From contig CABYND010000003.1 in assembly GCA_902520195.1 (NCBI GenBank), positions 1 through 64,000 on the forward strand: DNA of 64,000 nt, written 5' to 3'. A program made the position numbers and the translations under genes. Position 1 is the first letter of the stretch. Every line of letters begins with the position of its first letter. This DNA comes from Halieaceae bacterium. Its GTDB lineage: Bacteria; Pseudomonadota; Gammaproteobacteria; Pseudomonadales; Halieaceae. Under the pieces are notes generated by a model that searched no databases, had not been told where the DNA came from, and saw only the letters and a program-made list of their open reading frames with translations. This document shows, piece by piece, positions 1 to 64,000 of the stretch.

Positions 1-56
1 TTTAAGCCTAAAATATTAATCGCGTCGTGTTAACCCGGCGACACAGGGGGACGCTC

Positions 57-1157
57 ATGCCGCACTCTTCCGCACCCATGTTCAACGAAAACCGGCTCAA
101 GCTCGGGACATTCTCTGCGAACTGCATGGCCGTGACGAAAGTGGCAGAGCGTTGGGAGAACAACTGGGAAAACAACCTGGATCTGGTGCAGCAATGTGAC
201 GAGGCGGGAATTGAGTTCATGCTCCCCATAGCACGCTGGATCGGTTACGGCGGCGACACCGATTTTCATGGCGACGTGCTAGAGACCGTTACGTGGGCGG
301 CGGGATTAGCAGCTCACTCTCAAAATATTCAGGTTTTTGCGACGATCCACACGGCGTTTAATCACCCTATCGTCGTCGCCAAGCAACTTGCCACCCTTGA
401 CCAGCTGTCAAACGGCAGAATCGGACTGAATGTTGTCGCCGGGTGGAACAAACCAGAGTACGACGCCTTTGGGGTAGATCTACCCTCGGAGCACGGCGAC
501 CGCTACGCCATGGCCCAAGAGTGGTTCGACTACGTCACTCGCCTATGGAAGGAGGATCATTCGTTCGACTGGGACGGCACTTTCTTTAGGGGCAAAGGCG
601 TTTATGGTAGACCACATCCAATCCAGTCGCGCATCCCTGTCATTAACGCCGCCGCCTCTGAAGAGGGCCGCGCATTTGCCATGCGCAACGCAGATTTCCT
701 TTTCACGCCTGTATTCGACTTTGCCCAAGCAAGAGCAACGGTAGAGGAGATTTCGCAGAAGTCCGCCGACGCAGGACGAAATGTTGATGTGCTGACCTTC
801 TGCTCTGTCGTTTGCCGACCGACGCAGCAAGAGGCCGAGGATTACTTACATTGGTACGCCAACGAAAACGCCGACTGGGATGCGGTGGACAACTTAATGA
901 CCCTGCAGGGCATGCACGCGCAATCCTTTACCAAGGAAGCGCTTAGCATGTTCCGCGATCGTTTTGCAGCAGGCCACGGCGGATTTCCACTGGTGGGTAC
1001 GCCCGATCATATTGCTCGTCAGTTGGCGCTCCTCAGCGAAACCGGCATCGCTGGCACAACATTATCTTTCGTCGACTACGCGACGGAGTTTCCGTATTTC
1101 AGGCAGGAGGTATTGCCGCGCTTGGAGGCCAAGGGCCTCCGTCAGACAGTCAATTGA
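57..1157 (+). CDS. LLM-class flavin-dependent monooxygenase, RutA-like
   Basis: A 366-residue luciferase-like monooxygenase that should use reduced flavin and oxygen. The segment GWNKPEYD (residues 129-136) and the region with RWIGYGG near residue 60 resemble RutA (pyrimidine ring-opening monooxygenase) and the SsuD/SfnG group. The ATG at 57 is preferred over the in-frame GTG at 27 because AGGGGG sits 7 bases upstream of the ATG. RutA opens uracil between N3 and C4, so a role in opening an N-heterocycle is attractive here, but the substrate is not readable from sequence. No flavin reductase gene is adjacent. It is the first gene of the window, and its left neighbours are unseen. Confidence 0.85.
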   Translation: MPHSSAPMFNENRLKLGTFSANCMAVTKVAERWENNWENNLDLVQQCDEAGIEFMLPIARWIGYGGDTDFHGDVLETVTWAAGLAAHSQNIQVFATIHTAFNHPIVVAKQLATLDQLSNGRIGLNVVAGWNKPEYDAFGVDLPSEHGDRYAMAQEWFDYVTRLWKEDHSFDWDGTFFRGKGVYGRPHPIQSRIPVINAAASEEGRAFAMRNADFLFTPVFDFAQARATVEEISQKSADAGRNVDVLTFCSVVCRPTQQEAEDYLHWYANENADWDAVDNLMTLQGMHAQSFTKEALSMFRDRFAAGHGGFPLVGTPDHIARQLALLSETGIAGTTLSFVDYATEFPYFRQEVLPRLEAKGLRQTVN

Positions 1158-1518
1158 CCCCATCTAACATTGGCAATACTGAGGGAGCACTTATCCCAAG
1201 TTACACGCCTTAGTGGGACCGCTGAAGGTTGCGAGCTCCGGGAAATCGACCTAAATAGCGTCTATTGATGCAGCAGCAGAGCGACTCCCGCTTGCATCCT
1301 ATTGAGCCATTTATCCAAACACCCTCTGACTGAAATAGAGTGCTCTTACAACGCATAACGTTAACCTGACGTGTTCTCAAATTGGCACCACTTATTGAAA
1401 AATCTCCCACCGGAGATTCGTCAAATTTCTCGATACCGGAATTCAGCACCCATTGGAGGCACCTCTGAAAGATTAAAAATTCACCTATTGAGGCGTTTTG
1501 AATGCACGCGTCACGCAC

Positions 1519-1597
1519 GGCAGATTTCAAGGCTGTAATCTTTCGATATCGTGCCGTCGCAATCACTGCGCCGTTGGATGGCAGATTTTTGGGCTGT
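1519..1597 (+). repeat. Pair of 18-base imperfect direct repeats
   Basis: GGCAGATTTCAAGGCTGT at 1519-1536 and GGCAGATTTTTGGGCTGT at 1580-1597 match at 15 of 18 bases. The copies start 61 bases apart, close to six helical turns. They lie between the monooxygenase and the hydratase operon, so they could be regulator half-sites. Chance or remnant duplication is not excluded. Confidence 0.4.
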
Positions 1598-1686
1598 CGT
1601 CATCCGTGAGTAGTATGAACTGGTCGGTTGGAGTGTTCCAAGCACTAAGGGTCGAAGGAAAGGGAAGCATTGTTTCACCTTAATAT

Positions 1687-1702
1687 TCGTCCGCTCGGAC
1701 GA
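1687..1702. promoter_or_regulatory. Perfect palindrome, candidate operator
   Basis: TCGTCCG-CT-CGGACGA is a perfect inverted repeat with 7-base arms and a 2-base centre, 137 bases before the hydratase start. No T-run follows, so an operator fits better than a terminator. The cognate regulator is unknown; the regulators in the island are an IclR type (10504-11262) and a MarR type (24315-24878). Confidence 0.4.
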
Positions 1703-1839
1703 CAAAGCTTGCGGCTGTCATCAAAGAACCCTCAGTAATAGCCCAACATAGACACGCGCAGGTATAGCGCCTTTTTGTACTCACAATAGAGTAATGTAAG
1801 GTGGCGGGCGCGCAGAACCTAGAGACTCGGAGGATCATG

Positions 1840-2628
1840 ATGGATCAGGAAAAGATTAATGCGCTTGGAGACGAACTTTACGATGCGCTCTGTGGTGCTC
1901 ATGCGCTTCTTCCACTTACCGATCGCGAGCCCGATATCCAGATTGAAGACGCTTATCAAATTAGTCTACGGCTGTTGCAACGCAGAATAGAAGACAGAGG
2001 TGAGACGATTGTCGGCAAGAAAATTGGCGTGACCAGTCAGCCGGTGCAAGAAATGCTGGGCGTATTTCAGCCAGACTTTGGATTTTTGACAAATACCATG
2101 GAGTATCGCAGTGGGGCGGAAATTCCTATTGCAGGTCACCTGATTGCGCCGAAGGCAGAGGGGGAAATCGCTTTTCGCCTTAGGAAAGATCTTGTAGGTC
2201 CTGGAATCACCGAGGCGGAAGTCTTGGACGCCACAGAGACCATCATCCCCTGTTTTGAAATTGTGGATTCGCGCATAAGTGATTGGAAAATCAAAATTCA
2301 AGACACCGTGGCTGACAACGCTTCCTGCGGTGTTTATGTGCTAAGTGACAATGAAGTCGATCCGAGAGATTACGACTTGCCGAGTTTGCACATGAAAATT
2401 TATAAAAACGGTAGGTTTGAGTCAGAAGGATTCGGAAGTGCTGTCCAAGGCAATCCATTAACCGCAGTGGCCTGGTTAGCCAATACTCTAGGTGCGTATG
2501 GGATACCATTTAAAGCCGGCGAGGTGATCTTGTCAGGTTCTTTGGCACCACTGATTACGGTGGTAACAGGCGATGAAATGTCACTGGAAATCGAAGGGGC
2601 AGGCAGCTGCAGCTGCAGGTTCGTTTAA
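1840..2628 (+). CDS. mhpD: 2-oxopent-4-enoate hydratase (2-keto-4-pentenoate hydratase)
   Basis: Adds water to 2-oxopent-4-enoate to give 4-hydroxy-2-oxovalerate, the first step of the lower meta-cleavage pathway. The 262-residue product is a fumarylacetoacetate-hydrolase-fold protein with the expected metal ligands Glu107, Glu109 and Glu140 in EGEIAFRL and CFEIVDSR. The start is taken as the second of two adjacent ATGs (1837, 1840) because GGAGG at 1829-1833 is then 6 bases away; a GTG at 1801 is also in frame. It is followed by acetaldehyde dehydrogenase and aldolase, which fixes the role as hydratase rather than the related decarboxylase. The decarboxylase paralogue is at 43079-43852. Confidence 0.92.
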   Translation: MDQEKINALGDELYDALCGAHALLPLTDREPDIQIEDAYQISLRLLQRRIEDRGETIVGKKIGVTSQPVQEMLGVFQPDFGFLTNTMEYRSGAEIPIAGHLIAPKAEGEIAFRLRKDLVGPGITEAEVLDATETIIPCFEIVDSRISDWKIKIQDTVADNASCGVYVLSDNEVDPRDYDLPSLHMKIYKNGRFESEGFGSAVQGNPLTAVAWLANTLGAYGIPFKAGEVILSGSLAPLITVVTGDEMSLEIEGAGSCSCRFV

Positions 2629-2694
2629 TGCGATGGCCCATACAAATCGCCCTAACAGTTGGGGCTGTCTTCATTAGATAACGAGTATCGAGTT

Positions 2695-3603
2695 ATGGGC
2701 AATAAGATAAAAGCCGCCATTATTGGTCCAGGCAATATTGGCACTGATTTATTGATCAAGGCCCAACGTAGCGAGTTGATTGAGCCAGTTTGGATGGTGG
2801 GTGTAGATGCCCAATCATCAGGCTTAGTGCGGGCGACACAGATGGGACTAAAGACCACCGCCGAGGGTGTCGAGGGCATGCTGCCCACCATGAGAGAGGA
2901 CGGCGTCCAAATCTGCTTCGATGCGACCTCCGCTTCCGTGCATGCTGAAAACAGCCAGAAGGTGAATGAGCAAGGGGCGGTTATTATCGATCTGACGCCA
3001 GCGGCTATCGGGCCGTTTTGTGTCCCTCCCGTTAACCTCGTGGACGCGGTCACTCAGAAAGCGATGAATGTGAATATGGTGACTTGCGGTGGTCAGGCAA
3101 CAATTCCGCTGGTAGCGGCAGTGAGCCGCGTACAGGCAGTTATTTATGGGGAAATTGTTGCAACGGTCAGTTCAAGGTCTGCTGGGCCAGGAACACGCAA
3201 AAATATTGACGAATTTACTCGCACCACTGCCAAGGGTATTGAAGTCTGCGGCGGCGCTCATACCGGTAAGGCCATAATTATTATTAATCCCGCCGAGCCC
3301 CCTCTAATTATGCGAGATACGGTGCATTGCCTGACAAAAGAGGACCCTGACCAAAAAGCCATAACACAATCGGTGCACGACATGATTCAAGAGGTGCAGG
3401 CATACGTGCCGGGTTATACCCTGAAGAACGGTCCAGTCTTTGATGGTAAGCGTGTGTCAATTTACATGGAGGTTGAGGGTCTGGGTGACTTCCTACCCAA
3501 GTACGCAGGAAACCTCGATATCATGACCGCAGCGGGGCTGCGCACGGCAGAAATGTATGCCGAGGAAATACTGGCGGGCAGATTTCTACCACAAGCTGGG
3601 TAA
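2695..3603 (+). CDS. mhpF: Acetaldehyde dehydrogenase (acylating)
   Basis: Oxidises acetaldehyde to acetyl-CoA with NAD+ and CoA. It works as a channelling complex with the 4-hydroxy-2-oxovalerate aldolase encoded next. The 302-residue product has the N-terminal Rossmann glycine motif GPGNIGTD (residues 11-18) and the catalytic Cys131 in NMVTCGGQA. The ATG at 2695 was chosen because family members start just before this glycine motif; the ribosome site is weak. It lies 66 bases after the hydratase and 64 bases before the aldolase, presumably in one operon. Length is normal for the MhpF/DmpF family (about 300 to 315). Confidence 0.95.
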
Positions 3604-3667
3604 AAAACCACTTATCCAATCAGACCTAGGCGTGTGACGTCTGCTTTACACTGTAAGAGAGTTGCTA

Positions 3668-4699
3668 ATGGACTTACGTAAAAAGAAAATCACTGTTCAC
3701 GACATGTGTCTGCGGGATGGCATGCACGCCAAGCGTCACCAGATCACAATAAATGACATGGTAAAAGTCTCCAAAGCTATGGATGAAGCCGGTATTCCGA
3801 TGATTGAAGTAACTCACGGTGACGGTCTTGGAGGCGCCTCAGTAAACTACGGTTTCCCCGCAGCCAGAGATGAGGAATACCTCACCGCAGTGTGCAAAGA
3901 AATGAAAAATGCCAAGATCTCAGCACTACTGCTTCCCGGTATCGGCACAGTTGATCATATGAAAATGGCGATCGACTGCGGTATTTCAACCATCCGCGTA
4001 GCAACGCACTGTACCGAAGCCGATGTTGCCGAGCAGCACCTGACAATGGCAAGAAGCATCGACAACCTCGATGCCGTGGGCTTCCTGATGATGGCCCATA
4101 TGATTGACGCGGAAGAGCTGGTCGTGCAGCTAAAGATGATGGAAGACTTCGGTGCTAACTGTGTCTACATTACAGATTCTGCTGGCTACATGCTGCCCGA
4201 TGACGTTACTTCACGCATCTCTCTGGCCCGTGCTGAGCTCAAGCCAGAGACAGAGCTGGGATTTCATGGCCATCACAATATGGCCATGAGTGTTGCCAAC
4301 TCTGTCGCCGCCGTTGCGGCGGGTGCGAATCGTATCGACGCATCTATTGCTGGTTTGGGCGCTGGTGCGGGTAACACGCCGCTGGAGGTGTTTGTTGCCG
4401 TGTGTGATCGCATGGGTATTGAAACTGGCATAGATTCATTCAAGGCGATGGATATTGCCGAGGATTTAGTCATCCCCATGATGGATCATATGGTTCGCAT
4501 TGACCGAGATTCTCTAACACTGGGCTACGCCGGTGTTTACTCGTCGTTTCTATTATTCGCCAAGCGCAGTGCCAAAAAATACAACCTGTCTACTCGTGAT
4601 ATTTTAGTGGAGCTAGGCCGTCGTCGAACAGTGGGTGGTCAGGAAGATATGATTGAGGACCTCGCACTGGACATGGCAAAATCACAAGGCACGCTCTGA
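3668..4699 (+). CDS. mhpE: 4-hydroxy-2-oxovalerate aldolase
   Basis: Splits 4-hydroxy-2-oxovalerate into pyruvate and acetaldehyde, the aldehyde being passed to the acylating dehydrogenase just upstream. The 343-residue HMGL-like TIM barrel has the signature [12 protein letters not shown] (Arg16, Asp17, His20) and a C-terminal barrel metal site in GFHGHHN. ATG 3668 has AAGAGA a few bases upstream; a TTG two codons earlier is less likely. This is the last gene of the three-gene lower pathway. It converges with the dioxygenase gene on the other strand across about 50 bases with no clear terminator. Confidence 0.95.
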
Positions 4700-4749
4700 A
4701 ACTTAGTCGGCGATTTTTATCGATTGCATAAGATCAACTTGCCCAAGAT

Positions 4750-5535
4750 TTACGTGCGCGCTGAGTGGAGCACAAGGCTCACCATACTTAAGGATTTGTA
4801 CTGCACATGCCTAGGCTCCATCGTGAGTTTGTCGCTGGCGAGTCTGCTCCCTAATACGTAGAACAGGGGCCAATAATGTCCAAGATCCGCGGGCGGGACA
4901 GATAAAGCCGCGTCCTTACCCAATGCTCCGTGGTCAAATAGGCGTTGCGGCGTGTCGGTTTCTACCACATTAATAACAAGGTCATTGAATCTCTCAGCCC
5001 AATCATATGGCCGGGCATTGATGTCCCACTCCATTTGTTGCAACGTATGGCCCACGTTACCAGACCCCAGTATGAGGACGCCGTGCTCCCGCAGTGGGCG
5101 CAATGCGCGTCCCACGTCGTAATGCCATGAAATAGGTTTTGAGGCATCCATACTGAGTTGCACAACGGGGACATCAGCTGCCGGATAGATTGCCGAGAGC
5201 ACAGCCCGGGTGCCATGGTCGAGACCCCAGTCATAATCCAGCTCTACACCGATCGGCGCCAAGAGATCTAAAATCAAATCAGCAAGTTCTGGGCGTCCTG
5301 GGGCTTCGTACTCGATATCGAATAGGGCTGCCGGGAGGTTTGATCCGAAATCGTGAATTGTCCTTGGAGCCTCTGTTGCTGTCACTCGAAAGCCTCGCGT
5401 GCACCAGTGCGCTGAAATGCACAGGATTGCTCTGGGAGCTGGGAATTGGCTGGCAAGTCCACGCCAAGCACTTACCGTCTTTGGATCGTCCAGAATCGTT
5501 GTTGGGGATCCGTGCCCAAAGAAAGCAACGGGCAT
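4750..5535 (-). CDS. DODA-type (class III) extradiol dioxygenase family protein
   Basis: A 261-residue protein of the LigB superfamily, DOPA-dioxygenase (YgiD-like) branch. Seen motifs are FGHGSP (residues 5-10), SAHW near residue 42, and LDHGTRAVL near 107, which carry the metal-binding histidines of the branch. Members open catechol-type rings or act on related substrates; some are poorly characterised. ATG 5535 is the only start candidate and lacks a clear Shine-Dalgarno. It lies 83 bases after the Rieske gene and is the last gene of the leftward cluster, suggesting ring cleavage after oxygenation. It is unrelated in subfamily to the aminophenol dioxygenase pair at 45-47 kb. Confidence 0.85.
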   Translation of the reverse strand: MPVAFFGHGSPTTILDDPKTVSAWRGLASQFPAPRAILCISAHWCTRGFRVTATEAPRTIHDFGSNLPAALFDIEYEAPGRPELADLILDLLAPIGVELDYDWGLDHGTRAVLSAIYPAADVPVVQLSMDASKPISWHYDVGRALRPLREHGVLILGSGNVGHTLQQMEWDINARPYDWAERFNDLVINVVETDTPQRLFDHGALGKDAALSVPPADLGHYWPLFYVLGSRLASDKLTMEPRHVQYKSLSMVSLVLHSART

Positions 5536-5618
5536 TAGGCAATTATCAGGCGTGGCTGTTATGGCGTTGAGGTGGAATACGGCGTCCGGCTTTTATGCAT
5601 ACCCGTCACAGCGCTGTG

Positions 5619-6851
5619 TTATGAAATTAAACCTTGCTCTAAAGCAAAGCTTCGATAGCGCTTTAAGAGCCATTTATTGAGTTGCGGAAGGGTCTCCTCT
5701 TTTGGAGCGTACCTGCCTCGCCGCGCAAACCTTGACTTCAGCCCTGTATGAGCTGAGATATTTGCCTCCACGTCTTGGTTATTAAAAAGCTCCAAACCAG
5801 CGACCACCGAAGGAAAAGTCGCGTCAAACGTAGGCAGTTGCAACGTAGATTCCGGATACAGGAATCCAACCCTGATGGTAAAATTGTTTGCGCCTTTGGG
5901 TAACAATAAATAATACAGAACCCCATCTGGCACCGCCGCAAAAAAGAGATTTGGCATGACGCAGGCGAACATCACCCGCTTTCTCTCGTCATCAGTCAAT
6001 GTATCTAAAACTGGAAACATGCATTTGAAGTTTGGCGTGAAATTGCCATCGACGTGATTGAAGCCCGTGGGGTGATAGATTGCGCCATCATCGTCGTCAA
6101 GCCACTCCGCAAATGTGACTTTAGTTGACGGCGCAAAATCATGAACCTTCTGGTGCAGGTAAGCGGTGTGGTAGGGCTCAATCGCATTTTCGTGCATGAA
6201 TTTCCAATTCCACATTTGGTCCTCCCAGTCAACAGTAGGAGTCGCAATGAGTTGATCCATATGATGATTTCGAACCTCCTCGGACAACCGAACCAGCCTG
6301 GAACTGAGCGGTGGTGGCGAATCAGAGAAACACACAAATAAGAAACCATTCCATTCGGTGGCTTTCAAACTTGGGAGACTGTGGCTTTCTCTCAAATCAG
6401 CTAATTTAATGTGTGCCCCCATTTCCGGCGCCGATGTCAGCTTCCCGGTTAAATCGTAGGACCATGAATGAAAAGGACAAATAAGGTGTTTCGTGTTGCC
6501 AACTGCATCGCCCAGCAGATGCCCTCTATGTTGACAAACCGCACTTAACGCTCGGACCTTGTGATCTTCTCCCCGCACAATCAAAAGGGGATCGTCAATG
6601 ACCGTGATCGAAAAATAATCTCCTGCGTTAGGTATGAGGCTCGCGTGCCCAACGCAAATCCATTCCTTGTCCCAAATAGCGGCTCGCTCGAAATCGAACC
6701 AACGCTCTGAGTTATATAGCTTCGGAGGCAGAGCGATGCTATCTCGCACATCGCCGGCAGACTGCTGGATTGCATCCAATACACTCTGAAGGTCGAGGTC
6801 AGCGAAATCAAAATAATGGCTCTCGCTTGATGCTAGCAATTCAGCAGCCAT
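5619..6851 (-). CDS. Rieske non-heme iron oxygenase, alpha subunit
   Basis: A 410-residue terminal oxygenase with the Rieske [2Fe-2S] ligands in CQHRGH and CPFHSW (about residues 106-129) and a mononuclear iron site in ENAIEPYHTAYLH. The residue three places before the first iron histidine is Glu, where ring-hydroxylating dioxygenases have Asp. Glu at that place is known from quaternary-amine oxygenases such as CntA, so demethylation or amine oxidation is a possible role. AAGGAG precedes the ATG at good distance. It lies 30 bases downstream of hydantoinase B. No reductase or beta subunit is adjacent; the only reductase in the window is at 36216-37244. Confidence 0.9.
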   Translation of the reverse strand: MAAELLASSESHYFDFADLDLQSVLDAIQQSAGDVRDSIALPPKLYNSERWFDFERAAIWDKEWICVGHASLIPNAGDYFSITVIDDPLLIVRGEDHKVRALSAVCQHRGHLLGDAVGNTKHLICPFHSWSYDLTGKLTSAPEMGAHIKLADLRESHSLPSLKATEWNGFLFVCFSDSPPPLSSRLVRLSEEVRNHHMDQLIATPTVDWEDQMWNWKFMHENAIEPYHTAYLHQKVHDFAPSTKVTFAEWLDDDDGAIYHPTGFNHVDGNFTPNFKCMFPVLDTLTDDERKRVMFACVMPNLFFAAVPDGVLYYLLLPKGANNFTIRVGFLYPESTLQLPTFDATFPSVVAGLELFNNQDVEANISAHTGLKSRFARRGRYAPKEETLPQLNKWLLKRYRSFALEQGLIS

Positions 6852-6881
6852 GTCGTTCTCCTTTTGGTCATTCTCTTAAAA

Positions 6882-8432
6882 TCAGCGGGCGGAGCCAAAG
6901 CCTCCCCCACCCGGGGTCTGCATTAAAACCTCATCTTCCGGCAACATTTCTCTCTTTTTAGCTTCCAGTAAAGGCTCTCCATTAATTAAAAATGAACCTG
7001 TTGCCCCTGGCCGCCCACCCCTTAGCCCCTGCGCAGGGATATTGAGGCGGCTTGGAATAGCATTGAGAAACCAACGGCTATCTGTATTCATTTTGAAGCC
7101 AATCCTTTGGCCATCGCCGCCTTTAAATCGACCTTGACCCCCGGAGCCAATTACGAGCTCTTTAGTCGTAAATTCGATAGGAATTGATGCCTCCAGAACT
7201 TCAATCGGAACCGCTGATACGCCAGTCGGGTAGCAAGTGGCAGATAATCCATTTTTGGTGGCTCTCGCTCCCATACCTCCCGAGTAATTAAACATTGAGC
7301 TAGTGAAGTGATCTCCATCTGCACCTCTTCCTTGTATCTGGAAAGTCCAAACTGCGCCAGACCCCTCGGCTACTACCTTCTCGGGTACAACTTGGGATAA
7401 CGCATTCAATATTGGAAATGGGACGTACATTCCCACTACGTGCCTAGCATTAACGGGAACTGGGTACTTCGCATTGATGATGCAACTGTCAGGTGCCACG
7501 ACTTCGATAGGGGCAAGGCTACCGGCATTATTGGGCAGTTCAGGATTGATGATGCTTTTGACCGCGAAAGTGCTATACGCATGCGTATACGCCATCACGA
7601 CATTAATACCGGAAGAGCTGGGTGGCGAGCTACCGGCAAAATCGATTTCAACGCTTCCCTTCTCATTATCAATTGTTACGGAGGTCACCAACTTAACAAC
7701 TTCTCCGCCAGGGACATCAAAAGTGCAATCGCCAACGAAAGTTCCACCAGTTAGTTTCTTGATGGCCTCTCTCGTTGACGTTTCTGACCTCGAAATAATC
7801 TCATTGGATAGAAGTTCAATCTCATCGATTCCGTAGCGGTCGCACATCGCATTCAATCGCTCAGCCCCCGTCTTCCCGCTGGCGACCTGAGCTCCCAAAT
7901 CGCCGAAGATCGCTTTGGGCGTTCGGACATTTGTCTCAATTATCTTTGCCAGCGTCTCGTTAAGTTCTCCCTTGTTGTATAGCTTGAGCACGGGTATCCA
8001 TAGGCCTTCCTCGTGAATATCTCGAGCGCCTGCTCCGATCCCATATCCTCCAATGTCGGTGTGGTGGATTGTCGACCCACAAAAACCGATCAATCGGTCG
8101 AATCTAAAAATCGGCGTCAATATGGTGATATCAAAAAAATGACCGGCAGACATCCAGGGGTCATTAGTGATCAGAACGTCCCCGTCGTTCAGCTCATCAA
8201 CAGGGATTTCTCTGATCAAATTTTCGGCAGCTGCTCCCAGGGAGTTGATGTGCCCAGGCGTCCCAATCAGCGCCTGCGCGACCATTCTGGCGTTTGCGTC
8301 AAATAATGCTGTCGCCAGATCCCCCGCCTCCCTAACAATTGGGCTAAAAGCTGTGCGCTTCAGCGCTTTGGCCTGCTCGCCCACTATGCTGATTAAATGA
8401 CCCCACATTAACTCGAGCTCGATACCGTCCAT
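6882..8432 (-). CDS. hyuB: Hydantoinase B / oxoprolinase family subunit
   Basis: A 516-residue HyuB-family protein, the partner of HyuA in ATP-dependent opening of hydantoin, N-methylhydantoin or 5-oxoproline-type lactam rings (some relatives carboxylate acetone or acetophenone). Its start overlaps the HyuA stop by one base (TGATG), indicating translational coupling and a fixed stoichiometry. The C-terminus has the glycine-rich TPGGGGFG tail typical of the family. Context with an N-carbamoylase (20666-21907) and an NCS1 permease supports cleavage of a cyclic amide, but the substrate is inferred only. Confidence 0.9.
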   Translation of the reverse strand: MDGIELELMWGHLISIVGEQAKALKRTAFSPIVREAGDLATALFDANARMVAQALIGTPGHINSLGAAAENLIREIPVDELNDGDVLITNDPWMSAGHFFDITILTPIFRFDRLIGFCGSTIHHTDIGGYGIGAGARDIHEEGLWIPVLKLYNKGELNETLAKIIETNVRTPKAIFGDLGAQVASGKTGAERLNAMCDRYGIDEIELLSNEIISRSETSTREAIKKLTGGTFVGDCTFDVPGGEVVKLVTSVTIDNEKGSVEIDFAGSSPPSSSGINVVMAYTHAYSTFAVKSIINPELPNNAGSLAPIEVVAPDSCIINAKYPVPVNARHVVGMYVPFPILNALSQVVPEKVVAEGSGAVWTFQIQGRGADGDHFTSSMFNYSGGMGARATKNGLSATCYPTGVSAVPIEVLEASIPIEFTTKELVIGSGGQGRFKGGDGQRIGFKMNTDSRWFLNAIPSRLNIPAQGLRGGRPGATGSFLINGEPLLEAKKREMLPEDEVLMQTPGGGGFGSAR

Positions 8433-10507
8433 CAGCTCCCCCCTATTCGTTCAGCGACTACTGCACCATCACTAGCCACCGTCGCCCGCCAATTTGGCAG
8501 GATCAGAATAGTGGTCTCCCTTTCTTCAATTATGCAGGGCCCCTGCAGGGTCTGCTCCCTGCCCAGAGTTTCTCGGTCGTAAACATCTGCGGACAGTACT
8601 CCACTACCGAGATAAATACTCCTTTGCCCTTTGGGCGAACCAGGCCGGACGTCGACCTCTCTGTCAACAGATCTGCTCTCTGAGAGGCTAAAGGCTGAAA
8701 CCCGCCAGGCCACGATCTCTATTTCCATATCACCCAGCGATAAACCGTAAACATTCTGGTATTCCTGTTCAAACATATAGGCGAAGCTTTCTCTGTCCTT
8801 CTCGGTTGGAAAATCTCGGCCAAGGGGGACAGTGACCTCGGTTTGTTGCCCTATGTACCTCATATCAACCGAGAAGCTATAACCGATGCTGTCACTAGAG
8901 AGACCAGCATTGACCAGCGCTTCTTTGCCCTCTGCAACCATTTCCGACATGAGGACGTCAACGATAATCCAGTCCATCTGCGCAAGTTTCATCAAATTAC
9001 TTCGAGCTAAATCAATGCGGATTGGAGTGACCAAAGTCCCGAATGCGCTCAGCACAGAGGCCATTCTGGGAAAAATGACTTTATTACTCTCCAATTGCTC
9101 GGCCACGTAGCACGCGTGGATCGGGCCAGCACCGCCAAAAGCTAGGAGAGGTAATCCCCGATAATTTACGCCCCGCTCGGTAGCGTGGGTTCTCGCGGCA
9201 GCGGCCATGGCCTCGCCGACTACACTGTATATGCCGTATGCCGCCTCCTGGTCTGATACGTTTAGTTTGAGGGCAAGGCTTGAGATAGCTTGCGCACAGG
9301 CTGCCTCGTCAAGGGGCATCGAACCGCCTAAAAAGTTCTTGGCGTCTAGGATACCTAGAAAAACATCTGCGTCAGTAACGCACGGTTGCTCGCCCCCTAG
9401 TCCATAGCAAGCTGGTCCCGGGCTAGACCCAGCACTCTCTGGCCCGACTTTCATCAAGCCAAGATCATCCACCCTGGCGATTGAACCGCCACCAGCTCCT
9501 ATCTCAATCATATCTAACGTGGGAACAGTGGTTGGCATGCCACTACCGGGCTTGAACCTGTATCGCCGGTCGACTTCAAATTCCCCCGTTATCAGAGGTT
9601 CTCCACCCTGGATGAGACACGCTTTGGCAGTTGTCCCTCCCATATCAAAAGAGATCAGGTCTCTTACTCCATAAGTTTTAGACAGCAAGCTAGCCGCCAG
9701 CGCACCAGCCGCTGGTCCCGATTCAATCATACGAACAGGTTGCAAAGCGGCGGTGGCGGCCCCAATCACGCCACCGTTGGACAGCATAATGAGTGGTTTC
9801 AATTTGCTGCCTCTAGCCCTAACCTGATCAGTCAAGCCATTCAAATAAGGTAGCGAGAATGGTGTGGCGTAGGCGTTTATGCTGGTAGTAGAGGTGCGCG
9901 GATATTCTCTAATCTGAGGCGCTATATCGCTGGAGAGCGTCACCTGCAGACCCGTCACCTCCCTCTCGAGAATCTGCTTGACTCTTCTCTCATTTATATC
10001 ATTCGCGTAACTGTTGAGGAGGCACACTGCCACCGACTGAATATCGTTATCTGAGATAGTCTGAGCTATGTTTCGAACTTGGGCCTCGTCTACGGCGCTG
10101 ATTAGTCGCCCTTGAGCCGATACCCGCTCCCTGACAGGGTACGTCTGGGATTTAGGAATTAAAGGTTCGGGATACTCGATTTGCGGGTCGAACATATCGT
10201 ATCTGTGCTCATCCCTGATGTACAAAACATCAGTAAAACCCTCGGTCGTGATGAGCGCGCAATTACCGCCCTTTCTCTCAATCAATAAGTTAGTGATTAC
10301 AGTTGTGGCATGTGTGATGACGTCATCCAAGCGAGAAAAAGGAATTCCCGCTTGTTTCAAAACAAGGTCGGCGGCGCGAAAGAATCCACTCATTATGTCT
10401 TCATGAGTGGTCAGCGCTTTGTCCGTCCAGCACCCGCCGGCGCTGCTGATCAGCACAGCGTCGGTGAAGGTGCCGCCAACGTCAACTGCCAAAGCGTAAG
10501 ATGTCAA
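8432..10507 (-). CDS. hyuA: Hydantoinase A / oxoprolinase family ATPase subunit
   Basis: A 691-residue HyuA protein with the N-terminal actin-like ATPase motif DVGGTFTD (residues 9-16) and a second FDMGGTTAK phosphate motif in the middle. With HyuB it forms an ATP-dependent cyclic-amide hydrolase. The start is a TTG that overlaps the IclR stop by four bases (TTGA); AGGAG lies about 11 bases upstream and no ATG is available before the glycine motif. The four-base overlap couples it to the regulator gene. The carboxylase members of this family usually have a third small subunit, which is not seen here, so hydrolysis is favoured. Confidence 0.9.
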   Translation of the reverse strand: MTSYALAVDVGGTFTDAVLISSAGGCWTDKALTTHEDIMSGFFRAADLVLKQAGIPFSRLDDVITHATTVITNLLIERKGGNCALITTEGFTDVLYIRDEHRYDMFDPQIEYPEPLIPKSQTYPVRERVSAQGRLISAVDEAQVRNIAQTISDNDIQSVAVCLLNSYANDINERRVKQILEREVTGLQVTLSSDIAPQIREYPRTSTTSINAYATPFSLPYLNGLTDQVRARGSKLKPLIMLSNGGVIGAATAALQPVRMIESGPAAGALAASLLSKTYGVRDLISFDMGGTTAKACLIQGGEPLITGEFEVDRRYRFKPGSGMPTTVPTLDMIEIGAGGGSIARVDDLGLMKVGPESAGSSPGPACYGLGGEQPCVTDADVFLGILDAKNFLGGSMPLDEAACAQAISSLALKLNVSDQEAAYGIYSVVGEAMAAAARTHATERGVNYRGLPLLAFGGAGPIHACYVAEQLESNKVIFPRMASVLSAFGTLVTPIRIDLARSNLMKLAQMDWIIVDVLMSEMVAEGKEALVNAGLSSDSIGYSFSVDMRYIGQQTEVTVPLGRDFPTEKDRESFAYMFEQEYQNVYGLSLGDMEIEIVAWRVSAFSLSESRSVDREVDVRPGSPKGQRSIYLGSGVLSADVYDRETLGREQTLQGPCIIEERETTILILPNWRATVASDGAVVAERIGGS

Positions 10508-11262
10508 GCTATGAATCTCCTATCTCCACCTATCTGCCAAGAGATAGAGTCGGCTGCCTCCTTGACGGCTTGTATTTGTTGCTCTGATGGCGGCGAAGGT
10601 AATTGGTCTATACCGCCAATCATCGAGATCGTTCCAGCCATACCGTCTGACCGAAAGACTGGTGCAGCGATCGCATTTATTCCTTGCAGCACGGCATTGG
10701 GCGCATCCGCCCAGCCCCTCTCTCTGATCAGTCTGTGTTCCTCAGCGACAGAGTATTTGGAAATAGGAGTCGTGGATTCAGGATTTTTGGCGTCACATGC
10801 CTCAGCCCTCAAACTAAACGCAGCTGCTACTCTGCCCTGAGCAGAACTATCGAAACCGAACAAGGCGCCTGGCCAAGTTGTAATTTCAACAGAAGTTCGT
10901 TCCTGGTAGATATCCACCACCCTTACACCTGCATCCTCAATGACTCCCACAGAAACCGCCAACCCCGAATTCTGATATAGCCTTGGCATAACCTTGCGAG
11001 CCGCCGATAGAAAGTCGCTTTGGTTAGCTACTGACTGACCCAGGTACATCAACTTCGCTGTCAAGTAATATCTGCCGGTGGCATCCTCTTGCTCGAGATA
11101 GCCGTGTGCCTTCAGCGTGCTGAGATGCCTGTGTGCTTTCGAGCCGGGGATGTTTAGATGATCCGCAACATCCTTAAGCCTCACTGGCGCAGGCGCGGAG
11201 GCTAGATACTCGATAAGGGACAAGGTAGTTGCAACAGCCTCTACACTCTTACTCTTACCCAC
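10504..11262 (-). CDS. IclR-family transcriptional regulator
   Basis: A 252-residue regulator with an N-terminal winged helix-turn-helix (about residues 5-70, with DVADHLNIPGSKAHRHL as the recognition region) and a C-terminal IclR effector-binding GAF-like domain. IclR proteins commonly sense aromatic or carboxylic acid intermediates. It starts at GTG two bases after the aldolase stop and overlaps hyuA, so it is co-transcribed with the genes it probably controls. The divergent region 12445-12579, between the cupin and acyl-CoA ligase genes, is a plausible target. Confidence 0.9.
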   Translation of the reverse strand: MGKSKSVEAVATTLSLIEYLASAPAPVRLKDVADHLNIPGSKAHRHLSTLKAHGYLEQEDATGRYYLTAKLMYLGQSVANQSDFLSAARKVMPRLYQNSGLAVSVGVIEDAGVRVVDIYQERTSVEITTWPGALFGFDSSAQGRVAAAFSLRAEACDAKNPESTTPISKYSVAEEHRLIRERGWADAPNAVLQGINAIAAPVFRSDGMAGTISMIGGIDQLPSPPSEQQIQAVKEAADSISWQIGGDRRFIA

Positions 11263-11264
11263 GA

Positions 11265-12047
11265 CTACGGATCCCCGAGGTATGGCTTGAAATCCGATAT
11301 CAGTGACTCGACGCCTGAACCAAGAACGGCCTGATCGGTTGAAACAACGAAAAAACTCACCCCCAAATCAAGGTAGTATTCTACGTCCTGAAGGCCTGCG
11401 AGGTAGATTCCAGCGACCCCCTGATTATCAATAGTTTTCTTGAGAGCTTCCCGGATCTGACACTGAAGCGAACCCTCGTCACTCTCGGGATTTTCCGCCA
11501 GCGCCACCTGAAGGTCAGCAGGGCCAACAAAGTTTACGTCGACCCCCGGCACTGACGCTATTTTGTCGGCATTTTTCACCGCCTCAGGGTCCTCGATCTG
11601 AACCGCAGCCAACAAATTGTGGTCGTTGGCCTCAACGAATTGCTGTGGACTCAATCGCCCAAAATAACCAGCTCTGTGAGAAAGCGAAAATCCACGCTCT
11701 CCGCCGCGAAATCGCATTTTGCCCACAGCATTAGCTGCTTCAACATGAGTCGAGATTCTTGGGAACAAGATGCCAGACGCGCCCATATCGAGGGTGTGGG
11801 CCACATACTCACTCGCAGCGGAAGGCACCCTCACAAGTAACGGCAGTGACACTGCCCTCGCAGCGAGGATGCAAGAGTCGATGCGCTCTGGGCTTGCGCT
11901 TGCATGCTCCAGATCCAGCACCGCGAAATCTACTCCAGTACGGTGACCCAAGATCTCTATCACCGAATGGTCAATGGTTTTGACGAATATTCCAATAAGC
12001 CTCTCCCGGCACGCCACTCGGGATCGGAACTCTTGACTAGATGACAT
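11265..12047 (-). CDS. HpcH/HpaI-family aldolase
   Basis: A 260-residue class II pyruvate-aldolase-type TIM barrel. Seen signatures are VLDLEHAS (residues 42-49), VQIEDPEAV with the metal Glu, and NFVGPADL with the metal Asp. Relatives cleave 4-hydroxy-2-oxo acids such as 2,4-dihydroxyhept-2-enedioate into pyruvate and an aldehyde. It lies 25 bases after the cupin gene and 2 bases before the IclR gene in one operon, suggesting it releases pyruvate from a ring-opened intermediate. The exact substrate is unknown. Confidence 0.88.
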   Translation of the reverse strand: MSSSQEFRSRVACRERLIGIFVKTIDHSVIEILGHRTGVDFAVLDLEHASASPERIDSCILAARAVSLPLLVRVPSAASEYVAHTLDMGASGILFPRISTHVEAANAVGKMRFRGGERGFSLSHRAGYFGRLSPQQFVEANDHNLLAAVQIEDPEAVKNADKIASVPGVDVNFVGPADLQVALAENPESDEGSLQCQIREALKKTIDNQGVAGIYLAGLQDVEYYLDLGVSFFVVSTDQAVLGSGVESLISDFKPYLGDP

Positions 12048-12072
12048 AGGTCGTAGCGGTTCCCCGCTTTAC

Positions 12073-12444
12073 TCAGAAATCGTTAGCTTGATACTCCACG
12101 AGGTGAAGATAGTCTTCTCTTATCGGCGAGAAAACGTCTAGGTTCATTACGATTTCGTCGCCGATTGGCGCGCCGCAGTGCTCCGCATCTGGAGGTATAC
12201 GCAACATGCCTCCCTCGCCCACTTCCACTTCGCTGCCGTCAATCCAAAACTTCATCTTTCCCCTAACAACGTAAACCACCTGCTCAAACGGGTGACTGTG
12301 GGGACGAACCTCCATACCCGGCTGCAGCCAGTTCATCACGAGCAACACTTGGTCTCCTCTGAAGGCGCATCTCGACACCCCAGGCCTCACCTCTTCTCGA
12401 GGCATGGAGTCCCAGTATTGAGCTGAAAGGTAAGATGGATTCAT
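12073..12444 (-). CDS. Small cupin-domain protein
   Basis: A 123-residue single-domain cupin. HSHPFEQVVYVVRG carries the first cupin motif metal histidines and glutamine, and GGMLRIPPDAEH the second. Such proteins act as small dioxygenases, isomerases or decarboxylases, or as ligand sensors. The ATG at 12444 is chosen because GGAG lies 6 bases upstream; an in-frame ATG at 12456 overlaps that site. It is the first gene of the leftward hydantoinase operon and diverges from the acyl-CoA ligase. Confidence 0.85.
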   Translation of the reverse strand: MNPSYLSAQYWDSMPREEVRPGVSRCAFRGDQVLLVMNWLQPGMEVRPHSHPFEQVVYVVRGKMKFWIDGSEVEVGEGGMLRIPPDAEHCGAPIGDEIVMNLDVFSPIREDYLHLVEYQANDF

Positions 12445-12579
12445 CGCTTTCTCCATTTCGCACAGTGAAATCGGATTTTGGCAGACGAAATGTCTTGCGA
12501 AGAATATATGCGTTTTGTATGTTGGTAGCAAGCAAAGGAGTCTGGCCACGGCGCGTGTCAGAAGAATGATCAGAGCCCA
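12445..12579. promoter_or_regulatory. Divergent control region, cupin operon / acyl-CoA ligase
   Basis: This 135-base gap separates two divergent operons and must hold at least two promoters. It contains an imperfect inverted repeat around TTTCGCACAGTGAAA (12465-12479 region). It is a reasonable target for the IclR regulator of the leftward operon, but no experimentally known box was recognised. Confidence 0.4.
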
Positions 12580-14145
12580 ATGAACCTAGCAGTTTTTCTT
12601 GACAGAGCGCGCCGCCTGCACCCTACCCGGCCTGCTGTAGCTTTGGGCAAAAAAGTGCTCACGAATTATGAGCAGCTGGGAGAAAAGGTAGCTCGATTAG
12701 CATCCGCGATCTCCAGCCTTGCCGGGGGTGAGAAAGGTGTGCACGTGGGTTTGCTTATGGAAAACACGCCCGCATATCTTGAGGTTTTGTTTGCATGCTG
12801 GCACGCGGGTTGCGTCGCGGTTCCTATCAACTCAAAACTTCATCCGAAAGAGAGCGCGCACATACTATCTGAGTCCAAGAGTTTGTTGTGCTTTGCGACC
12901 GAGGCCGCGGCCGAACAGATAGAATCACACAGACCCTCCAGTTTGAGCTATGTGATCGACGTAGAGTCAGCCGATTACAAGCAAATGCTGACTAGCTGCG
13001 AAGCGCCTCCTGAAAGTCGTGATCCCGGCGATCCCGCATGGATTTTCTACACCAGCGGGACGACGGGCAGCCCGAAAGGCGCAATCCTAACCCATGAGAA
13101 TCTGACGGCGATGAGCGCTTGCTACTTTCTGGATATCGACCCTCGCGGGCCCTGGGACGCAATATTACACGTCGCGCCGATGAGTCATGGATCTGGGCTC
13201 TACTCGATTCCCTTTGTTATTAAGGCAGGTTGCCACGTAATTCCCGAAATCAAGAGTTTTAATGCTGATCAGGTCTTTGCGCTGTCCACTAGTTGGAAGA
13301 ACTCTGTGATATTCGCCGCGCCAACCATGGTGAAGAGAATGGTTACCGCGAGAAGGCAAAAACCGGCGGAGAACCCTCGACTAATAATCTACGGGGGCGG
13401 GCCCATGTACGTCTCAGACTGCAGAGATGCTATCGAGCTATTTGGCGCGAACTGTTTAGTACAACTTTATGGACAAGGCGAGAGCCCAATGACCATTACC
13501 CATCTACCTCCGAGCCTACATGCCGTGGCAGATGAGTCGGCTCTCTCATCCATCTTAGGTTCAGTCGGCACAGCGCAGTCTCTCGTACAGGTCAAGGTAG
13601 CTGGTGAGGATGGTATCGGGTTAGCGCCCGGTGAGGTAGGCGAAGTGCTAGTCAAAGGCCCCACGGTGATGAAAGGGTACTTAAATAACCCTCAAGCGAC
13701 AGAGAGTGCTATTCAAGACGGTTGGCTCAGAACAGGCGATCACGGAGCGATGGACCAGACGGGGTTCCTCACTCTTATGGATCGGAGGCATGATCTCATT
13801 ATATCAGGTGGGACGAATATTTATCCTAGAGAAGTTGAGGAAACGCTGATCAAGCACGAGGAAATTTCTGAGGTAGCGGTAATCGGGAAGCCCGAGAAGG
13901 AATGGGGGGAAAGTGTTGTCGCTTATCTGGTATGCGAAGACACAGCCGCCTTAACGATCGATAGCCTGGATGAGTTTTGCATGTCTTCTATGGCCAGATT
14001 CAAGCGGCCGAGGGAGTATCGCCTCGTCAAAAGCCTGCCCAAAAACAGTTACGGCAAAGTGCTTAAAACTGCGATCCGACAGTTGGAGACAACCCTACAA
14101 AACGGCGTGAACAAGGTTTTAGATCTGGGGGAAGTAAGATGGTAG
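12580..14145 (+). CDS. AMP-forming acyl/aryl-CoA ligase
   Basis: A 521-residue adenylate-forming ligase that activates a carboxylic acid to its CoA thioester. The P-loop-like motif YTSGTTGSPKGA is at residues 157-168, the hinge and motif with SGGTNIYPREVEE is in the C-terminal domain, and the catalytic lysine lies in SYGKVLK near the end. Length is normal for the family. It is first in a rightward set with a VOC protein and a TonB receptor. The acid could be an aromatic or ring-opened product; sequence alone does not decide. Confidence 0.92.
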   Translation: MNLAVFLDRARRLHPTRPAVALGKKVLTNYEQLGEKVARLASAISSLAGGEKGVHVGLLMENTPAYLEVLFACWHAGCVAVPINSKLHPKESAHILSESKSLLCFATEAAAEQIESHRPSSLSYVIDVESADYKQMLTSCEAPPESRDPGDPAWIFYTSGTTGSPKGAILTHENLTAMSACYFLDIDPRGPWDAILHVAPMSHGSGLYSIPFVIKAGCHVIPEIKSFNADQVFALSTSWKNSVIFAAPTMVKRMVTARRQKPAENPRLIIYGGGPMYVSDCRDAIELFGANCLVQLYGQGESPMTITHLPPSLHAVADESALSSILGSVGTAQSLVQVKVAGEDGIGLAPGEVGEVLVKGPTVMKGYLNNPQATESAIQDGWLRTGDHGAMDQTGFLTLMDRRHDLIISGGTNIYPREVEETLIKHEEISEVAVIGKPEKEWGESVVAYLVCEDTAALTIDSLDEFCMSSMARFKRPREYRLVKSLPKNSYGKVLKTAIRQLETTLQNGVNKVLDLGEVRW

Positions 14146-14266
14146 TAATGTAGCGGCGGTTTCGCCCCAGCCAGCGATACGGCAGCGCAAGACTAAAAGG
14201 TTACTCAGTAGTTAGGTTCGAGGGGAGAACCAATACTTTGGTATTTGGCACAGGGAGATTAATTTA

Positions 14267-14794
14267 ATGACAGCACCAAATAGGCTTGTATTTGTGGACT
14301 TTCCGACCGATGAAATTGAGGCGTCTGCGGTCTTTTATGAGAAGGTTTTCGGGTGGACAGTAGAGAGGAGAATTCCAGACCTTTTCTGCAGAATTGTGCC
14401 GGGAGGGTATTACAAAAACCCAGATAACTCAGACAGCGAGATTCAGAACTTGCATCTCGGTATTCACAACGTCGCGAATGCTCGCCCACACCCAAAACCC
14501 GAGGGGGCCGAACCCCGAACATTGAGCGAGGGAGGCAGATCGATAAGAGCTTGGATCCTGGTGAGCGAGGAGGATTCGCAAGATCGGATACTTAAAACCG
14601 CAGAAGAGCTGGGCGCGAAAATTCTTTGGAGAGACCACTATTGGCATGAATTTAATGGGCTCAACTCTTCATTTATCGACCCGTGGGGCAACCAAATAAT
14701 GCTCTGGACTAAACCAGAGGGATTTACAGAGGACTACGATACCCACACGGTGGAAGGCACACCTAAAATTCCTAGTGATTGGACCTTTGAATGA
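14267..14794 (+). CDS. VOC-superfamily (glyoxalase-like) protein
   Basis: A 175-residue vicinal-oxygen-chelate protein. The N-terminus (LVFVDFPTDEIEASAVFYEKVFGW) and the C-terminal SFIDPWGNQIMLWT show the paired beta-alpha-beta-beta-beta pattern of the superfamily. AGGGAG lies upstream of the ATG. Function could be lyase, isomerase or ring cleavage; no specific subfamily was recognised. It sits 121 bases after the ligase and 369 bases before the TonB receptor. Confidence 0.8.
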   Translation: MTAPNRLVFVDFPTDEIEASAVFYEKVFGWTVERRIPDLFCRIVPGGYYKNPDNSDSEIQNLHLGIHNVANARPHPKPEGAEPRTLSEGGRSIRAWILVSEEDSQDRILKTAEELGAKILWRDHYWHEFNGLNSSFIDPWGNQIMLWTKPEGFTEDYDTHTVEGTPKIPSDWTFE

Positions 14795-15163
14795 AGAGAG
14801 CAAGCTCACTGGTGGCACCCTAGCGTACGCTGAGTTAGCTGAGAGCGTTACACTCTGCGCAACGAACGGATCAATCCGCGCAGTCACCTTGAAACCCCGA
14901 CCCCATGTCGTTTGCGGCACGTATTAGTTGATCATTCAATAAAAATCACTTAAAACTAAGGTCGGAACGCACTTGGAAAAGGGGCATTCTGAAGTACTGT
15001 CACGAGCGTATCGGATTTTTATTGCGCAGGTGCCGACAAGACACACCAGAAGTCGGAGGTTTCCCTCTTTGGTCCACAGGTAAGGTGGTGTGCAGCATTG
15101 CGAAAATAAGGGATGTCCGGAGTAGCAAAGAATCAGCATGAAAGTTTCTGAAGGAGATATTGC
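14795..15163. other. 369-base leader region of the first TonB receptor
   Basis: No gene was recognised. The stretch holds a promoter-like element at 14928-14957 that is nearly identical to one upstream of the second TonB receptor, listed separately. From that element to the receptor start an untranslated leader of about 200 bases would remain, long enough for post-transcriptional control, but no known riboswitch was recognised. Confidence 0.6.
14928..14957 (+). promoter_or_regulatory. Promoter element shared by both TonB receptor genes, copy 1
   Basis: TTGATC (14928-14933), a 17-base spacer, then TAAAAC (14951-14956) fit a sigma-70 promoter. The whole 30-base element matches the one at 25011-25041 at 26 positions with one gap, including an unbroken AAAATCACTTAAAA. 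Conservation inside the spacer, where promoters normally vary, suggests a bound regulator. Confidence 0.6.
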
Positions 15164-17626
15164 ATGATATCAAGGACTAAGTACGGCGTGGCGGTTCTAC
15201 CCCTGTGCCTCAGTGTGATTTCGGGTGCCGCCCTCGGGCAAAGCGTCTTGGAAGAGGTTGTGGTGGTCGCACAAAAACGGGAGCAAAATCTACAGGACGT
15301 CCCGATAGCAATCACTGCGTTCACCGGCGAACAGTTAAACGCACTGGGGATAAGGGAAAGTGTAGACATTGCAATGTTCACACCGGGCGTACACGTAGGC
15401 GGCAGTCAAGCAGGGCAGATGTCGACGTTCACAATCAGAGGTGTTACTCAAAACGACTTCAACGATATCGTTGAGACTCCAAACGCGGTTTATCTAGACG
15501 ATGGATACCTTGCTATTGCGGCTTCTCAAACCTTCGCTCAATTTGACCTAGATCGAGTTGAGATCCTTAAGGGACCTCAGGGCACTCTGTTCGGCCGAAA
15601 TGCGACAGGTGGTTTAGTGCACTTTATCTCCAATGCGCCCTCGTTTGATGGAGTTGAGGGTTACGTTGATTTTGAAGTCGGGGAATTTGACTCGGACGCC
15701 AACTCAACCCGAACAGTATTCCAAGCTGCCGTTGGCGGTCCGCTATCCGAGACAGTTGCTGCGAGAGCAGCGATTAGGGTGAGTCAACATGACGGGTATC
15801 TAAAAAATCTTTATACCTCCTCAAGTCAACTTCCATTCTTAGGCGATCCAGGGCCTGACGCAGGGGCAGACCTAGGAGACGAGGACACTATTACAGGTCG
15901 CTTGAGGTTTGCTTTTGAGCCATCTGACACACTCCGGATGGACCTTAGTTTCAACTACGCTGACCAAGAAATGGCGACGGGTCCTTATCAAAGCGCCTCG
16001 ACGATAGCTGTCGCACAAGAAGTTAACGGGTCTTATGAACTGGTCAACGTTCTGAATACACCTCCGAATGAGACCCGCTTGTCCATGGTGGTCGACGCAA
16101 ATGGCAATGATACTGGTATGGATGCGGGGGCTGATATTGAGCAGGGAGACCGCTGGTTAGAGGGCGGTGGTGGCGGGATATTTGCCCGGCCTGTGCCTGG
16201 CGGTGACTTGTTTGGCTACCTAGACCCCGATGGAGATGACTTCACTTTCAATGGTGATTTTGCTTTCGAAGATCAAGGTAGCGTGGAGACCTTTGGGATC
16301 AATTTCAAACTAGTAAAAACAATCGGTGACATGAATATTACGTCAGTAACCGACTATAAAGATTACGAGCGGCAGCAGTGGATTGACGTTGATTCAGCCC
16401 CAGTGAACCAACTTGCAAATTTTTCGGGCGTGGACGCCACCAGTTTTACTCAAGAGCTGAGATTGGACGGCGAGACTGACCGGTCGAGGTGGGTGTTGGG
16501 CGCGTTTTATCTCAACATAGACACAGAATCAGACAATGGTCTGAAAGGGCCTCCGGGTAGCTTTGCTGCAGTGTTTGGAGGCATCCAAATTGACATCGGA
16601 ACCAGAGCCGAGTTAGAAACGGACTCCTACAGCGTCTTTGGCCAGTACGAATATGATTTCACTGACAAATTGACGCTCATAGGCGGTGCCAGACTGATGC
16701 GAGAAGAAAAGGACTACGGCTTGCTGATGGCAGTTGCGCCATCTGAGAGCTCCCGGTCTGCCAATACTTCTCCGTGCTTTGACGGTGACTTGGCATCGTG
16801 CTTTCCCCCGGCGATTCAAAGGGCTGACGATACATCTGAAACGCTTTGGGCTGGAAAGCTTCAACTAAGCTATCAATATGATGACGACCTCATGCTCTAC
16901 GCTGGTGTAAATAGAGGCGTTAAAGCAGGTAGCTTCAACGCTCCGCTTTTGGGCGCTTACTTCGGTGGCGGAGGTGATGACGGCCTGCCTTATGACGAAG
17001 AAGTTTTAACGTCCTACGAGGCGGGGTTCAAGGCTACCGTTTTAGACGGCACTACCCGCATAAACGGCACCGCGTTTTACTACGACTACTCCGACTATCA
17101 AGCCTTCCTGTTTGTTGGGGTTGGTGGCGTAGTGGTCAACAAAGACGCAGAAACTTACGGGGCGGAGCTTGAAATCCAAAGCTCGCCAGCTGAGGGCTGG
17201 GATATTATTGTTTCGGCATCATACTTTGACGCAACGGTGGAGGACTTATTCCTACGTGCCGGCTCCCCCCTTCCAGCGAGAGACGTGAAACCTACTTACG
17301 CCCCAGAATTCCAAGCCTCCGCGCTCGTGCGCTATGGCTGGGATGCGATGGGCGGCAGGCTTGCTGTGCAAGCGGATGCAAACTATTCGGATGAGTTTTA
17401 TTACAACCTTCGAAACTTCGATGCAGATAAGTTCGATAGCTACGTAATGGCAAACGCTCAGCTAAGTTTTGAGAAGAACGATTGGTTGGCCACGTTGGCA
17501 GTGAGGAACCTTACGGACGAGCGTGCGGGAGTGATGGGCTTTGATCTGGCAACCTTATGTGGTTGTAATGAGGTCGCATACAGAGCTCCGCGCTACGTCT
17601 CAGTTGGTCTCCGCAAGGACTTCTGA
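15164..17626 (+). CDS. TonB-dependent outer-membrane receptor 1
   Basis: An 820-residue outer-membrane transporter for TonB-energised uptake. The signal peptide ends near residue 25 (GAALGQ). The plug domain begins with LEEVVVVAQKREQNLQDVPIA and contains VEILKGPQGTLFGRNATGG; the C-terminus ends in an aromatic residue (KDF) as outer-membrane barrels do. AAGGAG lies at proper spacing before the ATG. The type is the one expanded in sphingomonads and marine gammaproteobacteria for organic substrates. Placement in the catabolic region suggests uptake of the pathway substrate rather than iron. A strong hairpin follows at 17651-17674. Confidence 0.95.
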   Translation: MISRTKYGVAVLPLCLSVISGAALGQSVLEEVVVVAQKREQNLQDVPIAITAFTGEQLNALGIRESVDIAMFTPGVHVGGSQAGQMSTFTIRGVTQNDFNDIVETPNAVYLDDGYLAIAASQTFAQFDLDRVEILKGPQGTLFGRNATGGLVHFISNAPSFDGVEGYVDFEVGEFDSDANSTRTVFQAAVGGPLSETVAARAAIRVSQHDGYLKNLYTSSSQLPFLGDPGPDAGADLGDEDTITGRLRFAFEPSDTLRMDLSFNYADQEMATGPYQSASTIAVAQEVNGSYELVNVLNTPPNETRLSMVVDANGNDTGMDAGADIEQGDRWLEGGGGGIFARPVPGGDLFGYLDPDGDDFTFNGDFAFEDQGSVETFGINFKLVKTIGDMNITSVTDYKDYERQQWIDVDSAPVNQLANFSGVDATSFTQELRLDGETDRSRWVLGAFYLNIDTESDNGLKGPPGSFAAVFGGIQIDIGTRAELETDSYSVFGQYEYDFTDKLTLIGGARLMREEKDYGLLMAVAPSESSRSANTSPCFDGDLASCFPPAIQRADDTSETLWAGKLQLSYQYDDDLMLYAGVNRGVKAGSFNAPLLGAYFGGGGDDGLPYDEEVLTSYEAGFKATVLDGTTRINGTAFYYDYSDYQAFLFVGVGGVVVNKDAETYGAELEIQSSPAEGWDIIVSASYFDATVEDLFLRAGSPLPARDVKPTYAPEFQASALVRYGWDAMGGRLAVQADANYSDEFYYNLRNFDADKFDSYVMANAQLSFEKNDWLATLAVRNLTDERAGVMGFDLATLCGCNEVAYRAPRYVSVGLRKDF

Positions 17627-17650
17627 GGCACATCGCGAGATTTCAAGATG

Positions 17651-17674
17651 TCCCCACTACTGCGGTAGTGGGGA
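17651..17674. terminator. Hairpin terminator between convergent genes
   Basis: TCCCCACTAC-TGCG-GTAGTGGGGA forms a perfect 10-base-pair stem with a 4-base loop. It lies 24 bases after the TonB receptor stop and before the convergent isochorismatase-family gene. The following sequence is only moderately T-rich (ATTTGTCAT), so termination efficiency is uncertain; it may act on both strands. Confidence 0.75.
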
Positions 17675-17738
17675 TTTGTCATAGTGTTGTTTCCCGAATT
17701 TTATACTCTCCCCAATCCAAGACTCAGATATTTGTTTG

Positions 17739-18359
17739 TCAACCGGAGGTAATGAACTCTAAAACCTCTTGCATAGAGATTACGTCAGCATAGCGCCTTT
17801 CGATGTCCAACAAATTCGCATCATGAGCTTCCTTCCCGATGTCACCCACACATTCCCTTGGAATGATCACCCTGTATCCATGGGAAAAAGCGTCAATAAC
17901 AGAGGCTCTGACGCACCCTGACGTCATGCATCCACACACGATGACGGTATCAACGCATTTTTTGACAAAGAATGGCTGCGCAGGTGTCGCGAAGAATATA
18001 GATGGCGATGATTTAATGATGTAGTAGTCGTAATCAGGGTCGTAAACTCTGGGATCAATTTCCAACCCCTCGCTACCAACAAAAAAACTCCCTCCATACA
18101 TCGCCTCAATTTTCCACTTGGGCATGTCGCTCTCACTCTGATATCCCATAGCACAAGTCACAACGGGGATGTCACGTGCTCTAGACGCATCAAGCAAGAT
18201 CGATGTGGCCTCAGTCGCAGAGACTACGAGGTGACTACCCCCTTGCGGAAACTCGGGTTGAGTGAAGCCTCTCTGGAGATCGACTACTGCAATACCGATT
18301 CGCTCCCCAAAGCCAACTTTGCGAGCGCCATAACTCAAGGCCTGGTAGGGGTCAGTCAT
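17739..18359 (-). CDS. Isochorismatase-family cysteine amidohydrolase
   Basis: A 206-residue hydrolase with the family triad Asp27 (VVDLQRGF), Lys116 (IIKSSPSIF) and Cys149 (GCMTSGCVRAS). Overall it looks like the N-carbamoylsarcosine amidase and maleamate amidohydrolase group, which release ammonia from a carbamoyl or amide group. Its ATG overlaps the stop of the Rieske gene by four bases (ATGA), so it is translationally coupled and last in the operon. A maleamate-type role would match the maleate isomerase at 39815-40576, but this is inference; specificity was not recognised. Confidence 0.88.
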   Translation of the reverse strand: MTDPYQALSYGARKVGFGERIGIAVVDLQRGFTQPEFPQGGSHLVVSATEATSILLDASRARDIPVVTCAMGYQSESDMPKWKIEAMYGGSFFVGSEGLEIDPRVYDPDYDYYIIKSSPSIFFATPAQPFFVKKCVDTVIVCGCMTSGCVRASVIDAFSHGYRVIIPRECVGDIGKEAHDANLLDIERRYADVISMQEVLEFITSG

Positions 18360-19621
18360 CGCGAAAAATAGCCTTTAACGTGATCTTCGGTCTGTATGCC
18401 CCGAGCGTGCTTACTGGCAAACTTGCGCCACATCGTCAGCTCAACATCCGGCTGAAATAATCGCTCTCGCAACCAACCATCCTCAGATTCATAAAACTTT
18501 TGCATCTCAGCTCTTGCAAAAGCGTCGTCCACCGTGAAGCCCTTAACCGCAGGAACTTCCCACATTACTCTGCCGTCTTCTCCCAACCATCTCTCAGCCT
18601 CCTCACTATCTTGCGTGTGGATAACGCCAAATTGGAAGTAGGTATGTTCTTTATTATTTTTGGGGACATAAAACTCATAGTGTGTGCAATGAGGCACGGG
18701 GAAAGTGGTAACCTTTAGCGAGCACGGCATCCAAAGTCCCACTGTCCCCAAACGAATAATGTCCGTCAGTGCCGAGAGCTCCTCATCCGACTTGCCTCTG
18801 GCGAGTGGCAACATAAGCTGCTGCACTGACCCGTCTTTCAGAGGAATTTCAGCTGTGTGATTGAATGTGGTCTTCTCGACCTTACGAGTGAAGCCTTTGG
18901 GTCCACACTCTTCTTCTGTATACCTCGTAGTGTCCAATACTTCTTTTTTGGAGGAGGTGTATCCGTATGAAGTGTGCATCCCTGCGTTGATGCACATCTC
19001 TGACCAGTTGTGGATAAATTGATGCCCGGGATCATATCCATTTTCACATCCTAGACGCCAGTTAGACGCAATGTCATAAGGATCAGAACAGTAAACCACG
19101 GCATCTTCATCCAGAAACCCAGGAGCGAGGTCATATTCAAGCGGTGGTGGGTCGATATCGCCCACAAATATAAATATGACTCCTTTTGTCTCGACTAGCG
19201 GATATGTCTTCACACCACATTTACCAATCACCTTGGAGTCTGGAGAGCTGAGAATTGTTCTTAGGGACCCATCATCGAGATCGAACGTCCAAGTGTGATA
19301 CCAGCAAGTAATTGTCTCCTTGGTATAGAAAAGTGGGCGGGAAGAAAACCTTATACCTCGGTGTGGGCACCGATCCTCAATAGCCCTAACCGAACCGTTT
19401 TGGCGAGTGACTAGTATATCCTCGCCAAGCAGTTGAACCGCTTTATGGCTGCCTTCCGGCATATCCCTGCTTATCAGCGCCGGATACCAATGGTTGCGAA
19501 ACCCCCACTCGGCATCAATCCATGGCTGCCACGGTCTGTTACCCATCTTTTCTACACGTCTCTTTTCCTCATCTACGTGTTCTTGGGTATCCTTCAGTAA
19601 TTGTTCAGTTACATCAGTCAT
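18356..19621 (-). CDS. Rieske oxygenase, carbazole-dioxygenase (CarAa)-like, copy 1
   Basis: A 421-residue terminal oxygenase of the homotrimeric CarAa type. Rieske ligands are Cys85, His87, Cys106 and His109 (CPHRG, CWYH); the iron site is ENGYDPGHQFIH with Asp197, His200 and His204, the spacing seen in CarAa. GFRNHWYPAL near residue 40 and the C-terminal MWRKFASKHARGIQT also resemble CarAa. The ATG at 19621 follows GGGGGTGG. It is preceded by a C-C hydrolase-like gene (22-base gap) and overlaps the amidohydrolase gene. No ferredoxin or reductase is adjacent, so it probably borrows electrons from the reductase at 36216-37244. Confidence 0.92.
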   Translation of the reverse strand: MTDVTEQLLKDTQEHVDEEKRRVEKMGNRPWQPWIDAEWGFRNHWYPALISRDMPEGSHKAVQLLGEDILVTRQNGSVRAIEDRCPHRGIRFSSRPLFYTKETITCWYHTWTFDLDDGSLRTILSSPDSKVIGKCGVKTYPLVETKGVIFIFVGDIDPPPLEYDLAPGFLDEDAVVYCSDPYDIASNWRLGCENGYDPGHQFIHNWSEMCINAGMHTSYGYTSSKKEVLDTTRYTEEECGPKGFTRKVEKTTFNHTAEIPLKDGSVQQLMLPLARGKSDEELSALTDIIRLGTVGLWMPCSLKVTTFPVPHCTHYEFYVPKNNKEHTYFQFGVIHTQDSEEAERWLGEDGRVMWEVPAVKGFTVDDAFARAEMQKFYESEDGWLRERLFQPDVELTMWRKFASKHARGIQTEDHVKGYFSR

Positions 19622-19643
19622 TAGCCACCCCCATGGCCTTGCC

Positions 19644-20513
19644 TCATTGAAGCAAGAAGCCCAAGTGCTCCGTATCAAAATTATGTGGTTCCTCCCACTG
19701 CGGCCAGTGTGCACTGTTCTCGAGCACTACCAGAGACGAATCGGGGATCAGACTGGCTCCCTCCTCTGCCAATGGCACCAACTGCCCGGGATTATGACGA
19801 GTCCATAAGACCAGAGTCGGACAACGGATCTTCGCTAGCAGTGACGGGTTATACCACTGGTCATGCTGAGCCGGATCCAGCAAGGCACCAATGCTCTGCT
19901 CCGCAATCTTACCTATCACTTTGGCCCTTCCAGGCTGCTGGTAGATTTGGAATCGCACCTCGACGATCTCATCTGTGACGTCCTCTTCATCGAGCATTAA
20001 CCATCTCATTCGCTGCTTGATCGTCTCTCTACTTGGCGCACCGACCGCCTTTCTGCTCCTCTCTAGCAGCTCTCGCAGTCCAGCTGCTCCATCCTCATCT
20101 GGTGGTAACAACATCCCAGTATTCATAACTATTTTTTCAACGCGATTGGGATGGGCAATAGCAAACCACGCCGCGACAGTCGCACCAAGAGACTCTCCAG
20201 AAATGTAAGCTTTCTCAACACCTATGCCATCTAAGAAGTTAAGCAAAAAGTCGACATAACATTGCATATCGTAAGAAATGTCGGGAGCATCAGTGTAGCC
20301 ATGTCCTACCATATCGATCGCCATCACACGAAAATGCTCCGAGTGGCTAGCAATATTTTTGAGATAAGCCTCCGCATGACCGCCCGTGCCATGCAGAAAA
20401 ATGAGAACCTTCTCAGAGGTGCCACTCTCAATAACCCGAGTCCTGACACCAGCCGCATCGTAAAATCGCTGCTGAAAATCTATGCCTTGTAGGTAGTTCC
20501 AAATTGTCTGCAT
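19644..20513 (-). CDS. Alpha/beta hydrolase, meta-cleavage-product hydrolase-like
   Basis: A 289-residue alpha/beta hydrolase with oxyanion segment HGTGGHAEAY (41-50), nucleophile Ser108 in GESLG, and C-terminal His269 in SAHWPQWE. The HWPQWE ending is shared with the hydrolase at 38635-39528 (HWPQWERP), and both sit directly upstream of a CarAa-like oxygenase, so they are probably paralogues with the same kind of role: hydrolysing a C-C bond of a ring-cleaved product. ATG 20513 has GGAG 9 bases upstream; an upstream TTG in frame is less likely. Confidence 0.87.
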   Translation of the reverse strand: MQTIWNYLQGIDFQQRFYDAAGVRTRVIESGTSEKVLIFLHGTGGHAEAYLKNIASHSEHFRVMAIDMVGHGYTDAPDISYDMQCYVDFLLNFLDGIGVEKAYISGESLGATVAAWFAIAHPNRVEKIVMNTGMLLPPDEDGAAGLRELLERSRKAVGAPSRETIKQRMRWLMLDEEDVTDEIVEVRFQIYQQPGRAKVIGKIAEQSIGALLDPAQHDQWYNPSLLAKIRCPTLVLWTRHNPGQLVPLAEEGASLIPDSSLVVLENSAHWPQWEEPHNFDTEHLGFLLQ

Positions 20514-20588
20514 GGACGAGATCTCCAATTTGCCCTCTACTATAGTACTCGACAACGAGTCGCCTATAGCCCTTTCGAATGACTCTGC

Positions 20589-20605
20589 CCTGCGAATGAC
20601 GCAGG
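20589..20605. repeat. Short inverted repeat between carbamoylase and hydrolase genes
   Basis: CCTGCG-AATGA-CGCAGG, a 6-base-pair stem with a 5-base loop, in the 152-base gap separating the carbamoylase gene from the next gene. No T-run follows on the minus strand, so it may be an operator or an attenuating hairpin rather than a terminator. Confidence 0.3.
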
Positions 20606-20665
20606 TAACTTGCGACCCTATGTATTCGGGTCATCCAAGTGCTCAAAAATTAAATAACCGTATCC

Positions 20666-21907
20666 TCACAGAGCATGCTCTAAAACTGCGTGCAAAAGCA
20701 CATTCCCCCCAGCTGCAACGTGATCGGGGTCCGCATATTCGGCTTCGTTGTGGGATAGCCCATCTTTGCACGGGATAAAAATCATAGATGTTGGACCCTG
20801 CAAGCTCAGGTTGCAGGCATCGTGCAACGCGCCAGAAATGATCTCCATTGAGCTATATCCGCAACGCGTTGCAGCGTTTTGTACTGATTGGATGCACTTA
20901 GCGTCGAAGTCAACGCTAGGCTTCTCCCAGTACTTTTCAAACGTAAATGCAAGCCCGGCTTCACTGCAGCAGAGTTCAACGATTTCACAAAGATCTTTGG
21001 CTATCGCGTCATGGACATCAGGTCTAGGGTCCCTGAGATCAATTTTAACCTCTAACTCACCAGGCACGGTGTTTACCGCACCAGGGTAGCAATTTATCTG
21101 TCCGAAGGTGATCCGCGACTGTGGACCGTGCTCATCAGCCACGGAGTAGAACTTCGGCAACATGACGGAAAATGCCCTGATTGGATCGCGCCGCAGACTC
21201 ATTGGAGTGGTACCAGCGTGAGCCTCCTGACCAAATATTTTTAGTCTATGCCTGCTCATTTGCTGAGTGCCGACAACGACACCAATGAGGGTATTTTGTT
21301 GCTCAAGCACCGGGCCTTGCTCTATGTGTAACTCAAAGGCCGCCTGAAACGAGAACGGTTGAGCGTCAATCTTCCCCAAAAATCCAATTCGCTCTAGCTC
21401 CGAAATCACGCTGTGACCCTGCGAATCCTTTTGAGCATGGGCGTCGGTTTCCGACAGCAACCCCGCCCAAACGGAAGACCCCATGGAGGGAGTGTCAAAG
21501 CGACACCCCTCCTCATTGGTCCAGACTACTACCTCTACCGGAGCTTGCGTTTGAATTCCCGAGTCGTTTAAGGAGTCGATCACTTCCAATCCTGCTAAAA
21601 CACCATAAACTCCGTCAAAACGTCCACCTGTCGGCTGAGTATCAAGGTGACTACCAATTAAAATCGGATCAGCATTAGGATTTGAGCCACTTCTTCGTGC
21701 AAAGATATTACCCATTGAATCGACCCGAACTTCACAAGCCGAGTTTTCGCACCAACTCATAAATAAGTTGCGTGCTTCAGCATCTTCGTCAGTAAGCGCT
21801 TGACGGTTACTACCACCATTCAAGGTAGAGCCAATTGCGGCGATGTCTTGAATTCTTTTATTCAAGCGGGCGGAGTCGATCTCGATCAGTGGTTCGTTTC
21901 TTGACAT
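20666..21907 (-). CDS. M20-family N-carbamoyl amino acid hydrolase / allantoate amidohydrolase
   Basis: A 413-residue binuclear metal amidohydrolase of the beta-ureidopropionase, L-carbamoylase and allantoate amidohydrolase group. The metal-site motifs are intact: GSHLDTQPTGGRFDG (about residues 82-96), WTNEEGCRF with the catalytic and bridging Glu, ELHIEQGPVLE with its His, and a final DGLSHNE. It would hydrolyse the N-carbamoyl product released when a hydantoin- or ureide-type ring is opened, which fits HyuAB and the NCS1 permease nearby. ATG 21907 follows AGGGA at 7 bases; a GTG one codon earlier is also possible. Confidence 0.92.
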   Translation of the reverse strand: MSRNEPLIEIDSARLNKRIQDIAAIGSTLNGGSNRQALTDEDAEARNLFMSWCENSACEVRVDSMGNIFARRSGSNPNADPILIGSHLDTQPTGGRFDGVYGVLAGLEVIDSLNDSGIQTQAPVEVVVWTNEEGCRFDTPSMGSSVWAGLLSETDAHAQKDSQGHSVISELERIGFLGKIDAQPFSFQAAFELHIEQGPVLEQQNTLIGVVVGTQQMSRHRLKIFGQEAHAGTTPMSLRRDPIRAFSVMLPKFYSVADEHGPQSRITFGQINCYPGAVNTVPGELEVKIDLRDPRPDVHDAIAKDLCEIVELCCSEAGLAFTFEKYWEKPSVDFDAKCIQSVQNAATRCGYSSMEIISGALHDACNLSLQGPTSMIFIPCKDGLSHNEAEYADPDHVAAGGNVLLHAVLEHAL

Positions 21908-21932
21908 CACGGAATCCCTATCTTTATGGTTA

Positions 21933-21947
21933 GGCGGGTTGCCCGCC
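21933..21947. promoter_or_regulatory. GC-rich inverted repeat in divergent region
   Basis: GGCGGG-TTG-CCCGCC lies 26 bases before the carbamoylase start and about 120 bases before the divergent permease gene. It could be an operator controlling the carbamoylase operon, or a hairpin in its leader. No matching copy was noticed elsewhere. Confidence 0.35.
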
Positions 21948-22069
21948 GCAAAATCAACTTAGCCAAAGCAGCACGAGACCCACTACTGGTGTGGTACTCG
22001 GGTTCAATAATATCAAAATGACTTTCTCAAAAACTGCGGAATCAATCGGGCACCACCAAGGGAGAGAAA

Positions 22070-23494
22070 ATGCAGAAGACTCTTGCTCAGCGAATGGAAG
22101 ATCATGCACTTGAGCCAGTTCCAAAGGAGGACAGAAAATCTTGGATTCAACTCAGCTGGAGCACTGTCGGCATAGTTACAACTCTGTTACAGCTTTATCT
22201 AGGCGCGTTCCTTAGCTTTACCGCGGGCATCAAAATCGCGCTGATTGCAGGCTGTTTGATAGCTATTATCGGTAGCGCGCTGGGCTGGGCCACGGGCCAT
22301 ATTGCCTTTAAGTCCGGGCTCTCAAGTAGCCCGATGGCCAGGCAGTACGGACTAGGTGTGAAAGGCTCGATAATAATTTCGGGCACCTTCGCATTCATGC
22401 TCATTGGGTTTATCGCAGCAGAAAATGTGTTGCTTTATAACGGCTTTCTTTTCTACTCAGGCATAGAGGACTCCCTTATGGCAAGGATTGCCTGTTTCGG
22501 CGCACTCACTGTGGCTTGGATAAGCCTTACGGCCTTTGGATTCGAACAAGTGTCACGCGTAACCTCAATAATGTTGATAAGTTTCCTGGGCGTTCTTGCG
22601 TATATGTTGTTCGTAGTCATAGACACCAGTGGAATTCCCGTAAGCCAGGTCTTGTCTTTCCCGTCACAGTTTCCTCCGGAAGCACTTGAATCAATGGGGG
22701 CAGTTACAGACAGGGCGAAGCTGATTTTCTCTATGAACGTCCTAGCCGGCACGGCCGGCGCGCTCGCGCTTGTAGATGCAGACCTCGGACGCTACGCCAG
22801 GACGGGAAAAGACATCGCCATCGCAGCAATTTTAAGTAACTTTATGCTGAGTTTTTTCATGATTGCGGTGGGCGCTACCATTATGTATGCAGGTGTGCCT
22901 GCACTAGTTGAATATTACGTTACGACTCAGGGATTGTCTGAGGCTGCCGCCAAGCAGGTTGCCATTGAAAATCCAGACAGAATTGTTGCGGCCTTCGTTA
23001 TCTTCGGTGGAGTACTGGGCACGCTCCTGATGGTCGCGGCCAATTCCAAAGCGCAAGTCATCAACACTTACAGCAGCTCTCTAGCTCTGTCCAATTTCTT
23101 TGACGTGACCTTTAATTGGCGGCCGGGAAGAATAGTTTTTGTCATTGGAGCAAATGTCGCGGCCCTGTTCTTTCTCGGTGGAGAGTTCTTAGTTTGGTTC
23201 AAATCCTTTCTCGTAATTCTTGGCACGCTTACCACGTCCATAGCCACCGTGATTGCTGCAGATTACTTCGTTGTAAGAAAAATACAAAAAAAACAAGCCG
23301 CCAAAGGGAACTTGGTGGAGCCATGGAACTGGGCAGGAGTCCTCACCGTCGGCTTATCATTTGGATTAGCTCATTTTGCCCTGGCAGGCATTATCAAAAT
23401 ACAAGTGCTGACAGCTATCGCCACGGTGGTAATTGTCTATCCATTACTACGTCTTTTCGTTTTTAAATCGCAAATCACAGCCAACGGAACCTAA
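22070..23494 (+). CDS. NCS1-family nucleobase/hydantoin-type permease
   Basis: A 474-residue inner-membrane transporter of the nucleobase:cation symporter-1 (purine-cytosine permease) family, with about twelve hydrophobic segments beginning near residue 28 (STVGIVTTLLQLYLGAFLSF). Family members carry cytosine, uracil, allantoin, hydantoins or related ring compounds with Na+ or H+. GGGAGAG lies just before the ATG. It diverges from the carbamoylase and is followed 35 bases later by an SDR gene. It is probably the inner-membrane importer for an N-heterocycle or a ureide intermediate. Confidence 0.92.
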   Translation: MQKTLAQRMEDHALEPVPKEDRKSWIQLSWSTVGIVTTLLQLYLGAFLSFTAGIKIALIAGCLIAIIGSALGWATGHIAFKSGLSSSPMARQYGLGVKGSIIISGTFAFMLIGFIAAENVLLYNGFLFYSGIEDSLMARIACFGALTVAWISLTAFGFEQVSRVTSIMLISFLGVLAYMLFVVIDTSGIPVSQVLSFPSQFPPEALESMGAVTDRAKLIFSMNVLAGTAGALALVDADLGRYARTGKDIAIAAILSNFMLSFFMIAVGATIMYAGVPALVEYYVTTQGLSEAAAKQVAIENPDRIVAAFVIFGGVLGTLLMVAANSKAQVINTYSSSLALSNFFDVTFNWRPGRIVFVIGANVAALFFLGGEFLVWFKSFLVILGTLTTSIATVIAADYFVVRKIQKKQAAKGNLVEPWNWAGVLTVGLSFGLAHFALAGIIKIQVLTAIATVVIVYPLLRLFVFKSQITANGT

Positions 23495-23529
23495 AATCCA
23501 ATATCGGCGGAGTTATCGAGGCATTAATC

Positions 23530-24291
23530 ATGGGAACAGTGCAGTACAACTTTTCAAATGAAACACTACTGGTTACCGGCGCATCCTCCGGTATCGGCAA
23601 ACTAGTTTGTGAGGAGTTCGCGGCATCGGGTGGGAACGTGGTGTGCATAGGCAGAACTAGAGAGCGTCTGGAGGAAGTGGTCGCTGAGATCAACGCATCA
23701 AGCAACGGGTCCGCCGTCGCGGTTGTTGGTGACGTAAGCCAAAGCTCTACTTTTAAAGAAGCAGTCGACACTGCCGTGTCAACCTTTGGCGAATTAAACT
23801 ATGCATTTAATTGTGCAGGCACTGAGGGCCCACTAAGCCCAATAAGTGAGACCAGTGATGATTCGTTTATGGACATGATTAATACCAAGCTAACAGGTTG
23901 TTTCTTGGGCCTCAAAGCGCAAATCCCAGTCATGCGAGAAAAGGGGGGCGCAATCGTTAACATGGTTGGAAGCTTCGGCCACATTGGCTACCCGTACATG
24001 GGGGCTTATTGCGCGGCTGCGCATGGGGTTTTAGGGCTTACAAGAACAGCGGCTCTGGAGGAAGGACAACACAATATCCGTGTAAATGCTGTTTGCCCGG
24101 GAGCAGTCGAGACCGATTTGCTAACCAGGATGATGGGTGGTGATAAAGAAGCTGGGTTAGCCATTGGCACCTCCACTGCACTTGGCCGCATTGCCTCGCC
24201 GGCGGATGTATCTAGCGCAGTCATGTATCTGCTCTCTGATTCTGCAGATTATATGACCGGGACGTACATGATGCTGGACGGTGGGATGTGA
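23530..24291 (+). CDS. SDR-fold protein with degenerate active site
   Basis: A 253-residue short-chain dehydrogenase fold with an intact nucleotide motif TGASSGIG (residues 16-23) and NCAG. The catalytic region is unusual: the Tyr of YxxxK is present but the sequence is YCAAAHG, so the Lys position is Ala; and the Ser 13 residues before the Tyr is Gly, with a Ser one place later. The reading frame is otherwise clean and of full family length, so this is not a pseudogene. It follows the permease by 35 bases. It may catalyse a reaction not needing the Lys, or serve as a binding protein. Confidence 0.88.
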   Translation: MGTVQYNFSNETLLVTGASSGIGKLVCEEFAASGGNVVCIGRTRERLEEVVAEINASSNGSAVAVVGDVSQSSTFKEAVDTAVSTFGELNYAFNCAGTEGPLSPISETSDDSFMDMINTKLTGCFLGLKAQIPVMREKGGAIVNMVGSFGHIGYPYMGAYCAAAHGVLGLTRTAALEEGQHNIRVNAVCPGAVETDLLTRMMGGDKEAGLAIGTSTALGRIASPADVSSAVMYLLSDSADYMTGTYMMLDGGM

Positions 24292-24312
24292 GGAACTTCT
24301 ATTTCTCCTCAC
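24288..24312. terminator. Possible bidirectional hairpin between convergent genes
   Basis: GTGAGGA and TCCTCAC form a 7-base-pair stem around an 11-base loop, overlapping the SDR stop codon. It lies immediately before the end of the convergent MarR-like gene. The loop is long and no T-run follows, so it is a weak call. Confidence 0.3.
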
Positions 24313-24314
24313 AA

Positions 24315-24878
24315 CTATTTATGGTCCCCTTTGTTCTCGTAAAGAGGGCTGTAAGTCGACGATGTCATCGCCGCACCATCATAAAGACCCGTAAGGACAG
24401 AGATCAGCTCACTTGCACCTGAGAGCTTTGCATCAATATCTTCGATCAGCCCAGTCTTCTTGGTGAGTAACTTGCTTCTCACCGTAAAATAATCGGTAAC
24501 GAACTTTCTGCCTTTCTTCGACACAGCGTATGTCACAACCCGGCTGCCTGTTTTTTTAGACTGGGATAGATAACCGTTATCAACCAGTTTCCTCAGGGTA
24601 TACTGAAGATTCTGCACATCGTCTCTATTAAGTTGTCTTGCCAGGGATGAGGCAGTCGGGTGTCCTCTTTGCATTGCTACAACACCCACAACAATCACCT
24701 CCTGAAACTTGAGACCATCAGCCGTCGCCAGTCGGCTTAACTGCTCACAGCTCCTCTCGAACGCCGCAAAAAAGCGCAGAATCCCCCACTCTAGCTCTGT
24801 CACGGCTATCCCGTGGTCACCAGTTCCGAGAAGCCAGTCCCTATGCCAACTATCGGGCGAGGTGGTCACATCACTCAT
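24315..24878 (-). CDS. MarR-like winged-helix regulator
   Basis: A 187-residue DNA-binding protein. The middle part (about residues 55-125) reads as a winged helix: a recognition helix in SSLARQLNRDDVQNLQYTLRKLV followed by a wing with KKTGSRVVTYAVSKKGRKF. MarR proteins often respond to aromatic carboxylates. The ATG at 24878 is used; in-frame starts lie further upstream without better ribosome sites. It diverges from the second TonB receptor, so it may control that promoter, including the element at 25011-25041. Confidence 0.8.
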   Translation of the reverse strand: MSDVTTSPDSWHRDWLLGTGDHGIAVTELEWGILRFFAAFERSCEQLSRLATADGLKFQEVIVVGVVAMQRGHPTASSLARQLNRDDVQNLQYTLRKLVDNGYLSQSKKTGSRVVTYAVSKKGRKFVTDYFTVRSKLLTKKTGLIEDIDAKLSGASELISVLTGLYDGAAMTSSTYSPLYENKGDHK

Positions 24879-25010
24879 GTTAAGTATCATCCGTTGGATC
24901 TTGAAACAAGCGCATAACACTAGCATGCGATGAATCGCGGGCGTAGATTTTAGCGGCCCAATTTAACCGGTGATCATTGTTATCATGTGTTCGACGGATT
25001 CTGTTTTTGC

Positions 25011-25041
25011 TTGAATTTTCAATGAAAATCACTTAAAAACT
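25011..25041 (+). promoter_or_regulatory. Promoter element shared by both TonB receptor genes, copy 2
   Basis: TTGAAT (25011-25016), a 17-base spacer and TAAAAA (25034-25039) make a good sigma-70 promoter. TTGAATTTTCAA at the upstream end is a near-palindrome. The element aligns over its whole length with 14928-14957. The receptor start follows about 100 bases downstream. Confidence 0.6.
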
Positions 25042-25138
25042 GGTGAAATGTCGATCCGCAACCGTTTCGAGACAAAGTAGCTAAAACTAGAGGGGATGGT
25101 GTAGTCGCACTACTCTAAATACAGATTGGAGACTTCCT

Positions 25139-27541
25139 ATGACTCATAGGCCTTCGAAGCAAGCAACCGCGTTAATACCGTTAATGTCCCTGGGACAAAT
25201 TAGTTTGTTACCACTAGCAGCAACAATGCTGCTACTAAGCCAACATAGCTACGCTCAATCTCAGGGTACAGCGGCCGCGCTCATAGAGGAAGTGGTGGTC
25301 ACAGCTCGTAAGAGAGTTGAAAGCTTAGTAGATACACCAATAGCTATTACGGCTTTGAGTGGTGACGCTATGGAAGCTCGCGGCATGACCCAGTTAAGCG
25401 ATATCGCCGCGACCACGCCCAGCCTTACTTTTGTAGACGTTACCTCGATAACTGGGTCCTCCTCCGCTTCCGTAGTTTATCTGCGGGGAGTCGGAAATGG
25501 CTTTGCGACCGCCACCAGCGAACCGGGGGTGGGCATTTATGTTGATGGCGTCTACATGGCGCGAAATGTGGGCCAGGTATTTAATATCGTAGACTTAGCG
25601 CGTGTGGAAATTCTGCGCGGACCACAAGGTACGTTATTTGGAAGGAATACTGTGGGCGGAGCAATCTCTATACACACGAAGAAACCTACGGACGAGTTCT
25701 CAATCTCAGGCGCGCTCACCGCCGGCAACTACAGTCGACTCGACGGAAAACTCGCGATTAACGGACCTTTGGGGCAGGACCTTTTTGGCAAATTGTCTGT
25801 TGGCCGGTTCACACGAGACGGAATGGTCGATCGGCCCACGGATGGCTTGAACCAAGGCAACCGAGACCGCACTGCCGCAAGACTGGCTCTGAGGTGGCAG
25901 CCTTCTGAAAAATTAGAAATTAACTTGGCCGTGGATGGCACTGTCGCGAGGGAGGACGGAACCCCTTCTCTGCTCAGGACAATAGTATGGGACAGTGCAA
26001 TCTTTAACCCGGGAGGACTACCCCTTGCGCCCCCGGGCGCAGCCGGTCCCTCTCAATATGCCATCAACGTGCCTTTTGATTACCCAGTAGATAATCTCGT
26101 TTTGGAGAATAATTACATCATTAACTACTTTGCAGGCCTGAGCTGTTTCTCGGGCTTCGGGGAACCTTGGAATCCGGGTGCTGATCAAACTAATCCCGCT
26201 TGCTACGGCAGCCAGTACCAACTGGAGAACGAGCGCAAAAACATGGGCACATACGACACCAGGTCAAGAGACGACGTCTGGGGTGTCACATTCACCGTTG
26301 ATTACGAATTCTCTAACCTCAGCTTAAAGTCAATCACCGCTTACAGGGATTCGAAGTCAACCTATGGCCGCGATGCAGACGGATCGCCCTTGAAAATTTA
26401 TCACTATAGCGGCCTTATGGATCAGACTCAGTTTTCGCAAGAGTTTCAACTGATTGGAAGCGCATTCTCAGACAAGTTGGACTGGGTCGTGGGCGCTTAT
26501 TACTTAGACGAAGAGGTTGTAAATCCAGAACCCGTCGTCTTTACCACCATAGAGTTTGTCTCTGGCGGTAATACCGATAACACTAGTTATGCCGCATTTG
26601 CGCAAGGCACATTTAGTATTACTGAAAAGCTAGACATTACAGCGGGAATTCGTTGGACCAGAGACGAAAAAGATTCACTACCGCTTCAACCTTTTACAGC
26701 TAATTACACTCCCAATCCCGCTTTCAACCCCGGTAATTTAGTACTCCCGGACATTACTGTGACTCAAGATTTTACCAACACCACGCCAATGCTTAACTTA
26801 GCCTATCGCGTGACTGATCATCTCATGACTTACGCAACCTTCTCAGAAGGCTACAAGAGTGGGGGAGCTACATTCAGAATTTTCCCAATATTTCCTGCGA
26901 CTCCGCTTTACTCCCCGGAGGAGGTCGAGTCTTTTGAAGTAGGGGCAAAATTTGAGAAGGACGGCTATCGACTCAATATCGCTGCATACGCTATGGATTA
27001 CGAGAACATTCAGGTCGAAATTTTTACAAACATTGCTCCAGTGATAAAAAACGGTGGCGAGGGTGAGGTAAAGGGACTTGAATTGGAAGCTTTCCTGCCA
27101 CTACCAGGTAACCTTTTCGTCGAAGCGTCATTTAGTTATACCGATGCTGAGTACACCAGCATCGATCCAGGAGCTACGCAAATTAATTTAGCGTCCAAAT
27201 TCCCCATGACACCAGAGACTCAAGCGTCTCTCAGCATCAGTAAAGTGTTCTCTCTTAGCGGTGGTGCGGAAATCGTTCCACGACTTGAGTGGTTGTTTAC
27301 CGACGATCGATACAATGACGCTCAAAACACCGCTGACCTTATGCAGCCTAGCTTTGACATCATCAATGCACAATTGGCATGGAACAGCTCTGACGGCCGA
27401 TATGGCGTAACTGTGGGGGTGGAGAATCTCACCGATGAAGACTATTTGCTGGGAGGTTACTCGAACCTGATTGGAGGACAGATGAACGTCTTTCCGGCTT
27501 ATGACCGACAGGTCTATGGCACGATTAGATTTGAGTTCTGA
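25139..27541 (+). CDS. TonB-dependent outer-membrane receptor 2
   Basis: An 800-residue TonB-dependent transporter. A long signal peptide ends near residue 40 (HSYAQ); the plug starts with IEEVVVTARKRVESLVDTPIAITAL and contains VEILRGPQGTLFGRNTVGG; the barrel ends in RFEF. GGAGA lies before the ATG. It is not a close copy of receptor 1, so a different ligand is likely, although both share a promoter element. It is directly followed by the IorAB-type hydroxylase genes, suggesting uptake of the compound which that periplasmic enzyme hydroxylates. Confidence 0.95.
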   Translation: MTHRPSKQATALIPLMSLGQISLLPLAATMLLLSQHSYAQSQGTAAALIEEVVVTARKRVESLVDTPIAITALSGDAMEARGMTQLSDIAATTPSLTFVDVTSITGSSSASVVYLRGVGNGFATATSEPGVGIYVDGVYMARNVGQVFNIVDLARVEILRGPQGTLFGRNTVGGAISIHTKKPTDEFSISGALTAGNYSRLDGKLAINGPLGQDLFGKLSVGRFTRDGMVDRPTDGLNQGNRDRTAARLALRWQPSEKLEINLAVDGTVAREDGTPSLLRTIVWDSAIFNPGGLPLAPPGAAGPSQYAINVPFDYPVDNLVLENNYIINYFAGLSCFSGFGEPWNPGADQTNPACYGSQYQLENERKNMGTYDTRSRDDVWGVTFTVDYEFSNLSLKSITAYRDSKSTYGRDADGSPLKIYHYSGLMDQTQFSQEFQLIGSAFSDKLDWVVGAYYLDEEVVNPEPVVFTTIEFVSGGNTDNTSYAAFAQGTFSITEKLDITAGIRWTRDEKDSLPLQPFTANYTPNPAFNPGNLVLPDITVTQDFTNTTPMLNLAYRVTDHLMTYATFSEGYKSGGATFRIFPIFPATPLYSPEEVESFEVGAKFEKDGYRLNIAAYAMDYENIQVEIFTNIAPVIKNGGEGEVKGLELEAFLPLPGNLFVEASFSYTDAEYTSIDPGATQINLASKFPMTPETQASLSISKVFSLSGGAEIVPRLEWLFTDDRYNDAQNTADLMQPSFDIINAQLAWNSSDGRYGVTVGVENLTDEDYLLGGYSNLIGGQMNVFPAYDRQVYGTIRFEF

Positions 27542-27591
27542 AATGCTTGTCAAATTGCTTATCATTTGAACAAAGGTGTTAGAGACACAAC

Positions 27592-28071
27592 ATGGTTAGG
27601 AAGATGGTGATTAACAACGAAGAGTATGTGTTGGATGCTCCCGACGACATGCCTCTTTTGTGGGTATTACGCGACATTTTAGAGCTAACAGGAACTAAGT
27701 TTGGATGCGGGAAGGCGCAATGCGGCGCCTGTACTGTCCTTATAAACGACAGCCCAGCGAGAAGTTGTGTCACGCCACTCTCAGCAGTGGCGCATCAAGA
27801 AATTACCACTATTGAAGGCTTAGCTAACCTGCCTGAGTCGTCACTCCAATATGCTTGGGTCGAGCACAACGTTCCACAATGTGGCTACTGTCAATCAGGC
27901 CAATTAATGTCTGCAGCAGCACTGCTTCGGCAACATCCTAACCCAACAGACGCCGAGATTGATCAAGGCATGTCTGGAAACATATGCCGGTGTGGCACAT
28001 ACCCCCGAATAAAAAAGGCCATCAAATCAGTCTCAACAATCTCATCGGACGTGAGCAGTGATTCAGTCTAG
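27592..28071 (+). CDS. [2Fe-2S] small subunit of a xanthine-oxidase-family hydroxylase (IorA-like)
   Basis: A 159-residue electron-transfer subunit with two [2Fe-2S] clusters: the plant-type cluster ligands Cys39, Cys44, Cys47 and Cys59, and the second set Cys97, Cys100, Cys132 and Cys134. This architecture is that of isoquinoline 1-oxidoreductase alpha subunit and related aldehyde or N-heterocycle hydroxylases. It overlaps the large-subunit gene by 14 bases. It has no signal peptide of its own and would be exported folded with the Tat-bearing partner. Confidence 0.93.
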   Translation: MVRKMVINNEEYVLDAPDDMPLLWVLRDILELTGTKFGCGKAQCGACTVLINDSPARSCVTPLSAVAHQEITTIEGLANLPESSLQYAWVEHNVPQCGYCQSGQLMSAAALLRQHPNPTDAEIDQGMSGNICRCGTYPRIKKAIKSVSTISSDVSSDSV

Positions 28072-30253
28072 AAGGGAATTCCTCACAACAGCTAGGAATG
28101 GTCTCCTACTGGGGATTATGGGGGAATCTGTCACTTCTTTCGCGGCTAGCGTTGATCAAGATCCGGAATTTTCGCCCAGCAATTTTCTCAGCATATCTCC
28201 TAGCGGAGCGGTGCGGGTGTTCGTGGGCCAAGGAGAAATGGGCCAGGACATCTTCTCTGGGTTAGCCATGCTGGTTGCGGAAGAGCTTAATACTCCATTG
28301 GATGAAGTCGCAGTTGTCGCAGCACCTGTCTCACCTGCTTTTGGCAACTCTTTTTTTCCAGGGTCACCACAAATGACCGCAGCCAGTTCGAGCATTAAGG
28401 TTTTTTACATTCCATATCGAAATGCTGGCGCGGCGGCACGCCAAATGCTCGAAACTGCTGTGAGCACGATGCTTGATAAGAGCGTGAACCGTATTCTTTT
28501 AACTAACGGCGAAGTAGTATGTGATGATAACGATCGCATTCCCCTGAAGCTTGTAATGCCCATTCTCGCAGACCTGCCTATTCCTGACAGCCTGAAACTA
28601 AAAGAGCCAAGCGAATTCCAAGTCATCGGAAATCCGCAACGCAGTATTGGAGTCGAAAAAAAGGTTAATGGCACCCTCGGGTATGGGATGGATGTAAAGG
28701 TACCGGGCGCGATGACTGCCGTAGTCGCTCACCCCCCCTCCTTCGGTGCTCAGATTACACACTTTGACTCTTCGACAGCCTTAGCAATCCCAGGCGTGCT
28801 GGAGGTCTTGAGAATTCCGACCGGCATTGCCGTTATCGGCGAAAACTACTGGGTTGCTGATTCAGGTAAGAAAGCGTTAGACATAGACTGGGACGAGTCC
28901 GCAGGGCAAAACCTGTCAACCGAAGGGATCTTAGAAACATACCGCGAACTCGCATCGAAGCCAGGCCAAGCCTTTACCTTCAACCCAATACCCGGGATGG
29001 ATTATCAGCTCAAGCCCAGTCTGGGCCCAGACGAGTACGCCCAACACAATGGCGCCGTAACGATAGAGTCGGAATTTATTGCGCCGTACCTTGCACACGC
29101 CCCCATGGAACCTTTGAACTGCACCATTTTTGAGAAGGACGGTCTGATTCATGTTCATACTGGAACTCATTATCAATTCGCAGATAAAGACGCTGTAGTT
29201 AAAACTCTTGGGGTTGACTCTTCCAGAGTCAAGCTACACACGCTGCCAATGGGAGGAAGCTTTGGCAGAAGAGCGTGTCCAAAATCAGATTGGATTACAG
29301 AAGCAGCCCAAATTTTCAAACTCGCACAAACAGCGCGGACAAATCCCATCAAGTTGGTGTGGTCGCGGGAAGATGACATTACCGGAGGGTGGTATCGGCC
29401 ACTAGTGCTGTCAAAGGTGTCTGCGGCTCTAAACCAAGATGGCACCATAGGCTCATGGGCGCAACGCATCGTCGGTCAACCAGCAATTGATCACGAGACC
29501 CTGAGCTTTATCGGGCCTGAGAACATTGACCTCACCACGGTCGATGCAGTCGGTAACCTTGTTTACGACATTCAAGACAAGGTTGTTGACGTGCACCATA
29601 CCGAAAATCTCGTGCCCGTTCAGTGGATGAGGTCTGTGGGACATTCCCACAATGTCTTTTTCGTCGAGACTTTCATGAATGAACTCGCTGATGAAGCTGG
29701 CGTTGATCAAGTCACCTTTCGACTCAACCACGCCAAAGACGACAGGGTAAAGCGAGTGCTACAGCTAGCAGCGGAAAAAGGTCAGTGGAATGGTGGCTTA
29801 AGTTCAGATGGAAAAGCCCATGGGGTTTCCGTGCACGAATTTTACGGCACGTACGTTGCCAACATGGCCGAAGTAATCCAAGTGGCTGAGAACAAATTCA
29901 AAATTGTAAAAATAGTATTTGGGGTGGATTTAGGGACCGTAATAAATCCTGATGCGGTCAGGGCACAGATGGAGAGTGGGGCTGTACTGGCACTGTCATC
30001 CACCTTGTATGGCGAGATAGACATAGACAGGGGCATGCCTAAACAATCCAATTTCGACACCTACAGACCGCTCCGATTTAACCAATGTCCAGATATAGAG
30101 ACACATATTGTCTCAAGCGATCTGCCGCCGACCGGTGCCGGCGAGACTGGGGTTCCCTCGGTCGCGCCTGCTGTCTGCAACGCTATCGCTAAGTTGAGGG
30201 GAGAGTATTTGCGGGCACTACCGATTGCCAAGCAAGGAATTGAAATCGTATAA
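28058..30253 (+). CDS. Molybdopterin large subunit, IorB-like, Tat-exported
   Basis: A 731-residue molybdenum hydroxylase catalytic subunit of the IorB type. The N-terminus carries a twin-arginine signal (SRREFLTTA followed by a hydrophobic stretch), GGSFGRR is the conserved molybdopterin segment in the middle, and GAGETGVPSV near residue 700 has the catalytic Glu. The start is a GTG inside the small-subunit gene. Relatives hydroxylate carbon next to a ring nitrogen or oxidise aldehydes, using water as oxygen source. No FAD subunit is present, as in IorAB, so electrons go to an external acceptor. No cytochrome gene follows. Confidence 0.92.
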   Translation: MIQSRREFLTTARNGLLLGIMGESVTSFAASVDQDPEFSPSNFLSISPSGAVRVFVGQGEMGQDIFSGLAMLVAEELNTPLDEVAVVAAPVSPAFGNSFFPGSPQMTAASSSIKVFYIPYRNAGAAARQMLETAVSTMLDKSVNRILLTNGEVVCDDNDRIPLKLVMPILADLPIPDSLKLKEPSEFQVIGNPQRSIGVEKKVNGTLGYGMDVKVPGAMTAVVAHPPSFGAQITHFDSSTALAIPGVLEVLRIPTGIAVIGENYWVADSGKKALDIDWDESAGQNLSTEGILETYRELASKPGQAFTFNPIPGMDYQLKPSLGPDEYAQHNGAVTIESEFIAPYLAHAPMEPLNCTIFEKDGLIHVHTGTHYQFADKDAVVKTLGVDSSRVKLHTLPMGGSFGRRACPKSDWITEAAQIFKLAQTARTNPIKLVWSREDDITGGWYRPLVLSKVSAALNQDGTIGSWAQRIVGQPAIDHETLSFIGPENIDLTTVDAVGNLVYDIQDKVVDVHHTENLVPVQWMRSVGHSHNVFFVETFMNELADEAGVDQVTFRLNHAKDDRVKRVLQLAAEKGQWNGGLSSDGKAHGVSVHEFYGTYVANMAEVIQVAENKFKIVKIVFGVDLGTVINPDAVRAQMESGAVLALSSTLYGEIDIDRGMPKQSNFDTYRPLRFNQCPDIETHIVSSDLPPTGAGETGVPSVAPAVCNAIAKLRGEYLRALPIAKQGIEIV

Positions 30254-30272
30254 AGATCAGGGGTCAATCTCT

Positions 30273-31361
30273 CTATCGCTTCGCAATCTCGTCTAAGACT
30301 AAAGCACCAAATTCACAGGTTGTCACAACTTTTAGTAAAGAGTTGTGGAGAGCCAAGTCCTGAGTGACAGTGCCTTTTTCCAACACTCGAAATAATGCTG
30401 ACCACACTCGATCTGCCAAGTCTTGTCTGCCCATAGAGACTTGTAGCATCAGTGCGACGCAGCCAATCATTGAGTAGGGGTTTGCAACATTCTGGCCACT
30501 AAGACCTGGCGCTGACCCATGTGACGGCTCAAAATAAGATTTGTTGTCACCAATGCAAGCGGACGGCATAAGTCCCAATGACCCCAAAAGCCCTCCAGCC
30601 TGATCACTGAGGATGTCGCCAAACATATTTTCCATTACCATCACATCGAACGTATTTGGAGCAAGGCACATCTCGGTAGCTGCCGCATCTACTAGCATAT
30701 GCGTTACCTCTACATTCGGGTAATTCTGGGCCACCTCGCGCAAAACCTCGTTCCACAGCTCGCTAGACAACAGCACATTACTTTTGTGTATGTTGTGTAA
30801 ATGGCATCGTCTTTCTGACGCTAGGTCAAACGCGGTAACTAAGACTCTCCGAATTTGCGCCTCGTTGTACTCCAACGTCTCGCGCACATATCTCAAACCT
30901 TCACGATTCACGCCGTGCGATTTCGCCCCAAAATACAAACCGCCAACCAACTCGCGAACGATGACGAAGTCAATGCCCTCCTCTAATAACTCGTTTTTAA
31001 GGGGGGAAAACTGCTTCATTGTCGAACTCAACCTCACTGGCCGAAAATTCGCATATGTGTCATATCTCTTCCTCAAAGGAAGTATTGCGCCACGCTCCGG
31101 GCGAAACTCAATAGGAATTTTTTGCGTCTCGTCATAACTCAAGCCCACCGGGCCTTTAAGGATTACATCAGCACTATCGCAGATTAATTTGGTGTGGTCC
31201 GGGAATGGATCGCCAAACTCGAAGTACGCCCGAGCACCAAGCGGTGCCGACTCGATCTCTACGTCGAGACTCTCATCATCAATGATGTAATCAAGCACCT
31301 TGAGTGCCGCTGCCATAATCTCAGGGCCTATGCCGTCCCCGGGCAACACTGCTATTTTCAT
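30273..31361 (-). CDS. Isopropylmalate / tartrate dehydrogenase-like beta-decarboxylating dehydrogenase
   Basis: A 362-residue NAD-dependent dehydrogenase of the isocitrate/isopropylmalate family. Seen signatures are LPGDGIGPEI at the start, RELVGGLYFG, HKSNVL with the catalytic Lys, a metal-site region with NMFGDILSDQAGG, and FEPSHGSAPGLSGQNVANP. It would oxidise and decarboxylate a 3-hydroxy- or malate-type acid. A leuB-like enzyme as the last gene of an aromatic operon, without leuA, leuC or leuD, argues for a catabolic substrate such as a substituted malate or tartrate. It is 17 bases after the aminotransferase. Confidence 0.9.
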   Translation of the reverse strand: MKIAVLPGDGIGPEIMAAALKVLDYIIDDESLDVEIESAPLGARAYFEFGDPFPDHTKLICDSADVILKGPVGLSYDETQKIPIEFRPERGAILPLRKRYDTYANFRPVRLSSTMKQFSPLKNELLEEGIDFVIVRELVGGLYFGAKSHGVNREGLRYVRETLEYNEAQIRRVLVTAFDLASERRCHLHNIHKSNVLLSSELWNEVLREVAQNYPNVEVTHMLVDAAATEMCLAPNTFDVMVMENMFGDILSDQAGGLLGSLGLMPSACIGDNKSYFEPSHGSAPGLSGQNVANPYSMIGCVALMLQVSMGRQDLADRVWSALFRVLEKGTVTQDLALHNSLLKVVTTCEFGALVLDEIAKR

Positions 31362-31378
31362 AATAAGCCCCTCCCTTT

Positions 31379-32626
31379 TTAGAGACGCATTGCCCGATAA
31401 GGGGGGTTGTCAGCAACAAATTTTTTTACTTGTGCGGAGTCTTTCAAATGCATCTCTAAAAATTCGGCGGCAACTCGCAGTCGATCCGCTGATTCGGCGC
31501 AACTCATACGAATATAACCATAACCATCCTCGCCAAAAGCTTCGCCTCCCAGACAGGAGACACCAACTTTTGAATCCGCGGCTTCTAGTAGGTACATCGC
31601 CAAGCCATGAGAGGTAATACCATAACGTGTGCAATACTCTGAGACATCTGGAAACACGTAGAAGGCGCCGTCAGGAACGAGGCACTTCACACCTTCAATG
31701 TTTTGTAAGGCGCTTGCAAAGCGCTCGACGCGTTCCTTAAAGACATGCATTCGCTCATCTCGCTCGATGTTGCCCTCTCTCAGGGCCGCTGCTGCTGCTA
31801 TCTGGGAAAAGGGAGACACACAAGAAAAGCTGGTGTTTGCGAGAACAGAAAGTTTTTCAATATTTTGTGTTGAGCTGGCAGCAAAACCTACACGCCACCC
31901 ACTCATACTATACGACTTGCTCATCGTATAAACTGCGACGCATCGTTCCAACATATCTGGATGCGCTAGGGGGCTTACGTGCCCTCCAGACCACGACATT
32001 TGGTCATAAGGCTCGTCACTAAATAAGAAGACGTCGTCCCTGTCCAGAATCAGCGAGCAAAGATCAGCGACGTCTTCTTCAGTGGTGACACCGCCTGTAG
32101 GATTGTGGGGACTATTCAGGAAAACTGCTCTGGGTGAGTCGTCTTGCTCAAGAAAGCACTTAACATCTGCTAGAGATGGCCTAAATTTATTTTGCTGGCT
32201 GAGCTTCGAAGTTACCAGCCTCCCTCCGCGCCGAGCGATATTAGCGCTATATGTCGGAAAAAAAGGAGAGAAAACAAGTGCCCCATCTCCGGGGTCTAAA
32301 AAAAGTTCACAAAAAAGCTGCTGAAAAATTTTCGCTCCATTACCAACGAGAATATTATCCTCATCAACTCGAACTCCGTGCTCTCTGCTGACATAGCTGG
32401 CGGCCTCCCTCCTCAGCTCATCAATTCCCTTCGATGATACATAGTGACACTCGTCCGCCAGTATTGCGTCGGACCCCGCTAACAACGCTGGAGTGGCGCT
32501 GGCAAAGGGACTGTCGCCAATTTCCAATCTGATTACGTCCTTGCCCGTAGCCTCTAATTTCTCGGCGCGCGCCAAAACCGAGAATGCTGTCTCAGAAACT
32601 ACGGAGTTCGCGAACTGACTAAACAT
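31379..32626 (-). CDS. PLP-dependent class I/II aminotransferase
   Basis: A 415-residue fold-type I aminotransferase. The motif NSPHNPTGG binds the cofactor and substrate, and the Schiff-base Lys is in TMSKSYSMSGWRVG. The ATG at 32626 follows AGGGAC; an upstream TTG in frame overlaps the previous gene. It would move an amino group between an amino acid and an oxo acid, perhaps recovering nitrogen from the catabolised compound or converting a ring-cleavage amino acid into an oxo acid for the next enzyme, a decarboxylating dehydrogenase. Confidence 0.9.
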   Translation of the reverse strand: MFSQFANSVVSETAFSVLARAEKLEATGKDVIRLEIGDSPFASATPALLAGSDAILADECHYVSSKGIDELRREAASYVSREHGVRVDEDNILVGNGAKIFQQLFCELFLDPGDGALVFSPFFPTYSANIARRGGRLVTSKLSQQNKFRPSLADVKCFLEQDDSPRAVFLNSPHNPTGGVTTEEDVADLCSLILDRDDVFLFSDEPYDQMSWSGGHVSPLAHPDMLERCVAVYTMSKSYSMSGWRVGFAASSTQNIEKLSVLANTSFSCVSPFSQIAAAAALREGNIERDERMHVFKERVERFASALQNIEGVKCLVPDGAFYVFPDVSEYCTRYGITSHGLAMYLLEAADSKVGVSCLGGEAFGEDGYGYIRMSCAESADRLRVAAEFLEMHLKDSAQVKKFVADNPPYRAMRL

Positions 32627-32639
32627 CTGGCTTGTCCCT

Positions 32640-33974
32640 CTATACTTCTGGTGCGACAACCTCCTGGCGATCGCGCATCAGAGTATCGACAAGGGCATAT
32701 AAAATTTTTCTGGCACAGGGCATTAGGTCAGGAACGTAGGTCGCACCCATTCCCCCCAAGCCTTCAGCCACCCTTTCAGGCGAATTTTCTGCAGGCCAAG
32801 GCCATCCCAGTCTGGCGGTGGGTATACCAAGGCGACGAATGGCTGCGCCATCTGTTTGTCCCCCTAGCAAATCAGGGTCAGAGTACGCTTTCTCCTCTAC
32901 CCGCTCCCATCCGCGCCTAGCGGACTGAACTATCCAGTTATCTGGGTCGGTAGTGCCTCCTGGAACAGAACCGTACATTTCCCAATCAACCTGTGTGTCA
33001 GGATGTTCCATGCAAAAGGACCTCATAAACTCTGCAAACTGTGCTTTTACCTCAGCAGGCGAGGTGCGAGGATTGATACGGACGTCAAAGAAGATTTCGG
33101 TCGCCGCCGAAGGGAAGGCAGGGCGGTCTGGCCAGCCTGAGCGCAACGCAGAAATCCACCCATCAGGCCTCACAACACCGGAAGTGTTTCTTTGTGTGTA
33201 CTCCTGTAGCCAGGCCTCTAAATTGGTGATCAATTCGGCTGCAGGCACGATAGAACTTCTGAAACCCGGTGTGCCTCGAGGTACGCCCGCGTAACCTAAA
33301 GTACCGTGCACTGTAATTTTAAACCAGCCCATTCCGGGCTCTTCGTGGTACACCCAAATCCATGGCTTCATGATGATACAAAAATCTGGCGCAAGCCCTC
33401 TATTTAACAAATGCTCAATGCCATTGGACATGCCCGCATTATCACGCGACGGCACGTTGACAGGCATCCCGCCATCAGCGAACGCAATGTTTAGGTTACC
33501 CTTAAACTCTATTCCTGAATCAACAACCGCATTCGCCACTTCGGTCAAGGTCGCCACCATCGCCTTGGGGTTACTGGAGCCGAGCCCGTAAACCCAGTCA
33601 TCTACCAACTTGGCCTCCGGACGCATATCTACCTCTTGTGTCGGGCCGGCCCACGGAAGATCTGAATCGTCGCCCTCCAGATGAGTGTCAATTGGCGCAT
33701 ACAGTAGTAAGGTGGCCCCCGTCCCGGCTCCTTTCAACTCTCCCAGGACGTTGCCACTGATATCGTTCATTCCCATATATTTGCTAGGCAGCCCCATTTG
33801 ATTTAGGTGCTGCACCATAAATTCTGATGCTGCTCGAGTAGCACCCGTAGGACTGTGAATATCAGTAAGGGCACATAACAAAGTTTTCAGCCGGTTGGCG
33901 TCCAAGCATTTACAGCATGCTTCATAAGCCCTCTCCATCTCTGCAGTCATTGGCTTTGGCGTCGTCGGTTTCAT
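32640..33974 (-). CDS. M20-family-like protein lacking the metal ligands
   Basis: A 444-residue protein with the overall layout of ArgE/DapE-type M20 hydrolases, including a dimerisation domain (ITVHGTLGYAG region) and a C-terminal GGQTDGAAIRRLGIP. The normal metal-binding residues are absent: GHxD reads APID, the bridging Asp region reads GLGSSNPKAM, the catalytic Glu-Glu reads FADGGMP, and the next ligand Glu reads IMKPW. The frame is intact and the ribosome site GAGGAG is good, so it is a made protein. It may use another chemistry or be a non-catalytic binder. It lies between amidase and aminotransferase genes. Confidence 0.8.
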   Translation of the reverse strand: MKPTTPKPMTAEMERAYEACCKCLDANRLKTLLCALTDIHSPTGATRAASEFMVQHLNQMGLPSKYMGMNDISGNVLGELKGAGTGATLLLYAPIDTHLEGDDSDLPWAGPTQEVDMRPEAKLVDDWVYGLGSSNPKAMVATLTEVANAVVDSGIEFKGNLNIAFADGGMPVNVPSRDNAGMSNGIEHLLNRGLAPDFCIIMKPWIWVYHEEPGMGWFKITVHGTLGYAGVPRGTPGFRSSIVPAAELITNLEAWLQEYTQRNTSGVVRPDGWISALRSGWPDRPAFPSAATEIFFDVRINPRTSPAEVKAQFAEFMRSFCMEHPDTQVDWEMYGSVPGGTTDPDNWIVQSARRGWERVEEKAYSDPDLLGGQTDGAAIRRLGIPTARLGWPWPAENSPERVAEGLGGMGATYVPDLMPCARKILYALVDTLMRDRQEVVAPEV

Positions 33975-34019
33975 GCTCTGCTCCTCGTGTTCACCTGCCC
34001 CAAATTGCCACACTGGCCC

Positions 34020-35300
34020 TTAAGGGGTCATTAGCTGAAGGATTTTTAGTAATTTTTGATCCTCATCGGGACGCCCAATTAGCGTCAGTCCTAATGGCAG
34101 CGATCCGGGCAATTGAATCACCGGGAATGCCGCGCACGGGACACCCAAAGCCGTCCACATGCGATTAAATACTGGGTCACCAGTGCCTTCTATACCGTGC
34201 GGTGCGTAATCTGGCGCAGCGGGAGCTACTAATACATCGCAACCATCGAAAACCTCAAGAGATCGTTCTCTGAGCTGTAAAAGCCTACCAAGTGCATCGT
34301 CGTACTCTAATTCGGAGATTGACTGAGCTGAATCCAAAAATTCTTTCGTCAAGCTGCCCACGCTGCTTATCTGAAACCCTTCTAGTGATAGGAGGCTTCT
34401 TCTCGCCTCAAAGGCGTGCACTATCTTATGAATGTTGTTCAAATCAAGAAATCGCGAGTTTGGTTTGACTTGCTTCACATCAAACATTTCTATCGGGAAT
34501 TTAGTCTCGACCACCTCCATTGCGGCTCGCACGGCGGGCGACGCCTCGGTTATCGACTGATGCTGGTATATCCCCACTGTTAACTTGTGGGGGTCTTCTC
34601 CCGCGTAATTAAGCGGCTCTATCTCTGCCAGTACCTCATCGACGAGCGATGCGTCCTTGGCTGCTCGGCAAAAAAAACCGACTGTATCGAGAGTGGGGGA
34701 TGTCTCCAGCACACCAGTCGTACTATAGCGGCCCAAAGTAGGTTTATACCCAATCACGCCGCAATAACTCGCTGGCCGAACAATGGATCCCGCCGTCTGC
34801 GTCCCGAGCGCTATAGGAGCCTGGCAATCAGCTACTGCCGCCGCAGAACCACTGGATGAACCACCTGGGGTGTGTTCAATGTTATGGGGATTACAGGTGG
34901 CACCCGGCTTATAAAGAGCAAACTCCGCCGTGACAGTCTTACCTAAAAATACGGCACCCGCTGCAACCAGCGTATCGACGACAGAGCTAGAGCTCTTGGA
35001 GATTTCTGTGGCGTAAAGTTGGCTCCCATAAGATTTGGGAGTCGAAGCCACTTCGAACACATCTTTGGCAGCAAATGGGATGCCTCTCAACTTCTCATTT
35101 TTCTTCTTGCGACTGAGCGCTTTCTTAGCCGCAAACCCATTGTCTGAGTCTAGATAGGCCCAAGCCTTAACTTCTGCCTCGCGCAAACGGATTCTCCCGA
35201 GGCAACTGTTTAAGATCTCTTCAGCGGAAACAGCACCACTTGAGAGACCCGCGAGTAGTTCACTAACAGAGCATGCGCAAAGTAGGCTAGTTGGTGACAT
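34020..35300 (-). CDS. Amidase-signature-family amidase
   Basis: A 426-residue amidase with the Ser-Ser-Lys triad of the signature family: Lys in PFAAKDVF, the cis-Ser in TPGGSSSGSAAAVA and the nucleophile Ser in GTQTAGSIVRPASYCG. It hydrolyses a carboxamide to acid and ammonia or amine. The ATG at 35300, 14 bases after the extradiol dioxygenase gene, is chosen to avoid a long overlap, though its ribosome site is poor. Context inside the ring-cleavage operon suggests it removes an amide group from a ring-opened product or the substrate. Confidence 0.9.
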   Translation of the reverse strand: MSPTSLLCACSVSELLAGLSSGAVSAEEILNSCLGRIRLREAEVKAWAYLDSDNGFAAKKALSRKKKNEKLRGIPFAAKDVFEVASTPKSYGSQLYATEISKSSSSVVDTLVAAGAVFLGKTVTAEFALYKPGATCNPHNIEHTPGGSSSGSAAAVADCQAPIALGTQTAGSIVRPASYCGVIGYKPTLGRYSTTGVLETSPTLDTVGFFCRAAKDASLVDEVLAEIEPLNYAGEDPHKLTVGIYQHQSITEASPAVRAAMEVVETKFPIEMFDVKQVKPNSRFLDLNNIHKIVHAFEARRSLLSLEGFQISSVGSLTKEFLDSAQSISELEYDDALGRLLQLRERSLEVFDGCDVLVAPAAPDYAPHGIEGTGDPVFNRMWTALGVPCAAFPVIQLPGSLPLGLTLIGRPDEDQKLLKILQLMTP

Positions 35301-35314
35301 ACGGTTAGTGGGGG

Positions 35315-36190
35315 CTAGGCCGGTGCACGATGCCCCCACATAGCGGGGGCGTCGTAAGTCTTTACAGCCCACTCTTTGTCAACAAGGCGACTGTTGGCTC
35401 CGTATTCGATACCAAACCCGGATGGAGTGATAATGTAAAACGATTGGGTATGGTCATTCGTGTGCTTGCCCATGCCCATCATTATCGGGATTCCCTTATC
35501 TTGCACAATGTCGTAGGCATACCCCACATCGTCTATCGATTTTGCCTCTAACATCAGATGATTGAAATCGCCGGCCTTGAAGGGCCCAAAAGGCGGCATT
35601 ACGGCCAGGGAATGATGCCTAGGATTACAATGAAAAAAAGTGACATCCTTTTCACCCTCATCCCAAATAATGTAATCGGAGATACGGAACCCCAATACCT
35701 CCCTGTAAAATTGAATGCTTCCTGCATAATCTTCAACAAAATAGACAACGTGCCCAAGCCCGCACTCCTCCGTTCTGTAACCCGTGATACCCCTCGCTGG
35801 CGAAAAAGGGCGCATCTCTAATTTTGGGCCGTAGAATATCTCAGACGGAAATCCACTGGCGGGATCTATGAAGCTATAGAGCTTTGTCACTTTACGATCT
35901 TCCAGTTGTTCAGCATCGCCCAAGACAGTCGCAACACCGTTGTCGTTTAAACGCTTCGCAAGCAGATCAAGGCTCTCCTCGTTTGGCACCTCCCATCCCA
36001 CATAAGCGATCGAGTCGTTCTCAGATGCCGTTACGGACAACCTGTGATGCCAATCATCCAGACGAAGATAAAAGGATTCCGTCTGGTCCTTATCTACGAC
36101 TTCCATGCTGAAGACGCTTACTGCTAAATCTTTCCAAGCTCGAGTGTCAGTAGCGTTTATCCCCACATACCCCAGACCGCTAACGCCCAT
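35315..36190 (-). CDS. Type I (VOC) extradiol dioxygenase, BphC-like
   Basis: A 291-residue two-domain vicinal-oxygen-chelate dioxygenase. Iron ligands are His147 (LGHVVYFV), His211 (DFNHLMLE) and Glu262 (FGIEYG), within two residues of the numbering known for biphenyl-2,3-diol 1,2-dioxygenase (146, 210, 260). It would cleave a catechol formed by the oxygenase encoded two genes upstream. GAGGAG lies 10 bases before the ATG. Known carbazole pathways use a class III two-subunit dioxygenase here, so this CarAa plus BphC combination is a mixed arrangement. Confidence 0.94.
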   Translation of the reverse strand: MGVSGLGYVGINATDTRAWKDLAVSVFSMEVVDKDQTESFYLRLDDWHHRLSVTASENDSIAYVGWEVPNEESLDLLAKRLNDNGVATVLGDAEQLEDRKVTKLYSFIDPASGFPSEIFYGPKLEMRPFSPARGITGYRTEECGLGHVVYFVEDYAGSIQFYREVLGFRISDYIIWDEGEKDVTFFHCNPRHHSLAVMPPFGPFKAGDFNHLMLEAKSIDDVGYAYDIVQDKGIPIMMGMGKHTNDHTQSFYIITPSGFGIEYGANSRLVDKEWAVKTYDAPAMWGHRAPA

Positions 36191-36215
36191 CTCATATTCT
36201 CCTCATCGTAAACAA

Positions 36216-37244
36216 TTATTCTGGCAGGAATCGCTCAGCGAATATCCGACTCTCCGACATACCAAAGTCAGACAACACCTTTTTTGACGAATTAACCAAT
36301 CCGGGTGGCCCACAAACGTACGCTACGGCATCGCTCTCAATGTCATCTGTAGAGATGGCCTGTAATGGGTTCCCAATCAATCCCGACCAGGATTCGCCCG
36401 CGTCATCTACTGTTAATCTTGTCTCAAGCGTGGGCATCCAAGCTTTACGCAGGTCTAGGATGTCGGCGCCAAAAAACGTCTTGTCTGACGCACAACCAAA
36501 GGACAACGTTATATCGGGCTTCTTACCCGGCGCGGCTCGTATCTGGTCGAGAATTGACAATAAGGGCGCTAGCCCCGTTCCACCCGCTATCAGCAAATGC
36601 TTGGAACGCCGAAAATTCTCTCTCCAAAAGAATGAGCCGTACGGTCCTTCTAATTTAAGAATGTCGTCCACTCGCGCCTTTGTGCTCAGAAATTCTGAGA
36701 ACAACCCGCCGGGAATTACCCTGACTAAAAATTCCAACTTGGGAAGCTGTTCAGGCGAGCTAGACATCGAATATGAGCGATATATCTCAGTATTCGGGAT
36801 ATTTATCCGCATATATTGCCCCGGGGAAAAATCGGCCCAATCTCCCTCGGCTAACTCTACCCCTAACCTAACAACATCGCTGGACAGCCAAGCTATCTCA
36901 TCAATAAACACGTTGGCGGCGGCTGGTGTGGCGGCCCCTGCAGAAGTGGTGTAGTCGACCTGAAAACTACAATCGCTAAAAGCTCTAGCGCTACACAGCA
37001 GTCTCCTGCCCTCTGCTAACTCACTGTCTAGCAAGCAACCCGCCTGCGTAGCCAGTGGAGTAGCCTCTCCGTCCTCTAGTACAGCCACACAGGATCCGCA
37101 ACTCCCACTCTGACATTGATTCAAAATGGGCACGTCGGCCTTTAGCGCACCTTCCAATATGGTCTCATTGGATGTGACTGGGAATACCGCGATGTCACCG
37201 TCGGAGAACTGGACACTGACTTCATAAGATTGAACCGCGGACAT
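36216..37244 (-). CDS. Oxygenase reductase with N-terminal ferredoxin domain
   Basis: A 342-residue electron-transfer protein. The N-terminal plant-type ferredoxin has NQCQSGSCGSCV and LLC ligands; the FNR-like part has RSYSMSSSP for FAD and the NADH domain starts at GGTGLAPLLS and ends with VCGPPGLV. Such class IB-type reductases (BenC, AntC) pass electrons from NADH directly to a Rieske oxygenase. It lies 20 bases after the CarAa-like gene. It is the only oxygenase reductase in the window and may serve all three Rieske oxygenases. ATG 37244 is preferred to a GTG four codons earlier. Confidence 0.94.
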   Translation of the reverse strand: MSAVQSYEVSVQFSDGDIAVFPVTSNETILEGALKADVPILNQCQSGSCGSCVAVLEDGEATPLATQAGCLLDSELAEGRRLLCSARAFSDCSFQVDYTTSAGAATPAAANVFIDEIAWLSSDVVRLGVELAEGDWADFSPGQYMRINIPNTEIYRSYSMSSSPEQLPKLEFLVRVIPGGLFSEFLSTKARVDDILKLEGPYGSFFWRENFRRSKHLLIAGGTGLAPLLSILDQIRAAPGKKPDITLSFGCASDKTFFGADILDLRKAWMPTLETRLTVDDAGESWSGLIGNPLQAISTDDIESDAVAYVCGPPGLVNSSKKVLSDFGMSESRIFAERFLPE

Positions 37245-37264
37245 CTGGCAATTCACTCCCCGCC

Positions 37265-38611
37265 CTAAAAGTCTACTTTCCTCACAAAGTATCGGGATGG
37301 CGAGCCCTCACTGACGTCCCGAAGACGCAAACTTGATGCTTTCACCGAGCCTGTAACACCCACCCCAGGACGCGCGATGCCCCTATTACAACGCGATGCT
37401 AACTTCCTCCATGTGATTGGCGACACGTCGGTATCTACCAACTGCTCATCGTTCCAGCCGGATCCATCACCATAAAAATCTTGCATAGACTCTCTAGCGT
37501 ATAGGTCGCAGTTGTTGAAACCTCGCAAAGCCATTGGCTCGAGAACAGTCTTGTAGCGGTACTTAAATTGTTCGCGTTCCTCTTCCGTTGGGCACCTTTT
37601 GACCAAAACCTCCCAATACTCATAAGTGTCGTCCGTAATGGGCACATACCACTCGTATTGCGCGATGTATTCCTCAGGCCAATTCTCAACGAGTAACACA
37701 CCAGGAAGATAAAAAGAGGTCCTGTATGGCCTACCATTTACGCCATTCACCTTGATACCCAGTGTTTCGTTCTCAAGGATTGGCTCCCAGCGATCAGAAA
37801 ATAGCCATTGCATCAAGCCACTCGGCCCGTTGTCGTCCTCGAATGTAGTTATGCAGTCGTTTGAGACAGGCCTTATGCCTAACGGCAAAACCCAATTGTT
37901 CGATTGAACAATCATATTGTCTTGATGTATCAGTATGTGCGCATTGTCAAAGCCATTTTCGCAGGCCACACGCCAATTGGATTCGCCGGTGCGATGAATA
38001 CCAAGACCTACCGCATCCTCGTGCAGGATATGTGGTGCTGCAGGCCAAAGTGGATGAGGGAATCGCTCACTGTTGTCGGGAAACGCTAACGGAAGATCGT
38101 GCGCTAGCGGGGGAACTTCATCTAGAGGAAAGTCATCTTCGCGCACAAAGACAAACACGATACCGCATTTCTCTTCAGTCGGATAAGGCGTAACTCCTGT
38201 TGTCCCTATCAACTTATCGTCAGGGTTACCAACAATCGTATCTAAATTCCCCGTCTCAAGATTAAACGTGAAGCCGTGGTACCAACAAGAGATCGTCTCT
38301 TTATTGAAGCACATTGGCTTCGCTGACATTCTAACTCCTCTGTGGATACACCGATCTTTCAGGGCATAAACCCTTCCGTTTACTCTTCGAAGAACGATCG
38401 GAATGCCGCAGATCTGAACTCCCTCAACCTGATCTTCCTCAAGCTCCTCGCTGAAGACAGCGGGATACCAATGGTTGACGAATCCCCACTCTGCTTGCTT
38501 GTAGGGCTCATACTGGCTTTGCGTCTTCGAGTCGTTTAGACGTCGAGACGTCGCTATTACGTCGGCCCCGTCTCCACTGGAGCGGCGCCTTACAGGTGCA
38601 TCTTTTTCCAT
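37265..38611 (-). CDS. Rieske oxygenase, carbazole-dioxygenase (CarAa)-like, copy 2
   Basis: A 448-residue terminal oxygenase of the CarAa type. Rieske ligands are Cys88, His90, Cys109 and His112; the iron site ENGFDNAHILIH gives Asp222, His225 and His229. The segments GFVNHWYPAVF, FYLPGVLLVENWP and MALRGFNNCDLYARESMQDFYGD recall CarAa of carbazole degraders. An extra stretch around residues 160-210 (rich in Pro and His) is not present in copy 1 and may reshape the substrate entrance. The gene sits between a C-C hydrolase and its reductase, with 20-base gaps. Angular or lateral dioxygenation of a fused ring is the likely reaction. Confidence 0.94.
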   Translation of the reverse strand: MEKDAPVRRRSSGDGADVIATSRRLNDSKTQSQYEPYKQAEWGFVNHWYPAVFSEELEEDQVEGVQICGIPIVLRRVNGRVYALKDRCIHRGVRMSAKPMCFNKETISCWYHGFTFNLETGNLDTIVGNPDDKLIGTTGVTPYPTEEKCGIVFVFVREDDFPLDEVPPLAHDLPLAFPDNSERFPHPLWPAAPHILHEDAVGLGIHRTGESNWRVACENGFDNAHILIHQDNMIVQSNNWVLPLGIRPVSNDCITTFEDDNGPSGLMQWLFSDRWEPILENETLGIKVNGVNGRPYRTSFYLPGVLLVENWPEEYIAQYEWYVPITDDTYEYWEVLVKRCPTEEEREQFKYRYKTVLEPMALRGFNNCDLYARESMQDFYGDGSGWNDEQLVDTDVSPITWRKLASRCNRGIARPGVGVTGSVKASSLRLRDVSEGSPSRYFVRKVDF

Positions 38612-38634
38612 ATTCAGGCTATCCGATAAGGTGA

Positions 38635-39528
38635 TTACGTATCTATTCTATCGAGAAAGTCACAAATTACAGAGTCATGCTCATCAGGTCTCTCCCATTG
38701 CGGCCAGTGAGCGCAATCTTTCATGACATGCATCTTCGAGTCGGAGATGAGTTCAGTTAAACGCTCTGCGGCGTCTACTCCGTGAACGGGATTCTTGTCG
38801 GTCCACATCACTAACGTCGGGCATTTAATTTCCCGAATCTCTTGCTCAGTGAAATAAAAATCGGAAATGTTCGGAGCAAACAGTCTGTCGTAATACTCCA
38901 GCAGCGCTTTCTGCGTACGAGGTATTTGCCATAGCGCCTGCCTTAAATCCACAAGTTCGTCAGTGACACCCCCCAGCGGCATTAGCCAGTCTAATCTCTT
39001 CTTCAATAGCTCCTTGGTCGGGTTCAAAAGCGCGTTTACCGATGTCTCTCGTAAAGCCGCCAAATCGCTTTCACCCTCGTGAACTTTGGTTGGGTCTAGG
39101 GCCATGCCCCAAGTAGTGTTGAGAATTACCGAGTGCGTTCTATCAGGGTGATTTATGGCCATATCGTAAGCGATCCACCCACCAAGAGACTCACCTTCCA
39201 CAGACGCCCTCTCTACCCCAAGGTGATCCATGAGATTCAGCAGCTGATCTGTAAACTGCGCTACCCAATGCGAAGACGAAGTAGGGGGATCGTCGGAGAA
39301 AGGCGGAGCGGAGGACATCCCATGCCAAATAAAATCTATGGCGATCGGCCTCGCTGATTTCGCAAGAGATGTTAGATTCCTGGAGTAGGTTTCTGCGTGA
39401 CCGCCTCCCCCATGGAGCAAAAAGAGCGGAACTTTATCGTTTTTAACTTCAATAGCCCGAGTTGTGTACTTGTCCGTGTGATAAAAATTCGTCTCGGTGC
39501 CCAATAAATCCAGGTGAATAGAGTTCAT
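38635..39528 (-). CDS. Alpha/beta hydrolase, meta-cleavage-product hydrolase-like
   Basis: A 297-residue alpha/beta hydrolase with LLHGGGGHAETY (oxyanion region, from residue 38), nucleophile Ser114 in GESLGG and His274 in CAHWPQWERP. It is first in an eight-gene operon and 23 bases before the CarAa-like oxygenase, matching the hydrolase step that follows extradiol cleavage by the BphC-like enzyme of the same operon. It resembles the hydrolase at 19644-20513 more than the classical TodF/XylF-type one at 48284-49099. GGGAG precedes the ATG. Confidence 0.9.
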   Translation of the reverse strand: MNSIHLDLLGTETNFYHTDKYTTRAIEVKNDKVPLFLLHGGGGHAETYSRNLTSLAKSARPIAIDFIWHGMSSAPPFSDDPPTSSSHWVAQFTDQLLNLMDHLGVERASVEGESLGGWIAYDMAINHPDRTHSVILNTTWGMALDPTKVHEGESDLAALRETSVNALLNPTKELLKKRLDWLMPLGGVTDELVDLRQALWQIPRTQKALLEYYDRLFAPNISDFYFTEQEIREIKCPTLVMWTDKNPVHGVDAAERLTELISDSKMHVMKDCAHWPQWERPDEHDSVICDFLDRIDT

Positions 39529-39814
39529 TTTTTCTGCTCCCGCACAATGGGCACGACTGTAAAGCTGCCCACTTAAAAAACCGAGTAGAGTCGTCCATAA
39601 CCCTCAGCAAACGGCCGTTTGATCAGGCAACCTTTTACGTCCTCTGCGATGTCATGAATGTTGATTGATTTTTCGTGGAACTTCAAGACATACTCAATAA
39701 CTCGGGCGCAAACTCGGCGCTTCATCATAAAACAATCGTGTGCTAAACGGAGCAGCGAACCTGATCGCACGCACGCATTAGGGCTTCCTCGTCTCGAGCC
39801 AGCGGAGGTTAGAA
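39529..39814. other. Divergent intergenic region with palindrome
   Basis: A 286-base gap between the leftward hydrolase operon and the rightward maleate isomerase gene. It holds the 14-base perfect palindrome at 39608-39621 and must carry two promoters. No gene was recognised; short minus-strand open frames have no recognisable product. Confidence 0.55.
39608..39621. promoter_or_regulatory. Perfect 14-base palindrome, candidate operator
   Basis: CAAACGGCCGTTTG reads the same on both strands and lies about 80 bases before the hydrolase operon and 194 bases before the maleate isomerase start. An uninterrupted palindrome of this length in a divergent gap is a typical dimeric regulator site, but no family box was recognised. 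Confidence 0.45.
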
Positions 39815-40576
39815 TTGACTCTACGAGTGGGATTAATAGTTCCAAGTTCAAACGTGACTATGGAGACGGAGATACCTCTATACCTGGGTAGACATGCTTT
39901 ATCAAAAGGCCAGCAAATCACCTTCCACTCCAGTCGAACGAGGATGAAAAAGGTCACGGCTCATGAGCTTCGAAATATGGCTACCGATTCGGAACGATGT
40001 GCGCGCGAGATTGCTGACGCGAACGTCGATGTAGTCGCGCATGCTTGCCTAGTGGCCACTATGTTTATGGGAACTGGCGCGCATCGGGAGCTGGAGAGAA
40101 GCTTGAGCCAGGCCATTTCCGATGAGGGCACGTCGGTTCCAGCTATCACCAGCGCTGGAGCACTTGTCCGAACTCTTAAACGAATGAACGCGAGTAAGAT
40201 AGCGTTAGTGGCGCCATACAAACCTGAGCTGACTTCGATGGTAGAAGAATATTTGAATGCCGAAGGTCTCCGTGTTGTCCGATCGATTTCGCTATCAGAG
40301 CCTGATAATCGCAAAGTCGCGCAGCTTGATGAGAGCAAACTCGCAGAGCACGTTGCGACGCTGGGAGCAGATTCGGTCGACGCGGTGATCGCCTCTGCTT
40401 GTGTTCAGATGCCATCGTTGAAAGCTCTGAGAGTGCTCGCTTCAGAGTTCCGCGTTCCATTGGTATCCGCTTCTTTGTGCACGGCCATTGAAATTGCCTC
40501 CCACCTACACCTTGTTACGGACCATCAAGGTGTGGGTGACTTAGCCAAGGCTCTGGTTTTAGGCGCAACCGCTTGA
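39815..40576 (+). CDS. Maleate cis-trans isomerase
   Basis: A 253-residue Asp/Glu-racemase-superfamily protein that should convert maleate to fumarate. The N-terminal GLIVPSSNVTMETEIP is characteristic of maleate isomerase (MaiA/NicE), and both catalytic cysteines are present: Cys78 in HACLVATM and Cys196 in SACVQMPS. The start is a TTG with GGAGG 6 bases upstream; there is no ATG before the conserved N-terminus. Fumarate would enter the TCA cycle. In nicotinate pathways this step follows maleamate amidohydrolase, for which the isochorismatase-family gene at 17739-18359 is a candidate. Confidence 0.92.
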   Translation: MTLRVGLIVPSSNVTMETEIPLYLGRHALSKGQQITFHSSRTRMKKVTAHELRNMATDSERCAREIADANVDVVAHACLVATMFMGTGAHRELERSLSQAISDEGTSVPAITSAGALVRTLKRMNASKIALVAPYKPELTSMVEEYLNAEGLRVVRSISLSEPDNRKVAQLDESKLAEHVATLGADSVDAVIASACVQMPSLKALRVLASEFRVPLVSASLCTAIEIASHLHLVTDHQGVGDLAKALVLGATA

Positions 40577-40642
40577 TCTTGAGTGCGCTAGGATGAGCAT
40601 TAGGTCAAATAGAATATGGATTAACAGAGCTGAAGAAGACTG

Positions 40643-41569
40643 GTGAAACTTCCGTTAAAAGTAAATCTGGTGGAAGTCGGACCGCGCGACGGATTTCAAG
40701 CGGTTTCTGGGTTTATCCCCACTACCGAGAAGGAAAAAATCGTCCGCGGCCTTCATAACTCAGGGCTCTCCAGACTGGAGATTACATCTGTTGTCAGTAA
40801 AAGGGCGGTCCCACAGTTATCAGATGCTCGAAGTATCATTCAAGTCGGGAACCAACTCGACACCTGTCTTACCCAAGTGCTGGTGCCAAACGTCAAGTAC
40901 GCAGAACGTGCTATAGATTTCGGCGCCAAAAAACTGGTATTTGTGCTCTCGGCATCGCCATCGCACAACTACCGGAACGTTCGTTTAAGCATAAAAGACT
41001 CTCTTACTGAGCTGAGAGAGGTTCTTTCCCTACATCCATCAAACGCGTCGCTGCGAGTAAACATTGCCACCGCTTTGGATTGCCCGTTCGAGGGCATGAC
41101 GCCCTCCTCCAACGTAACGAATTTGATCGAAAAAATATTGACTATGTCTTCCGATATTGAACTGGCAATATGCGACACCACTGGTCGCTGTACCCCTGAC
41201 AAAGTGGCACAGTTATTCAGCCACTTAATATCAGTTTTCGACGACCAGGACTGGGTGTTTCATGCCCACGACACTTTCGGCACAGGTGTCGCCAACTGTT
41301 TAGCTGCTTGGCACGAGGGGATTGACACCTTTGATTGCTCAGTGGCAGGCCTCGGTGGCTGTCCATTCGCGCCAGGCTCAAGTGGTAACGTTGCTACCGA
41401 GGACTTAGTTTGGTTATTCGAAGCGATGTCGGTTGATACGGGGGTGCAAATGGAGAGATTACTAGAGGTGGCAAACCAAGTAGAAAGGATACCCACGGCT
41501 TTGACGGGAGGTAGAGTTCGGCACGCTCTTAACAATCAACAGAACCAAACGCGCCTAGGTGTAAGCTAG
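40643..41569 (+). CDS. Hydroxymethylglutaryl-CoA lyase-like aldolase
   Basis: A 308-residue DRE-TIM metallolyase. EVGPRDGFQ (residues 11-19) gives the catalytic Arg and Asp, and CSVAGLGGCPFAPGSSGNVA includes the HMG-CoA lyase signature with the active Cys in GGCP. The start is GTG with a GAAGAAG ribosome site. The family cleaves 3-hydroxy-3-methylglutaryl-CoA or related branched acyl-CoAs. In this region it may act on a ring-derived analogue; the true substrate is not readable. It is 66 bases after the maleate isomerase. Confidence 0.9.
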   Translation: MKLPLKVNLVEVGPRDGFQAVSGFIPTTEKEKIVRGLHNSGLSRLEITSVVSKRAVPQLSDARSIIQVGNQLDTCLTQVLVPNVKYAERAIDFGAKKLVFVLSASPSHNYRNVRLSIKDSLTELREVLSLHPSNASLRVNIATALDCPFEGMTPSSNVTNLIEKILTMSSDIELAICDTTGRCTPDKVAQLFSHLISVFDDQDWVFHAHDTFGTGVANCLAAWHEGIDTFDCSVAGLGGCPFAPGSSGNVATEDLVWLFEAMSVDTGVQMERLLEVANQVERIPTALTGGRVRHALNNQQNQTRLGVS

Positions 41570-41622
41570 TGCTGGCGTGCAAATCGGCTTGGGAAAGTCT
41601 TTTTTTATTGACGCCGGCTACA

Positions 41623-42618
41623 TCACTTTACAGCGATCGGTCTAGCTGGGGAGCCAGTCGCTCCTCTCATCGGCACTGCCGCAAAAATGAACGCAAATTC
41701 ATAGACCTTCTCTTCCAGCAATTGCGAAAAATCAAGGTTTTCCATTATATAGATGCCGTTTTCCACCAGAAACTTTTGATGGTTAGGAGCGAACCAGCGC
41801 GGATCGGGGCTAGGTATGGCTTCAACAGCCCAATTGTCAGTACCTACCATTACCACCTTTCGGTCCACTGCCCAGTCACCCGCCTGAATTGATAGCCCTG
41901 GCGTGCCACTATTGAATTTTGCGTTATCTTTCCCCCAGAGTGCACCCCAGCCGGTATGATAAAAGAGAGCGTCCCCGGGCTTAATGTCGTCTACAGACAT
42001 GCCTTGAAACTCTAGTGCCCCTCGTAGGTCGTCGACAGTGATCTCCTCTGATCGCTCGAGCATTCTTCCTTTGTAACCGGAGACATCTATGAGTATCCCT
42101 CTCGTAAAAATCGGAATAGTCTTCTCTACCCCCAGCCGCCTGAAACCCCTGCTCGTAGCAATAGCGGAATGACGAAACCCGTTGTAATAGCGTAATTCAT
42201 TAAGGTCCCCTGGCTTGCCAAGTTCTGTGGCCATATGAGCCAAGGAATCGAACTGGGTGCCGTCTTGAGAAAGATGACCAGATATGTAGTCCTCATTCCA
42301 GGCTAACTTATTCTCACCCATGGGGCCCCATGTGGGAGCGCCCGGGATTGAGAGAGTGTACTTCCGTCGCCCGGGAGTTAAGTCGAACAGAGGAATATCC
42401 TCATCCAAGGTTCGCGATAAATCAAAAACCCTACCGCGTGAGATCAGAGCAGCTGCCTCAAGGACTTTGTGCGTGCCAAGCCTGTTCATAGCCCCCAACT
42501 CGTCCTGCGCCCCCCATTCTGACGGCCACCACTGCTGCGGCAGAATCTCACCGGCCCCGTCATCACCAATCGCAACGCAAGACAAGGCGCACAAAAAAAA
42601 TATCGCGAAGAGCTTCAT
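41623..42618 (-). CDS. Exported cyclase-family (kynurenine-formamidase fold) hydrolase
   Basis: A 331-residue protein with an N-terminal signal peptide (MKLFAIFFLCALSCVA) and a PF04199-type cyclase domain. The usual metal motif HxGTHxDxPxH reads QDGTQFDSLAH, so two metal histidines are Gln while the Asp and last His remain; I believe variants with GTQxD form a subfamily. Relatives hydrolyse formylkynurenine, isatin or cyclic esters. It is last in the aminophenol operon, 21 bases after the aminomuconate deaminase, suggesting a periplasmic step that opens a ring or lactam before uptake. Confidence 0.85.
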   Translation of the reverse strand: MKLFAIFFLCALSCVAIGDDGAGEILPQQWWPSEWGAQDELGAMNRLGTHKVLEAAALISRGRVFDLSRTLDEDIPLFDLTPGRRKYTLSIPGAPTWGPMGENKLAWNEDYISGHLSQDGTQFDSLAHMATELGKPGDLNELRYYNGFRHSAIATSRGFRRLGVEKTIPIFTRGILIDVSGYKGRMLERSEEITVDDLRGALEFQGMSVDDIKPGDALFYHTGWGALWGKDNAKFNSGTPGLSIQAGDWAVDRKVVMVGTDNWAVEAIPSPDPRWFAPNHQKFLVENGIYIMENLDFSQLLEEKVYEFAFIFAAVPMRGATGSPARPIAVK

Positions 42619-42639
42619 TACTGTTACCTAAATGCTGGT

Positions 42640-43089
42640 TTAGTTCTCATCTAAAGGCTTGAAAGCGACGGCCTTCATCTCGATCAACAAATCTGGATGA
42701 GGTAATTCCCTCACACCAACGGTGGTGCGAGCAGGACCCCGCTCTGTGAAGAACTTTCCATAGGTCTCGTTGTAAACATCAAAGTCGCTCATATTTACTA
42801 GGAACGCTGTGACCTCAACCAAGTCCTGGATCGAGGCCCCGGCGGTGGCCAATATCTTATCGATATTCCCTATTACCTCCTCCGTCTGGGAGCGAATGCA
42901 TAACACCTTCTCTCCCGATCTGGAGAGGCTTGCACCAGCAATGCTGTTGTCTGGCCGCCGCGAACTTGTCCCCGATACAAACAACAAATCCCCAGCTCTC
43001 TTCAAATGAGGAAATGAGCCTCGTGTCTGTGCACCACCGTCGAGGGTGAACGCCTCGATGGGATTCACAAGTGAGCGTTTATCGGACAT
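42640..43089 (-). CDS. amnD: 2-aminomuconate deaminase (RidA family)
   Basis: A 149-residue RidA-type protein. The segment FPHLKRAGDLLFVSGTSSRRP and the ending LPHPDLLIEMKAVAFKP match what I recall of AmnD and NbaF. It hydrolyses the enamine of 2-aminomuconate to give 2-oxohex-3-enedioate (4-oxalocrotonate) and ammonia. The ATG at 43089 overlaps the decarboxylase stop by 11 bases with GAGG just upstream; ATG 43101 is also possible. The position next to the decarboxylase and semialdehyde dehydrogenase supports the specific call. Confidence 0.93.
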   Translation of the reverse strand: MSDKRSLVNPIEAFTLDGGAQTRGSFPHLKRAGDLLFVSGTSSRRPDNSIAGASLSRSGEKVLCIRSQTEEVIGNIDKILATAGASIQDLVEVTAFLVNMSDFDVYNETYGKFFTERGPARTTVGVRELPHPDLLIEMKAVAFKPLDEN

Positions 43090-43852
43090 AAACCTCGACA
43101 TCACCAAGCCCAGCTACGCTGCAGCTCGCCTTAGTTGCTCCTGCGATTGGCACAGCTTCAGTCGCTGCACCTGCCAAGATAATCCAACCTGCCTTCAGCA
43201 CTACCCCATGTTGGACAGCCAGAGCACTCAAGTCGATCAGAGAGTTAATGGGATGACCAGATATTTCGTGGGAATATCCGGTGAGCGCGGGTTGCTCGTC
43301 TATACGCAGAGTCATTCTCAGGCTGGAGACATCGATTGTGGCAGGCCGCCAATCCCCCAGAACAAAATGCGATGACGACGAATTGTCTGCGATCACATCC
43401 TGCAGCGTAAATTGAAAATCTTTGTATCTACTATCAATGATTTCCATAGCGGGTGCTATTGCATCCACGGTAGAAAGCGCCGATTCTGGAGACAGCACGT
43501 AATCGACATCCTCCGCCAACCTAAAGGCTATTTCTGGTTCAATCCTTGGATGGATGGCTTGCGCCACTGACATTCGGCCAGAGTTCTGAATCTGCATGTC
43601 CGAGGTAAGGTGTCCAAAAATAACTTGATCCACGCCCATTTGAATCATCTTTGCTTTCGAGGTAAAGCCAACTTTAAGACCGCAAATCCTCCCTGTTCGC
43701 TCCACTCTCTTTGACACTAAACGCCTCTGCACCTCATAGGCATCGTCTATGCTCAATGGATGTTGCAATGTGATTTGGCTCGTCGCAATACCATTCTGTG
43801 CCGCAGAATCGAGCATGGCAGCAAAGATCTCTAGCTCAGGCTGCAACATGGC
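43079..43852 (-). CDS. amnE: 4-oxalocrotonate (2-oxo-3-hexenedioate) decarboxylase
   Basis: A 257-residue FAH-fold enzyme related to the hydratase at 1840-2628. It removes CO2 from 4-oxalocrotonate to give 2-oxopent-4-enoate. KVGFTSKAKMIQMGVDQVIF is typical of the decarboxylase branch (AmnE, DmpH); metal ligands lie in IEPEIAFRL and AMEIIDSR. ATG 43852 has AGAGG 6 to 7 bases upstream. It overlaps the deaminase gene, so the two are coupled although the deaminase acts first. Its product needs the hydratase and aldolase encoded 38 kb away at 1.8-4.7 kb. Confidence 0.93.
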   Translation of the reverse strand, partial: AMLQPELEIFAAMLDSAAQNGIATSQITLQHPLSIDDAYEVQRRLVSKRVERTGRICGLKVGFTSKAKMIQMGVDQVIFGHLTSDMQIQNSGRMSVAQAIHPRIEPEIAFRLAEDVDYVLSPESALSTVDAIAPAMEIIDSRYKDFQFTLQDVIADNSSSSHFVLGDWRPATIDVSSLRMTLRIDEQPALTGYSHEISGHPINSLIDLSALAVQHGVVLKAGWIILAGAATEAVPIAGATKASCSVAGLGDVEVYVR

Positions 43853-43879
43853 ATACCTCTCAAAATGTCTGTTCCTCAC

Positions 43880-45343
43880 TCAAACGCCACCCGCTATGGA
43901 CAGACAAACGTTCGAGGGCGGAGCGTAGAAGTCCAAGGAATGATGTCCACCTTCCCTGCCAATGCCAGAAAGCTTTGTCCCTCCAAAAGGCGCGCGTAAG
44001 TCTCGCCTAAACCAATCATTTATCCAGACCATACCCACGCTAAGTTGCGGCGCCACACGATGCGCGACGCTAATGTCGTTTGTCCAGATCGAGGCAGCAA
44101 GTCCAAAGCTTGTGTCATTGCTTGCTGCAATCACTTCCTCCTCGGTTGTAAATTTTTCAATCTGGCAAACGGGTCCAAAGATTTCTTCCCGGACAAATCG
44201 TGAATGTTTAGGAACACCGGTAAAAACGGTCGGTTGCACGTAGAAACCGTCATCTCTTTCATCACCAAAGTGTGGGACGGCGCCTCCTATGATCGCGGTG
44301 GCACCCTCTTTGATCGCCAGATCAAAGTAACTCATCACCTTGTCTCTTTGATCACGACTGATGAGGGGGCCAAGTGTCAGGCTTTTTTCACTTGAGTCGT
44401 CAAAAGACAGCGCTAGGACAGCCTCCGTCAGCCTGGATACAAAGGAGTCAAAAATATCGTGCTGAACATAAACTCGCTCGGTACACAGGCATATCTGCCC
44501 AGAATTGGAGAAGACCGACCGAACGACGCCCTTCACCGCAGCTTCAATATCCGCATCAGAAAATACTATCGCTGCGTTTTTGCCGCCCAATTCGAATGAG
44601 AGTGGTTTTACGCTTTTTGAAGCGACTTCCATTATTTTTGAACCAGTCGCTGAGGACCCAGTGAACGTGACAGCATCAATCCCTGGATGAGCCGCGATCA
44701 TCTCGCCAACCGACATCGGCCCCTTGCCGTGCAGCACATTTACTATTCCCGCTGACGCGTCAATCTCGGCTACGACTTTTGCTAGCAAAGTGGCGGAGGT
44801 CGGCGTATGTTCTGACGGTTTAATAATAACTGTGTTACCCGTGGCCAGCGCTGGAGCAATTTTCCACGTGAGCAACAATAGGGGTAAGTTCCAAGGGCAA
44901 ATCACCCCAACCACCCCGTGTGGTTTCCTAACGGTGTAGTTCAGTGCCCTAGGAGCATCGTTTGTCGTGGTAACACAGCTCTCCAATGTTTCGGTCTGAA
45001 TTAAGGTCGCGAAAAATTTAAGATTGGATATCGCTCTAGGTATGTCTAGGGACCTGGCTTGGTGTATAGGCTTGCCCGTATCGAGGCTTTCGGCCCGCGC
45101 GAATTCATCAAATCGGGATTCGATTCCCTCTGCGATTGCAAGAAGAAATTCTGACCTCTGAGACACCGATGCACGCCCCCATTTGCTGGTGGCCTCCTTT
45201 GCAGAGTGAACAGCGCGATCCAATAGAGCTTCGTTAGCTTCTGCAACTCTATTGATGCGAGCGCCATTGCGTGGATTAAGGTTATCTAGCCAGACCCCCG
45301 TCTCTACAAACTCTGCTTCTACAAAACTGAGCAGCTCGTCCAA
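43880..45343 (-). CDS. amnC: 2-aminomuconate 6-semialdehyde dehydrogenase
   Basis: A 487-residue NAD-dependent aldehyde dehydrogenase. FELGGKN carries the general base Glu251 and SGQICLCTERVYV the catalytic Cys285; the GQICLCTER form is typical of aminomuconate and hydroxymuconate semialdehyde dehydrogenases. CPWNLP (149-154) holds the Asn that stabilises the oxyanion. It oxidises the ring-cleavage product to 2-aminomuconate. The start is a TTG with AAGGGAG about 10 bases upstream; no ATG is available. It follows the dioxygenase alpha gene by 75 bases. Confidence 0.93.
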   Translation of the reverse strand: MDELLSFVEAEFVETGVWLDNLNPRNGARINRVAEANEALLDRAVHSAKEATSKWGRASVSQRSEFLLAIAEGIESRFDEFARAESLDTGKPIHQARSLDIPRAISNLKFFATLIQTETLESCVTTTNDAPRALNYTVRKPHGVVGVICPWNLPLLLLTWKIAPALATGNTVIIKPSEHTPTSATLLAKVVAEIDASAGIVNVLHGKGPMSVGEMIAAHPGIDAVTFTGSSATGSKIMEVASKSVKPLSFELGGKNAAIVFSDADIEAAVKGVVRSVFSNSGQICLCTERVYVQHDIFDSFVSRLTEAVLALSFDDSSEKSLTLGPLISRDQRDKVMSYFDLAIKEGATAIIGGAVPHFGDERDDGFYVQPTVFTGVPKHSRFVREEIFGPVCQIEKFTTEEEVIAASNDTSFGLAASIWTNDISVAHRVAPQLSVGMVWINDWFRRDLRAPFGGTKLSGIGREGGHHSLDFYAPPSNVCLSIAGGV

Positions 45344-45418
45344 GTCGCCGACACTCCCTTGAATGAGTCACGACGTGTCCCGCGCCTACGCAACAAACTT
45401 GCGAGACCGTATGCGCAA

Positions 45419-46228
45419 CTAAACTTGAAACTCTATTACCGCGCCGCCTGAACCGTAAAGCGGTCCGTAGTGGTGCACCTCCGCTTTGGAATACTTATGG
45501 CCCAAAGCCCCGCTGACGAAACCAAAGTGTTTGAACCCCATTTCAGGACTCGCCTGTTCGTTATACTCGGGGACAAACGCCATCGCCTTTTGACAATTTC
45601 CCGAACAGATTAAGTCGAGCATCTTTCTGTTTGCCGAGTCGTATGCCTCCGAAAAAATTCGGTCGTCTTCAGGGATTATTTCCTGTCGGAAAAACGCGCC
45701 AGACAACCCGCCAACTGCCACTACGGCTATGTCTTTTCTCTGCTCTCGAGCACTTTTTGCCACCAGCTGACCGATGCTTTCCGTTACCGCCATATCGTGG
45801 TAGACGTTGTTAGAGGTCACTACCACTGGTTTTCGTATTCTGTTCAAAAAAGAATCTGCAACAATGGTCCCCGTATCGATCGGAAAGCCATCGTAATTCA
45901 CAGCCTTGGACTTCACACCGATTGAGCTGCTCTCCTCGATGCATGCAGTTGCCAACTCCACATCTATCGCCATGTCATATTCAAGGACACCAAACTCATG
46001 CCAGTTTTCGTCAACATGCCTACCGGCCACTTGTTCCCTCGTCTGCCACAATTGATCAAGCACGGCAATCCACTGCGTCGAATAAACCACTATGGAATCC
46101 GGGTCTGTTGACGCTAATACATCGCCCGCCGCTGACAAAGCTTTCGCCATTGCGTCCCACGGCGGATTGCCACCTTGAATTCTAGGCAACGGTGAACCCG
46201 GTACTAGAAAAGCTGACACCACGCTCAT
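45419..46228 (-). CDS. amnA: 2-aminophenol 1,6-dioxygenase alpha subunit
   Basis: A 269-residue LigB-superfamily subunit that pairs with the catalytic beta subunit. The start SVVSAFLVPGSPLP and the middle NYDGFPIDTGTI and VGGLSGAFFR match what I recall of AmnA from 2-aminophenol degraders. It lacks the iron histidines: PGSP replaces HPPH and STQW replaces HSPHW, as in known alpha subunits, which are structural. ATG 46228 is 7 bases after the beta stop; longer in-frame starts would run into the beta gene. Confidence 0.93.
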   Translation of the reverse strand: MSVVSAFLVPGSPLPRIQGGNPPWDAMAKALSAAGDVLASTDPDSIVVYSTQWIAVLDQLWQTREQVAGRHVDENWHEFGVLEYDMAIDVELATACIEESSSIGVKSKAVNYDGFPIDTGTIVADSFLNRIRKPVVVTSNNVYHDMAVTESIGQLVAKSAREQRKDIAVVAVGGLSGAFFRQEIIPEDDRIFSEAYDSANRKMLDLICSGNCQKAMAFVPEYNEQASPEMGFKHFGFVSGALGHKYSKAEVHHYGPLYGSGGAVIEFQV

Positions 46229-46235
46229 ATCGATT

Positions 46236-47186
<951 letters not shown>

Positions 47187-47249
47187 TCAACAAAACTTAA
47201 AGCCGTTTTAAATCCTTAATTCTGAAATCCATGATCAGATCTTAGGCAG

Positions 47250-48254
47250 TTACTCATGAAGATGATCTAAAACAAGTTTGCCAAAATGACGCCCGCGTGG
47301 CAGCTCATCGTACCCCGCTTGCACTTGATTAAGCGGCAAAACTGTGTCGATGATCGGGCGTATGCGCTCGGATTCGAGGAATCGATTCATACTAAGGAAG
47401 TCCTCTCGGTGGCTTACGGTGATGCCTTGGATGGCAATCCACTTCGCCAAGACCGTCGAAATGTTCATCGAGACCTCGTTGCCAGACAATACGCCAATCA
47501 TGCTTACCCTACCTCCAACCTTTAGGCAGTTCAGTGATCTCTGCAGGGTCTGTGCACCCCCGAGTTCGATTACCAAGTCAATCTCCTCTCGTCCAACCTC
47601 CTCGATGACTCTCTCGTCCCACTCAGGAAACTCGGAGTAGTTAACTCCAATATCCGAGCCTAATTCAGACGCTCGCGCCAGCTTCTCATCGCTGCTTGTA
47701 ATTACAGTCACCCTCGCACCCATCGCTTTAGCAAATTGGATCGCAAAAACTGCTACTCCTCCAGTACCCTGTATCAGGACATGCTGCCCTGGAAGCAAAC
47801 CCCCTCGGCTAAAAAGAGCTGCCCAAGCAGTCAAAGCTGCGCATGGTAAGGTGGAAGCCTCCAAGGAAGACATGTGCTTGGGTGTTGGGATCCATGCAGT
47901 AGCCGGCAATGTTACAAATTTGGTCAACATGCCATCTAAGTCACACCCCAGAGTTGCTCGGTGATTCGTAGCTGATGCTGGACCGGATTCCCAAAAGGGG
48001 TAGAAACAAGAAGTGACCTGTTGCCCCGCCTTCAGATCCGAGACGGCCGCACCAACTTCGACAATTTTTCCAGCCCCATCTGAGAGAGGGATCACACCAC
48101 TGCGAGACGGATAAAACCCTGCTCGAATGGCGATGTCTCGATAATTCAAAGAAGAGGCTTCAACCTCGACCAAAACTTCATCGGGTCCCGGTTGACTGGG
48201 CTCTGCGGCCTCTGACTGAAGAACCCCGTCAACCATTCGATAAACCAAACTCAT
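47250..48254 (-). CDS. MDR-superfamily alcohol dehydrogenase / quinone oxidoreductase
   Basis: A 334-residue medium-chain reductase. The N-terminal GroES-like domain has SSLNYRDIAIRAGFYP and the Rossmann part IQGTGGVAVFAIQFAKAMGA (about 160-180). Structural zinc cysteines are absent and the usual catalytic Cys-His pattern is not clear, which fits the zinc-free quinone oxidoreductase branch. GGAGGG is 9 bases before ATG 48254; ATG 48260 is too close. It lies between a C-C hydrolase and the aminophenol dioxygenase. Likely an NAD(P)H-dependent reduction or oxidation of an intermediate. Confidence 0.87.
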   Translation of the reverse strand: MSLVYRMVDGVLQSEAAEPSQPGPDEVLVEVEASSLNYRDIAIRAGFYPSRSGVIPLSDGAGKIVEVGAAVSDLKAGQQVTSCFYPFWESGPASATNHRATLGCDLDGMLTKFVTLPATAWIPTPKHMSSLEASTLPCAALTAWAALFSRGGLLPGQHVLIQGTGGVAVFAIQFAKAMGARVTVITSSDEKLARASELGSDIGVNYSEFPEWDERVIEEVGREEIDLVIELGGAQTLQRSLNCLKVGGRVSMIGVLSGNEVSMNISTVLAKWIAIQGITVSHREDFLSMNRFLESERIRPIIDTVLPLNQVQAGYDELPRGRHFGKLVLDHLHE

Positions 48255-48283
48255 AGGCATTTACCCTCCAACAATTCTCTACC

Positions 48284-49099
48284 CTATTCCTGTAAAAACT
48301 GTTCTACGAGAACACGAAACCTCTCAGGGTGTTCGATTTGTGTCCAGTGGCCACATCGACCGATCGAATGCAATTGCGAATTGAGCAGATGGCTATGCAA
48401 GTGCCAAGAGCACATTGGGTCTACAACCCGATCGTCCCTGCCATGAATAATTAGCACCTCGTTATCTATACTCTGAAGAGCAGCGATGGGCAGAGCTTGT
48501 GCATCCAGCCAGCGCTGAAAGGGTGGCGCGAAAACTTTTTCAAAGGTCTCTTGGGCGCCTTCTCTGATGGTGGCTTTGTATCTGAGCTCAGCAAGCTCGT
48601 CAGTGACAATGCTCCTGTCATAAGCCATGACGTCCAAGATGGACTTCATGTTCTCAACCGAGGGCTTGTATCCCCACAAGAGTTCGAGGTTTTCATTGAC
48701 TTTAGATGGCCAACCACCCGGGCCCATCAGAACAAGTTTGTCGCACAAATCGGGATGCTCGTGGGCCAACCACAGTGTTAACGCGCCCCCGAACGAGTTG
48801 CCAACGAAATGGGCTTTGGTGAGTCCGAGATGTTCGAGCAACGCCTGCAGTTGATCAACCCAACTAGACATGAATTTGAATTCAAATTCCTCTGGGGTCC
48901 GAGTGAAACCAAAACCTACGAGATCGGGCGCAATGACTCTATAGTTTTTCGAAAGCCTCGGAATTAAATTTCGCCAGTTGGCCCAAGCCGATACACCTGC
49001 CCCTGACCCGTGGAGTAGCACCACCGGTTGCCCCTCGCCCTCATCGTGAAAGTTTGTCAAAAACCCGCAAGTTTCAGCAGCTTTGCCTATTTCATCCAT
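48284..49099 (-). CDS. Meta-cleavage-product hydrolase (TodF/XylF/BphD type)
   Basis: A 271-residue C-C hydrolase with all classical features: HGSGAGVSAWANW (30-42), nucleophile Ser102 in GNSFGG, an Asp in HGRDDRVV and His251 in GHWTQIEHPERF. It hydrolyses 2-hydroxy-6-oxo-hexadienoates to 2-hydroxypenta-2,4-dienoate and an acid. GAGG is 6 bases before the ATG. The aminophenol route uses dehydrogenation instead, so this gene signals that ketone-type cleavage products are also processed, for example from the BphC-like enzyme at 35315-36190. Confidence 0.93.
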   Translation of the reverse strand: MDEIGKAAETCGFLTNFHDEGEGQPVVLLHGSGAGVSAWANWRNLIPRLSKNYRVIAPDLVGFGFTRTPEEFEFKFMSSWVDQLQALLEHLGLTKAHFVGNSFGGALTLWLAHEHPDLCDKLVLMGPGGWPSKVNENLELLWGYKPSVENMKSILDVMAYDRSIVTDELAELRYKATIREGAQETFEKVFAPPFQRWLDAQALPIAALQSIDNEVLIIHGRDDRVVDPMCSWHLHSHLLNSQLHSIGRCGHWTQIEHPERFRVLVEQFLQE

Positions 49100-49123
49100 A
49101 TCCGCCTCATTTGGCTTATCAAC

Positions 49124-49867
49124 TTATGACAATTCTCCCATCCGAAATGCATCGTCGCTAATAACTTCCGGACTACGGTAGGCCGACTTGCTGTGAGCAA
49201 TCCCCAATTCCACGAGGTTTTCGCAAACTTTAAGCGCGATTAGCCCGGGGTTAAGAATCGGCACCTCTAGTTTACTGACCAAATAACTATGAGATTGATG
49301 CATTGTTGTGGACCCCAAGATCAGCGTGTCGGCACCATCATTATCGACAGCTGCCCTCGCTTCTCTCTCCAACAATTCGAATACAACATCTTCTTTCCCT
49401 GAGAGAAGCTCCTGCGCATCAGGGCGCACCCCTATGGCCCTGATCGAGGCAAGGCGCGCCTGAATACCGAGTTCTCGCACTACCTTTTTGTAGAGGGGGA
49501 ACCACTGCTCCCACATGGTTAATACCGTGAAAGTCTCGCCCAACATCAATGCGTAGCAAAAACTGGCTTGGGCAGGCCCAACCACTGGTATCGATAGTCT
49601 AGATCTCAGCGCATTGAGCGCCGAGTCGCTCATGCTGTTCACACATACTGCATCGTAACCTTCTGATTCACATGTCATTCCCTTCTCTAACACAAACGCA
49701 TCGGCTAACGTCATTTCGTAGTAACTATCTAATATGCGCCCCCCTCTACTTGGGGCACAAAAATCAACCTGGACGTCCTCCCGTCTCAAAGCTGGCGGAA
49801 TCTGAGCGGCGAACGCCTCGAGGGCTTGATCGGGCATAGGCACCGGCAAAATCATTTTTATGCGCAT
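49124..49867 (-). CDS. Asp/Glu/hydantoin-racemase family protein with Cys-to-Ser changes
   Basis: A 247-residue member of the hydantoin/Asp-Glu racemase family. The two positions that normally carry catalytic cysteines read VNSMSDSAL and LILGSTTMH, so both are Ser. The reading frame is full-length and GGGGGG lies 7 bases before ATG 49867. It is the first gene of the nine-gene aminophenol operon. A proton-shuttling racemase or isomerase would need Cys; a decarboxylase-like, slower or ligand-binding role is possible. The intact maleate isomerase at 39815-40576 is a distant relative. Confidence 0.85.
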   Translation of the reverse strand: MRIKMILPVPMPDQALEAFAAQIPPALRREDVQVDFCAPSRGGRILDSYYEMTLADAFVLEKGMTCESEGYDAVCVNSMSDSALNALRSRLSIPVVGPAQASFCYALMLGETFTVLTMWEQWFPLYKKVVRELGIQARLASIRAIGVRPDAQELLSGKEDVVFELLEREARAAVDNDGADTLILGSTTMHQSHSYLVSKLEVPILNPGLIALKVCENLVELGIAHSKSAYRSPEVISDDAFRMGELS

Positions 49868-50450
49868 TATCGAACCCCCCAAATAGAAATTTGCACGCGG
49901 TCAAATTAGACCTTATCTCACCAAGCCCCAAATGCGATGCCTACAAAACCTTTTTTGTGAATGGCGTGCTGAGGTGCGGCAACCTACGTCACGCAAGCCG
50001 GTGGCGTGAAGCACCGACTCATAAACTTGCAGGCACACTCTGGCTCTCAAGTTTAGCCTTACCGTGAATCGGGTCGCAGCTCCCTCACGCTAGTATAAGA
50101 GCAAGCTCGAGAACAACTCAAAGTTCAGATTTGTGGCGCTTAAAACCCAGGGTAAGGTCCATCCCGTCGGCGCCACATTCCCTCGCACGGGTTGCAGCAA
50201 TTGCGGCTCGTTCTCCTGAGGACAAGGACCGCGCAGACGCCGAAACCTCCCGAGCTCAGTGAGCTGGGCGCATACAGAACACCGCTTCAACTCGACTATC
50301 AGTGAACAGAAACGGGTTGTTGACCGACTAGGCTGATTCAAATATCTGCATCATTTGGTTTATAGTGGTAAGTGGTATTTCATGCATATCATCAATGGCG
50401 TATGTGCTACGACGTGACAGCACCTAAAGGCTGATTAAGGAATAACAAGC
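49868..50450. other. 583-base gene-free region at the composition boundary
   Basis: No convincing gene. It contains a GTGGCGC/GCGCCAC inverted repeat (50133-50139 with 50170-50176), whose right part looks loosely like a tRNA 3-prime end, and a hairpin AGCTCA-G-TGAGCT (50253-50265). To the right, genes become visibly more GC-rich. It marks the likely edge of the catabolic island, but no integrase, direct repeat or complete tRNA was found. Confidence 0.5.
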
Positions 50451-50585
50451 ATGAGCAGGATTCAATCGGTAAGACGTTGGACCGATAGAAAATCGGCACA
50501 CTCTGACTCATCTGCGCCTCGCAGAGCACTTCCTTTCGGAGCAAGGATTCGCTCTTGTAGCAGTCCGCGGTGCGGTGCAAACTGA
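50451..50585 (+). CDS. Possible 44-residue leader peptide
   Basis: An ATG with AAGGA about 9 bases upstream opens a 44-codon frame rich in Arg and Ser, ending in a TGA that overlaps the next ATG by one base (TGATG at 50583-50587). The arrangement would couple it to the gluconate-dehydrogenase-subunit-like gene. No similarity was recognised and the composition is not that of a typical protein, so it may be a leader or no gene at all. It is also possible that the next gene starts elsewhere. Confidence 0.35.
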   Translation: MSRIQSVRRWTDRKSAHSDSSAPRRALPFGARIRSCSSPRCGAN

Positions 50586-51115
50586 TGGCGCACGATCTGT
50601 CGAGGCGTCGCCTGCTAGGATCGTCATTATTTACTGCGTCTTTTCTGATTCTGGGCGATCGTCTGACGCTCTCGCCTGCAGAGGCTGTCGAACTCGATTT
50701 TACCCCCGAGGTGCTGCGGCGCGACCAGTTAAACATAATCGCAACTGTAGCTGAGCAGCTAGTGCCAGGGTCCGCTGATGCAGGTATCGCCGCTTATTTG
50801 GATGCACAACTGCGCGCAGGCAATGACTCGCTCCTGATCGGCAAATACCTGGGCGTGGATGTTTCCGCCCAAATCGATTTCTATGAGTCGCTCGCCCGCA
50901 ATCTGCAGAAGGCGCTGCAAACCGAGCAAGCAACATCTGAAGTTCTGAGTGCCATGTGGAGCGATATACAAGAGAACTGGGAGGGTCCACCTGCTAGCTA
51001 CATGCTTTTTGTATTGCGCGCCGACGCGCTTGACGTGACGTATGGCACCCCGGAGGGATTTGAAGCACTGGGGATTCCCTACATGGCCCACATCATGCCG
51101 GAGAAACCCTGGTGA
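50585..51115 (+). CDS. Gluconate 2-dehydrogenase subunit 3-like protein, Tat-exported
   Basis: A 176-residue protein with a twin-arginine signal (LSRRRLLGSS, residues 5-14) and a helical domain like the small third subunit of membrane sugar dehydrogenases (PF13618 type). This subunit helps export and stabilise the FAD-containing large subunit, encoded directly downstream with a four-base GTGA overlap. No cytochrome subunit follows, so the electron acceptor is not shown. An in-frame ATG at 50570 is possible. Confidence 0.85.
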   Translation: MAHDLSRRRLLGSSLFTASFLILGDRLTLSPAEAVELDFTPEVLRRDQLNIIATVAEQLVPGSADAGIAAYLDAQLRAGNDSLLIGKYLGVDVSAQIDFYESLARNLQKALQTEQATSEVLSAMWSDIQENWEGPPASYMLFVLRADALDVTYGTPEGFEALGIPYMAHIMPEKPW

Positions 51116-52659
51116 CGGAGAGCCGCGACGTTGTCATCGTAGGAGCCGGTGCTGCTGGGCTTATGTTGGCCGCACGATTAGCCGAGGGTGGGCAATCGGT
51201 CACCGTTTTAGAGGCAGGGCCAGCGCGGCAACTCAGCGACCTGGTCAGCTCACAAATCTGGGCCCGAAAACTCAAATGGTCAGAACCCGCCGTATCGGAG
51301 TCTGGGGACCACAAAATTGGCCATGCCTTTAATGCCGGTAGCGGCACCGGTGGTTCAGCGCTTCACCACTACGGAGTATGGTTGCGGATGCACGAAGGGG
51401 ACTTCTCTGTGCAAAGCGACCACGGCGTGGGCCGGGACTGGCCGCTCAGTTACGCAGATCTCGCGCCACATTATGACCGTGTGCAAACCGAGGTGGGACT
51501 GAGCGGCGATGCCGATCAGGAGCGTTGGCGACCGCAGGGCGCGCCTTACCCCATGCCGCCGCTACCGCTGTTTGCCCAGTCTCGCGTACTCGCGAAGGGT
51601 TTCGAAAAAACGGGGCGGCACACCTCTCCCCTGCCATTGGCAATCAATAGCGAGCCATATGAGGGGCGGCGCAGTTGCCAATACGACGGCTGGTGCGATG
51701 CCGGTTGCCCGATCGGCGCGCTGGGCAACCCACTCGTGACCTGGCTGCCCCGCGCGCGCGCTGCCGGCGTTCAACTGGAGCACAACGCCACGGTTTCTCG
51801 GGTCATCCGTGACGCTCGCCATACTCAGCGCATAGAGTCTGTGGAATATCTGCAAGCGGGCGAGCGCAAGACTTTGCGAGCAGACCGGATCATTATTGCG
51901 GCATTTGCCGTGCAGTCGGTGAGAATCTTATTGAGCTCCGCCGCGGCGGGGCACGTCGCTCCGGGCAACCACTCTGATCAACTGGGTCGCTATCTGATGA
52001 CGCATCCAGCGGCCACCACGTTTGGGCTGTTTGAAGATGAAACCTATCCTCATCAGGGTGTTTCGGCTGGCCAGCTTCTTAACCATGACGATTACGACCA
52101 AAAAGACGCGCCGGGAGGGTTCGGTTCAAGCCAATGGATGATTGGGCATGCCATCAAACCCCACGACTTGCTCGGATATGGCACAGGCCGGCCAGATATA
52201 CCGGGGGCTAACCTGAAGACCTGGCTGCAACGGGCGGCGCAACATTTAGGCAATATGACGTTGGTCTGTGAGGATATCGCTCTACCTGAGAACCGGGTGA
52301 CCTTAAGCGACAGAGTCGATAGCAACGGTATTGCCTCCGCTCATACCCACCATGACCTTGCCCCGACTGCCGCAGCCAGATGGGTACAGCGCATGTCCGA
52401 GGGCCAGGAAATTTTGCGCGCAGCGGGTGCGCAGGAGGTCTGGTCCAGCCCGCGCATTGGTATGCACATCATGGGCGGGGCGGTCATGGGGGATGACCCG
52501 GCAACATCAGTCACAGACAGCTTTGGTCGCGTGCATGACACTGCCAACCTCTACGTTGCAGGACCGGCCCTTTTCCCCAGTAGTGGCGCCGTAAACCCAA
52601 CCTTCACGCTGAGCGCCCTGGCATCACGTCAAGCCGATCATCTGCTGGGCAAATTGTGA
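51112..52659 (+). CDS. GMC-family FAD oxidoreductase (gluconate/sorbitol dehydrogenase-like)
   Basis: A 515-residue flavoprotein with the Rossmann motif VIVGAGAAG (residues 8-16), the GMC pattern GSGTGGSALHHYGV, a cysteine cluster CQYDGWCDAGCPIGA typical of the sugar dehydrogenase branch, and a C-terminal HIMGGAVMG and GAVNPTFT with the catalytic His and Asn region. GTG is the start, with CGGAG 8 bases upstream. It works with the Tat-signal small subunit in the periplasm, oxidising an alcohol. The substrate is unknown. Confidence 0.9.
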   Translation: MTESRDVVIVGAGAAGLMLAARLAEGGQSVTVLEAGPARQLSDLVSSQIWARKLKWSEPAVSESGDHKIGHAFNAGSGTGGSALHHYGVWLRMHEGDFSVQSDHGVGRDWPLSYADLAPHYDRVQTEVGLSGDADQERWRPQGAPYPMPPLPLFAQSRVLAKGFEKTGRHTSPLPLAINSEPYEGRRSCQYDGWCDAGCPIGALGNPLVTWLPRARAAGVQLEHNATVSRVIRDARHTQRIESVEYLQAGERKTLRADRIIIAAFAVQSVRILLSSAAAGHVAPGNHSDQLGRYLMTHPAATTFGLFEDETYPHQGVSAGQLLNHDDYDQKDAPGGFGSSQWMIGHAIKPHDLLGYGTGRPDIPGANLKTWLQRAAQHLGNMTLVCEDIALPENRVTLSDRVDSNGIASAHTHHDLAPTAAARWVQRMSEGQEILRAAGAQEVWSSPRIGMHIMGGAVMGDDPATSVTDSFGRVHDTANLYVAGPALFPSSGAVNPTFTLSALASRQADHLLGKL

Positions 52660-52722
52660 CCTGCGCCCCATTCTGATAGCAGCACTCCTGTTCTTTCCGT
52701 CAATTCTTCCAGCGAGGCCCGC

Positions 52723-54819
52723 ATGACAGCACCGGTGAGCTACACCGTAACTGGCCGTATCGGCACCATCGTGATCGATTCACCACCGGTAAACGCCCTA
52801 TCCCACGGCGTCCGACAAGGCATTATCGAGTGTCTCAAGGTTGCGGAGGCAGACGACACGGAGGTTGTGATTTTGCGCTGCGAAGGCAGAACCTTCATCG
52901 CCGGCGCCGATATCACCGAGTTCGGCAAACCACCCCAAGCCCCGACGCTCGCAGCTGTGCTCGCAGCACTCGAATCGCACCCCAAACCGATAGTCGTTGC
53001 GATTCACGGCACCGCTTTGGGAGGCGGGCTCGAGTTGGCGCTCTGCTGTGACTATCGTCTCGCGGGCGCGACGGCTAAAGTCGGATTACCCGAGGTGAAT
53101 CTGGGTTTGCTGCCTGGAGCGGGTGGCACGCAACGCTTGCCACGGCTGACCGGATTAGAACAGGCGATCGACATGATCACGACGGGCCGTTCCATCACAG
53201 CGCATGACGCACTGACCGCAGGCATCTTAGATGAAGTGTGCTCAGGCGATCCCGCGGAAGGTGCGGCGGCGTTCGCGAAGGCTTTGATTGACAAGGGCGC
53301 AGGCAAAAGGCTGACCCGAGACATTCCCCTAGCGATAACCGACGACGATACCGCCCTCCTCTCACAGGCCCGCGACACCATCGCCAAGCGCTTAAAAGGA
53401 CAAACAGCACCGCAGCGTATTCTGGATTGCCTCGAAGCGGCGGGCACTATGACTTTCGACGAGGGTTTAGTGGCAGAGCGTCGGGCGTTTGAGGCCTGCA
53501 TGGAGGACCCGCAATCCACCGCCCTCAGGCACCTGTTTTTCGCCGAGCGCATGGCTAGCAAGATTGATGGCATGGCTGTCGGTACGGAGGCTCAACCCGT
53601 GAAACACGTCGGCATTATCGGCGCCGGCACCATGGGTGGCGGCATTGCCATGTGCTTTGCTCAGTCGGGTTTTTCCGTCACGCTCGTAGATCAGGATCAA
53701 GAAGGGCTCGAACGTGGTCTGGGCATCATCAAAAAAAACTACGAGATCAGCGTCAAGCGGGGGCGCCTGTCGGCAGAACAGGTGGAGGGCTTTCTCCGCA
53801 ATCTCGAGCCCACCACCGATTGGCAGCGGCTACAAAATGTCGACCTGGTCATTGAGGCGGTATTCGAGAATCTCGAGCTGAAGCAAAGCGTCTTCCAGAA
53901 ATTAGATAATATCTGCGCGGCCGATACGATCCTTGCGAGCAATACCTCCTATCAGAGTATCGATGCGCTCGCCGCCGCGACCAACCGGCCGGATCGCGTC
54001 GTCGGCATGCATTTTTTTAGCCCCGCTAATGTCATGCGACTGCTGGAGGTGGTTCGAGGCGCAGCCAGTAGCGACACCACATTGGCGACGGCCATGGCAG
54101 TCGGTAAAAAAATCGGTAAAGTCTGCGCGCTGTCAGGCATGTGCTACGGGTTTATCGGCAATCGCATGCTGCGCCACTACGGCCGTGAGGCCGCCCTTTG
54201 CGTGATGGAAGGCGCTTCTCCTGCACAGGTGGATCACGCGATGGAGCGCTGGGGAATGGCGATGGGCCCCATGGCGGTTGGAGACCTGGCGGGTCTCGAC
54301 ATCGGTTACCGCGCCCGAGAACAGCTATCTGATGAAGAAAAAGGCCCCCGAATCAACTTCCTATTAGCAGACCGTCTGGTCGAAGCCGGCAGAATGGGAC
54401 AGAAATCCGGGGCAGGTTATTACCGATACAACCCCGAGACGCGCGCTCGGGAAGAGGACCCGGCTGTGGCAGAGATCATCGACGCAACCCGTGCCGAGCT
54501 CGGCATTACGCCGAGACAGGTCAGTGAGGAGGAAATCGTTGATCGACTGACGCTGGCACTGGCCAACGAGGGTGCCCGTATTCTTGAGGAAGGCATCGCG
54601 CAACGGGCCAGCGATATCGATGTGGTGTACTGCTTTGGCTATGGCTTTCCCCGCTTCCGTGGTGGCCCCATGCATGTCGCAGAGAGCCGTGGGATACAAT
54701 CTGTGGTCGATACCATCGCCCGCTTCCATGGTAGCTTGGCGGCAGAAAACTGGCTGATTGCGCCGCTCCTCGCACGCCTGGCCGCGCAAGGCGGTAGGCT
54801 TGCAGACATCGGACGCTAA
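52723..54819 (+). CDS. Bifunctional enoyl-CoA hydratase / 3-hydroxyacyl-CoA dehydrogenase
   Basis: A 698-residue FadB/FadJ/peroxisomal-type multifunctional enzyme of beta-oxidation. The N-terminal crotonase domain has GGGLELALCCDYRLA and PEVNLGLLPGAGGTQ, both with the catalytic Glu; the dehydrogenase domain starts with IIGAGTMGGGIA and contains FFSPANVMRLLEVV. It hydrates enoyl-CoA and oxidises the hydroxyacyl-CoA with NAD+. GCGAGG precedes the ATG. It is followed 82 bases later by an acyl-CoA dehydrogenase of the glutaryl-CoA type, giving a short acyl-CoA route. Confidence 0.94.
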   Translation: MTAPVSYTVTGRIGTIVIDSPPVNALSHGVRQGIIECLKVAEADDTEVVILRCEGRTFIAGADITEFGKPPQAPTLAAVLAALESHPKPIVVAIHGTALGGGLELALCCDYRLAGATAKVGLPEVNLGLLPGAGGTQRLPRLTGLEQAIDMITTGRSITAHDALTAGILDEVCSGDPAEGAAAFAKALIDKGAGKRLTRDIPLAITDDDTALLSQARDTIAKRLKGQTAPQRILDCLEAAGTMTFDEGLVAERRAFEACMEDPQSTALRHLFFAERMASKIDGMAVGTEAQPVKHVGIIGAGTMGGGIAMCFAQSGFSVTLVDQDQEGLERGLGIIKKNYEISVKRGRLSAEQVEGFLRNLEPTTDWQRLQNVDLVIEAVFENLELKQSVFQKLDNICAADTILASNTSYQSIDALAAATNRPDRVVGMHFFSPANVMRLLEVVRGAASSDTTLATAMAVGKKIGKVCALSGMCYGFIGNRMLRHYGREAALCVMEGASPAQVDHAMERWGMAMGPMAVGDLAGLDIGYRAREQLSDEEKGPRINFLLADRLVEAGRMGQKSGAGYYRYNPETRAREEDPAVAEIIDATRAELGITPRQVSEEEIVDRLTLALANEGARILEEGIAQRASDIDVVYCFGYGFPRFRGGPMHVAESRGIQSVVDTIARFHGSLAAENWLIAPLLARLAAQGGRLADIGR

Positions 54820-54901
54820 TTCAGCGACTCGCTGACTTTTCGGCGTGACACTAATATTTTAAACTTAAAACTTCACGCCGCACTTTCTGGAGCGCTGGGC
54901 A

Positions 54902-56086
54902 ATGGCCGCAAAAACCCGCTGGACACCACTCAACTGGCAAGACCCCTTTGAGCTCGATTCGCAGCTTTCCGAGGAGCAGCGAATGGTGCGGGACAGCGCG
55001 CAGCAATACGCACAAAACGCTTTGGCACCGCGGGTCAAGGACGCCTATCGCCAAGAAAGCACCGACCCCAACATCTTTCGCGAAATGGGTGAGATGGGTC
55101 TATTGGGAGCCACGATCGATGGCTACGGCTGCCCCGGCGTCGACTACGTCTGCTACGGCGTGATCGCGCGCGAGATTGAACGCGTGGACTCTGGCTACCG
55201 CTCCATGATGAGCGTGCAATCATCCCTGGTGATGTATCCCATCTATGCCTACGGCACAGAGGAGCAGCGCGAGAAATATCTTCCTCGGCTTGCGACCGGT
55301 GAATGGATTGGCTGCTTCGGTCTCACCGAGCCAGACTACGGCTCAGACCCAGGAGGCATGGTCACTCGCGCAAAAGCCGTCGACGGCGGGTACCGATTAA
55401 CCGGCGCCAAGATGTGGATTAGTAATAGCCCACTGGCCGACGTGTTCATCGTTTGGGCAAAAACCGAGGACGACGTGATCCGCGGCTTCATTCTTGAAAA
55501 GGGCATGGAGGGGCTCAGTGCACCCAAGATCGATGGCAAGCTGGCGTTACGGGCCTCGATCACCGGGGAGATCGTCATGGACAATGTCTTTGTCCCCGAA
55601 GAGAACCACCTACCGAATGTCGAGGGCCTCAAGGGCCCCTTTGGCTGCTTGAACAATGCCCGTTACGGCATCGCCTGGGGCGTTATGGGCGCAGCAGAAG
55701 AGTGCTGGCATACGGCCCGACAGTACACGCTGGACCGCTCTCAATTTGGCGTACCTTTGGCCTCTAAGCAATTGATTCAACTTAAATTAGCCGACATGCA
55801 AACCGAAATCGGTTTGGCGCTACAAGGCTGCCTTCAGGCAGGCAAAATGCTGTCGGCGGGCGAGATCTCGCCCGACCTCATCAGCCTCATCAAACGCAAC
55901 TCCTGCGGCAAGGCGCTGGATATTGCGCGCAGCGCTCGTGACATGCTTGGGGGCAACGGCATCTCAGATGACTACCCTATTATGCGCCACATGGTGAACT
56001 TGGAAGTGGTTAACACCTATGAGGGCACGCACGACGTGCATGCGCTCATTCTGGGGCGCAGTCAAACGGGTCTCTCTGCGTTTTAA
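54902..56086 (+). CDS. gcdH: Glutaryl-CoA dehydrogenase
   Basis: A 394-residue acyl-CoA dehydrogenase. [15 protein letters not shown] and the C-terminal [20 protein letters not shown] are typical of glutaryl-CoA dehydrogenase, with the catalytic Glu in YEGTHD. It oxidises and decarboxylates glutaryl-CoA to crotonyl-CoA, which the upstream bifunctional enzyme can hydrate and oxidise. GGAG precedes the ATG by 9 bases. Its stop overlaps that of the convergent ModF-like gene. Glutaryl-CoA arises from lysine or some aromatic compounds. Confidence 0.94.
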
Positions 56087-57492
56087 AGATTCAGCGTCAG
56101 ATGAATGTGCTGCTCGAACAGCTGCAAAAATTCATCCTCGCGGTGACTGACAAATAAAAGCGTGCTGTGCCGGCGCGCCTCAATCGCTGACATGAAACCC
56201 AAGATCCGCTCTCTGTTGAGCTCATCGAGCCCCTGGGTCGGTTCATCAAGTACCAGCAGTAGCGGCGACTTCACCATGGCTCTGGCAATGAGCACCAGTC
56301 GCTGCTCGCCATAGCTCAGTGACTGAAAGGATGTCTCGGCCTGCTCCGCCATATCCACCGCCTGCAGCCATTCCCGCCCCAAACGAATCTGCGGTTCCGT
56401 CGGGGGATCGTAGAGCCCGATCGAGTCAAAAAACCCGGAGCAGACAACCGACAGTGCATCGCAGCGCACCGTATAGCGCCGGTGCAGGTCGTTGCTAACC
56501 AGTCCAAGCTGGCGCTTGATATCCCAGACCGACTCGCCACTACCCCGCCGATGGCCGAACACGGTGACATCGTTACTGAAGCACTGCATGCAGTCGCCCG
56601 TGATTAGCCCCAATAAGGTCGATTTACCCGCGCCGTTTTCCCCGGTTACCAGGGTATGTTGCAGCGGCGCAATCTTGGCCGTGAGCGCGTCGAGTACATT
56701 GCGGTCTCCGTAGCGGACCGTGCACTGGTTCAGTTCGGCAATGTAAGGCGCGTCATAAGCCTCGAGCCGAATGGCATCCTCAGGAATCCCTGGCTGAACG
56801 ATGGCGCCCGTACCGATACCTGTGTCCAGTTGGGCCAATTGTGCATCCCGTGGGCCCGCAAACACCGTGAGCAGCCCGGCCTCTACATGTCCGAACTTCT
56901 CTACCCACTCGGGAATATCGGAGCGATTGCTGAGCAGCATTATCACGGCGACACCCGAGGCCACCACCAACCGAAAGGTCTCGCTCAATGCTTGCACCGT
57001 ACCCTGGTCCAAGCTGTCAAACGGGTTATCGCAAATGAGTAGCTCCGCCTCATTCAGCAGCGCTTTCAGCACCATGAGCTTGCGACTCTCACCGGTACTC
57101 AATTCTCGATAGAAGGCCTGCAACCGATGACGCATGTTCAGCTGATCGATCAGGGTGTCATCCAGCCGATCGAGAGGCAAAAAGTCGGCGACGCGGGTGC
57201 CCCACTCGTCTTCCGGGATGATATCCGTCGCCGCAAGCCGCCACTCTTCCTCGTAGGTCGCCTGCTGGCGTTCAAAAGAGATCAGCGCGATTTGATCGGG
57301 TTCGAGCGCCCTGTCAACAACACCCTGATGCGGGACGACATCGCCCACCAACAACTGATCGATCATTTGCTTGCCTGACCCATTGCGTCCGAACACACAC
57401 CAGGCGTCACCCGATTGAATAGACCAGTCCGGAACCGCCAAACCCTCACACTGGCAGTCAGACAATTGAATAAGGACTGAAGGGTCAACCAT
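56083..57492 (-). CDS. modF: ModF-like tandem ABC ATPase
   Basis: A 469-residue protein of two fused ABC ATPase domains, as in ModF of molybdenum-linked gene sets. The second domain is canonical ([26 protein letters not shown]). The first is degenerate: the Walker A reads GRNGSGKQ instead of GKS/T and the Walker B reads LLICDNPFD, lacking the Glu. Only the second site is likely to hydrolyse ATP. The starting ATG at 57492 has a GAGAGA ribosome site. Role in molybdate uptake is assumed from family; a molybdenum enzyme (IorAB type) is encoded 26 kb away. Confidence 0.87.
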
Positions 57493-57650
57493 GATGCCAT
57501 CTCTCGACAGCCGACGGTGACAAGCGGTGCTCATGGCAGGCCCATTGATTAGCCTCAAGCCTGCTCCGTGACAAGCAAGACGCCTTTTCTGAACCTTGCT
57601 GATGATTTCCCGCTACACTGCGCGCCTCGACAAACCCTGGATACCGCACC

Positions 57651-58082
57651 ATGACTGACTCCCACGCACGCATTGAGCAACTCAATGCGATGGCCCCCGA
57701 CTTCATCAAATTGCTGGGCGGCAGCATTATCGAGCTGTACATGCACTCACAATGCGCCATCTTTACCTTCACTGTGCCGCTCGATTACTGCCACTCCGGA
57801 GATGTGGTGCAGGGTGGATTCGTGACCGCCATGCTGGACGCCGCCATGTCGCACGCTCTGTTTGGCACGGACGACACGATCTCCAGCGTCGCCTCTCTCG
57901 ACATCGCCACACAATTTATCGGGGTCTGCCGCGGGAAGCAGCCGCTGCGGGTGACAGGCCGCGTTAAGAAAGCCGCTTTCAAAACCGCCTTTCTCGAAGC
58001 CGCCATCGAAGACAAGACGGGAACGCTGCTCGCCACCGCACAGTCTGTTGCCAAACTGAGCCGCCAGCAAACAGACGCCTAG
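57651..58082 (+). CDS. PaaI-family hotdog thioesterase
   Basis: A 143-residue single-domain hotdog protein. VVQGGFVTAMLDAAMSHAL is the PaaI-type active-site helix. It hydrolyses acyl- or aryl-CoA esters, often to clear dead-end CoA conjugates. It is divergent from the ModF-like gene across about 160 bases and convergent with the flavin oxidoreductase gene downstream, so it is probably monocistronic. Confidence 0.87.
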   Translation: MTDSHARIEQLNAMAPDFIKLLGGSIIELYMHSQCAIFTFTVPLDYCHSGDVVQGGFVTAMLDAAMSHALFGTDDTISSVASLDIATQFIGVCRGKQPLRVTGRVKKAAFKTAFLEAAIEDKTGTLLATAQSVAKLSRQQTDA

Positions 58083-58097
58083 CGCTGTAGACCTTCG

Positions 58098-59099
58098 CTA
58101 CCGCAGCCGGGGTAGCACCTTCTCTGCGATATAAGCCATCCGCCGATCACCGGACTCTACGCTCTCCCCAGGGAACTGTGCCCAGAAGTGGATGTCAGAG
58201 ATCTGGGGGTACTGCTCGATCATGGCGCTCAGCTTTTCAACCGCCGTATCCGCGTCCCACAGCTCATACAAACCATTCTCGATTGCGGTTCGGGCATCGG
58301 GGAACAACGGGGTCTGGTCCGGAGGCCCAAAGGCACCCCAACGAATATATTCGTTGGACTGATACAACACGTAATCGCCAACCCGTTCGGCTTCGGCCTC
58401 CGGGTCCTCCGCGATAATCGCCCAGCAACCGAGAATGATGTTCCCTTCTTCGGGCGTCTTGCCATTAGCCTCGAGGCACTCCACATAGGTATCCATACCG
58501 ATACCGCCGGTGCACAAAAAGCCGTCAGCGATCCGCGCGGCGCGGTCAATCGCAGGGGGCGCCATGCCGCCCAACAGTACCAGGGGTGCGCGGTTCGGTT
58601 TGGGGGTGATTTTGAGGTCGCCAACGGCAAAGCGCTTGCCCTCAAAGTTGACAGGCTCACCCGACCAGGCGCGCCGCAGAATTTCGATCCCCTCCTCCAC
58701 GAGACTGGGGCGATGGGAGATTTTGCGACCAAACTGATCAAATTCCAGCTGCCGGTAGCCGATGCCGACACCCAGATCAAAACGGCCACCGGAAATCAAC
58801 GACAGGGTCGCTGCGTCTTCAGCCATTCTCACGGGATCAGCCAGTGGTAGCAGCATCAGGTTGGTACCCAGACGCATCCTCTCCGTGCGCGCCGCAATGG
58901 CCGCATGGATGACCAGTGGGGACGGCGTATAACCATCATTACAAAAGTGGTGCTCGGTTAACCAGACCGAGTCGAATCCCATCGTCTCGGCCCGCGCGAT
59001 CTGATCCAGTCGCTCGTGATAAAACTGCTCAAAATCAATCTGCCAAGGCTCCGGGTTACGGAAGTCGTACCAGAGACCAAAATCCACCTTAGACGCCAT
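58098..59099 (-). CDS. LLM-class flavin-dependent oxidoreductase
   Basis: A 333-residue luciferase-like monooxygenase. SVWLTEHHF (about residues 45-53), LGVGIGYR and the pattern RAWSGEPV are typical. It uses reduced flavin and oxygen on an unidentified substrate. It belongs to a different branch from the RutA-like enzyme at the window start. It follows the alpha/beta hydrolase gene in the leftward fatty-acid-like cluster with a 13-base gap. Confidence 0.88.
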   Translation of the reverse strand: MASKVDFGLWYDFRNPEPWQIDFEQFYHERLDQIARAETMGFDSVWLTEHHFCNDGYTPSPLVIHAAIAARTERMRLGTNLMLLPLADPVRMAEDAATLSLISGGRFDLGVGIGYRQLEFDQFGRKISHRPSLVEEGIEILRRAWSGEPVNFEGKRFAVGDLKITPKPNRAPLVLLGGMAPPAIDRAARIADGFLCTGGIGMDTYVECLEANGKTPEEGNIILGCWAIIAEDPEAEAERVGDYVLYQSNEYIRWGAFGPPDQTPLFPDARTAIENGLYELWDADTAVEKLSAMIEQYPQISDIHFWAQFPGESVESGDRRMAYIAEKVLPRLR

Positions 59100-59112
59100 A
59101 GCGCTTACCCTC

Positions 59113-59916
59113 TCAGAGACCGTTCACAAAATCGTTGAGTGCGGCGAGGTACCCCTCTCGTTCTTCCATAAAGGGAGCGTGACCACTCTCGGGGAACTCT
59201 ACGCCCGTCGCTCGGGGGTGGTTCTCTGCGACCCAGCGAGAAATATCGGGCGCAACAAAACCATCTTGCCCACAGATGAATGACAGCAGCGGGATATCCA
59301 ACGCCATCATCATCTCGCGCTGGTCCAGATGCGCGAGCTCTGCAAGCGTCACTGACGCTCTGGCGCTGGAATTCAGGAAAGCCCCAGCCATGGAGGCCAG
59401 CACGGCATCCGTCGGCGGTTTGGCACAAATCGCCGTGGCCAACATGGTCAGAAAATTGACGCGGTCATCATTCATTGCCGCGACATTGCCCTCGACATCC
59501 TCAGGCATGCCCCCGATTTCCAAATCCGGCTTCTGGGTATAAATCGGGCTCGCCCCAGCGGTCAGTACCAGCCCGGCGCATCGATCCCCCAACAGGCTGG
59601 CGGCATGGGTTGCCACGGCTCCGCCCAGAGACCAACCGTTGACCACGACGTCAGACAGTCCGAGATGCGCGACCAAATCCGCCACGTCGCCGGCGATGGC
59701 CGCGATACTCAGGTCGGTAAAATCGTGATCTGATCGACCGCAGCCACGGTGATCAATGGTGATCACCCGCTGGCCCGCGGCCTGCAGCGGCAGAATGACG
59801 CCATCCCAGCAGCGGTTGTCCATACCCCAGCCGTGAATCAACACCATGGCGCGACCATCGCCGCCCAAATCCTCGTAGTAAATGCTCTTCTTACCGTCTA
59901 CCTCCAGCCTCGCCAT
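59113..59916 (-). CDS. Alpha/beta hydrolase
   Basis: A 267-residue alpha/beta hydrolase with LIHGWGMD oxyanion region, nucleophile Ser in NGWSLGG near residue 95 and His in ESGHAPFME near residue 249. It resembles esterase and enol-lactonase-type enzymes; no specific substrate was recognised. It follows the TetR gene by 2 bases and precedes the flavin oxidoreductase by 13, so all are one transcript. Confidence 0.88.
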   Translation of the reverse strand: MARLEVDGKKSIYYEDLGGDGRAMVLIHGWGMDNRCWDGVILPLQAAGQRVITIDHRGCGRSDHDFTDLSIAAIAGDVADLVAHLGLSDVVVNGWSLGGAVATHAASLLGDRCAGLVLTAGASPIYTQKPDLEIGGMPEDVEGNVAAMNDDRVNFLTMLATAICAKPPTDAVLASMAGAFLNSSARASVTLAELAHLDQREMMMALDIPLLSFICGQDGFVAPDISRWVAENHPRATGVEFPESGHAPFMEEREGYLAALNDFVNGL

Positions 59917-59918
59917 CG

Positions 59919-60569
59919 TTAGTCTCCCCTTTGTTGGGTAATCGCCACCGTTACCGTTGCGGCGAAGTGTTCAAAAAAAGCCTCTAGGTCAATTGCATCG
60001 GGGGCCACCACCCACTGATAGATCGTGCCGAACATGGTCGAACAGTAGCCGGTAGCGAAGTTCGCCGGGTCAACGTCCGCCCTGATCTCGCCAGCTGCCT
60101 GTCCCTGTTCTATCCACTGCTGAACATCTCGTCGATAAATCACATGGTGGCTGGCCAGACTGGCGCGAATATCGGATTCCCGCCCCAACGACTCGTACCA
60201 GAGGATATACATCGCTCGGAGGTAGCCTGACTCTCGAGTGAAAATATCCCGCTGTGCCTGAATCGCCGCCTCGAGCGCCGCTAGACCCTGCTTGCCTGTC
60301 AAATACTGGGAAAGGTGCGCCTTCCAGATGTCGTCAAATCGCGCAAACAACTCCATCCATAGCCCATCTTTCGAGCCGAACCGGTAGCTTGCGAGACCGC
60401 GGCTGTAACCGGCGCCCTCGCCGATATCTTTGAGCGTCGTCTTGGCCGTGCCGCGCTCATTCACCAGCTCGATCGCCACCTCAAACATCCGCTGATCTGA
60501 CAGCGCCGTTCGTTGGGCCTGAGTATTGCCATTGCCAGCTGACGACTCGGCGATTACCGCATCAGTCAT
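59919..60569 (-). CDS. TetR/AcrR-family regulator
   Basis: A 216-residue repressor-type protein with an N-terminal TetR helix-turn-helix (about residues 25-70, TTLKDIGEGAGYSRGLASYRFGSKDGL) and a helical ligand-binding C-terminus. Its ATG at 60569 overlaps the ligase stop by 8 bases, with GGAGAGG upstream. It probably controls its own operon of SDR, phosphotransferase, acyl-CoA ligase, hydrolase and flavin oxidoreductase, sensing an acyl-CoA or fatty acid. Confidence 0.9.
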   Translation of the reverse strand: MTDAVIAESSAGNGNTQAQRTALSDQRMFEVAIELVNERGTAKTTLKDIGEGAGYSRGLASYRFGSKDGLWMELFARFDDIWKAHLSQYLTGKQGLAALEAAIQAQRDIFTRESGYLRAMYILWYESLGRESDIRASLASHHVIYRRDVQQWIEQGQAAGEIRADVDPANFATGYCSTMFGTIYQWVVAPDAIDLEAFFEHFAATVTVAITQQRGD

Positions 60570-62226
60570 TTCCCTCTCCAAAGCCCAAGTGTTTTTGTAT
60601 GACGAGCTTTCCCGCCGCTACGCCTTCCCGGAGCAATTTTTTATCCATTTTCCCCACGCTGGTTTTGGGAATGTCGTCTACGACGGCCCAGTATTCAGGC
60701 ACCCAAAACTTTGCCACCTTATCCACTAAAAATGAGCGTAACTCGCCTGGCAAGGTCTCGCCATCGCAGCCTGCCTTGCTGCGCACAATGGCGAGCGGAC
60801 GCTCCTGCCAACGCGTATCGTCAACCGCCACCACTGCGACCTCTGCCACACTCTCGTGCTTCAGCAGCACGTCCTCGAGGTCTACTGAGGAAATCCATTC
60901 GCCGCCGGACTTGATCACATCCTTGGTACGATCTGTAAGCTGTACATAGCCCCGCGCATCCACCATGCCCACATCGCCGGTGCGTAGCCAGCCGTCCTCG
61001 GTAAAGGCGTCGGTCTCCTCATTGATATAACTGCCAGTCACCCACGCGCCTTTCAACTGTAGTTCACCCACTGCCGTGCCATCCTGCTCCAGGAGATTGC
61101 CCTCATCATCCATCACCCGCACTTCAATACCGGGAACAGGTCGACCGCTTTTTAATCGCCAGTAAGTCTCTGTCTCGCCATTGAGGTCTTTGGGTGGATG
61201 CGACAGCACGCACATCGGGCTGGTCTCTGTCATCCCCCACCCCTGGATCACAGGCACATTCCATCGTTCTCGCACCGCTTCGATCATGGACGAGGGTACG
61301 GCGGAGCCTCCCGATACAATGGCCCGGAAACAGGACAAATCCAGCGGCGCAGTTTCATCCGCGAGTAGCAGATCGCCCAACAGAGTTGGCACCATTGCTG
61401 TCAAGGTCGGTCGCGCTGACTCGATCATGGTGCGTAGATGGGGCCCCTGCAGGTGCGGACCTGGCATCACCATGTCGGCGCCGGACATCCAGCCGCTGTA
61501 GGGAAAACCCCAAGCATTTGCGTGGAACATCGATGGCAGCATCAGGATCATGTCCCGCTCCTGCACGGCAAAGCTGTCTACAGAACGCGAGGCCAGCGCG
61601 TGCAGATAGGTGGTTTTCTGGCTGTAAGCCACGCCCTTTGGGTTACCTGTGGTGCCACTGGTGTAGCAGATACCTGCGGCCGCGTTTTCCTCAGGCTCAG
61701 GCCATGGAAAAGCGTCTTCCGCTTTGCGCAACAATGCCTCATAGGACACGGCACGTGGATCATTCAGCGAGCCGGCAGCCTCATCACCGCCCCCCGACAC
61801 AATCACATGCTCGACATCGGGAATCAGTGGCAGGACCGGCAAAAAGCTGTCGATTAACCGCGCATCGAGTACCAGGAATCGATCGGCAACATGATTGATG
61901 ATGTAGGCGATGTGCTTCGTAGAAAGCCGACAATTCAGGGTATGCAGCACTGCGCCCAGTGACGGTACCGCCAAATACGTTTCAAGGTGCTGGGTGCTGT
62001 TCCACATGAACGTGCCGACGCGGTCACCGGGCACTATACCCAGACGCGTCAACGCGTTCGCAAGGCGTGCACTGCTCGCGTCAATGTCCGCATAACTGCG
62101 CCACTGTATTTGCTGACCGTCGTAGTCACCGACGCGACTACTGCCGAAATGTCGCGCGCCGAACCGGTGTAGCGTCTTCACCCCCAGCGGGGTATTCATC
62201 ATCGTGCTCGTCATGGTTTTCGCCAT
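60562..62226 (-). CDS. AMP-forming fatty-acyl-CoA ligase
   Basis: A 554-residue adenylate-forming ligase similar to medium/long-chain acyl-CoA synthetases. YTSGTTGNPKGVAYS is the ATP motif, GWGMTETSP the adenine motif and KTSVGKMDKK the C-terminal Lys segment. The ATG at 62226 is 5 bases after the phosphotransferase stop. Its end overlaps the regulator gene. It is a different protein from the ligase at 12580-14145 and belongs to the fatty-acid cluster of the right flank. Confidence 0.93.
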   Translation of the reverse strand: MAKTMTSTMMNTPLGVKTLHRFGARHFGSSRVGDYDGQQIQWRSYADIDASSARLANALTRLGIVPGDRVGTFMWNSTQHLETYLAVPSLGAVLHTLNCRLSTKHIAYIINHVADRFLVLDARLIDSFLPVLPLIPDVEHVIVSGGGDEAAGSLNDPRAVSYEALLRKAEDAFPWPEPEENAAAGICYTSGTTGNPKGVAYSQKTTYLHALASRSVDSFAVQERDMILMLPSMFHANAWGFPYSGWMSGADMVMPGPHLQGPHLRTMIESARPTLTAMVPTLLGDLLLADETAPLDLSCFRAIVSGGSAVPSSMIEAVRERWNVPVIQGWGMTETSPMCVLSHPPKDLNGETETYWRLKSGRPVPGIEVRVMDDEGNLLEQDGTAVGELQLKGAWVTGSYINEETDAFTEDGWLRTGDVGMVDARGYVQLTDRTKDVIKSGGEWISSVDLEDVLLKHESVAEVAVVAVDDTRWQERPLAIVRSKAGCDGETLPGELRSFLVDKVAKFWVPEYWAVVDDIPKTSVGKMDKKLLREGVAAGKLVIQKHLGFGEGND

Positions 62227-62231
62227 GCCGC

Positions 62232-63257
62232 CTACCAGTCCCCCGCCGCCGCGGCTTGTGCCTCAGCTAGGAGTGCCGGCACGTCATACTCCAGGCCACG
62301 TGCGTAGTCAGAGTCGAGCTTCCCTGCGACATGCAACCCGTAGGCACCCTCGATGATCGCCGCCAAGCGCCAGAAAGCCAGCGCCATATAGAAGTTCATA
62401 TGGTTAAGCGGCAGGCCCAGCAACTCTGCCCAGCGACCGGCCAGCTCTCGTCGACTGACCACGGCAGCACGCCGTGACACCGCCTGCAAGGCGCTAAAAG
62501 CAGGCGGCTCCTGTGTGCGATAGTCGCCCCAAAACATAAGCATCAGCGCGACGTCCATGTAACAGTCGCCCACCGTGGCGAGCTCCCAATCGATGATCGC
62601 GAGGATCTCCGGGTGCTCCTTGGAAGCCAAGGTGTTATCAAGGTGGTAATCCCCGTGAATGACGGCGGGCGCCGACGCTGCGGGCACATTACGCTGCAGC
62701 CAGTCTCCGAGAGAGAAGAGCTCGGGCAGATCCCTGACCGCGTGTTCCCTGCGGACGCCCAGCCAGCGCTCAATCTGTCGTTCAACAAAGCGCTCGGGAC
62801 GCCCCAGCTTCGCAAGTGCTTCCAAATCGGTAGGCACGGCGTGGAGCGCAGCCAGCTGATCGATCAAATCCTCACCGAGACGGTTCACGCTGTCAGGCGA
62901 GTCGGCATAGGCGGACGGCAAGGCATCAGTCAGCGCCACACCATCGACCCATTCCTGCACCAGAAACGGCCGACCGATCACCGTCTCGTCATCGCACCAG
63001 GCCAGCACGCCCGGCGCCTTGACCGGGTAATCGGCGATCGCCTGCAGGATTTGTGCCTCCCGCTGGATGCCTCGCGCAGACGTTGGCGAGATATCGTCAG
63101 CGGGGGGTGTCCGCACGACACAAGCTTTTTCGTGGTCCCGGAACTGCCATGTCAGATTGGAGTTGCCGCCAGCCAGGGCAGACACGAACTCAGCCCGTGC
63201 CCAGCCCAGAGAGTCGCGCAGCCAGTCAGCAACCTGCTCGGTGGCCTCCGACGTCAT
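62232..63257 (-). CDS. Aminoglycoside-phosphotransferase-fold protein (ACAD10-like kinase)
   Basis: A 341-residue APH-fold kinase. VIHGDYHLDNTL holds the catalytic Asp loop and AIIDWELATVGD the metal Asp. Such proteins, often beside acyl-CoA dehydrogenases and ligases, phosphorylate hydroxyacyl compounds. The ATG at 63257 overlaps the SDR stop by one base (TGATG). It is co-transcribed with SDR and ligase. Confidence 0.9.
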   Translation of the reverse strand: MTSEATEQVADWLRDSLGWARAEFVSALAGGNSNLTWQFRDHEKACVVRTPPADDISPTSARGIQREAQILQAIADYPVKAPGVLAWCDDETVIGRPFLVQEWVDGVALTDALPSAYADSPDSVNRLGEDLIDQLAALHAVPTDLEALAKLGRPERFVERQIERWLGVRREHAVRDLPELFSLGDWLQRNVPAASAPAVIHGDYHLDNTLASKEHPEILAIIDWELATVGDCYMDVALMLMFWGDYRTQEPPAFSALQAVSRRAAVVSRRELAGRWAELLGLPLNHMNFYMALAFWRLAAIIEGAYGLHVAGKLDSDYARGLEYDVPALLAEAQAAAAGDW

Positions 63258-63985
63258 CACACTACACCGAAGCTGGACAGCAGGCCACCATCCACCGGCA
63301 CGACCGCGCCTGTCATGTATCGACTCTGCGCCACCCAGCACACCACCTCGGCGACTTCGCTATCCTCGGCAAATCGTCGCAACGGAATTTGCTGCGTCAT
63401 TTTATCGAGTGCGGCCTCGCTCAGTTCGGATGTCATTTCGGTGAGCACCAGACCCGGAATCACCAGATTGGCCGTGATGGCTTTTGGCGCCAGTTCAATC
63501 GCCAGCGCCTGAGTGAGCCCCGACAACCCTGCTTTGGAGGAGGCATAGGCCGAGTCGCCGGGGAAGCCACGGAAACCCACCACCGCGCCTACATTGACCA
63601 CTGCGCAGCCTCCGCTCATGTGCGGCACAGCGGCCCGGGTCATATTCATGGCACCCGTGAGATTGACCTGAAGCACCTCTTGCCAAGCCTCGTCGGTCAG
63701 GCGGTGTATCTTGCCGCCGCGGTGCACGCCCGCATTGTTGACCAGCACCTCAACGCGTCCGAAACGTGCCACGATCGCGTCAACCGCTTCGCTAACTGAG
63801 GCTGGGTCAGCCACGTCGCACTGGAACCCTGCCGCGGACTCCCCGAGCGACTGAGCAAGCTCCATTACGGATTCACTCCGCGCGATCAGTGCCACGTTAT
63901 GCCCCGCATCGACTGCCAGCCGTGCGATCGTCGCACCAATCCCCCGCGAGGCACCGGTGACGATCCAGACTCCATCGCCCGCCAT
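63257..63985 (-). CDS. SDR-family oxidoreductase with Ala at the catalytic Ser position
   Basis: A 242-residue FabG-like short-chain dehydrogenase. TGASRGIG gives the NAD(P) motif, and YASSK the catalytic Tyr and Lys. At the position 13 residues before the Tyr, where Ser is expected, the sequence is VNVGAVVG, so Ala. AGGAG lies 8 bases before ATG 63985; a GTG three codons earlier is possible. It is the first gene of the leftward cluster seen in the window; its upstream promoter lies near or beyond the window edge. Confidence 0.88.
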   Translation of the reverse strand: MAGDGVWIVTGASRGIGATIARLAVDAGHNVALIARSESVMELAQSLGESAAGFQCDVADPASVSEAVDAIVARFGRVEVLVNNAGVHRGGKIHRLTDEAWQEVLQVNLTGAMNMTRAAVPHMSGGCAVVNVGAVVGFRGFPGDSAYASSKAGLSGLTQALAIELAPKAITANLVIPGLVLTEMTSELSEAALDKMTQQIPLRRFAEDSEVAEVVCWVAQSRYMTGAVVPVDGGLLSSFGVV

Positions 63986-64000
63986 AGTATTCACTCCTGA

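Follow-up and report, generated by a model that had tools for sequence, protein, structure and literature searches.

What does an M20-fold protein do in a catabolic gene row when the residues that bind metal in its relatives are gone? M20 enzymes are textbook metal-dependent hydrolases, and the question is raised by one gene, here called M20L, in the window, that is, the whole stretch of 64,000 nucleotides analysed, from an incomplete (68.9%) genome of a Halieaceae bacterium.

32640..33974, minus strand: M20L, M20-fold protein without the M20 metal ligands (Pfam, PDB search, alignment, AlphaFold2 model, Foldseek, conservation in 82 sequences)

The gene and its predicted fold

An earlier note on this DNA, made from the sequence alone, had described frame and fold as intact, and both points were borne out. 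The ORF encodes 444 amino acids and is open from an ATG at 33974 with GAGGAG upstream. Its match to the Pfam M20 family (PF01546) is weak, at 29.8 bits with a cut-off of 24.6, and just 8 of 43 M20L members reach that family at an E-value of 0.001. No NCBIfam model scored above its cut-off for the one M20L member tabulated, and the curated DapE/ArgE models all scored M20L far below theirs. The AlphaFold2 model, built from 43 orthologues, has a mean pLDDT of 89 and a pTM of 0.89, and the structure prediction that the note had proposed recovered the M20 fold, with a predicted catalytic and a predicted lid domain as also indicated by Pfam and Foldseek. The 12 top PDB matches of the model were all chains of 5-nitroanthranilate aminohydrolase (NaaA; TMq 0.76-0.83); the remaining 38 of the 50 matches listed had a TMq of at most 0.71. 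A PDB sequence search likewise returned NaaA first (E 2.4e-19), followed by the next M20 protein at E 1.8e-4. Among PDB matches, NaaA is thus the nearest relative of M20L by both sequence and fold, although the identity between the two is only about 21% (Foldseek).

The emptied metal site

An M20 site consists of the ligands His, Asp, Glu, Glu/Asp and His with a Glu as general base. In M20L, where the motifs at this place read APID, SSNPK, ADGGM and IMKPW, the ligand positions hold Pro, Asn, Met (or Gly), Lys and no counterpart of the last His, and the base position holds Gly. Alignment with the DapE of the same genome and with NaaA, in what we take to be the DapE residue numbering, gives H67 to P94, D100 to N135, base E134 to G169, E135 to M170 and E163 to K203; near the two Glu positions and the final ligand His the columns are uncertain by one or two, and a shift by one column puts G168 and G169 at E134 and E135. 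D96 of M20L is the retained partner Asp of the HxD motif. The last ligand (H349) is also missing, the final His of M20L being residue 324. The sites concerned are as follows:

33681..33695, minus strand: P94-I-D96-T-H98, the HxD motif with His replaced by Pro, Asp kept and a new His two residues on (alignment, conservation)
33564..33575, minus strand: S134-N135-P-K137, bridging Asp replaced by Asn, a state common to NaaA (alignment, conservation)
33465..33476, minus strand: D167-G168-G169-M170, general base Glu and ligand Glu lost (alignment; D167 is Gly in the 53%-identical member)
33360..33368, minus strand: K203-P-W205, ligand Glu/Asp replaced by Lys (alignment, conservation, 53%-identical member)

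The note's central claim, a protein without metal ligands or base, therefore agrees with the alignment, and the same states were found in 82 of 82 sequences. From these residues we infer that M20L probably carries no metal. The note had further called the loss specific because a second M20 protein of the window has all ligands. That protein (20666-21910) does hold the motifs SHLD, RFDG, TNEEG, LHIEQG and LSHNE, to which we assign the roles of M20 site motifs, but it is of the hydantoinase/carbamoylase type and thus a distant subfamily, so that the comparison is a weak control and says little about M20L. Better controls are the same-genome DapE and the NaaA-like group described below. The second M20 protein lies in a group on the minus strand (18356-21910) with a second Rieske oxygenase and an alpha/beta hydrolase, adjoined by a permease at 22070-23494; this second Rieske oxygenase is of the same Pfam family as the one beside M20L and 33% identical to it, and the group is perhaps a sister pathway for another nitrogen compound.

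DapE and ArgE share with M20L the fold (TMq up to 0.71 among the matches listed), the Asp of the HxD motif and a DMK-like Lys, whereas M20L is without their ligands, base and terminal His. NaaA (PDB 5k8m-5k8p) stands closer, with an Asn in place of the bridging Asp and a Tyr at the position of the lid His, both as in M20L, and it acts on an aromatic amine, as its PDB name aminohydrolase states. In the part aligned, however, NaaA retains the His of the HxD motif, the Glu that serves as base and a Glu at E163, and Zn and Mn forms are among its PDB entries; of its metal-site residues H, E and E and its catalytic R289, M20L has none, the aligned residues being P94, G169, K203 and A286. The R289A form of NaaA traps an intermediate (PDB title). 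Since R289 corresponds to A286, a position that is Ala in most orthologues and is not conserved as Arg, the mechanism of M20L cannot be that of NaaA.

Four proteins of an unnamed NaaA-like group (L005, L010, L011 and L105), closely alike across families, keep the His, one Glu at the base position, the Glu and the His near the end, and already have Asn at the bridging Asp site and Ile at the second Glu. As these ligand-bearing relatives already have the Asn, the loss looks stepwise, and the residue patterns suggest an order of two-metal M20 site, then NaaA-like site, then no site, with the NaaA-like group as a possible half-way stage. In the tree, M20L stands apart from this group with a support of 93/99, which is below the tree's own star threshold; a fragment from G082 lies on a very long branch and its placement means little.

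Conservation across the orthologous family

M20L is a conserved orthologous family and not one odd gene. A first genome scan with the single M20L protein as query found no relative; a scan with an alignment gave 98, of which the best 80 were kept and joined with a Cupriavidus plasmid copy and the window protein to form the set of 82. The 81 orthologues, from Alpha-, Beta- and Gammaproteobacteria, are 61-74% identical to the window M20L.

The search for conserved alternative residues that the note had suggested had this outcome: P94, D96, H98, N135, K137, D167, G168, G169, M170, K203 and W205 are identical in 82 of 82 sequences, as are E211, E212, Y228, R284, Q373, D375, W391, W393, M409 and C420. 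Because the alignment scan required IMKPW[NI]W or YHEEPGM, the invariance of residues 201-216, K203 included, is partly by construction. Positions of the former active-site motifs are invariant at 32 of 39, against 126 of 444 in the whole protein; with residues 200-216 left out, the figures are 28 of 35 against 117 of 427 (p about 2e-11, a guide only, as the motifs were picked by the analyst from known M20 sites). These motifs are the most constrained part of M20L.

Members found without the motif patterns, including three orthologues from the sampled genomes and plasmids, also carry K203. A pattern-free search gave, among others, a ligand-free member at 53% identity (L125) in which PIDTH, SNPK, GGGM and KPW are kept, as is E211, the Glu that opens EEPG, and with them the catalytic candidates D96, H98, K137, K203 and E211; it differs at D167 (Gly), E212 (His) and T412-Y413 (Ser-Asn). 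In G082, a form at 36-37% identity is divided between two contigs; its first three sites read Ala, Asn and Gly-Gly, and the contig ends before the Lys site is reached. No ligand-bearing homologue above 31% identity occurred among the matches inspected in sampled genomes and plasmids (two plasmid matches at about 27% left out), and the viral contigs searched held no M20L relative.

The operon and its conserved companions

M20L stands in a same-strand row of alpha/beta hydrolase, Rieske oxygenase, reductase, extradiol dioxygenase, amidase, M20L, aminotransferase and isopropylmalate-dehydrogenase-like genes with gaps of -58 to 45 bp; it begins 45 bp after the amidase and overlaps the next ORF by 20 bp. 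The operon setting of the earlier note holds, its co-transcription being suggested by strand and spacing. The genes of the row and others of kinds found at M20L loci are listed here:

38635..39528, minus strand: alpha/beta hydrolase of the C-C (meta-cleavage product) hydrolase type (family search, locus comparison)
37265..38611, minus strand: Rieske oxygenase, best PDB match 2-oxo-1,2-dihydroquinoline 8-monooxygenase (OxoO, 1z01; 734.7 bits)
36216..37256, minus strand: ferredoxin/FAD/NAD reductase, presumed partner of the Rieske oxygenase (family search, locus comparison)
35315..36190, minus strand: BphC-type extradiol dioxygenase (family search)
34020..35372, minus strand: amidase-signature amidase with the catalytic Lys/Ser/Ser present; overlaps the next ORF by 58 bp, and its true start is probably inside this ORF
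31379..32659, minus strand: class I/II aminotransferase, downstream of M20L (window only among 82 loci)
30273..31361, minus strand: isopropylmalate/tartrate-dehydrogenase-like protein (window only among 82 loci)
24315..24926, minus strand: winged-helix (MarR-like) regulator (same kind in 38 of 82 M20L loci)
48284-49099, minus strand: C-C hydrolase (kind found beside M20L in 44 of 82 loci)
49124-49882, minus strand: Asp/Glu/hydantoin-racemase-like protein (kind found beside M20L in 44 of 82 loci)

The aminotransferase, found at 1 of 82 loci, lies outside the conserved gene set. Beside the operon on the plus strand, two ORFs at 27592-30253 have relatives in 4 and 2 of the 82 loci; we take the pair to be IorAB-like, that is, the 2Fe-2S and molybdenum parts of an isoquinoline 1-oxidoreductase. 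Divergent from the operon, an arylmalonate-decarboxylase/maleate-isomerase-like protein (39815-40576, plus strand) is of a kind present in 12 of 82 loci.

Among the 57 loci flanked by 6 kb or more in both directions (the window included), the reductase and an amidase are both present in all 57, the amidase in 53 by the window-amidase query at E 1e-20 and in the four that missed this cut-off (L062, L073, L087 and L093) by other amidases of the set as query. The window-type Rieske oxygenase is present in 53; three of the four genomes concerned carry it outside the flank, and the genome of L040, a MAG, is without it. Wherever compared, the strand is that of M20L (reductase 77/77 loci, amidase 74/74 loci). 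Two apparent exceptions were rejected: a reductase-M20L fusion in L070 (807 aa ORF), whose extra N-terminal part is an out-of-frame translation, and the absence of the amidase from L022, L057 and L095, an effect of ORF choice.

Median identity to the window proteins is 65.9% for M20L, 66.9% for the Rieske oxygenase, 44.8% for the reductase and 28.2% for the amidase, of which the catalytic Lys and Ser residues are identical in 69 of 69 aligned sequences. M20L is thus held as tightly as the substrate-specific oxygenase, and the amidases seem to have been exchanged. In a mirror-tree comparison, the pairwise distances of M20L correlate with those of all partners (r 0.78-0.85), so that no single partner stands out. 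Among 97 relatives, a Rieske oxygenase at 70% or above occurs in G000, G025, G068 and G029, and M20L in G000, G025 and G068; in G029, without M20L, the OxoO pieces lie at contig ends.

The M20L at 53% identity in L131 (G1197; 8730-11373 and 17784-19128) has an amidase as its neighbour, and no OxoO-like Rieske oxygenase was seen within 20 kb. A three-subunit molybdenum hydroxylase lies 6 kb on, which raises the question of whether this locus represents a second use of the amidase-M20L pair. In L062 (5424-8352), a styrene-monooxygenase-type gene (Pfam Smoa_sbd) and a flavin reductase lie directly upstream of reductase and M20L, a styrene-monooxygenase-type gene of the same group being found in L045, L076 and L093, four loci in total. 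Genes for an RND transporter and a Ycf48-like protein stand next to the cluster in many loci (e.g. L079, L085 and L091), an arrangement seen in pathways for hydrophobic compounds; with them occur further genes that we take to be DUF1302/DUF1329-like.

The pathway

In the PDB, the window Rieske oxygenase matches OxoO first and then carbazole dioxygenase at 291.5 bits. A Rieske oxygenase of this type was found in eight of nine genomes compared. A dioxygenase that scores above the curated cut-off for 3-carboxyethylcatechol 2,3-dioxygenase (MhpB) has homologues in eight of the nine, a search that covered genomes other than the window's own, and in six of them within 20 kb of OxoO. MhpB acts on the known end product of the 8-hydroxycoumarin pathway, 2,3-dihydroxyphenylpropionate. 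The link of M20L to an OxoO-type pathway is a strong one. Molybdenum hydroxylases (MoCoBD_2, E at most 1e-20) were absent from the cluster contig in all nine genomes, two of which had none at all. In this the M20L clusters differ from the quinoline pathway of Pseudomonas putida 86 (OxoO, XenA), which runs through 8-hydroxycoumarin and whose OxoO is the nearest relative of the window Rieske oxygenase among solved structures. Without such a hydroxylase in the cluster, quinoline itself may not be the substrate; the styrene-monooxygenase-type gene at four loci and the second, BphC-type ring-cleavage set at many also speak against plain quinoline. What is actually degraded may be a different benzo-fused lactam, or something larger that is broken down by way of one.

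For the quinoline pathway, one source gives 2,8-dihydroxyquinoline to 8-hydroxycoumarin and ammonium, then 2,3-dihydroxyphenylpropionate (PMC9029321), and another reports that XenA reduces 8-hydroxycoumarin (PMC5519977). A third makes a dioxygenase, encoded by 'hdo', responsible for the pyridine-ring step, the passages considered giving no supporting data (PMC11945285), and so conflicts with a hydrolytic step. Across open-licence PMC, intermediates are named for the release of nitrogen from 8-hydroxyquinolinone, and no tested enzyme was found for it.

Two other catabolic systems were considered and set aside. Auxin (iad) loci had come into question because a MarR regulator and a Rieske oxygenase stand beside M20L; the available portions of PMC12633357 and PMC9613470 name no such protein, the term 'M20' appearing twice in the latter. 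For riboflavin/lumichrome catabolism, PMC12746152 has, in its available part, a different gene set and no M20 term.

Proposed reaction and competing explanations

Nitrogen must leave the hydroxylated lactam, and the conserved set offers two hydrolase-like proteins for this, the NaaA-like M20L and the amidase. We give just under an even chance to the reading that M20L is a catabolic enzyme of the OxoO-type (quinolin-2-one) pathway, descended from a metal-dependent aminohydrolase of the NaaA kind and working without the M20 metal site. More tentatively, it is possible that an M20 fold has here turned into a metal-independent hydrolase that would break an aryl C-N bond by means of Lys, His and Asp residues in the emptied site, would supply the nitrogen release of quinolinone degradation and would do so in a widespread family; that M20L, like NaaA, releases ammonia hydrolytically from an aromatic amine is suggested by context.

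The Rieske oxygenase, by its homology to OxoO acting on 2-oxo-1,2-dihydroquinoline, would hydroxylate a benzo-fused lactam next to the nitrogen. The resulting 8-hydroxy-lactam would be bound by M20L in the old metal cleft, where K203, K137, D96, H98 and E211 may provide acid-base or charge catalysis while water attacks the nitrogen-bearing aryl carbon, possibly via a keto/acyl-imine tautomer allowed by the new hydroxyl. Cleavage of the aryl C-N bond would yield a primary amide, which for a quinolinone would be 2,3-dihydroxycinnamamide. The amidase would then free ammonia from this amide, with 2,3-dihydroxycinnamate or the corresponding lactone, 8-hydroxycoumarin, as product, and the ring would be finished by two enzymes whose families are present, an extradiol dioxygenase and a C-C hydrolase. 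Overall, the scheme would fill the step from 8-hydroxy-2-oxoquinoline to 8-hydroxycoumarin and ammonia. The high identity of M20L and Rieske oxygenase and the low identity of the amidase are as expected if the former two have to recognise the specific substrate, while a simple amide is all that the amidase meets.

The main rival, which we nonetheless consider unlikely, reverses this order: the amidase would open the lactam to 3-(2-amino-3-hydroxyphenyl)acrylate, and M20L would then remove the amino group of this free aromatic amine by hydrolysis, the reaction of NaaA on 5-nitroanthranilate. Such an amine is nearest to the NaaA substrate type. In many loci the amidase gene is also the one closest to M20L, and the pair persists in L131, where no OxoO was seen; a median identity of 28% would, however, be odd for an amidase that must recognise a bicyclic lactam, and cis-aminocinnamates tend to reclose to lactams. 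Rather improbable in our estimate is a catalytic metal kept in or near the old place by new ligands (e.g. D96, H98, E211 and D375). These residues and C420 do not vary in any of the 82 sequences, and the NaaA-like relatives already look mononuclear, with Asn for the bridging Asp and Ile for E135, but all five M20 ligands and the base have been lost, with Lys in place of one ligand and Pro in place of another, and no His is found beyond residue 324.

The loss of the whole catalytic set and the constant company of reductase and amidase would also fit a non-catalytic pseudoenzyme serving the amidase or the Rieske system as scaffold, chaperone or allosteric subunit. This has precedents in transferrin receptor and nicastrin, animal receptors or scaffolds with the di-zinc peptidase (M28) fold without its ligands; M20L differs from them in that it belongs to a catabolic operon of bacteria and that its remodelled site is strictly conserved. 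Conservation concentrated in the former active-site loops, presumed partners that diverge far more than M20L itself and distance correlations about equal for all of them make such a role distinctly improbable. For a decaying gene, a frame artefact or an oddity of one genome nothing speaks beyond the missing ligands, and the open frame, the confident model and site states invariant across the whole set exclude chance or decay, so that this explanation is refuted and keeps a negligible probability.

Significance

If the preferred reading of M20L as a catabolic enzyme working without the M20 metal site is true, a family of at least 80 species shows the passage from a metalloenzyme to a metal-free enzyme in which the fold was kept, the metal site dropped and the replacements frozen, with the NaaA-like group, holding the Asn and keeping the other key residues, as an apparent half-way stage still alive for comparison. 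A gene would also be assigned to the release of nitrogen from 8-hydroxyquinolinone, encoding proteins that annotation pipelines would otherwise label as M20 or ArgE/DapE peptidases.
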